Shown in pieces: positions 1 through 64,000 of a DNA stretch of 64,000 bases. The first letter of the stretch is position 1; every line of letters starts with the position of its first letter. The notes beneath the pieces were generated by a model. The model saw only the letters and a program-made list of their open reading frames with translations, was not told where the DNA came from and made no database searches. A program made the translations under genes and the position numbers. Source of the DNA: Chrysophaeum taylorii (lineage: Eukaryota > Sar > Pelagophyceae > Pelagomonadales > Pelagomonadaceae); the NCBI GenBank assembly GCA_029834535.1, contig JAQMWT010000042.1:31019-95018 (forward strand). The letters run 5' to 3'.

Positions 1-661
1 CTAAGTTCACCTAGTCCTAGTCTCAAACCCCAGTAAGTTCACCTGGTCCCAGTAAGTTCACTTATAGTGCGCGTGTAGACGCCGGGAGGGGGCTTATCGG
101 TATTGCGCAGCACGTGTGGGGTAGGGTGGAGTCGTCGACTCAGAAGAGCATATCCCCGGGGTTGCCGATCGACAGAGAGCCACGTAGAGCTGGACGTGAC
201 AGAAGACGGGCTTGGGCGAGAGGACGCCGACCTCGCGGGGCGTCTGGCCCTGGCTCTTGGTGATCGTTTGGCGTCGGCTGGACTTAAGGGATACAGGTTG
301 GAGGAGCCTCGGTGACACGACACGATCGATCATGTATCTGGTACCGTTGCAGTGGCCGTGCGACGGGTCGAGGTTGCGAAGACCTTAAGCTCGCGCTCAA
401 AGTCAGCATGCCGTTGGTTGTCAGGGAGTTCAAAACTCGACTCTTGAGAGCGAGGCGTCGTCTTCCGACCCAACCTAGTCGGCCGAAAAGAACTCCGACG
501 CCTCGTCTCCGGGAAAAAAATGCCGCGGTCATGCGCGCGTTGTCAGCATCGACAACATCGTTTCGACGGGGCGTGAGAATGGCGCGCTGAAAGAGCCGCC
601 GCGGGTCGTGGAAATAGTCTGCGAGGTCGCCGTAGACGGCTTGGAGGATCACTGTCTGGCT
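1..661 (-). mobile_element. Helitron 3' part with helicase C-terminal remnant (copy R1)
   Basis: Read on the minus strand, 652 down to about 130 gives pieces in shifting frames of a PIF1/Helitron helicase C-terminus: a stretch like RAILTPRRNDVVDADN, then NLDPSHGHCNGTRYMIDR, then TITKSQGQTPREVGVL and a segment ending in VALCRS, the usual order near the end of Helitron RepHel proteins. Bases 1-70 are the distal, non-coding end made of short repeats with the core CAGTAAGTTCACCTGG. The open frames are broken several times, so this is a dead fragment. Related copies lie at 2,458-3,173, 31,737-32,672 and 51,535-52,487. The Helitron assignment rests on the helicase motifs; no Rep domain is present. 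Confidence 0.75.
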
Positions 662-783
662 CGCGTGCCTACCTGATCCTTACTCTCGCGCCTACCTGAT
701 CCTTACCCTAAATCGAGGGACAAACAAACAGACAGACAAACAGACAAACAGACAAACAGACAAACATCTGTCGATTAGTAGTT
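662..783. repeat. Short tandem repeats between Helitron and gypsy fragments
   Basis: A 17-base unit, gcctacctgatccttac, occurs twice (about 668-711). It is followed by a microsatellite of alternating cagacaaa and cagacaga units (about 718-767). No coding potential is visible. This is a junction between two truncated elements. Confidence 0.7.
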
Positions 784-791
784 AAGATTAA

Positions 792-1877
792 GATGAGTTC
801 GCGAACAGGTTATTTCGCACGTTTGTTCGTCAATTCAACGTACGTTATCGTACTACCCTTCCGTATCATCCTCAGAGTAATCATACTGAGCGTGTCAATC
901 GATTCATCAAAGCCTTCTTGCGAGCTGCGATCGATGAACAGCGTCAGCCAGATTGGTCGAATTTCCTCCCATGTGTGTCATTCATGTACAATAGGATGTA
1001 CATTCCGGGAACGAAGATTTCACCTTTCATGATGCGTACTGGCAAGCAACCCCTGTTACCACCTGATTACAATCTTTTGAGTGAACAGCGTGATCTACCG
1101 CAATCACATCATCAGATTTTGGTGGACTTTAAGAACAAGTTTGAATTTTATAGTCGACTCGTTACACGAGCTCATCAGAAAGCACAGGAGAGTCAAAAGC
1201 TCAACTATGATGCCCACCAAGTTGACATCCAGTTTTCCCCAGGTGATTATGTTCTGCGTTTCGTGCCTAAAACACGCCACAAGCTACGGCCCATTTGGCG
1301 CGGACCTTACATGATTACTAGAGAGATCTCTCCCGTCGTTTATGAAATTCAAAACGTTAACGACGATGATGCTGAATCGGTTGTAGTATCTGTCCAGCAG
1401 ATTGTGCCTTTGAAAGTGCCAACCATCGACACTTCTTCAGCCCCTCTACATTTACCCTCGGACCGCGACCGGTTCAAACATGGTAAGTTCGTGATTTTCA
1501 GGGTGAAAGGACGATCCAACGCGTGGAAGAAGCGTATCTATGTTGCCGAAGTCTACGAAGAATATGACTACGACAATGATACAGTTGCGCTTCACTATTA
1601 TACCGATTTGGGACCACGCGATGATCCTCGCGTTTTTGATCCTACTAAGCCACTGGCTGAGCGGCGCTTAAGACCAGAATACAAAGATCCTGACGGAGGT
1701 AGCTTCACACGCCTACGACCCAACATGGAGGGCTGTGAACCCTGTGTGACTGATTTTCGCCCGGATGAAATCGATGTCCTCGTCACTAACTTCGGTCTCC
1801 ACAGCAACAAAGTTCCTGCTGATGTAGCTGAACGAGCTTATCGTACCATTCGTGAGCGTGACCTTCGTCACCCTTGA
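792..1877 (+). pseudogene. Ty3/gypsy integrase C-terminal part with extra C-terminal domain
   Basis: One open frame runs from 792 to the stop at 1,877, but the 5' part of the element is missing. Its start reads DEFANRLFR, then YHPQSN.TERVNRF and LRAAIDEQRQPDW, which is the end of the integrase catalytic core around the third acidic residue. The tail has F..YN, SPF...TGK and the SPGDYVLR...KLRPIWRGPY motif typical of gypsy integrase C-termini. A further 150 residues (about 1,440-1,877) are hydrophilic, with VAEVYEEYDYDNDTVALHYY; they resemble a small beta-barrel reader but I cannot name a family. Integrase inserts element cDNA into host DNA. The element is 5'-truncated at a repeat boundary, so it is probably inactive. 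Confidence 0.8.
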
Positions 1878-1898
1878 AGTCGAGGACGACTTCATCTC

Positions 1899-2457
1899 AA
1901 GTAGGGGGCTCCTGTGGCAGTAATGCCCATTTCCCCCACTTGCCTGCCTGCCACCTGACTTACCCTGATTGTTGCCCTGGTATTGACCTTGCATTTATGG
2001 GGGGGTGTCATCTTGACACCTTCACCTGCGCTTCCACTGGACCCAATGTACCGGGCATTTGTATTGCTTTCTTGCTGTCTTCTTGATATTACAACAATAT
2101 TGATATTGGTTATCGACGAGTTGGTTGTCAGTCACATCGCGGTCTCCTCGTCGCATGGCGACAAGCTTGATGGTCACTCTCCGCCGACCGACCTTTCGGC
2201 GCTCCTCGTCTACAGGCCCGTGATTCCGGACTGGCTCCTGTCGGTCCGGCCTGGCTCCCATGCTCGGGAGAGGTCTGAAGTTAGTTAGTTAGTTAGTCTT
2301 GATATTACCCTCTTTTGATTGACCGATTTCGTGATGGCGTGAGGTATTACGCTGAGATCGGGCGTGTGGTGGTTTCGCCCGCGGTTCGGGTTGGGAGGAA
2401 GGGTTGTTGAGGCCCCCGGTCCGGCCAGGAGTGGCGGGTTTCTGAGAAAACCACTAC
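1899..2457 (+). mobile_element. Polypurine tract and putative 3' LTR of the gypsy element
   Basis: Shortly after the integrase stop there is a purine-rich run, caagtagggggc (about 1,899-1,910). It is followed by TGTGGCAGTAATGCCC from 1,913. The LTR of gypsy A starts with the similar TGTGGCGG, which supports 1,913 as the LTR start. The LTR is interrupted by a SINE at 2,093-2,296 and its end is lost where Helitron sequence begins near 2,458. No matching 5' LTR lies in the window, so the end is uncertain. Confidence 0.5.
2093..2296 (+). mobile_element. SINE with (TTAG)n tail, 5'-truncated copy
   Basis: The insertion is bracketed by a 12-base direct repeat, tcttgatattac, at 2,081-2,092 and 2,297-2,308. 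It ends in four ttag units. The body from about 2,108 (ggttatcgacgagttgg to gctcgggagaggtctgaag) is shared with copies at 29,138-29,460, 47,777-48,069 and 58,226-58,511. A target-site duplication, a simple-repeat tail and no coding capacity fit a SINE moved by LINE machinery. This copy lacks the 5' half; 15 bases before the shared body are unexplained. Confidence 0.8.
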
Positions 2458-3173
2458 ATCGGAAGACGACGCCTCGCTCTTTACAGTCGAGTTTTCAACT
2501 CCCTGACCACCAACGGCATGCTGACTTTGATCGCGAGCTTAAAGTCTTCGCAACCTCGACCCGTCGCACGGCCTCTGCAACGGCACCCGATACATCATCT
2601 ATCGTGTCTTGTCACCGAGGCTCCTCCAACCAGTATCCCTTAAGCCCCGCCGACGCCAAACGATCACCAAGAGCCAGGGGCAGACGCCCCGCAAGGTCGG
2701 CGTCCTCTTGCCCAAGCCCGTCTTCTGCCACGTCCAGCTCTGCGTAGCTCTCTGTCGAGTCGGCAACCCCGAGGATATCCTCTTCTGGGTCGACGACTCC
2801 ACCCGACCCCACACGTGCTGCGCAATACCGATGAGCCCCCTCCCGGCGTCTACACGCGCACTGTAGGTGAACTTGCTGGGACCAGGTGCACTTACTGGGG
2901 TTTGAGATTGGGACTAGGTGAACTTACTGGGGTTTTAAGAGTAAACGACACAAAGGTTAGCGACGTGTGCGGATCAAAGCAGCTTGGATTGGCTGGGGTG
3001 AGAGCGACGAGCTCGAAGGAGTGGGGTGAGTGGGTGTGAGCACGAGTGGGTTTACGCCGGGTTAGAGATTGGGACTAAGTGAACTAAGTACCAGGTGAAC
3101 TTACTGGGACCAGGTGAACTTACTAGGGTTAGAGATTGGGACTTGGTGAACTTACTGGCCGTCACTTGTTTAC
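2458..3173 (+). mobile_element. Helitron 3' part with helicase remnant (copy R2)
   Basis: The coding side is on the plus strand. Frames between 2,458 and 2,870 contain LRNLDPSHG-like and TITKSQGQTPRKVGVLLPKP motifs followed by VALCRVGNPEDI, the end of a Helitron/PIF1 helicase. After 2,865 comes the repetitive terminal region: units with GGTGAACTTACTGGGACCA and GGTTAGAGATTGGGACT. It ends near 3,173, about 60 bases before the kinase start codon and in the same orientation, so this end may sit in the promoter or 5' UTR of that gene. The helicase part is broken by frameshifts. Confidence 0.75.
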
Positions 3174-3232
3174 TCCTAAACCCTTGCTGCAGCTGGAATT
3201 CTGCTGATGCTGATGATGATGGAAGAAGAAGA

Positions 3233-4603
3233 ATGGTAGGCCAGAGGATCATCGACTTAGCGTCGCGGGATGTGGCCGTGCTGACGATGGAGACGCTGAC
3301 GAAGGTGGTGGCGAATCAGATGCGAGCCGCGCCCTTTCTCCAGGAAACGCTGCCTTGCCTGATGGCTCGAATGGCGCTGAGCCTCGACAGTGCCCCCACG
3401 TCGCTGTCTTCGTTGCCGGCGCTCGGGCTCTTGCGAGACTGGTACGGCGAATCGGCCGAGTTGATCCTCGCGTGCGAGCGTCTGCCCGCGTCAGAGTGGC
3501 GGACGCGGCCATCGCGCACCTTCTGCGAGCGCGAGGAGAAGTTCGCTAAAACGCTCGAGGAGATTCGCGTCAAGGGCAGACAAGTCAGGGAATCGCTCGT
3601 CGCCGCCACCTCGGCAACTGGCGGCTTGTGGCGGCGGAACGTTACCGCCGCTGTGGAGATCGACGCCTTCCTCGAGACGTTCTACGCGAAACGCCTCACG
3701 TTGCGGCTTCTCATGGGACAGTACGCTGCTTGCCGGCGCGAATGGCGCGACGACTGCGCGCCAATAGCAGCAGAGCATTCGATGGACTCCTTCCTGCGGC
3801 GCAACGACAAGGCCCTCGAGTCGTCGGGGACCTTGTCGGGGTACTTGAGGTCGACCTTCGACCAGCTGGACGTCAACAAGGACGGGACCCTCGATTCCGA
3901 AGAGCTTTCGACGGCCCGCAGTCTCTACGAAAAAATAGAACCCCTGCGCGGCCTCGACCGCAAGCCCTCGGTCCTCGGGCTGGTCGACATGGAGATGTCA
4001 CCCTTCGACGTCGCGGTTCAGGCGGTCGCGGACGTCCAAGCCGAGTGCAGAATGTCCGAGTTTCGTCGCGCGCCGCCCTTCACTATGTACGGTCGCGGTA
4101 AGGGCGAGACGATGCCCTACCTTCCACGCCACTTGTACAAAATCTTGAGGGACGTCCTGCGAAACGCGGCCAAGGCAACCCTGGAGAAATACGAAAAAGA
4201 CGAAATGCCAGCCATTAAAGTTGTTATCTCGGACGCCGAAGGTCAGAACGACGTCGTCATTAAGTGCGCCGACGAGGCTGGCGGCATCCCGCGCTCGAAG
4301 GTCCGCACAATCTTCTCCTTTGCGCAGACGTCGGCCACCGAGAAGGAGATCACCTCCGTTCTGGCTGACCAGGCGCTCTGCCGTTCTTTGGGCGACTTGG
4401 AACCCTCCAAAGCACATCCCCTCAACATGTCGCCCGCCCACCGGGTCATCGGGACCCACCGGGTTGGCGGCCACGGCCTCCCAATCTCGCGCCTCTACGC
4501 GAGATATTTCGACGGTGACCTCAGAATCAGATCCATGCAGGGCTACGGCACGGACGCCTACATCTTCATCTCCCGCGTCGCACAAAACGTCCTTCCAACC
4601 TGA
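3233..4603 (+). CDS. Mitochondrial PDK/BCKDK-family protein kinase with an EF-hand insertion
   Basis: This family phosphorylates the E1 subunit of the pyruvate or branched-chain 2-oxoacid dehydrogenase complex in mitochondria and switches it off. The 456-residue product starts with the helical regulatory bundle (LTMETL, ETLPCLMARM, LLRDWYGES, FYAKRLTLRLLMGQY). It then has the GHKL ATPase boxes: HLYKILRDVLRNAAKAT (N-box, Asn about 311), DEAGGIP (G1, about 347) and GGHGLPISRLYARYFDGDL (G2, about 412), ending with GYGTDAYIF. Between bundle and ATPase, where relatives have a short loop, sits about 60 residues with a canonical EF-hand loop DVNKDGTLDSEE (213-224). The frame is open upstream to 3,095, but that part translates Helitron repeat, so I chose the Met at 3,233. 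No clear presequence is seen. No intron is needed. The E1 substrate (PDH or BCKDH) is undecided. Confidence 0.9.
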   Translation: MVGQRIIDLASRDVAVLTMETLTKVVANQMRAAPFLQETLPCLMARMALSLDSAPTSLSSLPALGLLRDWYGESAELILACERLPASEWRTRPSRTFCEREEKFAKTLEEIRVKGRQVRESLVAATSATGGLWRRNVTAAVEIDAFLETFYAKRLTLRLLMGQYAACRREWRDDCAPIAAEHSMDSFLRRNDKALESSGTLSGYLRSTFDQLDVNKDGTLDSEELSTARSLYEKIEPLRGLDRKPSVLGLVDMEMSPFDVAVQAVADVQAECRMSEFRRAPPFTMYGRGKGETMPYLPRHLYKILRDVLRNAAKATLEKYEKDEMPAIKVVISDAEGQNDVVIKCADEAGGIPRSKVRTIFSFAQTSATEKEITSVLADQALCRSLGDLEPSKAHPLNMSPAHRVIGTHRVGGHGLPISRLYARYFDGDLRIRSMQGYGTDAYIFISRVAQNVLPT

Positions 4604-5165
4604 TTGATTCTTTTTCGAAATGTTCTTTTTTTTCTTTTTTGGGGGGGGTTCGGTCTCTCTCTCTTTTGGGGAAACTTATCGGGGGTTCGGTCTCTCTCTC
4701 TTTTGGGGAAACTTATCCCCGACATTAGCCTGAAATAGTCGATTACTCGACCTAGGTCCACGACGTTGTTTGAACCGTGATGTCCAATCTCGTCGCAAAA
4801 CTCGCGAGAACTTAGAATATAGTCGAGCTCCTCGGCACCAGCAATGCGACAATCCGGGTCTTTTTTACTCTGGTAGGGTCGGATAAGGAGCGCGGGGGTC
4901 ACCTGCCCAGCCACTTGAAGACAACGCGGCCTAAAACGCGCAGCCGGCCTAAAACGCGCAGCCGGCCTAAAACGCGCAGGTTTTTTTGTCCGTCCCTCCG
5001 CCCGTCCGTCCGTCCGTCCGTCGGTCGGTCGGTCGTCAAGTTGACCCAACATGATGCCGGTTTTATCTTGGAAGAACCACGCCGATTTCGAGAATCTACT
5101 CGGGAGTGAGATACTTATACACCTTTGATCGGGGGTTCAAAGTTTGGGCGTTAGACCGAGGGGAC
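4604..5165. repeat. Kinase 3' flank with tandem repeats and a CCGT microsatellite
   Basis: No gene is seen. Features are a T-rich run after the stop; a 36-base unit containing ggttcggtctctctctctt repeated twice (about 4,646-4,717); three copies of a 17-base unit, ggcctaaaacgcgcagcc (about 4,928-4,978); and a run of ccgt/cggt units (about 4,988-5,036). The unique sequence between holds no long open frame in a convincing context. The kinase 3' UTR presumably lies here. Confidence 0.6.
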
Positions 5166-5169
5166 ATTT

Positions 5170-5285
5170 TACGCATACCTATCTACGCCCGTCAGGCACA
5201 TTCCTCCTACCCCACAAACCCACGCACATCCTTTGTGCACTAAACACCCCCCCCCTCTTAGCAGTCGACCTTTTAAAGACATTTT
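5170..5285 (+). mobile_element. LINE 5' end fragment
   Basis: This stretch (tatctacgcccgtcaggcac to cttagcagtcgacctttt) is an inverted, slightly diverged match to 34,108-34,215, the sequence just upstream of the LINE reading frame on the minus strand. Only the 5' non-coding end is present, which is unusual because LINE copies are normally 5'-truncated. It may instead mark a separate short repeat. Confidence 0.5.
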
Positions 5286-5339
5286 ATATCCCCTTGGATA
5301 TTAGACTGCGCTTTTTGTTTGCGCGCTGGGGCTATTAAT

Positions 5340-6580
5340 TCTAGTGTCATGGTCATGATTTCCGCTGGGCATCCTCGGGCGAGAGGCCGGCGTCGGTGAA
5401 CGCAGCTATACGACATCGTCCTAGTCATCAACATCCATCGCGTCCTCCTCCTCATCATCATCCTCGTCGTCGTATTCGTTGTCCTCAGACATGAAGCACC
5501 AGGAAGCCGGCTTGGAGCTGTTGAAGAAGGCGGGGCAGTTCGCGTGGTGCCACCCGCTGATTTCAACCGTGTCGTCATAGGAAACGAAGATTCAACCCAG
5601 CCCGAGTTTATTGCGACCGTCCTTGGTGTTCTCGTCGGATACCGCCTCGATGGTGCCGGGCATCCAGTAGCAGCTCGGGCGTCCCCACAACTCCCTGAGA
5701 ACCTCGACGCGTGACCCGACCAACGCCGTGTCGATTGTCGGTAGCATCGAGCTGCCAGTCGTTTTCCGCGCCTTCTTCCTCGGGTGGCGAGAGGCTCGAC
5801 ATTCCTCAAACTTGGCCTCGAGATCGTCAACGCTTTGGTGTCGCCTTGCGTCGAGTTTCGAGTCGCGGTCCCGAGCACTTGCAGCTGCCGTCGACGCTCG
5901 CCCGGAACGAAACCGCCGCCTCGGCGACCAATTCGCGGGAGTTGGTCTTGATTTGGTCGTAGGCGTACTTGAGATGCGTGGTGAGGAATTCGACGTTAAC
6001 CTTGGAACCGGCCCGGTCGATCGTCGGGAGTAGGACTTCGGTTTGAGGTCGTCCATGTCCATGCCCGTGCCTTACCTCTCAATGTTTGCATCGAGGACGT
6101 TCGACCGCGCAGCGTCCCTATGAAGCTGCTCGAGTGCCGCGTCGAGTCGCCTGTTGACCGTCGAGAGATAAGTCCTCCCGAAGAGGGCATGCTCGTCGAC
6201 GACAGGGTCGACTTTCGTGGCCTCAAAGGCCCTGGCGTAGTCGTTCACACGGCGCTCAAGGGCCCGCCTTCTCGACAGACGCGGAGGCGCGACAAACGAT
6301 GGTGCTCCATCGCCGCCTCCCGGCTAGTGGCAGCCTGCGACTTGCGGTTCTGCCGACCACGATGAGCCGCCTCCATCATCGCTCATTGAACGTCGTCGCT
6401 GAGCGCGGCGAGGCGTCCTCCGCCAACTCGATCGCGGACCGTTCTTTCGTCATACGACCAGCGACCTCGTCGGCGACGCGTCACCGGCGCTTGGCCGAAA
6501 AATTCGTGGCGGCGCGTTCGAAATTGTGGTCCCGTTGGCGCGAGACGACCCCGGCGCAGCTTTCGACGCTCATGTTGAAG
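5340..6580 (-). pseudogene. Decayed minus-strand gene, function not recognised
   Basis: Several minus-strand frames look coding when joined: VDPVVDEHALFGRTYLSTVN (about 6,210), VNVEFLTTHLKYAYDQIKT (about 5,995-5,940), VEVLRELWGRPSCYWMPGTI (about 5,700) and FVSYDDTVEISGWHHANCP (about 5,590), then an acidic Asp/Glu tail to about 5,425. They lie in different frames, with an in-frame TGA near 5,592, so the gene is broken by frameshifts and a stop. The W...Y.PG.I...D...FV.YDD pattern near the end resembles a Tudor/Agenet-like barrel, but this is only a resemblance. High GC matches the kinase gene more than the copia elements, so it could be a host gene or a captured domain. Confidence 0.45.
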
Positions 6581-6596
6581 AAGGCGGCGTTGTTAT

Positions 6597-6932
6597 TGTG
6601 GCGGAAACTCCCGCCTCCTAAGGCTTACCCCTCCTTTAGCCCCCCCCCTTATCAGGGGCACCCTACTCCGTTCTGATGATGTCAGTTTTCTCTATGACAT
6701 CATCTTCTTTTTCCGTGACATGTGTCACCCTGATTTCTGTGATTCGAGAGTATCTTAATCATAAAGCAACAGCCGATCCTCAAGTTGTGAGGACCAGGCA
6801 CGGAAGTTGTTTGTGGTTGTGTGGCGAGCGAACGGCCTTCCTCGTCCAGTGACTCGATCAAGAGCGCGGACGTGAGCGGCGAGCCTATATTCGAAGGTGA
6901 GCCAGGTAGGCATAATTTCTTGTTACGCCACA
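6597..6932 (+). repeat. 5' LTR of gypsy A
   Basis: The 336-bp repeat starts TGTGGCGG and ends CGCCACA, an inverted 7-base terminus as expected for an LTR. An equally long homologue lies at 34,222-34,557 at the head of gypsy B. The next bases, GGTGGTGGAGGAATACGAG, precede ATTCGAGC and could pair with a tRNA 3' end (T-loop-like TTCGAAT on the complement), so a primer binding site is plausible there. In copy B the bases nearest the LTR differ (GGTTGAGGAGGAATGC), which weakens that. Confidence 0.75.
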
Positions 6933-7395
6933 GGTGGTGGAGGAATACGAGATTCGAGCGACCATATCGGTCGCAGCGGACGAGTGCATCTTGCATTCTC
7001 TACACGGTCCGGACAAGCCGTGCGCGCCCTGATCAAGCGCACCGACGAAGAGTTCGAGAGGGACCATCGCCGTGGGAAAGATCCCCGGCCGGATACGTTA
7101 GTCGTCGGAGGTGACGACGCGCGGATCGGTTCGAGCCGACGCGCAACCCGGGTACCGCTGCCGCAAGCGAGCGGAGTGAGATCGCAACTCACGGAGGCAT
7201 TGTTTGCCGGGCAGATACGGATTCTGCCGCCCACCGGAACTGATAGATCAGTCGGTGGAAGACGCACGCGACGACGATATTGCGCGTGACGAGGACGAGT
7301 GGAAGTCCCAGAGTCGTGGGAGCACGAGAACGACGACGACTCAACCTTCTTGGACCCGTTCAGACTTTGGCCGATTGGAGCGAGCCGAAGCCGAC

Positions 7396-9390
7396 ATGGA
7401 GGACGATGACGCTGCTGACGAGCAGATACGAGAACCTGAACCTCCAAGTCGTCCCGAGGGGACGAACGAGCGGAACGATGATGATTAAGACGATGTTGAT
7501 GATAATGATGATGATGAAGCTGCTACCGAAGACGATGACAATGAAGGAGAGCTGAACTACAACGGCGACGAACCGTTGGATGCGCCGCAGGCGAGGCAAC
7601 CGACAGCTCAGTCAACACGTGCACGAAACATCGAAGCACCGATCATGAGCGAGATTTACGAGGCTCATCTACGCGAGTTACGCCGAGAAAACGAACGCGC
7701 GCAAGAGAGCACTCTGCAGCAGATAGAAGAAGAAAACAAACGGCGTGAACGGCTACGCCAGAAGGAGCTGGACGAGATTCGAGAGCAACTGCGGAAAGCA
7801 AACGCTCTGACGGAGGAACTCCACGATCAAGTACGGACACTGACCCGAGGGAGGGACGAATTACGTACGCCGAGTCGCTCGAGGCGAGCGAGCAGTCCGG
7901 GGTCCCGACCCGAGGAAGAGCCGCCGCCTACGCGAACACGCGTTAAAGTTAGGAAACCGCGCTACGACGACGATGATTACGAGACTAAGGAGGAGACGCG
8001 AGACGACGGGAAGGTCAACGACCAGAAGTTCCTCTTGGACTTCACGGACCGGTTCGCCAGCGCGTTAGCCAAGCATGATCGCAGCAAGGATCGGTCGGCG
8101 ATCAACCTCCGGATTGAAGACTGAAACGTTTAAATTGGTTCTTGATGGTCGCGACCAGGACCAGTTCGATTTAGATGCAGATGCCGTGATGAGTACGTTG
8201 GCCGACGACCATTACAGCATGGAAAGCTGCGGTATTTACTGCCGGTAAGCTTACGCGACACGGTCGTTCCGAGAGCACTTGAAGAAATACAAGGAAGAGT
8301 GCAAGGATCTCGACCATCCGGCGTTTTTTATTTACGTCGGGACGTCGACGATGACGAGTACGGTTCAGTGGTACGACGACTGCGACGACTGAACCGTACT
8401 CAGTGGTACGACGACTGCGACGACTGAACCGTGCTCGTCATCGTCGACGTCCCGACGTAAATAAAAAGACGCCGGATGGTCGAGATCCTTGCACTCTCCC
8501 TAATACTCATCGGTTCGCGGTTGCAAATAACGCGGCTCCCATGTTCATCCTTGTCGTGGGTCGAGAGGGAAAATCCACAATTCTTGCAATTGAGCTCGCA
8601 CCCCTTTTTCGGATTCTCTTCTAATCGTAGCGATTCGTATTTCGTCTTCAGTGGTACGACGACTGCGACGACTGAACAGAGAGTACTGTATCAAGATTTT
8701 GAAATATTCCGATCGAGCTGCCCTTTGCCTATGACGACAGAGGAGCTACTACGAAAACTTCAGAATACGACCCTGGCTTCCGTTCCGAAAAGGCCTGGGG
8801 AACGCCATTTGCACACTTATTGCACCAAGTTCCAGAGCGAGGCGATGGCCTACTGCTCTGTGGCAAATCGAGACCTCAATGATGCTGATATCATTTCTTA
8901 TTTGATACGTGGACTGGAGTCCAGCGACTTACGATCCCGCGTGCGGACCATGCGCAGCGCGCACCCGACTACGTACGACACGTTTACGTCGACGTTGTCA
9001 CTGATTACGCGGCTCGAGAACGATTACAAGACCGCGTTGGAAGAGCGGAACGACCGCAACTCGAAGAGCCCGTCGAACGGGAAATCGCAGAAACCGCCGC
9101 AGGGACGCGGAGGCCGAGCACTAGCCTCGGGACCGAAAGATAAGAAGACGAAATACGAATCGTTGCGATTAGAGGAGAATCCGGGAAAGTAGTACGAGCT
9201 CACATGCAAGAATTGTGGATTTTCCCTCTCGATCCACGACAAGGATGAACATGGGAGCCGCGTTATTTGCAACCGCGAGCCCGATGAGTATTATGTGGCG
9301 ATGTGCAATTACATCGAAAACGATAACCCCCCCCCCCTCTCGAGGCAGATGGGAGAGACGACAGAAGGAGAATACCCAGTCGCGCGATGA
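7396..9390 (+). pseudogene. Gypsy A gag: acidic head, coiled coil and zinc-finger region
   Basis: Homologue of the gypsy B gag at 35,019-36,697. From the ATG at 7,396 it has an acidic start, an in-frame TAA at about 7,486, a long charged coiled coil (about 7,650-7,860; ELRRENERAQES, EENKRRERLRQKELDEI), then GSRPEEEPPPTRTR. After a frameshift comes the capsid-like part with FQSEAMAYCSVANRD and YLIRGLESS, and a Cys/His segment, CKNCGFSLSIHDKDEHG (about 9,205-9,255). Gag packages element RNA and forms the particle. The copy is disabled by the TAA, by frameshifts, by an inverted insertion at 8,386-8,650 and by a C-run near 9,327. Confidence 0.7.
8386..8650. repeat. Inverted snap-back insertion inside gypsy A gag
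   Basis: Relative to gypsy B, about 265 bases are inserted. They are made of reversed pieces of the same gag: 8,401-8,497 is the reverse complement of about 8,290-8,400, and 8,497-8,650 is the reverse complement of about 9,160-9,290. A 29-base block, starting cagtggtacgacgactgcga, occurs at about 8,367, 8,403 and 8,651. That block begins ttcagt and ends actgaa, so it can fold back. This is the expected trace of strand switching during cDNA synthesis. Confidence 0.75.
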
Positions 9391-9394
9391 TGGC

Positions 9395-11813
9395 AGTTCG
9401 AATGCCACTCTCGGGTCGAGCGCCGCTCATGATATTCAGAGCTGGCTCAACGACATGGGCACGCAGCTGACCACGGTCATGGATTCCGTGAAGCACTTGA
9501 AAGATGGACACAGCCGATCGCCGTCGGCACGACCGGGCCGTCGAGATAGCCGGAGCCCCCGACGCCGCGACAAGAGCCGCAGTCACAGCACGCGTTCGCG
9601 CCGACGGAAAGAACGCCGGAGCCCTAGCAGACATTCGCGCCGACGCCGGCGACGAATATCTCGCGACCGCGATTCGGACGGTGGACGTTTCCGAGAAGAT
9701 TCGGGTCATTCGTCTGCTACGTTAGCGTTTACGACCCCTTGCGGTCAACAGTTACCATCAGGAGTGATGATGTACCCGAACACGGACACCCGCTCCGACA
9801 ACGCAGCCGACGCCCTTGCCGCGGCCGCATTCGAAGATCGTGCTCGCCCGCCGCCGGACGAGCCACCCACCGAAGTGCTGACCGATCGTCGGTCTTTGGC
9901 ACGAATTTACGAAGAGATGTCTAGCGATGAACTCGAAGAGTCGAGCGATGAACTCGAAGCTCCACGATACTGGGAGGACGATTCGGACTCGGAAGACGAC
10001 GAAGCCGCACCTTGTGAACTAGTGTCCTCGATTACGTTACTTGACGAGTCATCCAAGGACGACCCACCGTTTGTTTTTGACGAGGAAGCCCTCGACGCTA
10101 TCGGCTTATCTTTTGATCCCCCCGAGATGACCTTTGGCGACCGGACTGGCAGTGAGCCAGACATGGATTTCTGCAGCGATAGCACGGATGATCATTCGAC
10201 AGATGAGACGGTGACCATTGCGAGTGATGCAGAAGACGACCTTACGATAGAGTTGACGTCGGGGACGACGCCATCTTTTTCTGTGGACCCCCCCGAAACG
10301 GTTTCGGTTACGACGGATCGAGCCACGGATACACCGCCGGAAGAAAAGGATACGAAATCGGATAATGCGTCGGACGAGAAGCTACGTGCACGGCCCGAAG
10401 ACGAAAGGGACGCTTCTCCGATTGAGCAATGCCCGGATTTGTCACCGCCAGAAGAAGAGAGCAGTGACGGCGTTGCCGGAGTCGAGCCGAATCCGACCGA
10501 AGAAGATGGATGTAAGAAGAAGATTAGCAGCGTTCTCGATTGGGACGAAGATGAGCCGACGTGGAACCTGCAGGATTGGTGGACGAGAACTCGGACCTTC
10601 TTGCTAAAGAAGCCACTAGAACGACCGCTCAGCTACGGAATCGAAGCCGCAGCCGACATGGAGCCGATCGGCACCGACTGTGACGATCAACCGATGGCGA
10701 CTGAATCTACCGATGCATCCTGGAAAGACGAAATGAAGGAGTTATGGGAGAGGTCCTTTGCTTCCGAGAACGCCGAAGATCGGGATCCCCTACCAGCATT
10801 GATTCCATCCGAGATTGTCATGGAGGAAGAGCGGAAGCCACCAGATAAAGAGGCTGCCGCGAGCGCTGCGTCGATCACCCCGACGACAGACGATACGAGA
10901 GCTCAAGCCGCGGTGTCGATGCCCAACCCCGGCCACGAGCGAGTCAGAGCCCAATGTTCTCTCACACTTCGTTAACGCCGCGAGATGGCAAACTATTGAA
11001 GATGATTTGGTTACCCTCCGTTGTTTGGATACGGGTACTCTTACGTTTATGGCCTACCACATCTACAGGAATCGTGACGGACCGAAATTCTCGACGACCA
11101 TCGGTGTCGATGGAATGGCAAAATTTTCTTATATTTGCTGCGAAATGGTCAGAAAGTTGGCCAAAGATAAGTTGATTTTCGATGAAGGCGAGCTTCCGAT
11201 TAAGCGTAAGCAGTGCGGATCGGGGTTGAATACGACGACGATCTATCGTTGGATCGCGATCCGGGCTGCCCTCGCCGACGACATCGCTGCCCCCATTGTC
11301 GCTATTGTGGCCGACACCAATCATCTTTTCCTGTTGGGAGGGCGCGATATCCGAGTTTTAGGAGCCGTCATGGACAACCCCCACGATCGGACCTGTTTTT
11401 ATCGAACCCAAGTCGTCTACGGACGCAAGAAGATTAAAGTCAAGGGTGAACGAGTCGATGCACCCATTGTGACCTTTCGGTCTGTTTACGATCGAGACCC
11501 GATAACCGTGCCGATTTACAATCATCAGCAAGACGCCTTTCGGCAGAGTCTCGACCTGGTCAAGACTCGAGTTTACGCTCGTCTGAGCACGATTAAAGAT
11601 CACCGCAGCCCGCCGCCAGAACGAGCGGTAGCCTTGACGACGCGTGGACATTCTACGACCAAACTCTCCCCAGCTCCGGGAGAAGCCGCGCAGGAAGTTG
11701 TCGCTTACGCTGCGCGCACGCTACAAATCGAGCCCTGTCGAACTTGCAATTTACCGGTTATTTTGTCGAAGCCTATGGAAAAAGGACAGGTTCTTCGTCG
11801 CTACATTTGCTGA
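9395..11813 (+). pseudogene. Gypsy A RS-rich, acidic and aspartic protease region
   Basis: In order, the frame encodes an arginine/serine domain (about 9,500-9,680; SRSPSARPGRRDSRSPRRR and similar), an acidic low-complexity stretch (9,800-10,900), and a retropepsin-like domain with VTLRCLDTGTLTF (about 11,010-11,050) and the later FLLGGRDIRVLGAV (about 11,328-11,370). DTG and the LG.D-type motif are the two signatures of retroviral-type proteases, which cut the polyprotein. After it comes CRTC near 11,730, perhaps half of a zinc ribbon. Gypsy B is open across the join near 10,960, whereas here a 2-base difference shifts the frame, so this copy is broken. The RS domain is unusual for a retroelement. 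Confidence 0.7.
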
Positions 11814-12189
11814 AAACGAGCAGCTGGGGATTGTCGAAGGGATGTGTTCTTCTTGCGAAGAGCACGACAAGTCATCTGCTCGCGTGGCTGTTACTTCCAC
11901 GCAAGAAGTGCCAACGGTCGTCACTCAAGGCGAGGTTCTCGCAATTGGCGACATCGTTCGGTACGAAGATGAGTTGAGCGTTTCTACGATCAACGAGCTT
12001 ACGAAAGAATGTGAAGAAGGGTACGACAAGGGGAGCCTTTCTTTCGCCGTTTCCGTCGCTAGTCACTTGACGCGCTGCGACGAATCTCCCCCGCCGATGT
12101 TGCTGAGCACGGCGCAGAAGGACGCTACAGCCGCTGCTGTGGACGAGTCCTCCCCCCAACGACCCAAGAGAGATGGCGATTTCGCTCGA

Positions 12190-13430
12190 CGGTCTGAAGA
12201 AGATGAGAAAAAGTGCCGCGAGATCGCCGAAGCGGAGATCCGCCGCCGATACGAAAAGGTTCAGTGGCTTCCGATCACTTATCGCAAGGTGGTGATGCTG
12301 CTCAGTGGAGCCGGAGGCAGCACTTTAGGTCACCAACGAGCCAACGAAATGTGTGGGGCGTCGTTCGAGTCGTGTTAGTACTCGATGCGTCGGACACCGC
12401 CAACAAGATCCACCGCAAGAATTTTCCGAATAATCCTGTGGTGCAGCACGCGCTTTGTGGACGCTATGTTACAACCTCACGGTTGATCGAATCTTATTTA
12501 CCTTACGCGGAATGGCCGTCGTCGATGTGCATCGCGTCGCCACCCTGCGTCCACTCCGCTCTGTGCAACTTGACTTCCAGAGATGTTGGGAAGGGAGTCA
12601 TCGCCACCCACTGGGCGATGAAATTATGCAGGATGGCTGGTTTCTTCATGTGGTTGATAGTGCAGGAGGCCTCGATTATATCTTATGTTGCGCGTTTACA
12701 CCCTTACGTGTACGTCGTCAATTTTTACGACATAACGCCCAGTTTGATGAGCTGTCGCGTGCGGTTGTTGGTTTCTAGCCACCCGCTCCATTTACGCGCA
12801 GTTCCCAAGACTTGCAAGAATATGCAACAAGAGGTCGCCGCTGCGCTTGGCTACGCAGACGAACGGCATTTACTTCAGATGAACAATTTAGGATCATCAC
12901 GAGCCGCGACAGACGCAGCTTATACCGTTGCGCGTGTCCCACTTCGCATAGGACCGCACCGTCCCCATTGCAGATCTCTCAATCTGAAAATGACTTCGGA
13001 GTTGCTGACGATGCCCCCTGATTTTGATTGGGCCGGCTTCTCCAGGACGACCTCGTTGAAGCACTTGGCGTCCGTCGTGCCACCAGACACGATGGCTTTA
13101 TTGGTACTCGATCTGCACAACTCTGTGACCATGGATTTTCGCTTGAGCGGCGAGGCTTTGCCGTCGGCGTTGAGTCCTGCAGACCGACCGTTTGATTATT
13201 TGCAAATCGATGAAACCACCTTTCGTCACGTACAAGTTCCGCTGTTAAACACGCGCACACGTGTCGTAAGACGGGTGTCGATTGATGATCTCCAAGATCG
13301 CACCAAATGGAAACCTCCAGAGGTGCCGTTGATTCCGCCTGCAACAGATGAGCCGGGGACGTCTCATGCTTCTTCTGCTGCCCCCCCCCCCCGGACAACC
13401 AAATTTGGACGTTCCGCCAGATCCTGAGCG
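12190..13430 (+). pseudogene. Gypsy A C5-cytosine DNA methyltransferase
   Basis: Enzymes of this family add a methyl group to C5 of cytosine in DNA. Motif I is KVVMLLSGAGGSTLGHQRAN (about 12,290-12,345). It is followed one base out of frame by VLVLDASDTANKIHRKNFP (motif II region, about 12,370), PSSMCIASPPCVHSALCN with the catalytic Pro-Cys at 12,540-12,548 (motif IV), FMWLIVQEAS (motif VI position, Gln-Glu instead of Glu-Asn) and MSCRVRLLV (about 12,750-12,775, motif VIII with two Arg). Spacing and order fit the Dcm/DNMT fold. The domain lies between protease and RT of the same element. The single frameshift near 12,355 disables this copy. Motifs IX-X were not identified with confidence. Confidence 0.72.
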
Positions 13431-13840
13431 AGATCGGGAACCGAAGATTAAGAGCGAACCGAGCGTTCGTGTCAAAGGCGAGAAGATCAACAAAAGTCAC
13501 CCGGTAGTGAGACTAAAATATGAGAAAAAGTTCGATGTGCCATGGAAAGATGCGCCGCGCGATGCTGATGGTGCACCACTGCCGCAAACTCCTGAGCATG
13601 TCAAGGATAACCCCGTTACGGAAGTGAAGATTCCTACGAAGGAAGAAGTTGACAAGGTTGTTCAGGAGCTTGGAATTCCTGACAATCCGCACTTAGATGA
13701 CGACGCGAAGCTGATGCTCCGTCATTGTGTGCAATATTCTTGGGCCTTTTTCGACCCGATTATGAGACCTGTGGACTCGCCTCATGTGTCTCTACAATTC
13801 AAAGACGCGAATCCGCGACCGATTAAGATGACGCCCTATC
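13393..13840 (+). pseudogene. Start of gypsy A reverse transcriptase, cut by copia-1
   Basis: After a C-run (about 13,381-13,392) that breaks the frame, the product reads through a Lys/Glu-rich linker into FFDPIMRPVDSPHVSLQFKD and RPIKMTPYL. This matches the region before the first RT motif of Ty3/gypsy elements, where a hydrophobic-polar stretch with I.L.....P leads into the palm. It stops at 13,840, exactly where the copia-1 LTR begins. I could not find the rest of the RT after 25,692, so the right half has been lost or replaced. Confidence 0.55.
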
Positions 13841-14152
13841 TGCAGAGCATTTAGCAAGCAGTGGTAAGTCACCTGGGAAACCATCCCGTCTCATCGTGAA
13901 CGTCTGGAAAGGTTAATTCGGGGAATGAAGGTTATGTTCCCTATATCCTCGGAACAGGACAGGCGGCATCTAGAACTACACGAGAAGGTTAAGTGTATAG
14001 TGCTACATACCTCGGGACGCGCTAGACCATGATGATGAGCGTAGGCACAAATCAGAGGACTATTTGATTGTGTAGAAAGGAAGAAGAAGGGTAAGGAAGA
14101 GATCACGCTCTCAACGGACGGATAAGGGTAAGATGCGGCAGATTTCTCTGCA
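13841..14152 (-). repeat. 3' LTR of copia-1
   Basis: The 312-bp repeat is homologous to 25,378-25,692. Its inner border at 14,153 meets cccctcgagatgtcg, which on the coding strand is a purine run (GAGGGG) just before the LTR, a reasonable polypurine tract at about 14,153-14,160. The outer border abuts gypsy A RT sequence at 13,840. Confidence 0.88.
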
Positions 14153-14389
14153 CCCCCTCGAGATGTCGTAAGCGCAAGGTGCGACTGTAGAGCATCTCTC
14201 GAGAAAGATGATGATGAAGAAAAAAGGAAGGAATACGGTCTTGATGGTGACAGAGGTCACATACGAAGCATCAAGAGTATAGAAGGGTCTTAGGACTTGG
14301 ACTTGGACTTGGTGGAACTGAGAGTCGATTTGACCCTTTTGAACAGAACATTAAGAAACACAGATACAACAGACAGTGTGTTAGGATTA

Positions 14390-16080
14390 TTAATCATCGT
14401 CAGCTTCTGCTGTAAGGTGGTGAACACCAATAGCTGAACGATGTGGTGCCAAGAGAAGGGTGAGTGCAAGTAGAGCATTCAGTATGGATGGCGATAGAGA
14501 ATCTAGTTGAAAGGCGTCCAGTTGGTTTTCCAACAAAAAGGTTGGACTTGGCGAACGAAGAACGAAGATAGAAGAGTCTTCAGATTCACACGAGAGCGGA
14601 CGGAATGCTCTGAAGCATGAGAGCAACTTGTCACGTAGATGAAGGAGGTGATCGTCCGGGGAGGAGTAGTTGGTAGCATGTTGATCATGAGCGGTGAGTA
14701 TTAAGCGAGACAACAGCTCTGTGATCTTGTACGGTGTATAAGTAACACGTGGGTGTTGGCTGTAGGAGGGAAGAGCCGGTTCTCCAGGGAGGTGTTTCCT
14801 GGAGTTGGTCGACTTGTTGGCACAAGAAGTCGGAATCAACAAGCGAAGCAGATGGCGTAGGTAACGGTGGCGAAGATATCTCCAGAGTAGCGTCTAGCGT
14901 GGAGTGTGAGTAGTTTAACGACGTTTCGGTCAACGTTAAAAAAAAAAGAAGAGGTGCAGGAAGCCTTAATGTTCTGCCTGAACATAAGTGTGGCCGAACA
15001 TTACATCCCGGAGTAATAGCGGTTCTGTATCATCAGAGGATGATGCGTAGTTGTTAAGATGTTGTACACGATCAGATAACAGTATGAATCACATGGTGGT
15101 ATTTGGCGGCTTGAACATAGCCTGAGTTTTACGAGCTTGTGTTTGCTCGAGCGTTACAAGAAAGTTAAGATGCTCCAGGTGCATCTGAGTAATAAGCCGA
15201 AGATCCAGTGCCAATGGTAATTGAGTACTGGAGTCTGTGGCTGCATCGGTTACTGATAAGACTAAATGAGCAAGTGACGAATGTTGCGTTAGATTTCTGG
15301 TCAAGAGAATATGTAGCTCCTTTGGCAAATGATACGTGCGTATGATGGTTGCGCGTATATGACCAGCTGAGCACCCGTTACAGGAGGGTTGGAAGGAAGT
15401 AGCATTACGTGCACATACGTTAGGTTGTATGGGCGCCTGATCGGTGTTGTGACAAGCACAACAAATGTTAGTGGTGATAGTTGAGATGGGAATATGACCA
15501 TTCTGCTTGTGGTCATCTGTGTTAAGGTGACTCAGCACTTCGGTGGGGAGTTCACTACGTGCTTGTGACTTCGAATTATATGTGGTAGAAAGCAAGAAAT
15601 GTAGGATGACAGGATGAAACGTTCACGTTTGGGGCCTCTGTAGCCGCCAATAGAAGTAATAGCAGGAGCAGCTTCCCAAAATGTAGTAATGGGTAGGCGC
15701 ATGGATATGAACGTCGTAAGTTCCACAAACAGTAAAGAGTCAGCAGATTCATATATCGAGTTGAGTGCCGTAGAGATTTCCGCTCGCATAACAGAAGAGA
15801 GGAAGGGCGTGGCAGGAGTACGGAAACTCTCAGAACGAGAGAATCCTCGTTCAATCAGGGCAAAATCCATATTGAGGCCATCGCTGGCGTCGGTGAGACA
15901 GTAGCAGCCTGGGAGGTAGTAGGAGTGACAGTGGTTATGGGTTGTCGCTTTTGAAACAACTTGGGAGAGATGCCACGGCCACGGGAGTGTCAAGAAGACA
16001 TGAACAACACTCGCCCGTGTACAAAAAAAATGTGGCAAGAGAAGGAAAGGCCAGGGGTAGTTTAACGTCGTTGCGGTCAC
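14390..16080 (-). pseudogene. Extra 3' reading frames of copia-1 (ORF3/ORF4 region)
   Basis: About 1.7 kb between the RNase H stop and the 3' LTR. It opens in the RNase H frame with VTATTLNYPWPF (16,080-16,045) and runs to 15,532. It then continues in another frame (15,595-15,089) with a Cys/His cluster, ICCACHNTDQ to CNGCSAGH, that could bind zinc. A second LTETSLNYSHS motif lies at 14,932-14,911, followed in a third frame by a helical stretch (ITELLSRLILTAHDQH, 14,720-14,680). I recognise no family. It could be an added polyprotein module or an envelope-like ORF, although no clear signal peptide or membrane anchor is seen. Frames shift at least twice. Confidence 0.5.
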
Positions 16081-16095
16081 TAGAGTTAGGTATCT

Positions 16096-16962
16096 TCAAT
16101 CCTGTAAAGGATTGTCGTCAGAGGCATGATGCATGCCGAGTAGAGAGCGAAATGTGGAGAACTCAGCAGCAAGTGGCTTTGTAAAACCATCCGCCACGTT
16201 CAGCTTGCCGGGAACATGATGGACTCGTATTTTCTGTAGCGAGATGTACTCACGGATTTTAAACCATCTGGTCGACAGTGCCTTGGATCGAGAGGGCCCA
16301 TCTGGGTTATTAGAGGTGTGAACAGCGGCAGCATTGTCAGACAAAAGAGGTAGGCTTCTGATGAAGCGCATATCTTCGGCAATTGGGTTGTCATTGTCAT
16401 CAATGTCAACAGGGTCAGCGGTGTTCTCACCATTAGCATTGTTGACGTAGAAGGTGGGGTTGACGACAAAGGAGAGTTCCAACAGCAGCTTGCGTAGCCA
16501 AACAGCTTCATCAGCACAAATACTGAGGGCAATCAACTCAGCTTCGTGAGTTGAGCAGGAGACAATCGGTTGAAGTTTGCTTTTCCAACCAATAAGGCAG
16601 TTGAAAAGATAGAAGACAAACCCGGTGGTAGATTTCCTACCTTCCTGTGCTAAGGAAGGGGCATTGTCAGCGTCAACCATGGCAACTCAGGGGTCAAACT
16701 GTCCAGTAGCTACATCCTGCGGTTGGTAGTCGACCACAGTGGATAGATCAATTCGATTAGCGGAGACAGTGCGAAGGTGAGCTTCAATGGCATTACCTTT
16801 AGGATGGAACCAGAGGCGAAGTGAGCGGTTTTCCGGTTTCTTGAGGTAGCGAAGCAGATGCTCTAGCATATGGACGTGAACATACGTGCGTGCATGCATA
16901 CCACGCGAACATCTGCCCAAGGCTTGCGAGAAGTCAGGTCTGCAGGCAACTTGCATGAACAC
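16096..16962 (-). pseudogene. Copia-1 RNase H domain
   Basis: Continues the RT frame after an in-frame TAG at 17,002-17,004. It reads KLVFMQVACRPDFSQALG and LLRYLKK (the connection after RT), has a TGA at 16,687-16,689, then VDADNAP, KSTTGFVFYL, GWKSKLQPIV and THEAELIALS, the copia RNase H motifs with acidic residues. It ends KPLAAEF, FRSLLGMHHA and a TGA at 16,096-16,098. RNase H removes template RNA during cDNA synthesis. The three stops are the only breaks; no frameshift is needed. Confidence 0.85.
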
Positions 16963-17001
16963 CAGCTTGCCAAGGAGGGTGGCAAAGTGCGAGTTGATGT
17001 A

Positions 17002-17987
17002 CTACTCTGCTTCAGTGCTGGGAGTGCCATCTTTATACTTGAAGGACGATGACATAGGATATTTAAGCGGGGTCAGTTGCTGCAAGACTGGGTGATCAGC
17101 GAAGAGTTCATCCAGCTTGGCTTGCACATCCAGAGAAATGGAGCCGTCAGATGTGCGACACACACGCATGCCTAGGAGGGTATGGACAGGTTCAAACTGC
17201 TCTACAGCATACCGTTTGTGGAGGGCATCCTGTAAGTCTGTACGAAGAGGGTCGTCATTGGACACAATAACAATGTCGTCTACAGACAGACTGCATACGA
17301 CGAACTTAGCATGTGCGGATACTCGAGCATATAGGCAAGAGTCCGAATGCAGGCGTTTGTAACCAAGGCTACGGAAGAAGCCGTCTATCTCTTTGTTCCA
17401 AAGGGATGGTGATTGCCTAAGTCCATAAAGTGACTTCAGCAGTTTCGGTAGACGTCGGCCCTTGTACTTAGCGTCATCGGGGTCGATAAGCTTGATGCCG
17501 TCTGGTAACTGAACATAGACGTTGGCATCAATGTCAGACTGAACGAAGGCGTTCGGGACGTCTGCATGGTAGACAGCCAATTGCTTGTATGCTGCAATAG
17601 CTAGTAGTACCCGGATTGCGGTCATAGTGGCCATGGGGCTGAAGGTACCAAAGAAATCGGCGCCAAGAGATGCTAGGAAGCCACGTAGTACGAGGCGAGC
17701 CTTGTGCTTAACGTATTTGCCTGCAGAGTCTGTTTTAATCTTCAGCACCATCTTGCTGTCAATAGGACGAGAGACACCGTCGGGTAAGGAAAGTTTGAAG
17801 CAGCCAAAGCGGATAATGTCGTGGAGTTCCTTGGCGATGGCCTTGAGGTAGGCGTGCCTGTTTTCAGGCGACAAACCGTGGAGGCACTTAAGTTTATATT
17901 CGTCAATGGAAACGTCCGCTTCTTGGACCTTATATTCGTCAGGACCAACAGTGGCTGGTGAATTATAGTTTAGCGACGTTGCGGTCG
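17002..17987 (-). CDS. Copia-1 reverse transcriptase
   Basis: Part of the 1,672-residue frame 22,020-17,002. It follows the TATSLNY site at 17,987-17,966 and has RPIDSKMVLKIKTD, KARLVLRGF, AVYHADVPNAFVQSDI (first catalytic Asp), LPKLLKSLYGLRQSPSLWNK, DSCLYA and CSLSVDDIVIVSND (catalytic Asp pair, about 17,275-17,285), then HTLLGMRV. These are the copia RT blocks in normal order. The residue before VDD is Ser rather than the common Tyr. RT copies element RNA into cDNA. The stop at 17,002 falls within the polyprotein, before RNase H, and replaces a codon inside a conserved stretch. Confidence 0.88.
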
Positions 17988-20159
17988 AGGCAGTGTGCGC
18001 AACTTCGGAATAAGCGGAAACAGCGTCAGTAGGAGTAGTAGGGGCAGATTGCAGTTGGATATGGATAGTAGGGTCGGTACGTAAGACCTGGGTGATAAAC
18101 TCTGTAGAGACCAGAAGGTATTCCTCCAAGTCAGCCAGAGATGCAGATGTAGCGCCAAACTCGGATGAGTTGTGATCAATAAAGCTGATCGGTGCCAGGT
18201 ACGTAAGTGCATATTGTAAGGAAGAAGTGCCGAAGGCAGCAGCGTGTTCAGTGAACGCAGATAAAAGGGGCTGAGGAATAGGGCACGTAGGTGAACCATC
18301 AGCAGTTAAAAAGGTTGCAGCTGGGATGCTGGATGCGCACTTGGCGTGGGCGAAGTAACCATCGACGTGCGGGTAGCGGGCAAGTAAGTCAGTGCGCAAC
18401 GGGAGAAGAAGACGAGCTAACAACGCATGTTCCCCCTCTGAGCAGATAGCAGACCAGAGGATACCACCACGGAGATGAAGGGCGGAGAGGGCGGGGGACT
18501 TGAACGTAAGAAAGTGGTGGCGAAGATCCCAGCGGAAATCGGCGAGCTTGCCACCAGCGGCTTTGTAAGCACCAATAGTAGACGCTTGTAACCGGGCTCG
18601 GATAGTTTTCATAGAAGTGGCCTTGCGAGTGTTAGGCTGTTTGGAACCTGGGACAAGAATGAGGTCATCTTGTGCAAAAAGGTCTTTGTAAGAAGGAAGC
18701 AAGGGCGGCGGTGACATAGAGCCAGATTCGTCGGCGGTAGCGTCAGAAGATGGAGAAGAGGCCGGAGTAGGGGACGAAGAAGGAGGAGCTGAAGGAGGTG
18801 GGGAGTGCCCCCTCTGAGGATGAGGAGTCGTCCTTGTCCCCCTCTGAATGACATGGTCTTGTATAGTGGTGTGGGGTGTGAGCGAGAAAGGCGCGGAAGG
18901 AGCGTGTGGCGGAGGAGCTAGTTCAGGATCAGGAGTAGGATGCTGCAACATGTAGAGGAATTGCAGCTTGGACGAAACACGAATTTGTCCGTTTTCAGGG
19001 TTGAGGACGACGTCAGCGAGATGGTCGACGCGTGGGGAGACGAGCGGGTTTTGTGCGTTGGCGCAACAGAGATACAGATATTTGCGGCGGCACGGTTCCC
19101 ACTTGTGGTGTTCATGGGGCTCCAATAGGAGGTAACATTCAGCGCCAAAAATCTTGAGCATATCGTGTTGGGGAGTGCTGAGTTGGTTGTAGAGTAGCTG
19201 TTGCGGACTCAGAATAGCATGATGAATGCGCTCGAGCGTGGCGTTCGGGAGAAGGTTATAGCTTTGAACGGTGTGTATCACCGCCCATGGGAACATGATA
19301 GCGGGCTCCACGATCTTGGCGCCACGATAGTGAGCATTAAGGAGAGAACGAAGGCGAGTTGAGGAGGCGGAGGCGATGAAACCGATGGCAGACTCAACTT
19401 CAAAGTTAAAGTGGTGCATGTACGGCGGGAAGGCAATGAGTTGAATGCCCTTATCGACGCGGTACGGGGGGGTAATGTGCTGGCTAAAGTAAGGCTTAAA
19501 TGCATCGGAGTAGAGGGTGCGCATGTGCACATTGAGTTGTGTACGACAGAAGTCATACACAAAATCCAGAGCTTGAGTGAACTCCGTGGCGTTGGTGGTG
19601 TGTGTAAAGTACACCAAGAGAAATTTCGAAATGAGTTCCTTGAAGACGATGATATGCGTGAAGCCCCTCCATTCGGATGGGATGGTCACATAGCCGCCGT
19701 CGCACGCCCAGACTTCACCGGCTTTGTGGGTTTGCTCAAAAGAAGGCTTGGTTGCATTGAAATGCTTGTGCGGGTGGCGCTTGTTGTGTGCGATGCAGTC
19801 GGTGCATAAGTCGCGATATGGTATGTCAGAAGCAGAGAATCCAGGGCGAGCAAGTACGTTGGGGGCCTTGGCAGCGACGTTGTCGGGGCAGTGATGCACC
19901 CGGTGAAAGCGATTAGCACGTTCTTTGGCATTGAGATATTCGGTGGATCCGTGTGCGAGGGACTTACGAGGAATGGGATGAGCGGGAATGTGCCGTTTGC
20001 GCCGAACATCGAACTTGAGTTCGGTGTCTAAGGCAGTGGAAGGCGGTGCGTCGTCATCCTGGTGCACAGCAGGGTCACTTGGAGGTGCATCCTCATTATC
20101 ACGAGTAGCGAGAGTATCTTCGTAGGACGACGATATATAGTTTAACGACATTCCGGTCA
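17988..20159 (-). CDS. Copia-1 integrase
   Basis: In the same open frame, between SLNY motifs at 20,159-20,138 and 17,987-17,966. The zinc-binding head reads RFHRVHHCPDN with CTDCIAHNKRH (about 19,900-19,780). The catalytic triad is VWACDGGYV (about 19,690-19,710), LYSDAF (about 19,500-19,515) and NFEVES (about 19,390-19,405), a D-x35-E spacing. It is followed by PWAVIHTVQSYNLLPNA and FGAECY, as in copia integrases, and a Pro/Ser-rich tail (18,950-18,650). It joins cDNA to host DNA. No defect is visible in this part. Confidence 0.9.
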
Positions 20160-22077
20160 AGCAGTTGCTGGAAATAGACATCAAAAAAGATTGTGCCAAA
20201 GACAAGGTATCTGTGCTGCACGTGGTGGAGGCTTGGTCAACGGTCATGAAGTTGGATACATAGGATTTCTTCGTCACGGCAGCAGTATGTTGGAAGGTAG
20301 GGTCCAACATAAGGGATTTAATATCGGCGATGATGAGCGAAAGGTGCTTGTACAGAGTGCTATACGTACCGGCAGGCAGAGCATTGCTGAGCATGTCACA
20401 GCAAAGGTCATGGCGTAGAGACAAGAGGAAAGACTCCTGTTGTTTGGTGTGGTTGTTAGCACGAATCAACTCCGGTCGAGTGGGGTAGCGTAATTTCCCG
20501 TTGCGAGGATCGAGTAAAATAATATTGGCATACCCTCGGACGGTTGGCAATGGAGCAAGCATTGAGTGGATTTTAGAGCCGAGCTTGCGGTCACTTCCAC
20601 GAAGGTACCCTATATAGCGACTATGAGATAGGTGATGATCTTCCAGAGCAAAAAGAGAATCCTTGTAATCGAAAGAGTTGTCGGTGGCCTTGTAGGTAAG
20701 GCAGCCAGGCATCACGAGAGCGCATCTGGACACGAGGTTTTGTATGGCGGTGCCATAGGTGGTAGCGGAGCCAACTTGGGGAAGGGCTTGGACTATCCAC
20801 AAGTAACCCATAAACGGCTCCAGATATATGGACCTGTCCCGGTCGCGGGGGATGTCGGAAGCAGTGAACGTATACGTGCTCCCAAAGGCGTTAATGGGAG
20901 TGGAGTTTTTTGTGGTGGCGTTCTCTATGGTGAGGTCGCCGTCGGAATGGTGGCCACCAGTTAAGAAGTAGGAGTTGTGTGATGTTGATGAGGTTGTAAG
21001 TAACGACCTGTGTGACGGTTGGTTAGTTTCGAAAACGGTTATGTAATAGGACACAGGAGTGGGTGAGTTAGTGCGTAAGCTGGCAAACAAGTTATAGAGG
21101 ATTGTAAAAACCTTTACGTGTATAGGATGCGTTGCATCGGGTAGTGGCTCCCTAGAGGAGCGTTTAAAGCACAACTGATGATAAGTACATTCGGGTTGAA
21201 CAGAGTGAGTACGTTGTTCGTGAGCCTGTTGTGAGTGAAGGCGAAGCAGTAACATATTGAGGGATTCAAGGTCAGCCATAGTAAGCTGAGCAGAACCTGT
21301 GCGAGAGTAAGGTGCAAACGTTTTAGGAACGGGGATATATGGAGGATCGGGGAACACCCGGATCCAGTCTTTGGATACATGTTTAGGTAGCCAAAGGCGC
21401 TTGGGAATAGCTTGTAGATCATCCACTATCTTTAGGAAGGGGCGTGGATGGAGGATGGGCCACGACAATAGTTTAATTGGTCCAGTAGAATATCTGCGTG
21501 CGATGCATATCCATCTTTCTCTAGATTGGTAGTCGCCACAGAGGTAGGTCGGGAACCTATCAACAACATCGACACAGTAATCAAGTGTAGTATGGATAAG
21601 GCTGGCCACTGTGATGTGGTCTTGATGACAGTACTTATGCGGAGGCGTCATCTCAGCCAGTAGTACCAAGGGCTGGAGTAGCTTGATGACAGACAACACG
21701 CTGTCGAAAAGAGAATCGTCCAGCATGCTGTGTAAGTCTTCTGTCTTATGCTGTTTTGGTAAATTCCTGTTTGTGCAGGGAGGAGTGACCTCAATTATAT
21801 CACAATAGAATGTGCGCCTTTCCTCTGGTGAGATTAGGTGAAGGTGGTTAATAAAGGCGGGGAGAGATTTAAATAATAATACAGTAGGAAAACGGTGGCG
21901 TAACATACGAACAAGCGTATCATCAGATTCAACAACAACTTTTACATTGATATTTAAGCCTAAGTCATTAGTGGCTTGAGACAGGAACGCCGGAGTTGAC
22001 AAACCAGAACAAAGTAACATGACAGAGGGTTCGCGGAGATTGGACTCTTGTGAGAGGAACCCTGGGCGTGAAAGTAG
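20160..22077 (-). CDS. Copia-1 C5-cytosine DNA methyltransferase with unknown C-terminal region
   Basis: Motifs of the DNMT/Dcm family occur in order: I, MLLCSGLSTPAFL (from 22,020); II, VKVVVESDD; IV, CDIIEVTPPCTNRNLP (Pro-Cys about 21,775-21,792); VI, LVLLAEMTPP (Glu present); VIII, CGDYQSRERWICIARR (about 21,505-21,545); and a possible IX, RTGSAQLTMADLES (about 21,290). The reaction is methyl transfer from S-adenosylmethionine to C5 of cytosine, with Cys of motif IV attacking the base. The remaining 380 residues up to the integrase (about 21,200-20,160) match nothing I know. There is no break from 22,020 on; one TGA at 22,078 lies upstream. If cleaved at the SLNY sites it would stay joined to the protease. 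Confidence 0.82.
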
Positions 22078-22080
22078 TCA

Positions 22081-23141
22081 AGTTAATGGCTGCGTATTTT
22101 GCCGAACAAATTTGTTCAGTTTCCGAAGATTGAGAACCAAAGGGCGAATCCACGGGCGATCTGGTAAAACTCTTTGGAGTAGGTAGTTGTATTATGCCAG
22201 TAGATCCCTGTTTTCATGGTATCGCTTGAGGGAAAATGCGGGAGAACGAAGTTCGAGTTGCTTGTCGCGCGCGATGTTGTAAGTGAGACAAGGGAGAGCA
22301 GGTAAATTAGCTGCTACATAGTGTATGGGTATACGTGCATCTTTGTCTATGCGGCTCGTGACAGCGCTGAGCTTTGGCTCAGCTCGATCATTGAACACAG
22401 TGGTCAGGTTCGTCTGGTTCCACTCGAGCATGCTCAGGATAGCGAGATGTCGGTCATGCAATGGTTGAAGACTTAAAGCGAAGTCGATCTTAACATAGCC
22501 AACTTGTGGATGATCTGGTAGGGGAACAACAATGTTGCGTGTCAACATCATGTGTGATGCCCGTTGTTGTCCTGTAGCCGTCTGAATAACAATCGGCGCG
22601 AATTTGGAATCCAATGGAATTATATGATTGGGTATTGCAAAATCGTACGTGGACATCAATGAGATGGTAGCACAAGAGTCAAAATATAGAAAAGAGCAAT
22701 GTGGAGGGACACTGTTTACCTTCATGTAGTTGGTGAGGAAGGCGTCTTCCGAATGTGGGCAAGTAGTGGAGAGGCTGGCTGTGAAGAAGTTCTTCAACAA
22801 TAACAGATTCGTTGGAATAATAATCGGTTGAACAGGTGGTGATGGTTCGTCAGCCTCATCAGCCATGCCGTGCTTTTCGTCAAATGACGATAGCGAAGTA
22901 TGATCGGCATCCCTTTTGGTTTCGGCTTGTGATGGTGTGTTGAGGGCAGATTGGACCTGTGAAGATAACGAGGACAATAATGCTGGTGGTAAAGCCGAGA
23001 TGGCGGAAGCGGTAAAGAGGTTAGGCACAGTATTGGAAGGATTACCCTGTGTGTCTGTAGTAGGAGGAGTTGCCTTTGGGGTGGGAACAGTAACAACAGT
23101 ATGGTGTTGTGGCTCCGCGTAGTTTAACGACTTTTCGGTCG
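22081..23141 (-). pseudogene. Copia-1 aspartic protease region (D-S-C active site)
   Basis: In frame with gag, after the STEKSLNY site at 23,141-23,120 and a Pro/Ser linker. CSFLYFDSCATISLM (codons D-S-C at 22,672-22,680) stands where copia proteases have LDSGAS or similar. It is followed by IVIQTATG, VVPLPDHPQVGYVKIDFAL and HLAILSMLEWNQ, typical of the beta-rich body and the LG.P-like end. Gly of the catalytic triad is replaced by Cys; the related copia-2 has D-T-C, so the change is shared. A TAA at 22,192-22,194 interrupts the frame before the methyltransferase. The protease would process the polyprotein. Confidence 0.72.
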
Positions 23142-24891
23142 AGGATAGATGAACGTCTACATCATAAATGATGTCTTCTGCAAACATGAGCTGTTCGTTT
23201 AGACGAAGTAAACTACTGTTGTCCTCCGTAGATGTCGTTGACAGAATGTCCGCTGATTGTAATAGAGTCCCAAATAACTTGTTGATATTCTGTTGTAGCT
23301 GAGCCGTTGTATCATTATCTGTCACATGCTTCGTAAGTTCACTACACTGTTCTCGCAGGGTGTTTAAGGTGTGGTTTGTTCGATCTAATAATTTCATGTT
23401 AGACCGAGAGGACCTGTCAAAAGTGCGGGGGTAAATTGGACGGTCATGGGACTGTCCGGCAGTTTTCTTGGTGACGTAAGAATCACCAGGACGATAATAC
23501 GATAAATCGCTGCGAGAGAAAGGCTGGCGAGCATCATTAGAGTTACGCAAGCGTCTAGCATTAAACGTGGAAGATGTACCAGGTTGGGACGAAGTGATGA
23601 AGGCGAGTGTGTTAGCAGTTTGAGTCAGACTTTTGTCTGCTGAGTCCAGCGTTTTTGTAAGTAGTAACTTTGGGTTTGGTTGAGATGATAAACCTTCGAC
23701 ATGGGGTTACCAAGAAACAGGGCGTTCTAAGCGTCTTTTGTTCGACCCATTTGATACTACATTGTAAAGATGTAGTGCGTATTCTAAAATGTAGCTAGGG
23801 TTGCCAACCGTAGGGCGACACAATCGTTCAGCTTCTGGCACAGGTCGAGATGAAGATCGGGTTTCGTACATATAACACCAATCTACCCAACCACGATCGT
23901 AACGGTTGTTGCTGGTATTATCGGCATAATGCCGATGTATCTCTTCATATATTTTTCTGCAAAGAGTGCCAAAGTCGAATTGAAGGTCAGTCTCTTCCTG
24001 GTTAAGTTGGTAAGAGATTTGCCTAAATGCTAGGACAGCTTCGATAAATACATGGACATACCAGTTAGGATTATAAACAACAGAGTTAAATTGCTGTTTC
24101 AAATAGGACACATCAGTAGTCGTAACAGACTCGTAGTGACTAAAGGCGATGAGCATAATGGCTCGAGCCTTGTTGGGTAAATAACTTTTGTTATATACCT
24201 CATTGATGGCGGGCAAGGCCGCAAGTGCTGGTTTTCCAACACTTTCAAGATTGAAGTAAGTATGCAAGAATGTAGCATACGAGTTCTGATAAGTGTGCCA
24301 GTCAGCAGCAGTTAGCGAAAACATGGTAACCGGGGCACGAGCACGAGTGTCGAAAGCTAATGCCTTCGGGTGCGCGCGATTTAAGATTCGTTCCTCTTCT
24401 AAGAAACGGGCATTGATTTCAGGACGTAATGCCTTGACTTCATAGTCGTAACAGACAGTAGCTAGCTGAGCTACTCCTGCATCAGGTAAGTGGGGGAAAG
24501 CTTCGTTGGTGAAATGCCATTCCTGATACTCAGGGGGCCATTCATCAACAGCAAAACGGAGATCAGCAGCCCAATCGGTCTTCCATTCCAGGAAAACGCG
24601 ATCGAGAATTTGATTCCGGAGGATCTCGTAGTCCTTGCATGACCGAGTATATGCTTCGTACGAGTCGTACTCGAGGAAGGCATCGGCATGACTGGACCGT
24701 AATAATTGCTTAATATGCTTGATTTGCAAGGATACCTTGCGAGTCTGAAGCTGAAATCGATTTCCATCGTTAAGAAACTCAACTACAGGAGCTTCGAGCT
24801 TCAATATATCCGCACCTGTGATCGCCTTGGGTGCGGCTCGTGCTGCGTGTTCTGCCATAGCAGTTGACGGGGAACCTGTGGGTTCAGTCAC
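23120..24891 (-). pseudogene. Copia-1 gag
   Basis: Starts at the ATG at 24,891 (TEPTGSPSTAMAEHAA), with GADILKLEAPVVEFLNDGNRFQLQ, then a helical capsid-like body (YDSYEAYTRSCKDYEILRNQ, WHTYQNSYATFLHTYFN, KARAIMLIAFSHYESVTTTD) to SW and a TAA at 23,707-23,709. The frame then continues open, with a basic/Ser-rich part (RRLRNSNDARQPFSRSD, RSSRSNMKLLDRT), to the SLNY motif at 23,120. Copia-2 has a matching protein with Val at the stop position, so the full gag was probably about 590 residues. No CCHC knuckle is visible, unlike copia-3. Gag forms the particle. Confidence 0.75.
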
Positions 24892-25363
24892 GCAGTTGAC
24901 ACTGTCTAGACATTATAAGGGGGTCTGTCTATCGGTGTCTATGTACACTCATCGTTTTCGATGGAAATATGTATATTTGACGACTGTGCAAGCTGTGAGT
25001 CCAGAGTAGTGTCGCTAAGCGTAGTCACTCAGGCAGCTGGTTAGTTTTGGTGCTCTCAAGGAGCTTGTTAAGTGCATTACCATGGAATGTACGAGTGGAC
25101 GTACCCAAAATATTCCATAACATGTGTGCAAGAGTGTAGGTTAGCCAATTACACACATATCAACATTGACATGACAATACGATACTATGAACAGGTGCAC
25201 ACAAGGGTACACGATCACGTGTGCAAAAAATATGCTATATACAGCCCAATGGTAATGGCGATATATTGACAAGCGTGTCACATGTCGAGGCTGGACCGGC
25301 GCGGTAACAGTCCAATACCCATAGGCTACGTGCATGTTGACACATGGTTTCTCAGGGACCCGC
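24892..25363 (-). other. Copia-1 leader (untranslated) region
   Basis: About 470 bases between primer site and gag ATG without a convincing frame. Rich in alternating tg/ca steps (acacgatcacgtgtgc at about 25,207) and short palindromes, which may fold for packaging or translation. No promoter can be defined. Confidence 0.5.
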
Positions 25364-25377
25364 CTGGGCCCATAACC
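25364..25377 (-). promoter_or_regulatory. Primer binding site of copia-1 (initiator tRNA-Met anticodon arm)
   Basis: Directly inside the 5' LTR, the coding strand reads GGTTATGGGCCCAG. This is complementary to CUGGGCCCAUAACC, the anticodon stem-loop of eukaryotic initiator tRNA-Met, where CAU is the anticodon. Drosophila copia and relatives prime from an internal half-tRNA of this kind instead of the tRNA 3' end. Confidence 0.85.
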
Positions 25378-25692
25378 TGCAGAGCATTAGCAAGCAGTGG
25401 TAAGTCACCCGGGAAACCACCCCGTCTCATCATGAACGTCTGGAAGTATTTAATTCGGGGAACGAAAAGGTATGTTCCCTATATCCTCAGAACACGACAG
25501 GCGGCATCTAGAACTACACGAGAAAGGTAAAGTGTATAGTGCTACATACCTCGGGGCGCGCTAGACCATGATGATGAGCGTAAGCACAAATCAGAGGACT
25601 ATTTGATTGTGTAGAAAGGAAGAAGAAGGGGTAAGGAAGAGATCACGTTCTCGACGGACGGATAAGGGTAAGAGGCAGCAGATTTCTCTGCA
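25378..25692 (-). repeat. 5' LTR of copia-1
   Basis: 315 bp, homologous to 13,841-14,152. On the minus strand it starts TGCAGAGAAATC and ends AATGCTCTGCA. It should hold the element promoter, but no clear TATA box or start can be assigned. Against the other LTR I count about 18 substitutions and five single-base indels. Confidence 0.88.
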
Positions 25693-26434
25693 TTATCTCC
25701 ATACTGTATCAAATATCGATCAAGAATCTCGAAACACGTCCGGATCCGATCACTCGAAGTAATTCACGTTGATTCCAACAACGCTATCTGTCGCTGTAAA
25801 AACAGCACTCGCGGAATTCCAATCCGCTGGCAATTCAAAAATGCCCGTGGGTAGCGATCCCACTCGCTAAACAGCTTCCACCATTCAGCTATACCAAAAT
25901 CAATTCCCGGGAGAATGCGCTGCGATTTCCAACTCGCACGCGTGTTCGTCGTCACTCGGATCGTACGAACACAAACAACGTTCGCGTATATTCTCAACGC
26001 AAACCGGTCCAATGGAACTCCGTGTGCTTGATCAGGGCGCACGTACAAATCCGGACCACGTAATACAACACGTACGGCAGCACTCGCTCGTCGGCGACCG
26101 ATGTAGTCGCACGATCTCGTGTACTCCACCACGTATGGCGGCACAGAAAAACCTTCCCGACCCCCGGGTGACAAAGGGGGTACTCACCGACTCGTCCTAG
26201 ACCTCACTGAACGAGGAAAACACGGACTCGGGGTCGGGTATGCTCGCCACACACCTTGCTCACGTTCACCAAGCCTCTCGACAAGATGGAGAGATGGTAT
26301 ATGATAGCAAGGATACTACAAGAATACAGCAAGAATGCTTCTCACAAGAGAGAGGTATGATGTCACTAAGAAGATAGGGAAAGGTGTCCCGTTGAACGGG
26401 TATCAAGCCTCGAGAGAGGGGGGGTTAGCCTTAG
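25693..26434. other. Unassigned sequence right of copia-1
   Basis: About 740 bases. It is not recognisable as the missing right half of gypsy A RT in any frame I read. Open frames are short and mutually overlapping. It contains a small inverted repeat, gtgtcccgttgaacggg (about 26,383). It may be the 5' end of element X or older repeat debris. Confidence 0.4.
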
Positions 26435-26827
26435 CGGTCAGGAGTTGCCGCCACAGTCCCGAGTCTGGAATCAGCGAAGCCATTCGCTACACCACAAGAC
26501 CCACAAGCTTTCTGGCAGCCGCTCAAACAGCGCCTAGATGATATATTAAATCAACTCGCCGTTGATCAAGCTATTCTCAAAGCCAGAATCGCCGCTGATA
26601 ACGCTGCCTTAAGAGCCAAACACGCTGCCGAAAGAGCTGCGCTCGCCGCAGCAATCGAAGCTCGAGACGAGCAACTTGATCAAGACGTGCAACTCGATCA
26701 AGACGAGCAACTTGAACAAGCTCCCCAACCAGCTGTTCTTCCGGCAACTCTTCTCAAGCACAAGCAAACTTCTCACGAAGTCGCAAAGTCTCAGACCCAA
26801 CTGCCTTCCCTCCGGACCCAGGCATAG
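26435..26827 (+). pseudogene. Coiled-coil open frame at the head of element X
   Basis: Open without an ATG from 26,435 to a TAG at 26,825. It reads FATPQDPQAFWQPLKQRLDD, then an Ala/Arg/Glu helix (ADNAALRAKHAAERAALAA) and a QLDQD repeat. The heptad-like helix after a short Trp-containing segment resembles retroelement gag N-termini, but the match is only in style. It may be the first part of the protein that continues at 26,902. Confidence 0.4.
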
Positions 26828-26901
26828 CCAAGGTTACTCCACAACCTGGCACACCCCACATTCACGAGGACACTCCACCTCGTTCGAATATCGCACCAGC
26901 A

Positions 26902-29771
26902 ATGTTGAACACAACAACACCACCAACAAACATTACTCCCTTCACTCCACCAACCCCACCGGAGCCTCCACCTCCTTCACTGGAGCCTAACTCCCCACTA
27001 TCGGCGACTCCCGCTACACCACCTATACAAGTTCCCCAACATCTTCGTCAACCCCCTCGCCGCACCACTCACCTCCTTGATGATCATGCCACCTACTACG
27101 GCCATGACGGCCCCGGCACTTTCATCCCTGACCAAGCCCCACCGCGACTCAAGCTCCTGCCGCCCCACTGTCGGATTCCATTGTCCGATATCCGTCATTC
27201 TCCTCAAGACTTTCCTCTTCATCCACAAGACCATGCCACCTATGGCCACGACGGCCCCGGCACTTCCATTTACACCACAGCTCCTTCCGCGGCTCGAGCT
27301 ACTGCCGTCCAACCATCGGACCCTCCTGACAGACCTTCATCACCTTTCGAAAGTCGCTGTTCCCCCGATTTGCCCCTCCACCCGCGTGACTATGCATTCC
27401 ACGACTACGACCATTCCTCCGTCCCCACTCAAGCGAACACCCACCTCCTTTCTCAAAGTTCCAATGCACCTCCGTCTGAGCTCCAACGCGAGTTGGCCAC
27501 AACTAAGGCTGCACTCCGCTCCCAAACCGCTGAATTGGCCGCAACTAAGGCCACGCTCATTCGCCAGGATGACGCTTTGTCCTCCACAGCCAACAAACTT
27601 ATCATCACCGACGCCGCCCTGGCTTTTGCCACTGCCCAGCTCGCCATCCAAGCCGACGAACTGGTCTCCACCCACGCTGAACTCCATCTCACCCACACCC
27701 AGCTCAAGGCACTCGAAACTGCCCACGCTGACATCCGCAGCTCCCACCTTGAAACCAACGCCGTCCTCCAAACCATTCTTACCTCATTGGATGCCACCCA
27801 CCCCACCCAAGATGCTGCATCGCATATTTTACCTCCTTTCCCCATCAACAACCAACCCTCATCCCGTTCGAACCAACCTCCAATGCCTCTCCCCGATTCT
27901 CCCCGAGTATCATCACAACCTCTCCACGGATGCCCCGGACCTGGTTCTCCTGGTTCACCACCCACTCCGTCTCTCTGTTCTCAACCCCCCGCCATCTCTG
28001 GCCCCTCCTCTGCCAAATCACTCTTCGCCTCTCTGGCACCCCCTGAACCCCTTTGCACCCGCTCGCCTTATCAGCCATCTGGTTCATTCCAACTCGACCA
28101 CATCCCCGCGTCCGAGTTGCGAGGGCGTACATTCAACACCGGCGACCGTACCCCTACCACCAGCGACGATCACCACGTGCAATGTCCCACCAATAATCAA
28201 GACCACCCACATCAAGAGTCGACAAGTTCCGAACTATCAAAAGACAGCTCTTTGCCAGATGGTCATGCTCACCATCATGCTGCCAAGACATGCATAAGGG
28301 CTTCTTCTCTCTTCGGGCACAACGGCCCAGGAAGCAATCTTGTCGAAGAAACCCCAAGCCACCTCGTTCCTACTTTCGACAAGTCAAAGAAAAAGACACC
28401 TCGAGATGTTCCCGAGTATTATGCCTACATCGACTATGGCAACCACACCCAAGAACCTAAGGCTCCGCCGTATTCTATGCCCCGGGCACAAGAGCCGCAG
28501 GCCACTGACAACATCCCCTCTGATTCAGCCCCCTGGTATGATGCATACAGCGAAGAAGCAAGACCCACTTCACTAGTCTCGAAGATGGTCTCCTCGACCA
28601 TTCCAGATCAGCCGCCTGATCCAAGCACCACCAATGACCCAGCAATGCCGTATCCACAAAGACAAGACACGCTGTCGACGGTCCCACGGTCACCATACTC
28701 GCAGGCACTCACCGCACCTGCAGGTATCCGCTCAGATTCACAAGGCATTCCCGCCTTATTCGATATCTCACGATCAGCAGCTCCCGATCACTTCGAAGCT
28801 GGTTCCGCCTCGCCGCCTCCCCTCCTCGAAGACAGGCGCGCACTGCCGCTCACCGGCGCTTGCTGCTGCACCCACCATCCACCCTCTCGGTCGGATGCAC
28901 TGGATCACACTGCTCAGCAGGTTGCATGGACCCATCTGCGACCACCATGTAACGATTTGATGGATGTCTTCGTACTAGCACCAGTCGCAGCACCTGATCA
29001 CCCGCACCCCAACTTTCGGTCAGAGGACGCAATCCTTTCGGCTGCCGATCCTTATGTCTTACCGCGACCAAGCCTCTGGAAAGCTTTCCCCATGGCTGCA
29101 GCAACAGACACAGATTTCGAGAATTCTGAACGACCCGGCCGTCCCGGAGTGAGACGGTGCCTGCTCGCCTCCCGGGCTGGCCGGTTAGCACCCGGAAAGT
29201 CCGCGCTGGGATGGGGTTCGCTCGGTTGGGCAGAACGCGACGGACAGGTCGATTGTTCGTGGACCAACACGTCCGCGGCCTGCAACGCTTTTGCACGACC
29301 TCGCACAAGACCGCGCGCAGTGGCGGTCCACCATCAACAAGCCCGTCCTCGTTCCTCGCCTCTGCCCCAACTGCGTGATTTTCCTCTGTGATTCCGTACC
29401 GGCTCCTGCCGGTCCGGCCTGGCTCCCATGCTCGGGAGAGGTCTGAAGTTAGTTTAGCTAGAACGACCCGATCAGCCACAAACTATGCACGATTCCATTG
29501 CGACGACTTCGGTCCTGTATGTCCCCTTGCATAGCTCTCTTCTGGACGCCACACGCTTGCGCTGCCTCCGGAAAATCGATGTTGCGCTCTCAGGACACAT
29601 TCTCCGCGCACTATGCACAGACTCGCTCCAAACAAACCATTTCTGTAAGCATTTTCGCATCACTGGAATGCACGACAAACGCTCCACGCCAGCTGCCGGC
29701 TCCACCACAAACATGCACCCAAGTCACGTACGTTGCCTCCCTCAAAAGCGTCTTATCGCTCAGCACGTCAC
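26902..29771 (+). mobile_element. Element X copy A: Pro-rich coding repeat, unknown class
   Basis: A frame of 829 codons opens at 26,902. It is Pro/Ser/Thr/His-rich, with a coiled coil at about 27,478-27,780 (LATTKAALRSQTAELAATKA) and recurring GH-D/N-GPG peptides at about 27,100, 27,250 and 28,318. The frame continues past a SINE at 29,138-29,460 that ends it early. A diverged copy lies at 38,737-40,450. The plus strand is C-rich and G-poor throughout. I recognise no enzyme domain. Being repeated and nested in transposons, it is better treated as mobile DNA than as a host gene; a gag-like structural ORF is one option. Confidence 0.5.
29138..29460 (+). mobile_element. SINE inside element X copy A
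   Basis: Flanked by the direct repeat gaacgacccg at 29,128-29,137 and 29,461-29,470. Element X copy B has the empty site, gaacgccccg at 40,145-40,154, with matching sequence on both sides, so the insertion is proven by comparison. The 5' part (cctcccgggctggccggtt) and the 3' part (ggctcccatgctcgggagag) are shared with the copies at 47,777 and 58,226; the middle differs. ggttcgctcgg (about 29,216) is a possible Pol III B box. Confidence 0.88.
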
Positions 29772-29908
29772 TCGACGCCTGCCCGCAGGGTAATACGTTC
29801 CTTGACTCCTGGAATATACCAGAAGCGCTGAGCCTGGAGGAATTGCGCACCACCAAGGTATTATAAACCAATTGCAAATACAACTCAATGGGTAATACAG
29901 AGGGTGCC
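29772..29908 (+). repeat. Dispersed repeat Z between two 65-base direct repeats
   Basis: The segment from gacgcctgcccgcagg to cagagggtgcc also occurs at about 50,633-50,780 and, inverted, at about 55,360-55,505. Here it is flanked by a direct repeat of about 65 bases, accacaaacatgcacccaag to cgctcagcac (29,706-29,768 and 29,908-29,972), much longer than a usual target-site duplication. Its class is unknown. Confidence 0.55.
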
Positions 29909-29975
29909 ACCACAAACATGCACCCAAGTCACGTACGTCGCCTCCCTCAAAAGCGCATTATCGCTCAGCACCCGA

Positions 29976-31736
29976 TGCATGATACTGTTCGTGCAGACAT
30001 CCGTGAAAACCGCGATATGAACTTCACGCGGCTCTACAAGCGCATTACAGATGTTTACATGGGCCACGGGGAGCGTGTAGCTCAATCCGCTATTGCTTCA
30101 CTGCATACGCTGGTGTGCAACAATATTGATGATCTTGACAACTTCCTCAACAAGTTCATCACCGGAGTTCAAGTTGCTCGGCATCATCAAGATTACCCCG
30201 ATGCTACAGCGTTGCAATTGCTTCAAACGAAAATCCTTGATTCAATGTTGTCCAAGGATCTTATTGCGCTTGATGATAAACTGCAAGCATATGATGGTTT
30301 TGTTGATCGTCTCAATGCTAAGATTTTTGAAAGCGCGCAACACAAGCATACACTCATCAATGTCGCTATCAACAAGGGACCCCGCAATCGCGACAGTGAC
30401 TCCAACCCTCCGCCTTGCCAAACCTGTGGTCGTCGCAATCATTCTACTGCTCAATGTTATTATCGCTCCCGTCAACATACTCACTTGCGCTACAATCCGC
30501 GCCAACGTCCACGCCAAAATTCCCGTTCCAGGCCCCTGCCTCCCTTTTACAACACACACAACCGTGGTCCTTTTCCTCAACCCCACTACCCAATATCCAA
30601 CAAACGCCCACGCGCTACTGTCATATGTCACTTTTGTGGCATTCCTGGTCATTACAAGAAAGACTGTCGCAAGCGTCAGCGCTACTTACACTCTCAAGCC
30701 CAGTCCCGACCTCACCCTCCTTTCCAATACCAACCTCGCCCGCCTCGTCCAAATCCACCATTATACCAAGACTACCTCTCTGCCCCAATACCACTCTTGC
30801 CCCCATCTCAACCCTCTCCGCCGCTTCTTGCGTTGCCACCCTCCACCACACCCTCTGTACCGCCTTCCACGGCCATGCCTTCCCCTACTGACCCACCTCC
30901 CGATGCTGCCAACTATCCCTCTTTCAATTTCCATATGTTCTCATTATCTACAACGGTCCACCAGGTCTTGGCTTCCACCAACTCTCTCAACAATCTACTC
31001 ACCGCCCGTGAGCGTGACTATCTTCACTACAACAACCGCTGTCTTGTTGTCTACGACACGGGTGCCAACGTTAATCTTTTTAATTCCCCTTCCGGTTTTA
31101 CTGATCTTGACGACACCCAACAACATGCCATCAACTCTGCTATTGGCACTGGATCTATCTCTGGCTCGGGCACTGCCCACTTAACGTTCCCTTCCATCGG
31201 CCTTATCGACAATCGTGGTCTTCCATTCCCAGCACCCACCCTTTCCGCCCCTCATGGCATCCATATCGCTTTTCCGCACACTCTCATCTCTCCTGGCCTT
31301 GGTGACAAGCGGGTTCTTTCTGACCGTGCCCTTGAGCAGGCTGGCTACGATTGTCATACGATCCAAGACGTTGGGCCTGCTCACCCTCAACCAATATTGC
31401 GTCACCGCCAGACGCATCATGTCATTCCTCTGCACCGTCGCTGTGGTCTCCTGTTGATCGTATGTTGGATCGGCAACACCACCGCTGCGCCTTCAACGGA
31501 CTTTGTTTCCCCGTTTGTGGCATTTTCTTCCTGCCCTCGCATTCACGACCCTTGCGCTTTTCCAGCCGTGTCTCAGCGCACCCAACTCACTTTCGACCTG
31601 TGGCATGCTCGCCTTGGTCATTATAGTGCCTCTTACATCCGCCGGTTGTCCTCTCTCGCTGTTGCGCCCCTTTTTTCCCAAGTTCGGCGTCTCTTTCTTT
31701 TCGTGCTGCTTGTGCTTTAGGTAAAACAAGTGCAGG
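29976..31736 (+). pseudogene. Copia-3 gag-protease-pre-integrase, 3'-truncated
   Basis: One open frame. Gag reads FTRLYKRITDVYMGHGER and LDNFLNKFITG, then two CCHC zinc knuckles, CQTCGRRNHSTAQC (about 30,415) and CHFCGIPGHYKKDC (about 30,628), a Pro-rich linker, the protease CLVVYDTGANVNLF (about 31,045) and the pre-integrase LTFDLWHARLGHYSASYI (about 31,590). The knuckles bind RNA and the DTG pair cuts the polyprotein. Near 31,700 the frame shifts, but ACALGKTSAG can be read just before the break at 31,736, where Helitron sequence begins. Integrase and RT are absent. No LTR was found on the left. Unlike copia-1 and copia-2 it has DTG and zinc knuckles. Confidence 0.85.
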
Positions 31737-32672
31737 CCAGTAAGTTCACCTAGTCCCAATCTCTAACCCCTGGTCAGTAAGTTCACCTGGTCCCAGTAAG
31801 TTCACCTAGTCCCAATCTCTAACCTCAGTAAATTCGGCGTAAACCCACTCGTGCTCACATCCACTCACCCCACTCTCATTTGAACTCGTCGCTCTCACCC
31901 CCGCCAATCTAAGCTGCTTTGATCCGCACACGCCGCTAGCATTTGAGTTTACTCTAGAAACCCCAGTAAGTTCACTTGGTCCCAATAGGTTCGCCTGGTC
32001 TCTAAAGTTCACTTAGTCCCAATCTCTAACCTCCGTAAGTTCACCTGGTTCCAGTAAGTTCACCTGGGCCCAGTAAGTTCACCTACAGTGCGCGTGTAGA
32101 CGCCGGGAGGGGGCTTATCGGTATTGCGGAGCACGTGTGGGGTAGGGTGGAGTCGTCGACTCAGAAGAGGATATCCTCGGGGTTGCCGATCGACAGAGAG
32201 CCACGTAGAGCTGGACGTGACAGAAGACGGGCTTGTGGGCAACAGGACGCGGACCTCGCGGGGCGTCTGGCCCTGGCTCTTGGTGATCGTTTGGCGTAGG
32301 CGGGCCTTAAGGGATACAGGTTGGAGGAGCCTCGGTGACAACGACACGATCAATCATGTATCTGGTACCGTTGCAGTGGCCGTGCGACGGGTCGAGGTTG
32401 CGAAGACTTCAAGCTCGCGATCAAAGTCAGCATGCCGTTGGTTGTCAGGGAGTTGAAAACTCGACTGTAAAGAGCGAGGCGTCGTCTTCCGACCCAACCC
32501 AGTCGGCCGAAAAGAACTCCGACGCCTCGTCTCCGGGAAAAAAAGGCCGCGGTCATGCGCGCGTTGTCAGCATCGACAACATCGTTTCGACGGGGCGTGA
32601 GAATGGCGCGCTGAAAGAGCCGCCGCGGGTCGTGGAAATAGTCTGCGAGGTCGCCGTAGACGGCTTGGAGGA
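31737..32672 (-). mobile_element. Helitron 3' part with helicase remnant (copy R3)
   Basis: Minus-strand copy of the R1 family. Distal repeats of the CAGTAAGTTCACCTGG type occupy 31,737-32,090. Helicase pieces follow toward higher coordinates: VALCRS-type end, ITKSQGQTPREVRVLLP (about 32,270), DPSHGHCNGTRYMID (about 32,380) and RAILTPRRNDVVDADN (about 32,590). Frames are shifted. The left end cuts copia-3 and the right end cuts the LINE. Confidence 0.75.
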
Positions 32673-34215
32673 AGGGCTCCACGAACGAACAAGGTCTCAA
32701 GGTTGTCGATTTTGTCCATCGCCGAGCGTGCCTTGACGTTGCTCGGGAAGGGCTGGGCGAAAACGGAGAGGAATTCATTGCGGCACTGATCGGGGCCCAC
32801 ACCAGCCTTCGGCCGGAGCGTGCGGTAAGTTTCACGCAGGGCGACCGAGAGTGTGGCGAGCCCTTGCGGGTGGTTGGGGAAAGTGTGAAGGTCCTCCTTG
32901 CGAGCAGGGTGTTTGGATACGAGTTGGCGCATGACGTCTGGGTGGCATGGGTCGGCGATGCCCAGGCTGGTGAGGATACGGCATGCCCGAGAGAGGTCGC
33001 CAGATTCGGCGAGTCGCAATGCACGAAGTGCGTCCGCGTCATCGTCGGGGGCCGCCCGTGAGCGTACATGGGAGCGCACGCGAGTCACGTCGTGGAGGTA
33101 GCCGTCAATGAGGAGGTCGTAACGCCCAGCGGCGAAGGCTGCAAAGCGGTCAGTGAGCACGTCGGGCCGACGGGCGCCGCCTCGTGGTGCTCGCCGAAGA
33201 AGTGGGCTGTGAAGGCTCAAGTACCAAAGGAGGGCACGGTCACGAGCGTCATCGGAAGTGGCGTCTTCAAACCACGAACACACCTCGGCCATTGCGCACG
33301 CCCATGGCTCGCGGAATTGGGCGGGAATGTTGCGAATGCACGAGCACGGCGATATAATGAGGTCTTTGATGGAGACCTCGTCGATCGCAGAGCGCAAATC
33401 GCCCAGGTCATATGGACGGCGTGTCGGGAGGGAGGGGGCTGGCCCGGATGACGTAGGGTGGACGGGGGCGACAGACGGTGGCGCCGAATGTGACCGTGAC
33501 CCAATGGGAGAAGTGCTAGGCGACGTGCTCGTGGAGGCTGCAGCCGTGACAGGGGTGTTGCGATGGCTAGTGGCAGGGGCAGGGGCGCGGCGGTTGCCGG
33601 CGGCAGCGGCGGGGGTGGAGGGGGTGCTAGTAGTAGGGGTGTTGCGGGTGCCAGAGGCAGGGGTGTTGCGGTTGCCTGTTGCATGCGCAGTGCGGTTGCC
33701 AGACGCAGTGGTGCGGCGGTTGCCAGCGGGAGGGGTGGTAGGGGTGTTGCGGGTGCCAGTGGATCGCGTGCGGGCGCCAATGTGGGAGAGGCGGGCGGCA
33801 CGGGCAGCTTGGGCAGCGTGGGCGGCACCTCGATGGGCGAGGTAAGCGTCGGCGCTGGCAGCAGCGGCGGCGGCCCGTCCCGCGTCGAGTTGGAGTACCG
33901 CAGCAGCGGCAGCAGCAGCGTGCATAGCGGCGAGATGGCGTTCCGCAGCAGCAGCGGCTCGAGCGGCAAGGGCAGCGACGCGCATACGCGCTCGATTGCG
34001 ATATCGGGCGGTGGTGGCGGCAAGGGATGAAGCAAGTGGGAAAGTGCGATGGGGTGCGGCATCGCGGACCTGGGGGAGAGAGTGCACAGACACCCTGCGT
34101 GTGGTGTGTCTTTAAAGGTCGACTGCTAAGAGGAGGGGGGGTTGTGTGGTGCATGAAGGATGTGTGTGGTTTTGTGGGGTAGGAAGGATGTGCCGGACGG
34201 GCGTAGATAGGCGTG
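32673..34215 (-). pseudogene. LINE-type retrotransposon, 5' part of reverse-transcriptase ORF
   Basis: Reading from the ATG at 34,093 on the minus strand: an Ala-rich region (about 34,000-33,800), an Asn/Thr/Pro repeat stretch (TGNRNTPASGTRNTPTTS, 33,750-33,550), then SGDLSRACRILTSLGIADP (about 32,985), LVSKHPARKEDLHTFP and YRTLRPKAGVGPDQCRNEFL (about 32,810-32,770). The last part matches the segment before the RT domain of algal and fungal non-LTR elements (Gly-Pro-Asp, then Glu-[YF]-Leu). The catalytic RT core is missing, replaced by the Helitron at 32,672. Upstream bases 34,108-34,215 are shared with 5,170-5,285. Confidence 0.65.
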
Positions 34216-34221
34216 TGGTGT

Positions 34222-34557
34222 TGTGGCGGCAACTCCCGCCTCCTAAGACTTACCCCTCATTTAGCCCCCCCCCTTATCAGGGGCACCCTACTCCGTTCTG
34301 CTGATGTCAGTTTTCTCTGTGACATCACCTTCCTTTTCCGTGACATGTGTCACCCTGATTTCAGTGATTCGATAATATCTTAATCATAAAGCAACAGCCG
34401 ATCCTCAAGTTGTGAGGACCAGGCACGGAAGTTGTTTGTGGTTGTGTGGCGAGAGAACGGCCTTCCTCGTCCAGTGACTCCACCAAGGGCACGGACGCGA
34501 GCGGCGAGCCTAGATTTGAAGGTGCGCCAGGTAGGCATAATTTCCTGTTACGCCACA
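34222..34557 (+). repeat. 5' LTR of gypsy B
   Basis: 336 bp, starting TGTGGCGG and ending CGCCACA. Homologous over its length to 6,597-6,932, including the C-run and the gggcaccctactccgttctg block. It starts only six bases from the LINE 5' fragment. No second LTR is present. Confidence 0.75.
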
Positions 34558-35018
34558 GGTTGAGGAGGAATGCGAGATTCGAGCGACCATGTCGGCCGCT
34601 GCGAACGAGTGCATCTTGCATTCTCTACACGGTCCGGACAAACCGTGCGTGCCCTGATCAAGCGCGCCGACGAAGAGTCAAGAGGGACCATCGCCGTGGG
34701 AAAGTCCCCCGGCCGGATACGTTAGTCGTCGGATGTGACGACGCGCGGATCGGTTCTAGCCGACGCGCAACCCGGGTACCGCTGTCGCAGGCGAGCGGAG
34801 TGAGATCGCAACTCACTGAGGCATTGATTGCCGGGCAGAGACGAATTCTGCCGCCCACCGGACTGATAGATCCGTCGGTGAAAGACGCACGCGGCGACGA
34901 TATTACGCGTGTCGTGGAGGAGTAGAAGTCCCATAGTCGACGGAGCACGAGAACGACGACGACTCAACCATTTTGGACCCGTTCTGATCTCGGCCGATTA
35001 GAACGAGCCAGAGCCGAG

Positions 35019-36697
35019 ATGGAAGAAGATGATGCTGCTGACGAGCAGATACGAGAACCCGAACCGTCAAGCCGTCCAGATGAGACGAGCGAGCGGGACG
35101 ATGAAGATGATGATAACGATAACGAGGATCACGCTACCGAGGTTGATAACGATGAAGAAGAGCTGGACTACAACGACGGTGAACCAGTGGAAGCGCCGCC
35201 GGAGGGACAACCGACAGCTCCGTCAACGCGTGCACGAACCCCGGATGCAACGATCATGAAGGAGTTCTACGAGGCTCATCTACGTGCGTTACGCCGAGAA
35301 AACGAACGCTCGCAAGAGAGACTTCTACAGCAGATCGCGGAAGAAAGCGATCGAAAGGAGCGACTACGCCGGAAGGAGGCAGAAGAGTTACGAGAGCAAG
35401 TGCGGAAAGCAAACGCTCGAGCAGAAGAACTCCAAGCTCGAGTAGATTTATTGACCCGAGAAAGGGGCGAGTTACGTACGTCGGGTCGATCGAGGCGAGC
35501 GAGCAGCCAGGGATCCCGACCCGAGGAAGAGCCGCCGCCTACACGAACACGCGCGAATGTCAGGAAGCCGCGCTATGATGACGATGATTACGAAGATAAG
35601 GAGGAGACGCGCGACGACGGAAGGATCGACAACCAGAAGTTCCACATGGACTTCACTGACCGGTTAGCCAGCGCGCTAGCCAAACACGATCGCAGCAAGG
35701 ATCGGCGACCAACCTCCGGATTAAAGACTGAAACGTTTAAATTGGTTCTCGATGGTCGCGACCAGGACCAGTTCGATTTAGATGCAGGCGCAGTGATGAG
35801 TACTTTAGCCGAAGACCATTTTAGCATGGAAAGCTGCGATACCTGCGGCCAGTAAGCTTGCGCGACACAGTCGCACCGATTTTCCGAGAATACTTGAAGA
35901 AATACGAGGACGCGTGCAAGGATCTTGATCATCCAGCGTCTTTTTATTTACGTCGGGATATCGACGATGATGAGTACGGTTCAGTGGTACGACGACTAAG
36001 ACGACTGAACGAGGAGTACTGCCTCAAGATTTTGAGATATTTCCGAGCGAGTTGCCCTTTGCCGATGACGACAGAGGAATTATTACGAAAACTTCAGGGT
36101 ACGATCCAGTCCACCGTTCCGAAACGACCTGGGGAGCGCCATGTGCACACTTATTGCACCAAATTCCAGAGCGAGGCGATGGCTTACTGCTCTGTGGCCA
36201 ATCGAGACCCCAATGACGTTGAGATTGTTTCTTATTTGATACGTGAACTGGAGTCCAGCGAATCAAAATCCCGCGTGCGAACCATGCGCAGCGGGCACCC
36301 GACTACGTATAATACTGTTACGTCGACGTTGTGACTGATTACGCGACTCGATAACGATTTCGCGACCGCGTTGGCGGAGCGGAACAGCCGCAATTCGCCG
36401 AACCCGTCGAGCGGGAAGCCGCAGAAACCGCCGTCTGGACGCGGAGGCCGAGCGCTTGCTTCGGGACCGAAAGATAAGAAGACGGAATTTGAATCGTTAC
36501 GTTTAGAGAACCCGAAAAAGTGGTACGAGCTCACATGCAAGGATTATGGATTTTTTCTCTCGACCCACAACAAGGACGAACATGGGAGCCGCGTCATTTG
36601 CACCCGCGAACCCGATGACTACTATGTTGCGATGTGTAAGTACATCGAAAACGACAAGAAACCTCTCTCTCTCGAGGACGATGGGAGAGTCGACTGA
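35019..36697 (+). pseudogene. Gypsy B gag
   Basis: Same plan as the gypsy A gag but without the internal TAA and without the inverted insertion. It has an acidic start (EEDDAADEQIREPEP), a coiled coil (about 35,260-35,470), RPEEEPPPTRTR, DFTDRLASALAKHDRSKD, then a frameshift near 35,830 into FREYLKKYEDACKDLDHP and FQSEAMAYCSVANRDPND. A TGA near 36,332 precedes a last piece with YELTCKDYGFFLSTHNKDEHG, where the second Cys of the finger in copy A is Tyr. It is the better reference for the family. Confidence 0.7.
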
Positions 36698-36814
36698 AGA
36701 AAGATACCCAGTCGCGCGATGATGGCAGTTCAAATGCCACTCTCGGTTCGAGCGCCGCACATGAGATTCAGAGCAGACTCAACGACATGGGCACCCACCT
36801 GACCACGGTCATGG

Positions 36815-36955
36815 ATTCACACACACACACCGAACACACGGTCTCTCCGATACTACAAGGCTCGCCGCAGATAGCAAGAAGAAAACATTTTATAAATAGC
36901 TTTGCTTTTGGCTCATACATTTAGCAAAGAACAGAAAGTAGGCCGCACGTGAAGC
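36815..36955. other. About 130-bp insertion in gypsy B
   Basis: Between ggtcatggattc and gtgaagcactt, which are adjacent in copy A, lies a foreign stretch starting with a short CA repeat and running to agtaggccgcac. It is AT-richer than its surroundings and breaks the link between gag and the RS-rich frame. Its source was not found elsewhere in the window. Confidence 0.6.
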
Positions 36956-38736
36956 ACTTTACAGATGGACACGGCCGATCGTCTTCGACACGACCGGGCC
37001 GTCGAGATAGCCGGAGCCCCCGACGCCACGACAAGAGCCGTAGCAGCTCGCGTCCGCGCCGGCGGAAAGAAAGCCGGAGCCCTAGCAGACATTCGCGCCG
37101 ACGCCGGCGACGAAGATCTCGCGATCGCCATTCGGACGATGGACGTTACCGAGAAGACTCTGGTCATTCGTCTGCTACGTTCGCGTTTACTACCCCTTGC
37201 GGTCAGCAACTACCATTAGGAGTGATGATGTACCCGGACACGGACACCCGCTCCGACGACGCAGCCGACGCCCTTGCCGCGGCCGCATTCGAAGATCGTG
37301 CTCGCCCGCTGACGGACGAGCCACCCAACGAAGTGCTGACCGATCGTCGGTCTTTGGCACGGATTTACGAAGAGATGTCGGGCGATGAACCCGGCGAGTC
37401 GAGTGATGAACTCGAAGCCCCACGATACTGGGAAGGCGATTCGGACTCGGAAGACGAAGAAGCTACACCTTGTGAACCAGTGTCCGCGATTACGTTACTT
37501 GACGAGTCGTCCCCGGACGACCCACCGTGTGTTTTTGACGAGGAAGCCCTCGACGCTATCGGCTTATCTTTGGACCCTCCAGAGACGACCTTTGGCGACC
37601 CGACTGGCTGTGAGCCAGATATGGATTTCTGCAGCGATAGCACGGATTATCATTCGACGGACGAGACGATGACCATCACGAGTGATGCAGATGGCGACCT
37701 TACGATAGATTTGACGTCGGGGACGACGCCATCTTTTCCTGCGGACCCCCCCGAAACGTTTACGGTTACGACGGATCGAGCCACGGATACACTGCCGGAA
37801 GAAAAGGATACGAAATCGCATAACGCGTCGGACGAGAAGCTACATGCACGGTCCGAAGACGACAGGGTCGCTTCTCCGACTGAGCAATGCCCGGGATTGT
37901 CACCGCCAGAAGCAGAGAGCAGTGACGGCGTTGCCGGAGTCGAGCCGAACCCGACCGAAGAAGATGGATTTAAGAAGAAGATTAGCAGCGTTCTCGATTG
38001 GGACGAATACGAGTCGACGTGGAACCTGCAGGTTTGGTGGACGAGAACTCGGAACTTCTTGCTAAAGAAGCCACCAGAACGACCGCCCAGCTACGGAATC
38101 GGAGCCGCAGCCGACACGGAACCGATCGCCGATGACGGTGATGATCAACCGATGACGAATGAATCTACGGATGCATGCTGGAACGACGAAATGAACGACT
38201 TATGGGAAGGGTCCTTCGCTTCCGAGAACAACGAAGATCGGGATCCCCTACCAGCACTGATTCCCTCCGAGATTGTCATGGAGGAAGAGCGGAAGCCACC
38301 AGATAAAGAGGCTGCCGCGAGCGCTGCGTCGCTGACGCCGACAATAGATGATACGAGAGCTCAAGCCGCAGTGTCGATGCCCAACCCCGGCGACGAGCGA
38401 GTCAGAGCCCAATGTTCTCACACTTCGTTGACGCCGCGAGATGGCAAGACGATCGAAGATGATTTGGTTACCCTCCGCTGTTTGGATACGGGCACTCTTA
38501 CGTTTGTGGCCTGTCACATCTACAGGAATCGTGACGGACCGAAATTCTCGACGACCATCGGTGTCGATGGAATGGCATATGTTTCTTATATTTGCCGCGA
38601 AATGGTCAGAAAGTTGGCCAAATATAAGCTGATCTTCGATGAAGGCGAGCTTCCGATTAAGCGCAAGCTGTACGGATGGGGGTTGAACACGACGACGATT
38701 TATCGTTGGATCGCGATCCGGGTCGCTCTCGCCGAC
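36949..38736 (+). pseudogene. Gypsy B RS-rich, acidic and protease region, 3'-truncated
   Basis: One open frame with the same order as copy A: the RS domain (about 36,970-37,130), the acidic part, and the protease start VTLRCLDTGTLTF (about 38,470-38,500) with IYRNRDGPKFSTTIGVDG. Unlike copy A there is no frameshift before the protease. It ends at 38,736 inside the protease domain, before the LG.D motif, where it joins element X through a 3-base microhomology (gac). The frame runs on artificially to 39,246. Confidence 0.75.
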
Positions 38737-41700
38737 GCTGACATTCGCCACTCCCACTCCGAAACCAATGCCGTTCTCCACTCCATCCTCGCCTCATTAG
38801 ACGGCACCCACCCCAACTCTGATGCTGCCTTGCATCTTTCTCCTCCTTCCTCCGCCCATCACCTCCCTTCATTCCCTTCAGACCACATCTCTCCGATGAC
38901 AATTCCCCGCTCATACCCGCGTGCAATCACCACCTCCACGGATGCCCCGGACCCGGTTCTCCCGGTTCACCCCCCGCTTCGCCTTTCTGTTCTCAACTCC
39001 ACGCCATCTCTGGCCCCTCCTCCTCTGCCCCATCACTCTTCGCCTCTCTGGCACCCCCTGACCCCCTTTGCACCCGCTCGCCTCCTTGGACATCTGGTTC
39101 ATACCAACTCGACCACATCCCCGCGCTCGAGTTGCGAGGGCGTACATACAACACTCGCGACCGTACCCCCACCACCGGCGACCTTCTCAACGTGCAAAGC
39201 GGCACCACGAAGCAAGACAACGCAGAACAAGAGTCGACAAATTTGACATTAAAGAAAGACAGCATTCTCCCGGATGATTATGATCACCATCATGCTGCCA
39301 AGACATGCACTAAGGCTTCTTATCTCCTTGGGCACAAGGGCCCAGGTAGCAGCCTAGACGACGGAACACAAAGCCCCCTCGTTACAAAGACCAACACATC
39401 AAAAAGCCATACACATCGAAATGTTCCCGAGTATTCCAAGTGCATCGACGATGGCAACTCCTTCGCTGCCACGCCACGCACTAGGGCTCCTTCTCTATTT
39501 GGGCACAACGACCCATGTAGCAGCCCTGCCCACGGAACAAAAAGCCTCCACGTTCCTAAGGTCACCAAACAAGACATCACTCGACATCCCCGAGTTATTC
39601 GCTGATATCGACTATGGCTCGCCATTCGACTATAGCTCCCCAACTCGCGAATACCCCCGCCATGTCGCACCCTCAGGGACACGACACGCCGTCAACGGTC
39701 CCATGGTCACCATACCGGCAGGAACTAACCACACCCGCAGGTGTCGGCTATGACTCGCACCTTTTTCCCGATTTGCCCGATATTTATCGATCGGTCGCTC
39801 CCGAAAATTTCCAAGCTGTTCCCGCGTCGCAGTCTTCTCTTTCCGCAGACAGGCACGCACTGCCGCTCACCGACGTTCACTGCTGCACTCAACATCCACC
39901 CCCCCAGCAGGAGGCACTGGATGACACTGCTCAGCAGGTTGCATGGACCCATTTGCGATCACCATATTACGATTCGATGGATGTCACAACACAAGCATCA
40001 GTCACAGCACATGCTCACCCGCCCCTAAACTCTCAATCAGAGGGCGCACTCCTTTCGGATGCCACCCCTTATGTCTCACCGCGACAAATTTTTTGGCAAG
40101 CCTCCACCATGGCCGCAGTAACAGAAAAAGATTTCGAGAGTTATGAACGCCCCGATCAGCCGCAAACTGTGCACGCTTCTATTGCCCGGTCCTTTGTGTC
40201 AGCTTACGTAGCTCTCCTCTGGACGCCACACGCTTGCGCCGCCTCCGGAAAATCGATGTTGCACTCTCAGCAGACATCTTCCGCGCGCACTGCATAGACT
40301 CTCTCCACCTCCGTCGCTTCTGTCACCCACAACGTACCACAGGAATTCACGGCGAAAGTTCACTGCCAAATGCCGGCTCCACCGAAGACATGCACTCTAG
40401 TCACGCACGCTGCCACTCTCAACTGCGCGCTATCGCTCGGCACGTCGCTCCTCATTCGAGGACGCATGTAACCGGCCCGCATCTTCGCATGCTCAACACG
40501 CCTACGGGCAACCCTGGTCACTTTGGCACCCGCCGCCCTGATCACCGCATCTCCGTCATTGAGGATGCACCCAGCACGTCTGACCCCTCCGTCATCCTCG
40601 GTTCCGCTGCTTCCTTTCAGCACCACGACTCCAGAGGACTCACACTCTCCTTTCGAGATCTCTCTTGTCGACTTCCCGCACTGGACCCCCAACATTCCAG
40701 GCCGGATATACTAACAGAAAGCATTTCAGCTCACACACCCACCAGCAATATATTGCAGACAGGTCAGCTACGCGCCACAACCCTTTTGGCACTGATTTCG
40801 GACCACACGCACTACGCGATGTTGCACTTGGAGCCTCACCCGCTTATCGATGCTCCCCGCGTCACCGCCAATGCCACAAAGACACTTATCTTCCCCACAG
40901 ACGCTCCGCGCCGCAATGTATCTCTCGACCTTCCGATCACCAACATGAGCCGCTCGCGCCTTGACATAGTCGCGCACGCCTTACGAGGGCGTATTTCAAT
41001 TGGTGACCTCACAGGTCTCCCGACGCATTTCCCGACGTCCGACTTTGAACTTACGAGTCACTTTATGGCAATCCCCAATGCCGAGACGCCTCGCGCTACG
41101 CAGCCATATCTCTGGAACTTCCATTCCACAGAAACTGCCAGTGAAGTAAGCATTCGGCTCCCCAAAGCCATTGCCCAACAGTCACTTCTAGTCTCGCCCA
41201 AAGCAACGAAGACCATCCCGTAGTCTCTTATGGATGACAAGACGAAAGACAAGACCACAACGGCTAGCTACACCAGTCAGCCCATTGACGTAGCAGACCA
41301 GGCAATGCACACCAGCTGCACTGCGCCGCTCCAGACTAAGAAGACGATGCCCAGATCCAACGCTCGATCGATTGACCCAGCACACGTTCTGTCACTCGAC
41401 CTTGCACTGCTACAGGCTCTTGTCTCACCCATAGCTGATGCACCCCATCGAATGGATCAGTCCTTCAGACATGTCCCGCTCGCAGAAGCACCACTGCAGG
41501 ACGCACAGGCACATCATCAAGATATAGGTAAGCGCACCACGATTACGCGCACTAGCGCACTGCGCCCATCCAATCACGATGAGATGAAGCTACAGCTTCG
41601 CTTGCTGTCGCATCTGGAAGACAAAGACCACCGTCCAATCTTCCAAGCACCCGACCCGCCCCTGCTGCTGCAATCCGCCAGCACAGACGATCTTACCTCC

Positions 41701-44700
41701 CTGCAAAACCACAGGTTGGGCACCAGCCAAAGTCAGCACTCGCCAGAATTATGCACACCCGCTGGTATCTCATCAGCACGGCCACCTCAGCCAGGCAGGT
41801 CACTGCACCACCTCGGTCTTCCCTGATACCAGGTCGATGCATCGCTCATTCGCCACCACTTCGTGCCATCTATTGGACGACTATGATCTCGAGCACGAAC
41901 TCATCGCAGTGCTTGAGTCACACCCAAGAAGGAATCCTACTTTGGAACCACCTCCGCCACTCCCGCAGGAACGTTGGCCACCAGACGGTACCCACACGCT
42001 CATGGTTTCTCCATTGGTTTCCTCCATAGCTATTGACTGCAGCAGAGACAAGATGCAACCGTCCCATGCGACTATACCCGCATTCTCTCGGGACGAAAGC
42101 ATTCTCTTCTTCTTGTCATATGTTTACGCTCATGGTACCACCACATACTGCAACCAAGATAGACGTGGACTGGGTTCCACCAACCTATCTGAGCGTCACC
42201 CCCGACATGCCGCTTCCCGCACTGTTAGCCAGCTCTATCACGTCTGATTCAGTTCCCATCGCCTTGTATGACGTCAAACGTCATATTCCGATTACAGCCC
42301 AGACACCGCACAGGCTCTCCTGCGCACTCGCGACGGCACGCTCGCCGCCCCTCTCGGTTTAGACTACCCACATAGCTCCATCTTCATGGTATGCTCACAG
42401 TCAACGGAGATGCACGATCGCCTGTTGCACAGTACGATACCCGAACATCCCTTGTGTCAGGTTCAACACAACGCTGCCCTTTCAGTCACCGCTTACGCGC
42501 CCCCTCCGACCGCCGCCCGGTTCTGCGCTCGTTCCGCAACCACCGTCTCTCAGCCTCACCGGCAATTCGAAGATTTCACCAAGTTCAAATTACGAGGGCG
42601 CGTTCGTTTTCCACCACCGACAAGGTCTGTTACGACTCGTATCGGTCGCGCTTCATATGGCTACTCTGGCTACATCGGAGCTCGCTTAAAGGCACGTACT
42701 GAGGTCACTTTTCCTACGGACCTCTGTCACACGACAAGACCGGATGAGCACTCGTCGTTCCTCCACGCTTTGACGCGATTCCCGACGATCCGATTTCCGA
42801 CGATTTGTGATGACACTAAGTTCCGTCATCAATGCAATTCTGAGCCTCCCACGCTCTTCCGTCAGTCTCTTGCAGGTCACAGCTCTCAAGTTTCAGCTCA
42901 CTCGATCTCACCCTGTGTGCTGCCATATGCAAATGAAGTTCTGTCATGCCAACGCAACATGTCGCAGTTATCGCCAAACTCGCGCAACAAATGCCCGCCA
43001 CAAAACGATAGCCGCACGCAGAGTTCCCTCCTCGCCTCTTTTAACGTCCCTCCCAGCACTATGCTTGACGTTGAAGCTCTGCACCTCTATGGTTCGGTTA
43101 CAGCACGACTGCACGCGACATCCTCGCCCAGTTCTGTCCACGATTCGCATCTATCGACATTACTGTCAGAATTCTGCCTCGGACACAGCTCAGACTGCAC
43201 TCGCATATTATGCTCTCTTTGACGCACCCGGCTCGCTCCTCTCCGTTCACACTGCAGGTTCCATCTTGCAGAACTCTATGCCCAACAGCTGCCATTGCGA
43301 TTCGCACCCAGTCGACATTTTCCGTAGCGCCCGCGAGGATAACCCTCAATCTTCACAGGTTGGACACGCGCTCTGCTCTCAGCATTCTACCGAATGTCAC
43401 TGCCGCACACTGCATACTCCACCCAGCTGTGTTATGAATCAAGGGAAGTCAATTGCCATGCCTATCTCTTCCTTTATTCCCGCACACTCGCTGCCAGCCT
43501 CAGTCTCGCACGACTCATTCTTATCGGACAGTCCTCGCACTATGGCCATTGTGTCACATCAGATTCACTCTTCGGACATCTCCCGTCCACAGCTTCATTC
43601 TCTCTTGACACCCCAGCTCCCTCCACGTTGTATACTGCACAGCTCTTGCATATCGACGTCCCCCTTCTGTCGAATGTCACACCTTTCAATCACTGCACAA
43701 TTCACCAGGGATGCACCGCGCTCACTCGCGTTTGTACATCAAGGGGAGTTTGATTATGGTGAAAACGACTCCGGACACGAAATGAATTCTGGACCAGCCA
43801 ATGGTCACGACTCAGGATTACTTTGCCGAATAGGATACGACTCCGACCATGCATTCGAAGTCAGCTCTCCTCCAAACTAGGACAATGTCTTCGCACAGTC
43901 CATCACCTTCAGGCATGTACCCCTGACGACTGACTCTTCTGCCAAGGATACACGTCGGTATCCACCGTCGCACGGAATATACTCGCAGCCTCCGGTCCCA
44001 GTCCAATCATCCTTTGATGATAGCAAACGGCAACCTCCACCAGACCACAATCGCAGGTCTACAGCTATGATCCAGGACTATCAACAAGGCTCAACACCTA
44101 TAAAATTCTCTTTAGAGTTCTCATTTCTTTCTTTGCCAACCCCAGACGATTTTACCCCGCCATCGACATCTCACGATGATTTTCCGCATTTTATATAGGA
44201 CGCTTATAGTTTAGCTTCAGCTGTACCACGCTGCACTCAGGACAACAGCTTCGACACGTATGTGACAGACAATCCTGGTTCTTACATCTTCCAGGAACAA
44301 CTCCGCGCTACTAGCTATCGCAACGACGATTAACTTACCATGTCGACACCGATTTGGTTAAATGCACATATATCTTCATGGGATAACGCTACCGCTCAGT
44401 CACATCGTTACATGTTTATCAGCACATCTAGCCACCATAGAATATTTTCTTATGATCCATCAATCACTATCACTTAGGATCAACTCAACTGCCCGTATAC
44501 ATCATGGAATCCTCACGACATTACACACATTCGTTTACTTCCGCATTGTATTTAGCATCATTTTCGCGATATTGTCACATCAGTCCTTCTCTTATCAATC
44601 CCTGCACCGGATGATGATCTGATTTCTATTGTCGCGATTTCTATTGTCGCATTCACCTTGTTTTGCATTTCACTCATCTAGCACTCTTATCCACAGCCTC

Positions 44701-44990
44701 ACTCTTTGCACTCGATACTTTCCGCTTGCTGCTTATTCGCCGCCTCGTCTCGCTTTCTCCTTCTCACTTTGCCACCTCTTCCAATTTATTCTGCGTTCTA
44801 CTTTGCGCACTTTCTCCTTTATTACCATACTTCACCTGCGTATTATCTATCTTCCTCTCTATCTCACTCTCCATACCTCTCTCGTGTACGTCGCACACCT
44901 ATCCCCACACGCCTCCTTCGAACTCACCTTTCTTTTGTCTTTGGCCAGACATTTGTTTGTTTTGTTTGTAGAGGTTTCACTCTGCCCGAG
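38737..44990 (+). mobile_element. Element X copy B, 5'-truncated, long 3' part
   Basis: Begins at the point corresponding to 27,727 of copy A (gctgacattcgcc). Up to about 40,450 it matches copy A, including a GHKGPGSS peptide. Beyond that it continues 4.5 kb with no counterpart in copy A. Open frames (40,234-41,223; 42,386-43,222; 42,807-43,880 and others) overlap in different phases, are Ser/Pro/His/Thr-rich and show no known domain, so none is called as a gene. The plus strand is C/T/A-rich and G-poor; 44,640-44,990 is nearly all pyrimidine. It ends at an LTR-like border (tctgtgagggcgtagagatg). Confidence 0.5.
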
Positions 44991-45205
44991 TTCAATCTGT
45001 GAGGGCGTAGAGATGAAAAGTTTCATCCAGGGTTAGTTTTCCCTTTTCACAATAGTAAAACAAGATTTCGCTGTGTTATCACGCCGTTCTGTCCTTCGTC
45101 TAAGGAGAAGGGACATAGAAGGGCAAACTCCACTGCTCTTAGCTCTGCCGAAGGTGACACGGCGGTTGTTACTCTTCTCTAATAATTAACATCGTCTTGT
45201 GATGC
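44991..45205 (+). repeat. LTR-like border between element X and copia-2 (left arm)
   Basis: Begins at ctgtgagggcgtagagatga, a purine-rich tract, then ttagttttccctttt and a region with cgctgtgttatcacgccg. The same layout occurs at 56,937-57,250 after the copia-2 RNase H (tctgtgagggcgtagagata, then cgctgtgttattcacaccgg). The family is therefore shared, and this is likely part of an LTR. The ends are not resolved. Confidence 0.5.
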
Positions 45206-46068
45206 ATGCTCAGTTGCTTTATGTGAATGAAGACGTTGAAAGAGCATAGTTAAGCTCTCCAGTTCAACAACAGTTAAGCGGACATATCCGATACGATCAA
45301 AAGCACCGAAAGTCTTAGGGCTTGATACATAGCATCAGGAAAACTTGCGTCCAATCTTCATCGACATATAGCTTTCGGTTTATAGCGTTGCTGTTATCAG
45401 CAATGTCAACCAAAGAAGTGAGACGCGTGTGGGGCCAAGAGAACAGATCGATGGGTCCGGAATTATATCTGCGGGCCACGAGGATCCATCTTCCCCTAGG
45501 CTGATAATCCCCACATAGATAGCAAGGGAAGCGGTCACATACGTCCTCAGTGTAGTGCATTGAGGAGAAGAGCAAACTAGCGACTCTGATATGGTCCTCA
45601 TAGGAAGGACTGTGCGGTGGCCTCATCTCCATAAGGAGAACCAGAGGTTTGATGAGTTCCAGGACGCTAAGAGCACTTGGAAATAAGAATCGTCCATATC
45701 TCGCTCGAAAGTCGAGATGACTCTCCCGTTGATAACGCTTCTCTTCGTACACGGGGATGTTAGTTCCACAATATCCGTGTAGTACTCAGCGCGCTCCTTC
45801 CCCGAAGCACGGTGAAGGTAGGTCAGAAATCTGGGGAGAGACGAAAAATCTCGATGGAGTTGCCAAACCGTGAACGTAGCATGTGCGTGATACTTTCGTC
45901 GCTCTCAACAAGAACTTTGACGTTAATGTTGATTTGCAAGTCATTAGTAGCACAAGCCAGAAAAGCTGGAGTGGACAAGCCAGCGCAGAGAAGGGTAACT
46001 GTGGGAACACGGGAACTAGGTGCAGAGGTGACAGTATGCAGCAAACGGGGATCAAGTCTGTGTGTCAC
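45206..46068 (-). pseudogene. Copia-2 C5-cytosine DNA methyltransferase (left arm)
   Basis: Read on the minus strand in two or three frames: motif I, TLLCAGLSTPAFLACATNDL (about 46,000); then NVKVLVESDE; motif IV in another frame, DIVELTSPCTKRSV (about 45,765; Ser-Pro-Cys where copia-1 has Pro-Pro-Cys); motif VI, KPLVLLMEMRPPHS (about 45,640); motif VIII, CGDYQPRGRWILVARR (about 45,505-45,460). The close match to copia-1 shows that the domain is a stable part of this lineage. Frameshifts near 45,830 and 45,740 disable it. The element stops near 45,206, before integrase. Confidence 0.78.
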
Positions 46069-47276
46069 AAAGGCGGCGACAGTCGTTTACGATATTATGG
46101 TGCTGGGACATGGACGGAAGGATGGCTTTGTACCAAGGAATATAGATCACTCGTTCAGGCAGCTTAGTATATAGTCCCTGCATTTCGCGGTGTTCGTTGA
46201 ATGGACAGAGTTTGAACTGTAAAGAACGAAGCTCCATCTTTCGCGCCTTAGCCTGCTGCAGCGAGTAGATAGGAAGCGTGGGGAGCACGTTTTCCAGTCA
46301 GAACAGCGGAATCCGCATATTATCATCAATATTGCTGGTGATGTTGGATTGACCTTTGAATTCACTGCCGTAGAGATGAATAGCAAGCTTCACCCCCATT
46401 GAGGCATGCTGATTATATGCAGATCGAGGTCGAGATTCTGGTTTCGCTTTGGAAGATACAACGCGACATCTAACTTCACGTAGCCCACTTCAGGATGAGC
46501 TGGTATCACGGTCCGTATGATCATAGCGTGCGTTATGCTGTGAGTGTGAGTGGCAGTCTGGATAGCGGGCGATAGTGAATCAGGCAACTTTACAATGTGC
46601 AGAGGATCCGCGTAACGACGAAAATTAACCACAGGATGAGAAGCACAGGTATCCGCATATCCTGGAGTGCTCATAATGGGAGATCGCACTCATTGTACAG
46701 TTTTAACATGATTGCATAACACGCACGTGTTGAGCTTCGACCGAAAACATACTTGGTTAGGAAGAGCTGTGTTTGGTCGGAAGGAGTGACTACCAGGGTG
46801 AAGCCATTCTTAAGAGGCAACTTTGGAAGTGACTTAGGCGGTGCAGTGTCATCCTCATCATCTTCATCATTCGGAATCTCGTCTTGTTGCTCCTCAGTTT
46901 TAGGTGGAGCTTCCAGAGCAATGCAACGAACGACTGCTTTTTGGGTTTTGGCGTTAATGCGCTGCAGAGTTTGCGGGATACTGTCGATGTCCGCATCACT
47001 GACAGTTGGAAAAGTATGGAATGGTTTTTCCATACCAGTGCCCCCCTCTGCCCCGCATCACTGGGGGACACTGTAGAGTAAGCATCTTCATCAGCTTTTT
47101 CATCAGGGACGGAGACGGAAGAGCTGGGATCAAGAAGACCCGCTATAGCGTCGGACATGGAGTCAACCCGTGACATATAGAGTTGCACGTTAGAAGCTTC
47201 CTCAGGGTCAAGGGTCTGCGTCGATGCCTGAGAGGCAGCAGTCCATAGGGTACTTAGCAGAGGTCTCTCCTCCTGC
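46069..47276 (-). pseudogene. Copia-2 gag end and protease (left arm)
   Basis: Frames contain SNVQLYMSRVDSMSDAIAGL (about 47,190), an acidic linker (DEDDEDDTAPPKS), then FTLVVTPSDQTQLFLTKYVF, and after a shift GYADTCASHPVVNFRRY (about 46,650) with VIPAHPEVGYVKLDVALYL and LDLHIISMPQWG. D-T-C replaces the usual D-S/T-G, as D-S-C does in copia-1. The following ELRSLQFKLCPFNEHRE lines up with the copia-1 link to the methyltransferase. No SLNY motif was found here. Confidence 0.7.
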
Positions 47277-47766
47277 ACAGTCTTAACATCCGCAGAAGGA
47301 GTTGGATTGGCGTCTTGGAGCTTGCGAAAGAGGTGCTTGAGGCGGTTGTCTGATACGCCGCTCTGTCCATTATAGACACATTAGAGCGTGAACGACGATC
47401 AGTTGGCTGCGGGTGCAACGGTCTATCAAAGCTGTTTCCTCCCGTATTGTAATTGATAGGGGGACGATAATGCGAAGTATCCCTTGGAGATCGAGGAGAC
47501 TTATCTTTCGCATTGCGCAAATTACGCGAATTAAAGCCAGGTTTACCAGTAGCAGTCGCCATGAGAGAATATGTGCCTTCGAGACTTTTATGGGATTCCT
47601 GAATGGTGTCCATTATAATACCTTCGAAGGTTTAGATGAAGTAGCTCCAGTGAAAGGCACCCATGAGGAGGGCTTCTCCAATCGACGTTGCGTGACATTT
47701 TGTGTTATTGTACGCTTGAAGCAGATATTCAAGCAAAGGACGCACATCGTTAGGATCCGTGAGCTT
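47277..47766 (-). pseudogene. Copia-2 gag middle, 3' of the SINE (left arm)
   Basis: Reads LEKPSSWVPFIPGATSS, GTYSLMATATGKPGFNSRNL, PTDRRSRSNVSIMDRAAYQ. This aligns with copia-1 around its TAA at 23,707 (SW followed by Pro) and its RSSRSNMKLLDRT. At the copia-1 stop position copia-2 has Val, so gag is longer than the 394-codon copia-1 frame suggests. Confidence 0.7.
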
Positions 47767-47776
47767 GAGGGTATTA

Positions 47777-48069
47777 ACTAACTAACTAACTAACTTCAGA
47801 CCTCTCCGAGCATGGGAGCCAGGCCGGCAGGAGCCAGTCCGGAATCACGGGCCTGTAGACGAGGGGCGCCGAAAGGTGGGTCGGCGGAGAGTGATCATCA
47901 AGCTTGTCGCCATGCGACGAGGAGACCGCGATGTGACTGACAACCAACTCGTCGATAACCTTCCGTCTGCGCCCCCGGCCACCCCCGTCCACTGCGAACG
48001 TTCCGGCTGCCAACCGGCCCGCCCGGGAGCCAAATAGGTGCCAACCTACGCCGGGAGGGCGGATGCCCG
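47777..48069 (-). mobile_element. SINE in copia-2 gag (left arm)
   Basis: 293 bp between direct repeats gagggtatta at 47,767-47,776 and 48,070-48,079, with its TTAG tail at the low-coordinate end. It is the most complete copy together with 58,226-58,511. The same insertion site in both arms shows that it entered before the inverted duplication. Confidence 0.9.
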
Positions 48070-48079
48070 GAGGGTATTA

Positions 48080-49130
48080 GGGTCCCTAGTTTGATTGCTA
48101 GAACGAGTTTCGAAAAGTTTGCACCATTCAAGCAAGGACTGCGAGTAGCGTTCGTGATCGGTCGGGTTAGAATAGTTTCTGTAAATCGCCTTCTGCGCTT
48201 GCACAGTATAGAGCTACTGCTGAGTTGGATAGAGGCTTCTTCTGGATTAAGTCGATTTGCCCGAGTCTGAAAAGCGAGAAGTTGTTCAACAAACACACAT
48301 GTGCATACATATTAACATTTAAAGACATGCGGTTATACTGAAATTCAAGTTCGGACACATCCGTAGAATATGCGGTTTCATAATTATACCAAGCCAAGAG
48401 AGCGATAGTTCTCGTTTTATTGGGATGTGCACTTAGCGCATACAGCTCTTTCAACTCTGCCCATATGGCAAGAGGCGGCTTGTCGACGGAATCGATATTA
48501 AAGAACACGAACAGGAAGCCGGCATAGGTCTCGGAATGTTTAATCCAATCCCCTTTTGAAAGACCTGTGAAGGCTATGTCAGTTAAAGACGGGGCATAAA
48601 CAATGGACCTAGGGAATTGTAGATTCAGTTGAGCGATGACCCGTTTGACTTCAGTGTCAATCTCAGGTCGTACGAGATTATACTCGTCGCGGAAAAACAA
48701 GCGTGTCAAATTGTTACGCTCGTCATCCGTTCGGATGTGATGAGAAGGAACTATATGCCATTTTTGAGGTGCTCAGGAAGAGCACCAGGCAAGAAATTAA
48801 GTGCCTTTTGTTGGCTTTGCCATGTGCTGAAGATCTCTTCGACGGCAGCATCCAGAAGGTTGTTATAGTCTGGAGCGTTACGAATAAAACCTTCGTAGAG
48901 TCAAAAGTGAACAATGCACCCACGTGTGCGAAGGTTAAGTTGCGAAGCATCTCAAATTGAACTGGCCTTCGTGGAATTATCTTGGAAACGCAAGCCATCG
49001 TTCAGTTTGGCGACTAACGGTTGTTCTATTTTAATATATCCGTCGTAGAGACGGGCTTGGACTTTGACTGTGACATGCTTGGAGCATTTAGTGGGACTTG
49101 ATTTGGGATGGTATAACCTATGACGGTAGG
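48080..49130 (-). pseudogene. Copia-2 gag, 5' part (left arm)
   Basis: From high to low coordinates: DGYIKIEQPLVAKLNDGLRF (about 49,030), a break, then DEYNLVRPEIDTEVKRVIAQ, WIKHSETYAGFLFVFFNIDS, NKTRTIALLAWYNYETAYST and NRMSLNVNMYAHV (48,700-48,300). Each piece has a counterpart in copia-1 gag in the same order. Frameshifts near 48,720 and at the SINE break it. Confidence 0.72.
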
Positions 49131-49436
49131 TTAGAGGGTTTATAACAGAAACAACACATATGAAGAAGGTTCGCATGTGCGCGAGTAATATGAACAGTAC
49201 GCTATAACTAAAGCGTATACTTTTAGAGAACAGTAATTTCAACTGTGATACCCTTCAGCAGAGCGATGGGCAGTGTAGTCTGCCCTCGAATCTGTCTCCT
49301 AAACGAGGACAGCCGGTGTGAATAACACAGCGTTTTCTTAAATCAAATGGTGCTAGAGTCAAGGAACTAACTATAGGATGGGGGGACTAACCCCAATTCA
49401 AATTCTCTATCTCTACGCCCTCAGAGATTGAACTCG
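49131..49436 (-). repeat. LTR-like region between copia-2 RNase H and gag (left arm)
   Basis: On the minus strand it starts gagggcgtagagatagagaa and contains gaaaacgctgtgttattcac. It lies after an RNase H end and before a gag start, so two copia-2 units share one LTR, as expected after unequal recombination. Exact LTR ends and primer site were not found. Confidence 0.5.
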
Positions 49437-49444
49437 GTGAGCAA

Positions 49445-50112
49445 AATCTGGATCAAACTAAGCAGGAAGCGACTTGCCATCGACAAGAACATATATAGTG
49501 TTCTGGACGGAGTCGTATGCTAGCGACATGTAATGCGCTAGCGTTATCAATAAGCAGGGGGATAGCGTGAGCTTGATCACGTGAAACAAATAAGGGTGAG
49601 AGGAGAAGACTTTGTGGAACCACGGACATTCATCGGCGGCTGCGCTGGCGGCGATGAGTTCGGCTTCCATGGTGCTTTTGGCAGTAAGAGTTTGGCGTTT
49701 GCTAGACCAGAATACGAGATTGCCAAGACGAAAATACATGCACCAGAATGAGATCTTAAGCGAGGGTCAGAACGGTCAGCGAAACTGGCATCAGTAAAAC
49801 AAATAATGGGTGAACGAGGATGATGCAGTTCAGAATATGTGCTGATCAGATGCTGAATAAAGGGCGTAGTAGGGCTGTCGGATGAATAGTCGAGAGAATC
49901 ATTCGAGTACCCTTCAAATAGCGAAGTAAAACATATAAGTGCAGAAGGTGGGTCTGCTCAGGGTTGTGCATACCCTTGCAGCATTTGTTGCCTAAACTAG
50001 TAATATCTGGGCGACAGTGACGACAAGTAAATACTAGTGCCACAGTAGTGAGGAAAATTTTTGCGTAGTATTTCTAAAGTAGAGCCAAGTCAGAGAGAAG
50101 CTTAGCAGAAGG
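49445..50112 (-). pseudogene. Copia-2 RT/RNase H end with internal deletion (left arm)
   Basis: Contains RHCRPDITSLGNKCC, LYVLLRYLKGT, CFTDASFADRSDPRLRS-type sequence, VFWSSKRQTLTAKSTMEAEL and AASAAADECPWFHKV (RNase H), then jumps from tacatgtcgct to gcatacgactccg and ends DGKSLPA. The right arm has about 285 more bases at this point, coding DNASALHVANHPKVSAPSRH and HINLREFRIRD. The left arm therefore carries a private deletion removing the end of RNase H. Confidence 0.75.
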
Positions 50113-50120
50113 CTTTTGAC

Positions 50121-50632
50121 CAGTGTTGGGAATTCACTGGGCTCAATTCACTAGGCTCACTGAATTTGGTTCACTTCACTTCATTTCACTTCACTTCACC
50201 GAAATTTTGTGTCTGAAGTCCAGTGTTCACTTCATATTCATTCACTTTGGCTGACGGCTGACCCTGACCCGTCTGATGAGCGAAGTCGAGCCGTGCTACC
50301 GGATGTGGAGGATAATGTTGATGATGAGGAGGAAAACGGAACAGAAGGAGAAGCACAAGAAAAGCCGACGTCGATGCTGACGTCGAACACGCCCGGCGAA
50401 TCTGGATGATAAACCAGAGAAATGTTGCTCGGCGCAGACGAAACGGACAAAGTTGCCCTACTGCACGAAGAAGAACTTCGTTGCGGCGGCCCGGATCAAG
50501 CATAGCGATCTCGCCGAGACCAAGTTCAAAACGCCGGATGCACCATCCCCGGAACTCTGCGGAGATGGGGTTTGATGAGGAAGAACAAGACGAAGATACC
50601 GAGGTCGTTCACGTCGCCTAAGACAAGAAACG
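50121..50632 (+). mobile_element. Internally deleted hAT element (left arm)
   Basis: Begins with the hAT-like terminus CAGTGTTGGGAATTCACTGG and a subterminal array of ttcacttca units. It then has the start of the transposase region (ctgacccgtctgatgagcga, as at 52,520) joined directly to its end (gttgctcggcgcagacgaaa and gaagataccgaggtcgttca, as at 54,890). The middle is missing, so it is a non-autonomous derivative. Its mirror image lies at 55,505-56,019. Confidence 0.72.
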
Positions 50633-50912
50633 ACGCCTACCCTCAGGGCAATACGTTCCTGGACTCGTGGAGTATACCAGAAGCGCTGAGCCCGGAGGAA
50701 TTGCTCACCAACAAGGTATATAATCCATGTGTAAATACAACTCAGTGAGTAATACAGAGGGTGCCTGCCGTCGAGGGCGGTAATTTGTGCATCACTAGGT
50801 ACCCGGGCTCACACACGCATCGATCCCGAACCCAAGCATGTTACTAGATCCACAAAACGCGTGCGCACAGTCTTACGCGTGTCAGCCCTGTGCAGACTTG
50901 ACAGTATATAAA
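50633..50912 (+). repeat. Repeat Z, longer copy (left arm)
   Basis: Starts gacgcctaccctcagggcaa and includes the 130 bases seen at 29,772-29,908. It continues with cctgccgtcgagggcggtaa to agtatataaa just before the next hAT terminus. Its near-palindromic ends (cctcagggc, gagggc) may mark an element, but the class is unknown. Confidence 0.45.
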
Positions 50913-51533
50913 CAGCGTTGGGAATTCACTTCAGCAAGTGAACGTGAACCACTTCACCAGCCACGCAATACTGGTGGGTGATTTGAAGTGAACGTCACCC
51001 TACGTGGCCATCGTGAACCTTTGTAGAAGTGAACGCCACTTTGTTTATTATTTTTTAACGCCAGCGCCGGTCCCTGTCGCGCCCGTCAGTTCCATGCCCC
51101 CCGCGCTATTGCCTAGGTCTGGTGCTCTTGAATTCTTTCGTTTCGGGGCGAAGAGGAGGTTACCGTGGATGGGGTTCAGTGTTTCTTACTTTAGGCGATG
51201 TGAACGACCTCGGTATCTTCGTCTGGTTCTTCCTCATCAACCTCCATCTCCGAAGAGTCTTCGGGGATGGTGCTCGCGTTTTTGAACTCGGTCTCGGCGA
51301 GGTCCCTGCATAATCCGGGCCGCCGCAATGAAATTCTTGTTCATGCGCAGTGGAGGCAGCTTTGTCCGTCTCGTCCCGCGCTGAGCAACGTGTTTCCCTG
51401 TCAGGACAAGATTTCCAATGCTCAGGCAGCGCTCACAGTAGCTCTGCGCGCCATGTGTACCAATTGAACCCTTAAGGGCTCTCGCCATGTGTCCGCAGGA
51501 ACCCATACTGCTCCTTGGTGAGCGGTCGGTACA
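50913..51533 (-). pseudogene. hAT transposase 3' end, inverted copy (left arm)
   Basis: Starts at the terminus CAGCGTTGGGAATTCAC and is the reverse complement of 54,590-55,218. On the minus strand it gives a piece of the hAT C-terminal domain (LSIGNLVLTGKHVAQRGTRR, frame-shifted) and the acidic tail. It ends where Helitron sequence starts, at the edge of the inverted duplication. Confidence 0.75.
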
Positions 51534-52487
51534 GGTAAGGATCGGCCACAGCCAGACAGTGATCCTCAAGCCGTCTACGGCGACCTCGCAGACTGTTTCC
51601 ACGACCCGCGGCGACTCTTTCAGCGCGCCATTCTCACGCCCCGTCGAAACGATGTTGTCGATGCTGACAACGCGCGCATGAATTACCGCGGCCTTTTTTC
51701 CTGGAGACGAGGCGTCGGGAGTTCTTTTCAGCCGACTAGGTTGGGTCGAAGACAACGCCTCGCTCTTGACAGTCGAGTTTTCAACTCCCTGACAACCAAC
51801 GACATGCTGACTCTGATCGCGAGCTTAAAGTCTTCAACCTCGACCCGTCGCACGGCCACTGCAACGGTACCAGATACATGATCGATCGTGTCGTGTCACC
51901 GAGGCTCCTCCTGGATCCCTTAAGGCCCGCCGACGCCAAACGATCAACAAGAGCCAGGGCCAGACGCCCCGCGAGGTCGGCGTCCTCTTGCCCAAGCCCG
52001 TCTTCTGTCACGTCCAGCTCTACGTGGCTCTCTGTCGATCGGCAACCCCGAGAATATGCTCTTCTGAGTCGACGACACCACCCTACCCCACGCGCTGCGC
52101 AATACCGATAAGCCCCCTCCCGGCGTCTACCCGGGCACTGTGGGGGATCTTACTGGGACCAGGTGAACTTACTGAACCACGTGAACTTACGGAGGTTGGA
52201 GATGGGACTAGGTGAAATTAGTGACCAGGCGAACTTACTGAGACCAGTGAACTTACTGGGTTTTTAGAGTAAACTCAAGGTTAGCGGCGTGTGCGGATCA
52301 AAGCAGCTTAGACTGGCGAGGGTGGGGACGAGTTCAGCGGAGAGGGGTGAGTGGACGTGAGCACGAGTGGGCCACCGACTTACTGGGGTTAGAGATTGGG
52401 ACTAGGTGAACTTACTGGGACCAGGTGAACTTACTGGGGTTAGAGATTGGGACTAGGTGAACTTACTGGCGAACTTACTGGCGTGCA
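51534..52487 (+). mobile_element. Helitron 3' part with helicase remnant (copy R4) at the palindrome centre
   Basis: Plus-strand member of the R1 family. The helicase remnant covers 51,550-52,060 (AVYGDLADCFHDPRRLFQR, then NLDPSHGHCNGTRYMID, then INKSQGQTPREVGVLLPKP). The distal repeats run 52,140-52,487 with two clear 51-base units (ggttagagattgggactagg). It has no partner in the other arm, so it belongs to the spacer. Confidence 0.78.
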
Positions 52488-54933
52488 GTTGTTCACTTCG
52501 GCTGACGGCCTGACCCTGACCTCTGATGAGCGAAGTCGAGCCGCGCTACCTGGAGGTGGAGGATAATGTTGATGATGAGGAGAATACGCGGAACAGAAGG
52601 AGGAGCACAAGAACGAGCCGATTGCGACGTCGATGCTGACGTGGAACACACCCGGCAAAAGTGGACGATCAACCAGGTCCAAGGTGTGGGACTCCGTGCG
52701 TCGACTGAAGGAACATCATCCTGACCGCGTCAGTGGGAAGGCGACGCATGTGTATCCTGTGCTGGGAGCGCCTGAAGGTGACGAGAGACTTCAAGAAAGG
52801 CACGTGGCAGACGACCAAGGCTCTTGCCCACTTCAAGTCTGCGCATCCGGAGGACGAGCTGGGACGTCAACACCTCACCAAGAAACAGAAGACAGACCAA
52901 GAAAAGGGCGTTATGACGGCAGTGGGCGTTGTGGCAGCCTCGAAGGTAAATCGGATATTACGAGATACTTCATGGCCATGCCCAGCCAGGCAAAGCACTC
53001 TTCCCAGATGGCGTTCTCGGCTCGGCACTATGTGTACACGTCACAGCGGATTTCCAAGCGCACCTTCGACGACGAAGATCATCGCAACCTACTTGAGGCG
53101 TATTACCGCGGCGGTGGCGGGAAGGCAATGCCCGTTCATGACTCGAAAGGCGCTGTTTGAATGGTGGACGCTGAATATCGTTGCTTTGTTCGAATCTTGA
53201 AGCACGTCGTTACGGAGTGTTATGAAGCGGCTTTCGGCAATCCATTCGCCCAGGTGCTGCATGACGGCGGGACACTCAAGGATAAGTTCAAGCGACAGGC
53301 CATTGGCCTATCCTTCATCTGGCCCGATTGAGTGGCGTCGAGACGGTGCGCACGGGCCTCGTTCCAGCTGACGACGGAACCGATTCCGGCACGGCTTCTC
53401 TGCTCCGTTCTGTGGGCGCGGAGCGTGCGGGAATCGACATCGATTTGGCGGCCGCAACCATTGTTCAAGACCGGGCTGCAATTGGCGTCGCCGAAGAATT
53501 TTTGTTGAGGTCGAAGCGCGTGACATGCGATATCTCAAAAATCTCGGCAGCGGCATGTGGCGACTTGACACAATCCAGAGGCAAGCAGGTGATCAATCCA
53601 TTCCCAGCTGGCCAGGAGCTGCTGAACAGTGCCCACGATGGAGCCAAGTTCTTTTCATACGGCACACGTTTGAAGGATCTGCATGCGCTTTTGCCATTAC
53701 AGCCGGGGAAATCGCCAAAGCTCAAGCTCGACCTCAATAAGACGAGGTTCCGGGCGCGATACCAACTTATTCGTTCCTTGCTGCGTATGCACCACGTGCC
53801 CAAACTGTACGCGGCTACCAACATTGGACTCCCCTGGACAATCAGTGATGAGCAATGGGTGGCGTTGGCTGAATTCGAGGCGATTTTTGCTATAACGGAT
53901 GAGGCCGTTGTTTTGTGCAACATGAACACTTATACCTGGGGGCGTGCGCCGCATTGATCAAGCACATCATGATCGAGTCTCTGCGAGCTGGGACGCTAGA
54001 AGTCATTAATCTCCCGAACATAACTGCGAAATCCATGCCACGTAAGACTGTCGATGTTGACGACCTCAGCGAGACCGGCAAAATCTGTCTTGACCGGGCT
54101 ATTCTCGAATGTGAGCGTCGGTTTTGCGGGAATAATGAAAACTACGTGCGTCACCTCGACTACGAATTCAACGATCGCGAGCTGATTGCCTTCCTTCTTG
54201 ACTTTCGGACTATCAACTGCCGGCACCTGTCGTCCAATCAGAGAGCTCAGGCCAGGAAGTTGCTCAAGGAAGAATATGTGATTTACGCACGGACTGCATT
54301 CCATCACGAAAAGGCAAAGACTTCCTCCGAGTCTGCGCCGCCCTCTGCGCGCCTGCCCAGTCTCTTGGCGGCACTCGACGCCCGACGCTTGGGACGACAT
54401 TAGTGGCGACTTGCCTTCTTTGCTATGCCTGAGAACCAGATGCCCGATTTCAATGTGGAGTTTGAACAGGTCTTCACTCAATGGATCAGGCTGTCGAGAT
54501 CGCTCAACTGGAAAGAGCATTATCCTGAACTTAGAAGAATGATGAAGTCGGCTTCACAGATCTGGCTGTGCTCGATGTTAGAAAGCTGTATCGACCGCTC
54601 ACCAAGGAGCAGTATGGGTTCCTTGCGGACATGGCGAGAGCCTCTAAGGGTTCAATTGGTACACATGGCGCGCAGAGCTACTGTGAGCGCTGCCTGAGCA
54701 TTGGAAATCTTGTCCTGACTGAGGGAAACACGTTGCTCAGCGCGGACGAGACGGACAAAGTTGCCCTACTGCGCATGAACAAGAATTTCATTGCGGCGGC
54801 CCGGATTAAGTGCAGGGACCTCGCCGAGACCGAGTTCAAAAACGCCGAGAGCACCATCCCCGAAGACTCTTCGGAGATGGAGGTTGATGAGGAAGAACCA
54901 GACGAAGATACCGAGGTCGTTCACATCGCCTAA
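52488..54933 (+). pseudogene. hAT transposase with BED zinc finger
   Basis: Pieces in shifting frames: acidic start (52,540-52,680), then a BED-type finger MCILCWERLK...ALAHFKSAH (about 52,745-52,850), a body with RYFMAMPSQAKHSS, VLHDGGTLKDKFKRQAIGLS (about 53,255), WVALAEFEAIFAITDEAVV (about 53,858) and LIKHIMIESLRAGTLEVINL, and the dimerisation domain YGFLADMARASKGS, SYCERCLSIGNLVLTEGN, KVALLRMNKNF (54,610-54,795). The order and the C-terminal domain (S..ER..S..G.......L) identify hAT. The catalytic Asp/Asp/Glu could not be placed with certainty. At least four frame breaks or stops make it inactive. An acidic tail follows to 54,933. Confidence 0.78.
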
Positions 54934-55218
54934 AGTAAGAAACACTGAACCCCATCCACGGTAACTCCTCCTTCGCCCCGAAACGCGAAAGAATCTAAGA
55001 GCACCAGACCTAGGCAATAGCGCGCGGGGGGCATGGAACTGACGGGGCGCGACAGGGACCGGCGCTGGCGTTAAAAAATAATAAACAAAGTGGCGTTCAC
55101 TTCACAAAGGTTCACGATGGCCACGTAGGGTGACGTGTTCACTTCAAATCACTCCACCAGTATTGCGTGGCTGGTGAAGTGGTTCACGTTCACTTGCTGA
55201 AGTGAATTCCCAACGCTG

Positions 55219-56019
55219 TTTATATACTGTCAAGCTCCGCACGAAGTTGACACGCGTAAGACTGTGCGCACGCGTTTGTGTGATCTAGTAACATGCTTGG
55301 GTTCGGGATCGAGTGCGTGTGGCCAGGCGTACTGCTGGTGATGCACAAATTACTGCCCTCGACGGCAGGCACCCTCTGTATTACTCACTGAGTTGTATTT
55401 ACACATGGATTATAATACCTTGTTGGTGAGCAATTCCTCCAGGCTCAGCGCTTCTGGTATACTCCAGGAGTCAAGGAGCGTATTCCCCTGAGGGCAGGCG
55501 TGTTTCTTGTCTTAGGCGACGTGAACGACCTCGGTATCTTCGTCTTGTTCTTCCTCATCAAACCCCATCTCCGCAAGTCTGGGGATGGTGCATCCGGCGT
55601 TTTTGAACTTGGTCTCGGCGAGATCGCTATGCTTGATCCGGGCCGCCGCAACGAAGTTCTTCTTCATGTGCAGTAGGGCAACTTTGTCCGTTTCGTCTGC
55701 GCCGAGCAACACGTTTCTCTGGTTTATCATCCAGATTCGCCGGGCGTGTTCGACGTCAGCATCGACGTCGGCTTTTTCTTGTGCTTCTCCTTCTGTTCCG
55801 CGTTTTCCTCCTCATCATCAACATTATCCTCCACATCCGGTAGCACGGCTCGACTTCGCTCATCAGACGGGTCAGGGTCAGGCCGTCAGCCAAAGTGAAT
55901 GAATATGAAGTGAACACTGGACTTCAGACACAAAATTTCGGTGAAGTGAAGTGAAATGAAGTGAAGTGAACCAAATTCAGTGAGCCTAGTGAATTGAGCC
56001 CAGTGAATTCCCAACACTG
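55219..56019 (-). mobile_element. Repeat Z and deleted hAT (right arm)
   Basis: Mirror of 50,121-50,912. Z lies at about 55,219-55,505 and the deleted hAT at about 55,505-56,019, ending GAATTCCCAACACTG at 56,019. The flanks gtcaaaag (56,020) and cttttgac (50,113) are inverted rather than direct, so they are part of the large inverted repeat and not a target-site duplication. Confidence 0.72.
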
Positions 56020-56936
56020 GTCAAAAGCCTTCTGCTAAGCTTCTCTCTGACTTGGCTCCTACTTTAGAAATACTACGCAAAAATTTTCCTCACTACTGTG
56101 GCACTAGTATTTACTTGTCTGTCACATGTCGCCCAGATATTACTAGTTTAGGCAACAAATGCTGCAAGGGTATACAACCCTGAGCAGACCCACCTTCTGC
56201 ACTTATATGTTTTACTTCGCTATTTGAAGGGTACTCCGATGATTCTCTCGACTATTCATCCGACAGCCCCTCTACTACGCCCTTTATTCAGCATCTGATC
56301 AGCACATATTCTGAACTGCATCATCCTCGTTCACCCATTATTTGTTTTACTGATGCCAGTTTCGCTGACCGTTCTGACCCTCGCTTAAGATCTCATTCTG
56401 GTGCATGTATTTTCGTCTTGGCAATCTCGTATTCTGGTCTAGCAAACAAAACTCTTACTGCCAAAAGCACCATGGAAGCCGAACTCATCGCCGCCAGCGC
56501 AGCCGCCGATGAATGTCCGTGGTTCCACAAGTCTTCACCCTTATTTGTTTTCACGTGATCAAGCTCATATTCCCCTGCTTATTGATAACGCTAGCGCATT
56601 ACATGTCGCTAATCACCCTAAAGTCAGTGCTCCCTCTCGTCATATCAACTTACGAGAATTTCGCATTCGTGACTACCAGGCCAACTCAGTCATTCGCCCT
56701 CTCTGGTGTCCTACTCACTACCAGGTCGCTGATCACTTTTCCAAGCTTCTTCCACGCAACTTTTTCCACAAGTTCAAAAACGCCTACGGTGTTCACTCTA
56801 CGTCTTCTTCCCCACCATCTCATCAAGCTACTCTTTCTGCTACTCTTCCACCGTACGATTCCGTCCAGAATATCTATATTCTTGTCGATGGCAAGTCGCT
56901 TCCTGCTTAGTTTGATCCAGATTTCGCTCACCGAGT
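56020..56936 (+). pseudogene. Copia-2 RT/RNase H end (right arm)
   Basis: Fuller than the left-arm copy. It has HLLHLYVLLRYLKGT-type sequence near 56,200, TLTAKSTMEAELIAASAAAD (about 56,455-56,510), then DNASALHVANHPKVSAPSRH, INLREFRIRDYQ, RPLWCPTHYQVADHFSKLLP (56,588-56,750) and DGKSLPA with a TAG at about 56,908. The histidine/valine-rich end (VHVPT..QVAD.FTK-like) is the standard copia terminus. One or two frameshifts remain near 56,540. Confidence 0.78.
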
Positions 56937-57250
56937 TCAATCTGTGAGGGCGTAGAGATAGAAAATTTGATTTAGGGTTAGTACCCCCTATCCTATAGTT
57001 ATTCCCTTGACTCTAGCACCATTTGATTTAAGAAAACGCTGTGTTATTCACACCGGCTGTCCTCGTTTAGGAGACAGATTCGAGGGCAGACCTGCTGAAG
57101 GGTAACACAGTTGAAATTACTTTCTCTAAAAAATACGCGCTTTATTTGTAGCGTACTGTTCATATTACTCACGCACATGCGAACCCTTCTTCATATGTGT
57201 TGTTTCTGTTATAAACCCTCTAACCTACCGTCATAGGTTATACCATCCCA
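56937..57250 (+). repeat. LTR-like region of copia-2 (right arm)
   Basis: Starts at tctgtgagggcgtagagata, purine-rich and thus a likely polypurine tract, after the RNase H stop. It continues to the conserved gtcataggttataccatccc just before gag. Counterpart of 49,131-49,436. Precise ends unknown. Confidence 0.5.
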
Positions 57251-58215
57251 AATCAAGTCCCACTAAATGCTCCAAGCATGTCACAGTCAAAGTCAAAGCC
57301 CGTCTCTACGACGGATATATTAAAATAGAACAACCGTTAGTCAAACTGAACGATGGCTTGCGTTTCCAAGATAATCCACGAAGGCCAGTCTTCAGAGATG
57401 CTTCGCAGGCACTTAACCTTCACACGTGGGTGCATTGTTCACTTTTGACTCTTACGAAGGTTTTATTCGTAACGCTCCAGACTATAACAACCTTCTGGAT
57501 GCTGCCGTCGAAGATCTTCAGCACATGGCAAAGCCAACAAACGCAGGCACTTATTTGCCTGGTGCTTATGCTCTTCCTGGCACCCGCATATAACTCATCA
57601 TCCGAACGGATGACGAGCGTAACAATTTGACACGCTTGTTTTTCCGCGACGAGTATAATCTCGTACGACCTGAAGTTTGAAGTCAAACGGATTCTACAAT
57701 TCCCTAGGTCCATTGTTTATGCCCCGTCTTTAACTGACATAGCCTACAGGGTCTTTCAAAAGGTTGGATTAAACATTCCGAGACCTATGCCGGCTTCCTG
57801 TTCGTGTTCTTTAATATCGATTCCGTCGACAAGCCGCCTCTTGCCATATGGGCAGAGTTGAAAGCTGTATGCGCTAAGTGCACATCCCAATAAAACAGAA
57901 CTATCGCTCTCTTGGCTTGGTATAATTATGAAACCGCATATTCTACGGATGTGTCGAACTTGAATTTCAGTATAACCGCATGTCTTTAAATGTTATATGT
58001 ATGCACATGTGTGTTTGTTGAACAACTTCTCGCTTTTCAGACTCAGGCAAATCGACTTAATCCAGAAGAAGCCTCTATCCAACTCAGTAGCTCTATACTT
58101 GTGCAAAAAGCGCAGGAGGCGATTTAAAGAAACTATTCTGATCACGAACGCTACTCGCAGTCCTTGCTTGAATGGTGCAAACTTCGAAACTCGTTCTAGC
58201 AAAAACTAGGGACCC
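57251..58215 (+). pseudogene. Copia-2 gag, 5' part (right arm)
   Basis: Same order as the left arm but with more small losses: LNDGLRF (about 57,345), RLFFRDEYNLVRPE, the segment around cttcctgttcgtgttcttta (57,793), and NLNFSITACL where the left arm has ELEFQYNRMSL. For example ggtcatcgctcaactgaatctac is reduced to ggattctac near 57,690. All frames are broken. Confidence 0.68.
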
Positions 58216-58225
58216 TAATACCCTC

Positions 58226-58511
58226 CGGGCATCCGCCCTCCCGGCGTAGGTTGGCACCTATTTGGCTCCCGGGCGGGCCGGTTGGCAGCCGGAACGTTCG
58301 CAGTGGGACGGGGTATGGCCGGGGGCGCAGACGGAAGGTTATCGACGAGTTGGTTGTCAGTCACATCGCGGTCTCCTCGTCGCATGGCGACAAGCTTGAT
58401 CACTCCGCCGACCCACCTTTCGGCGCCCCTCGTCTACAGGCCCGTGATTCCGGACTGGCTCCTGCCGGCCTGGCTCCCATGCTCGGGAGGTCTGAAGATT
58501 AGTTAGTTAGT
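58226..58511 (+). mobile_element. SINE in copia-2 gag (right arm)
   Basis: 286 bp between direct repeats taataccctc at 58,216-58,225 and 58,512-58,521, ending in ttag units. Same site as 47,777-48,069. The 5' end reads cgggcatccgccctcccggc; tggcagccgg and cgttcgcagtg are weak A-box and B-box candidates. Confidence 0.9.
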
Positions 58512-58521
58512 TAATACCCTC

Positions 58522-60110
58522 AAGCTCACGGATCCTAACGATGTGCGTCCTTTGCTTGAATATCTGCTTCAAGCGTACAATAACACAAAATGTATCACGC
58601 AACGTCGATTGGAGAAGCCCTCCTCATGGGTGCCTTTCATTCCTGGAGCTACTTCATCTAAACCTTCGAAGGTAATGGACACCATTCAGTCCCATAAAAG
58701 TCTCGAAGGCACATATTCTCTCATGGCGACTGCTACTGGTAAACCTGGCTTTAATTCGCGTAATTTGCGCAATGCGAAAGAGTCTTCCTCGATCTCTCCA
58801 AGTACTTCGCATCGTCCCTATCAATTACAATACGGGAGAAAACTTTGATAGACCGTTGCACCCGCAACTGATCGTCGTTCACGCTCTAATGTGTCTATAA
58901 TGGACAGAGCGGCGTATCAGACAACCGCCTCAAGCACCTCTTTCGCAAGCTCCAAGACGCCAATCCAACTCCTTCTGCGGATGTTAAGACTGTGCAGGAG
59001 GATGACAACAAGTACCCTATGGACTGCTGCCTCTCAGGCATCGACGCAGACCCTTGACCCTGAGGAAGCTTCTAACGTGCAACTCTATATGTCACGGGTT
59101 GACTCCATGTCCGACGCTATAGCGGGTCTTCTTGATCCCAGCTCTTCCGTCTCCGTCCCTGATGAAAAAGCTGATGAATGCTTCTGCTCCTACAGCGTCC
59201 CCCAGTGATGCGGGGCAGAGGGGGCACACTATGAGGAAGCTATTCCAGACTAACTGTCAGTGATGCAGACATCGACAATCTCCCGCAAACTCTCCTGCAG
59301 CGCGTTAACGCTAAAGCCCAAAATGCTGTTGTTCGTCGCAATGCTCTGGAAGCTCCACCTAAAACTGATGACAACAAGAAGAGACCCCCGATGATGAAGA
59401 TGAGGAAGATGACACAGGCCCGCTAAGTCACTTCCAAAGCTGCCTTAATAATGCTTTCACCCTGGTAGTCACTCCTTCCGACCAAACACAGCTCTTCCTA
59501 ACCAAGTATGTTTTCGGTCGAAGCTCAACACGTGCGTGTTATGCAATCATGTTAAAACTGTACAATGAGTGCGATCTCCCAATTATGACGGGATATGCGG
59601 ATACCTGTGCTTCTCATCGCGTGGTTAATTTTCGTCGTTATGCGGATCCCTTGCACATTATAAAGTTGCTTGGTTCATTATCGCCCGCTATCCTGACTGC
59701 TACTCACAGCATAACCCACGCTATGATCATACGGACCGTGATACCAGCTCTGCGTAAATATCCTGAAGTGGGCTACGTGAAGTTAGATGTCGCGTTGTAT
59801 CTTCCAAAGCGAAACCAGAATCTCGACCTCGATCTGCATATAATCAGCATGCCTCAATGGGGGTGAAGATAAGCTTGCTATTCATCTCTACGGCAGTGAA
59901 TTCAAAGGTCAATCCAACATCACCAGCAATATTGATGATATGCGGATTCCGCTGTTCTGACTGGAAAACGTGCTCCCCACGCTTCCTATCTACTCGCTGC
60001 AGCAGCTAAGGCGCGAAAGATGGAGCTTCGTTCTTTACAGTTCAAACTCTGTCCATTCAACGAACACCGCGAAATGCAGGGACTATATACTAGCTGCCTG
60101 AACGAGTGAT
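58522..60110 (+). pseudogene. Copia-2 gag end and protease (right arm)
   Basis: Contains GTYSLMATATGKPGFNSRNL (58,715), SNVQLYMSRVDSMSDAIAGL (59,080) and MTGYADTCASHRVVNFRRY (59,585), again D-T-C, with YPEVGYVKLDVALYL (about 59,760) and LDLHIISMPQWG. The block 59,210-59,440 is much more diverged from the left arm than its surroundings. Frameshifts throughout. Confidence 0.7.
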
Positions 60111-61030
60111 CTATATTCCTTGGTACAAAGCCATCCTTCCGTCCATGTATTCCCAGCACCTATACATTCGTAAACGACTGTCGCCGCCTTTGTGACACAC
60201 AGACTTGATCCCCGTCACCTCTGCACCTAGTTCCCGCGCTCCCACATTAACCCTTCTTTGCGCTGGCTTGTCCACTCCTGCCTTTCTGGCTTGTGCCACT
60301 AATGACTCGCACATCAACGTCAACGTCGAAGTTCTTGTTGAGAGCGACGAAAGTATCACGCATGCTACGTTCACGGTTTGGCAACTCCATCGAGATTTTT
60401 CCATCTCTCCCTAGATTTCTAACCTATCTTCATCGTGCTTCGGGAAGGAGCGCGCTGAGTACTACACGGATATTGTGGAACTAACATCCCCGTGTACGAA
60501 GAAAGCGTTATCAACAGGAGAGTCATCTCGACTTTCGAGCGAGATATGGACGATTCTTTATTTCCAAGTGCTCTTAGCGTCCTGGAACTCATCAAACCTC
60601 TGGTTCTCCTTATGGAGATGAGGCCACCGCACAGTCCTTCCTATGAGGACCATATCAGAGTCGCTAGTTTGCTCTTCTCCTCAATGCACTACACTGAGGA
60701 CGTATGTGACCGCTTCCCTTGCTATCTATGTGGGGATTATCAGCCTAGGGAAGATGGATCCTCGTGGCCCGCAGATATAATTCCGGACCCATCGATCTGT
60801 TCTCTTGGCCCCACGCGTCTCACTTCTTTGGTTGACATTGCTGATAACAGCAACGCTATAAACCGAAAGCTATATGTCGATGAAGATTGGACGCAAGTTT
60901 TCCCTGATGCATATTATGTATCAAGCCCTTTCGGTGCTTTTGATCGTATCGGATATGTCAACTGTTGTTGAACTGGAGAGCTTAACTATGCTCTTTCAAC
61001 GTCTTCATTCACATAAAGCAACTGAGCATG
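60111..61030 (+). pseudogene. Copia-2 C5-cytosine DNA methyltransferase (right arm)
   Basis: Motif I, TLLCAGLSTPAFLACATND (about 60,250), then a break, the motif IV segment cggatattgtggaactaaca followed by tccccgtgtacg (60,468), motif VI, KPLVLLMEMRPPHS (about 60,600), and CGDYQPRE (about 60,730), where one lost base shifts the frame inside motif VIII. Copy of 45,206-46,068. It ends at the same point, before integrase. Confidence 0.75.
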
Positions 61031-61225
61031 GACGATGTTAATTATTAGAGAAGGTGTAACCGCCGTGTCACCTTCGGCAGAGCTAAGAGCAGTTAGTTTG
61101 CCCTTCTATTCTCTCCTTAGACGAAGGACAGAACGGCGTGATAACACAGCGAAATCTTGTTTTACTATTGTGAAAAGGGAAAACTAACCCTGGATGAAAC
61201 TTTTCATCTACGCCCTCAGGCGGAA
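61031..61225 (-). repeat. LTR-like border between copia-2 and element X (right arm)
   Basis: Mirror of 44,991-45,205: ctctccttagacgaaggaca to ttttcatctacgccctcagg. See the left-arm entry; ends unresolved. Confidence 0.48.
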
Positions 61226-64000
61226 ACCTCTACAAACAAAACAAATGTCTGGCCAAAGACAAAGAAAGGTGAGTTCGAAGGAGGCGTGTGGGGATAGGTG
61301 TGCGACGTACACGAGAGGTATGGAGAGTGAGATAGATGAATAGATACGCAGGTGAAGTATGGTAATAAAGGAGAAAGTGCGCAAAGTAGAACGCAGAATA
61401 AATTGGAAGAGGTGGCAAAGTGAGAAGGAGAAAGCGAGACGAGGCGGCGAATAAGCAGCAAGCGGAAAGTATCGAGTGCAAAGAGTGAGGCTGTGGATAA
61501 GAGTGCTAGATGAGTGAAATGCAAAACAAGGTGAATGCGACAATAGAAATCGCGACAATAGAAATCAGATCATCCGGTGGGATTGATAAGAGAAGGACTG
61601 ATGTGACAATATCGCGAAAATGATGCTAAATACAATGCGGAAGTAAACGAATTGTGTAATGTCGTGAGGATTCCATGATGTATACGGGCAGTTGAGTTGA
61701 TCCTAAGTGATAGTGATTGATGGATCATAAAAATATTCTATGGTGTAGAGATGTGCTGATAAACATGTAACGATGTGACTGAGCGGTAGCGTTATCCCAT
61801 GAATATATGTGCATTTAACCAAATCGGTGACATGGTAAGTTAATCGTCGTTGCGATAGCCTGGAGATGTAAGAACCAGGATTGTCTGTCACATACGTGTC
61901 GAAGCTGTTGTCCTGAGTGCAGCGTGCACCTGCTAAACGTCCTATATAAAATGCGGAAAATCGTGATCGATGTCGATGGCGGGAATCGTCTGGGGTTGGC
62001 AAAGAAAGAAATGAGAACTCTAAAGAGAATTTTTATAGGTGTTGAGCCTTGTTGATAGTCCTGGATCATAGCTGTAGACCTGCGATTGTGGTCTGGTGGA
62101 GGTTGCCGTTTGCTATCATCAAGGATGATTGGACTGGGACCGGAGGCTGCGAGTATATTCCGTGCGACGGTGGATACCGACGTATCCTTGGCAGAAGAGT
62201 CAGTCGTCAGGGACATGCTGAAGGTGATGGACTGTGCGAAGCATTGTCCTAGTTTGGAGAGCTGACTTCGAATGCATGGTCGGAGTCGTATCCTATTCGG
62301 CAAAGTAATCCTGAGTCGGACGTGGTCCAGAATTCATTTCGTGTCCGGTCGTTTTCACCATAATCAAACTCCCCTTGATGTACAAACGCGAGTGAGCGCG
62401 GTGCATCCCTGGTTGTGCAGTGAAAAGGTGTGACATTCGACAGAAGGGGGACGTCGATATGTGCAGTATACAACGTGGAGGGAGCTGGGGTGTCAAGAGA
62501 ATGAAGCTGTGGACGGGAGATGTCCGAAGAGTGAATCTGATGTGACACAATGGCCATAGTGCGAGGACTGTCCGATAAGAATGAGTCGTGCGAGACTGAG
62601 AGGGTGTGCGGGAATAAAGGAAGAGATAGGCATGGCTTCCCTTGATTCATAACACAGCTGGGTGGAGTATGCAGTGCGGCAGTGACATTCGGTAGAATGC
62701 TGAGAGCAGAGCGCGTGTCCAACCTGTGAAGATTGGGGTTATCCTCGCGGCGCTACGGAAATGTCGACTGGGTGCGAATCGCAATGGCAGCTGTTGGCAT
62801 AGAGTTCTGCAAGATGGAACCTGCAGTGTGAACGGAGAGGAGCGAGCCGGGTGCGTCAAGAGAGCATAATATGCGAGTGCAGTCTGAGCTGTGTCCGAGG
62901 CAGAATTCTGACAGTAATGTCGATAGATGCGAATCGTGGACAGAACTGGGCGAGGATGTCGCGTGCAGTCGTGCTGTAACCGAACCATAGGGTGCAGAGC
63001 TTCAACGTCAAGCATAGTGCTGGGAGGTGAAAAGAGGCGAGGAGGGAACTCTGCGTGCGGCTATCGTTTTGTGGCGGCATTTGTTGCGCGAGTTTGGCGA
63101 TAACTGCGACATGTTGCGTTGGCATGACAGAACTTCATTTGCATATGGCAGCACACAGGGTGAGATCGAGTGAGCTGGCGAGCTGTGACCTGCAAGAGAC
63201 TGACGGAAGAGCGTGGGAGGCTCAGAATTGCATTGATGACGGAACTTAGTGTCATCACAAATCGTCGGAAATCGGATCGTCGGGAATCGCGTCAAAGCGT
63301 GGAGGAACGACGAGTGCTCATCCGGTCTTGTCGTGTGACAGAGGTCCGTAGGCCTCAGTACGTGCCTTTAAGCGAGCTCCGATGTAGCCAGAGTAGCCAT
63401 GAAGCGACCGATACGAGTCGTAACAGGAGGTGTGGTGGTGACGCGCGCCGTAATTTGAACTTGGTGGAAATCTTCGAATTGCCGGTGAGGCTGAGAGACG
63501 GTGGTTGCGGAACGAGCGCAGAACCGGGCGGCGGTCGGAGGGGCGCGTAAGCGGTGACTGAAAGGGCAGCGTGTGTTGAACCTGACACAAGGGATGTTCG
63601 GGTATCGTACTGTGCAACAGGCGATCGTGCATCTCCGTTGACTGTGAGCATGAAGAGCTATGTGGGTAGTCTAAACCGAGAGGGCGGCGAGCGTGCCGTC
63701 GCGAGTGCGCAGGAGAGCCTGTGCGGTGTCTGGGCTGTAATCGGAATATGACGTTTGACGTCGTACAAGGCGATGGGAACTGAATCAGACGTGATAGAGC
63801 TGGCTAACAGTGCGGGAAGCGGCATGTCGGGGTGACGCTCAGATAGGTTGGTGGAACCCAGTCCACGTCTATCTTGGTTGCAGTATGTGGTGGTACCATG
63901 AGCGTAAACATATGACAAGAAGAGAATGCTTTCGTCCCGAGAGAATGCGGTATAGTCGCATGGGACGGTTGCATCTTGTCTCTGCTGCAGTCAATAGCTA
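61226..64000 (-). mobile_element. Element X 3' part (right arm), cut by window end
   Basis: Mirror of 42,027-44,990. On this strand it is G-rich and C-poor. Many small losses relative to the left arm break all frames, so reading frames give no support for a conserved protein here. The last base pairs with 42,027. Confidence 0.6.

Follow-up and report, generated by a model that had tools for sequence, protein, structure and literature searches.

A C5-cytosine methyltransferase domain between protease and integrase in a Ty1/Copia retrotransposon of a photosynthetic protist

Retrotransposons that carry C5-cytosine methyltransferases were described in 2018 among LINE, DIRS and Gypsy elements (PMC5890265), and the reason why a parasite should carry a silencing enzyme of its host has been an open question since then. 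KnitGypsy-Dnmt3 of Klebsormidium nitens resembles the element described here, copia-1, in having a C5 methyltransferase within the Pol open reading frame of an LTR retrotransposon and in being under purifying selection. It differs in being a Gypsy element with a Dnmt3-type domain, and the available part of the source mentions no stop-codon gate (PMC5890265). In Symbiodinium, SymbioDIRS-Dnmt3 and SymbioLINE-Dnmt likewise bring hundreds of DNMT retrotransposon copies into one algal genome, and SymbioDIRS-Dnmt3, which has the domain within Pol, brought about CG methylation in yeast (PMC5890265). These carriers are DIRS and LINE elements, unlike copia-1, and in the same available text the abundant Copia elements of Symbiodinium are without a DNMT. 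The comparison with these elements, which the earlier note on this DNA had called for, thus places copia-1 outside the published superfamilies seen in that source. Self-marking has also been proposed for an algal transposon with a ParB-methyltransferase accessory gene, Sola1-1_Ec32 of Ectocarpus; unlike copia-1, it is a DNA transposon, and its enzyme is encoded by a separate gene and predicted to act on N4 of cytosine or N6 of adenine, according to the portion of PMC12477816 at hand.

A single sentence of 2025 places DNMT3 in 'LTR Copia and DIRS' and cites the 2018 work, whose LTR element is a Gypsy (PMC12344493). The sentence may refer to a Copia case, though the section, as far as its text was available, describes none. 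Among the literature titles and beginnings of abstracts listed, subscription journals and preprints aside, we found neither a C5 methyltransferase in a Copia element nor a stop-codon gate ahead of one. The Copia position of the enzyme and its recoding gate look new, and Copia joins LINE, DIRS and Gypsy elements as a carrier of cytosine methyltransferases.

Structure of copia-1 and identity of its extra domain

The window, by which we mean the whole 64,000-nucleotide stretch analysed, corresponds to positions 31019-95018 of contig C42 in an assembly of 70.8 Mb and 697 contigs, whose 76 matches to light-harvesting proteins point to a photosynthetic eukaryote. It contains copia-1, an 11.85-kb Ty1/Copia element at 13841-25692 on the minus strand, to which all features of copia-1 given below belong. 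The Ty1/Copia domain order PR-IN-RT-RH, a copia-type reverse transcriptase and LTRs are all present, the protease and RNase H being recognized by eye. In full, the order is Gag-like region, protease-like region, stop, methyltransferase, HHCC finger, integrase core, RVT_2 reverse transcriptase and RNase H.

The 5' LTR (25378-25692, 315 nt, TGCAGAG...CTCTGCA on the element strand) and the 3' LTR (13841-14152, 312 nt) are separated by a K2P distance of 0.053 (315 compared sites, 10 transitions, 6 transversions, 14 gap columns), a value slightly too high owing to up to 7 flanking bases in the alignment. Directly after the 5' LTR lies the primer-binding site GGTTATGGGCCCAG (25364-25377), which appears to pair with the anticodon arm of initiator tRNA-Met, as in copia-type half-tRNA priming. 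Neither ARAGORN nor Rfam found a tRNA gene in the four fetched loci that have a matching pattern. Stretches at four loci (L064-L067, on contigs C130, C142, C374 and C407 of assembly G000) resemble the 3' half of initiator tRNA-Met and end in ACCATG. The sequence upstream of them differs at each place, neither program called a tRNA there, and they are possibly reverse-transcribed pieces of the primer tRNA.

The Gag-like part of the reading frame (23710-24858, first Met in MAEHAAR) has no Pfam match. In the remainder of the Gag-Pro frame (22195-23706), where Pfam gave no protease match, a protease-like motif, FDSCAT, was recognized by eye at 22666-22683; its Cys stands where D-T/S-G has Gly as a rule. 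The motif was present in 28 of 30 copia-1 loci, namely those where the motif search located it. On the other side of the methyltransferase are an HHCC-like zinc finger of the integrase, identified by eye (19795-19905), the integrase core rve (19480-19728; E 0.0076, 16.9 bits, under the 32.6-bit cut-off), the copia-type reverse transcriptase RVT_2 (17125-17787; PF07727, E 7.7e-42) and RNase H, whose approximate limits, 16111-16689, were set by eye from a translation that stays in the same frame and is interrupted by stops in the window copy. The polypurine tract GAGGGGG (14153-14159) stands just ahead of the 3' LTR, and the roughly 2 kb between RNase H and this LTR (14160-16110) contain no listed open reading frame of 250 codons or more. 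Judged by its sequence, the window copy is defective and non-functional as it stands, with more in-frame stops at, for example, 23707, 22192 and 17002. The 5-mers flanking the element, ctatc and ttatc, agree at four of five bases, and on the left copia-1 adjoins a decayed Gypsy element; hence, either the insertion site was rearranged or the target duplication was altered.

C5 methyltransferases are defined by a Cys after Pro in motif IV, a Glu in motif VI and Gln-x-Arg-x-Arg in motif VIII. The region at 20362-22023, between protease and integrase, contains motifs I, II, IV, VI and VIII and, beyond a large insert, IX-like and X-like stretches, the insert between motif VIII and the IX-like stretch being about 330 residues long. 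The earlier note had listed motifs I, IV, VI and VIII; all four hold, and motif II and the two last stretches are additions to them. Residues were surveyed in 40 of the 132 copia-1 matches, the 30 closest (window copy included) and 10 lower-ranked ones, so that the choice of 30 copies by similarity lowers the diversity seen. The catalytic Cys (codon 21775-21777, TPPC of motif IV), the motif VI Glu (codon 21652-21654, LLAEMTPP), the Gln and both Arg of motif VIII and the motif II Glu are unchanged in all 40, and 38 of them have the Gly of motif I. In copia-3 the Cys is present in 11 of 11 copies and the Glu in 10 of 11. The Cys is also invariant in the 24 rows of a three-family alignment (A7), whose members outside copia-1 are 17-55% identical to the window copy.

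Taken alone, the window copy makes a poor case for the extra region as METHYLTRANSFERASE (E 0.19, under the Pfam cut-off). Its core scores 11.6 bits against PF00145 (cut-off 22), PF00145 was absent when Pfam was searched with the entire frame, and neither PDB nor NCBIfam gave a C5 methyltransferase match. A protein collection searched with the 1691-aa frame, and likewise with a copia-2 frame, returned no methyltransferase or no match. Profiles from several families were needed. Of the profile match foreseen in the earlier note, the part resting on the bare window sequence stayed under the cut-off, whereas family profiles do match C5 methyltransferases: a profile from three related Copia families matches M.HhaI (1.7e-5). 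PF00145 was matched by 18 of 21 copia-1 copies (best 0.0032), with no other family among the matches listed. Its gathering score was passed by copia-2 (37-38 bits) and P0002 (23 bits) and missed by P0001 (20.2 bits) and P0003 (17.7 bits); L078 had no match. An intermediate public protein passes the cut-off, and the NCBIfam match of the relatives is DNA (cytosine-5-)-methyltransferase.

The core is predicted to adopt the class-I Rossmann-like fold of C5 enzymes. All 50 Foldseek matches listed were C5 methyltransferases and not another fold, in line with what the earlier note expected, with DNMT3 entries beside DNMT1, DNMT2, DNMT5 and bacterial enzymes. A predicted structure of the full domain (640 aa, 10 rows) reached a pLDDT of 30.3 and was set aside. 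Comparisons of thin alignments with hhalign decided nothing (copia-1 and copia-2, E 0.028; copia-1 and gypsy-1, E 0.03; copia-2 and gypsy-1, E 0.076). That the motifs are a chance resemblance without any methyltransferase would agree with the weak or empty searches with the window copy, but it is contradicted by the profile, intermediate-sequence and fold results, and we consider it scarcely credible. These three lines of evidence agree with each other and with the selection described below. They show, at the level of domain identity and position, that the extra region of copia-1 is a C5-cytosine methyltransferase in the protease-integrase interval of a Ty1/Copia Pol, as the earlier note had claimed. 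In alignments, the copia domain is about 13-18% identical to enzymes of the M.HhaI, M.HaeIII and DNMT1 types, and it is set apart from them by the residues inserted between motif VIII and the IX-like stretch and by its polyprotein setting. Its donor may have been viral or bacterial; scans of IMG/VR with copia-2, gypsy-1 and P0002 and a scan of prokaryote genomes with P0002 returned no relative.

Copy number and selection

The three methyltransferase-carrying Copia families have at least 132 (copia-1), 152 and 149 matches in the assembly. In the 40 copia-1 copies, the pN/pS ratio of the domain is 0.157 for changes shared between copies and 0.48 for unique ones; the corresponding values in 11 copies of copia-3, a sister family of copia-1 about 52% identical to it in the domain, are 0.071 and 0.32. 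For 14 copia-1 loci (17 in-frame loci minus 3 removed by an identity filter aimed at frame shifts), the shared ratio is 0.153 in the methyltransferase, 0.103 in 490 Gag-Pro codons and 0.069 in the protease half. From the difference between shared and unique changes it follows that the methyltransferase was clearly constrained while the elements replicated, somewhat less so than Gag-Pro, and decays after insertion. As far as substitution patterns can tell, the copia methyltransferase is shown by them to be under purifying selection.

The domain could have kept the methyltransferase fold and the SAM pocket but ceased to be an enzyme, its present role in Pol being to give structure, bind nucleic acid or sense the cofactor. 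Motifs I (LCSGLST), VI (EMT and not ENV) and IV (TPPC or TSPC) of copia-1 and copia-3 do deviate from the usual forms, and the large insert after motif VIII points the same way. Against this, the catalytic residues are retained throughout the copia-1 survey and the Cys in all three families, and copia-2, which lacks the motif VIII Gln, retains the usual ENV and PCQ. We regard the loss of enzymatic function as improbable.

The in-frame UGA at the protease/methyltransferase border

The methyltransferase is separated from the protease by an in-frame UGA followed by CUA (22078-22080), a conserved and proposed programmed readthrough site. The TGA is in frame in 27 of 30 copia-1 loci and reads TGACTA in 26 of them; at two of the three remaining loci an indel shifts the same letters and at one they are missing. 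In 13 of the 30 loci, the 500 codons up to and including this one contain no other stop. In copia-3, a TGA (TGACGC) occupies the matching place in L078 and is in frame in 10 of 12 further copies, the other two having none in frame. Coding is constrained on both sides of the conserved stop, with shared pN/pS of 0.10 upstream and 0.15 downstream in the 14 copia-1 loci. L061, the sole full copia-2 copy read, has no stop at this border, and its Gag is in an overlapping other frame.

In the gag-pol of the gammaretrovirus MuLV, two in-frame open reading frames are likewise divided by a single stop that is read through to produce Pol (PMC4178896). The MuLV stop, to go by the available part of that source, is a UAG between gag and pol, whereas that of copia-1 is UGA-C between protease and methyltransferase, with no strong structure seen downstream. 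UGA CUA is, in the text seen of PMC4359377, a high-readthrough consensus in human cells, from which this alga may differ.

The UGA could instead be an ordinary terminator, with the open reading frame of the methyltransferase and Pol begun separately by reinitiation, internal entry or on a spliced RNA. The 20th codon past the copia-1 UGA is ATG, no RNA structure of the kind typical of readthrough stands out 3' of the UGA, and P0001 is deposited as a complete ORF of 392 aa with a Met start. However, this ATG is retained in only 18 of 21 copia-1 rows, all 6 copia-3 rows of A7 have Thr in its place, the frame is maintained on both sides of the UGA, and the UGA-C context is common to two families that have diverged this far. 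Separate initiation is a serious competitor, yet we judge it unlikely. In copia-1 and copia-3, the methyltransferase probably opens Pol and would be made by stop-codon readthrough in low, Pol-like amounts. Such a conserved UGA, by putting the enzyme on the Pol side, predicts that little of it is present within the particle.

Proposed role and other retroelements of the genome

We give about even odds (roughly 0.5) to the following main reading: an ancient capture brought a C5 DNA methyltransferase into a Ty1/Copia lineage of a photosynthetic protist, selection has retained it there at the front of Pol, and it methylates new cDNA in the particle. It builds on what the sequences themselves establish, namely the identity of the domain and its place in the element, its catalytic residues, its copy number, the purifying selection on it and the UGA conserved in copia-1 and copia-3. 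The frequency of readthrough at UGA-C would set the yield of a Gag-Pro-MTase-IN-RT-RH polyprotein, which would be packed along with the genomic RNA. In the particle, the protease would release the methyltransferase or leave it joined to Pol, and the enzyme could then methylate cytosines in the freshly made cDNA. Such a mark would accompany the cDNA to the nucleus, where the cDNA might pass as host DNA or the new copies might be quiet enough to spare the host. We infer this self-marking of cDNA by the copia methyltransferase; an encounter between enzyme and cDNA in the particle has been suggested for Symbiodinium DIRS elements, whose DNMTs induced CG methylation in yeast, in the available part of PMC5890265.

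A decayed Gypsy-type element of the gypsy-1 family (9173-13840, plus strand), separate from copia-1, abuts its 3' LTR at 13840 and has C5-methyltransferase motifs II-X of its own at 12207-13427, recognized by eye from similarity to L053-L055, with motif I just upstream in a different frame. Its window copy (12309-13427) has no PF00145 match. The relatives L062 (2.5e-6) and L063 (1.9e-10) do match and retain the domain upstream of a Gypsy-type reverse transcriptase. Two Gypsy families of the assembly, gypsy-1 and gypsy-2, have C5-methyltransferase domains, which are nearer in kind to KnitGypsy-Dnmt3, as far as that source (PMC5890265) was available, than is copia-1. No pairwise similarity between the Gypsy domains and the copia domain was detectable. 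A broader proposal, to which we give somewhat less than even odds, is that in a Copia lineage the captured enzyme leads Pol behind a leaky UGA, each particle methylating its own cDNA before integration, and that self-methylation, given the unrelated-looking Gypsy enzymes, may recur in this genome and across LTR superfamilies. At least five C5-methyltransferase retrotransposon families, three Copia and two Gypsy, occupy this compact genome, next to a Copia-like frame without the domain. The latter, at 29867-31717 (plus strand) of the window, combines two CCHC-like zinc knuckles with a DTGA protease motif and a match to gag_pre-integrase; its protease and gag_pre-integrase are normally spaced with no methyltransferase between them.

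The CpG statistics are mixed. The observed/expected ratio is 1.07 for the whole window and 0.91 for the element, whose TpG/CpA value is 1.18; the copia-1 domain has 0.75 and copia-3 has 1.05. Transitions per site at CpG versus elsewhere are 0.18 versus 0.11 in copia-1 (12 events) and 0.10 versus 0.13 in copia-3. No clear signature of CpG decay was seen in these copia-1 and copia-3 values, and lasting CpG methylation is hence not clearly visible. A mark confined to cDNA, another sequence context or an RNA target would all fit.

An RNA target, either the genomic RNA or the tRNA primer, would agree with the place of the domain at the start of Pol, which would bring the enzyme together with RNA in the particle. 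DNMT2, a tRNA enzyme, ranks among the top fold matches (4h0n, 3.5e-8), and methylation of RNA was raised, in the text seen, for a LINE-borne DNMT inactive on DNA in yeast (PMC5890265). On the other hand, the top profile matches, such as M.HhaI, and the NCBIfam match of the relatives are DNA enzymes, and the CFT-type motif of DNMT2 is not seen in the copia domain. An RNA target appears rather unlikely to us.

The enzyme might also work in the nucleus and not in the particle, modifying the host epigenome or silencing integrated copies. Methyltransferase-carrying copies number in the hundreds, the copia-1 domain has its lowered CpG ratio, DNMT elements of Symbiodinium occur alongside genome-wide CG methylation in the text available (PMC5890265), and a host DNMT5-like gene could maintain a nuclear mark. 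But CpG transitions are not clearly elevated, copia-3 has no CpG deficit, and the UGA gate would keep the enzyme scarce and bound to Pol. We rate nuclear action just as low as an RNA target, and the methylation of cDNA in the particle is still the reading we prefer. The host gene in question, L032, matches the sequence of 7r76 at 3e-143; the same sequence belongs to the DNMT5 entry 7r77, where it bears the label DNA repair protein Rad8. A further host gene, L031, is DNMT2-like, its top PDB match being human DNMT2 (7.7e-39).

Elsewhere in the window, a host gene at 3083-4600 (plus strand) resembles mitochondrial pyruvate/branched-chain dehydrogenase kinases and has an EF-hand between its two domains (BCDHK_Adom3 1e-13, HATPase_c 2.1e-8, EF-hand_5 6.4e-6), which makes calcium control of this kinase-like gene product possible.
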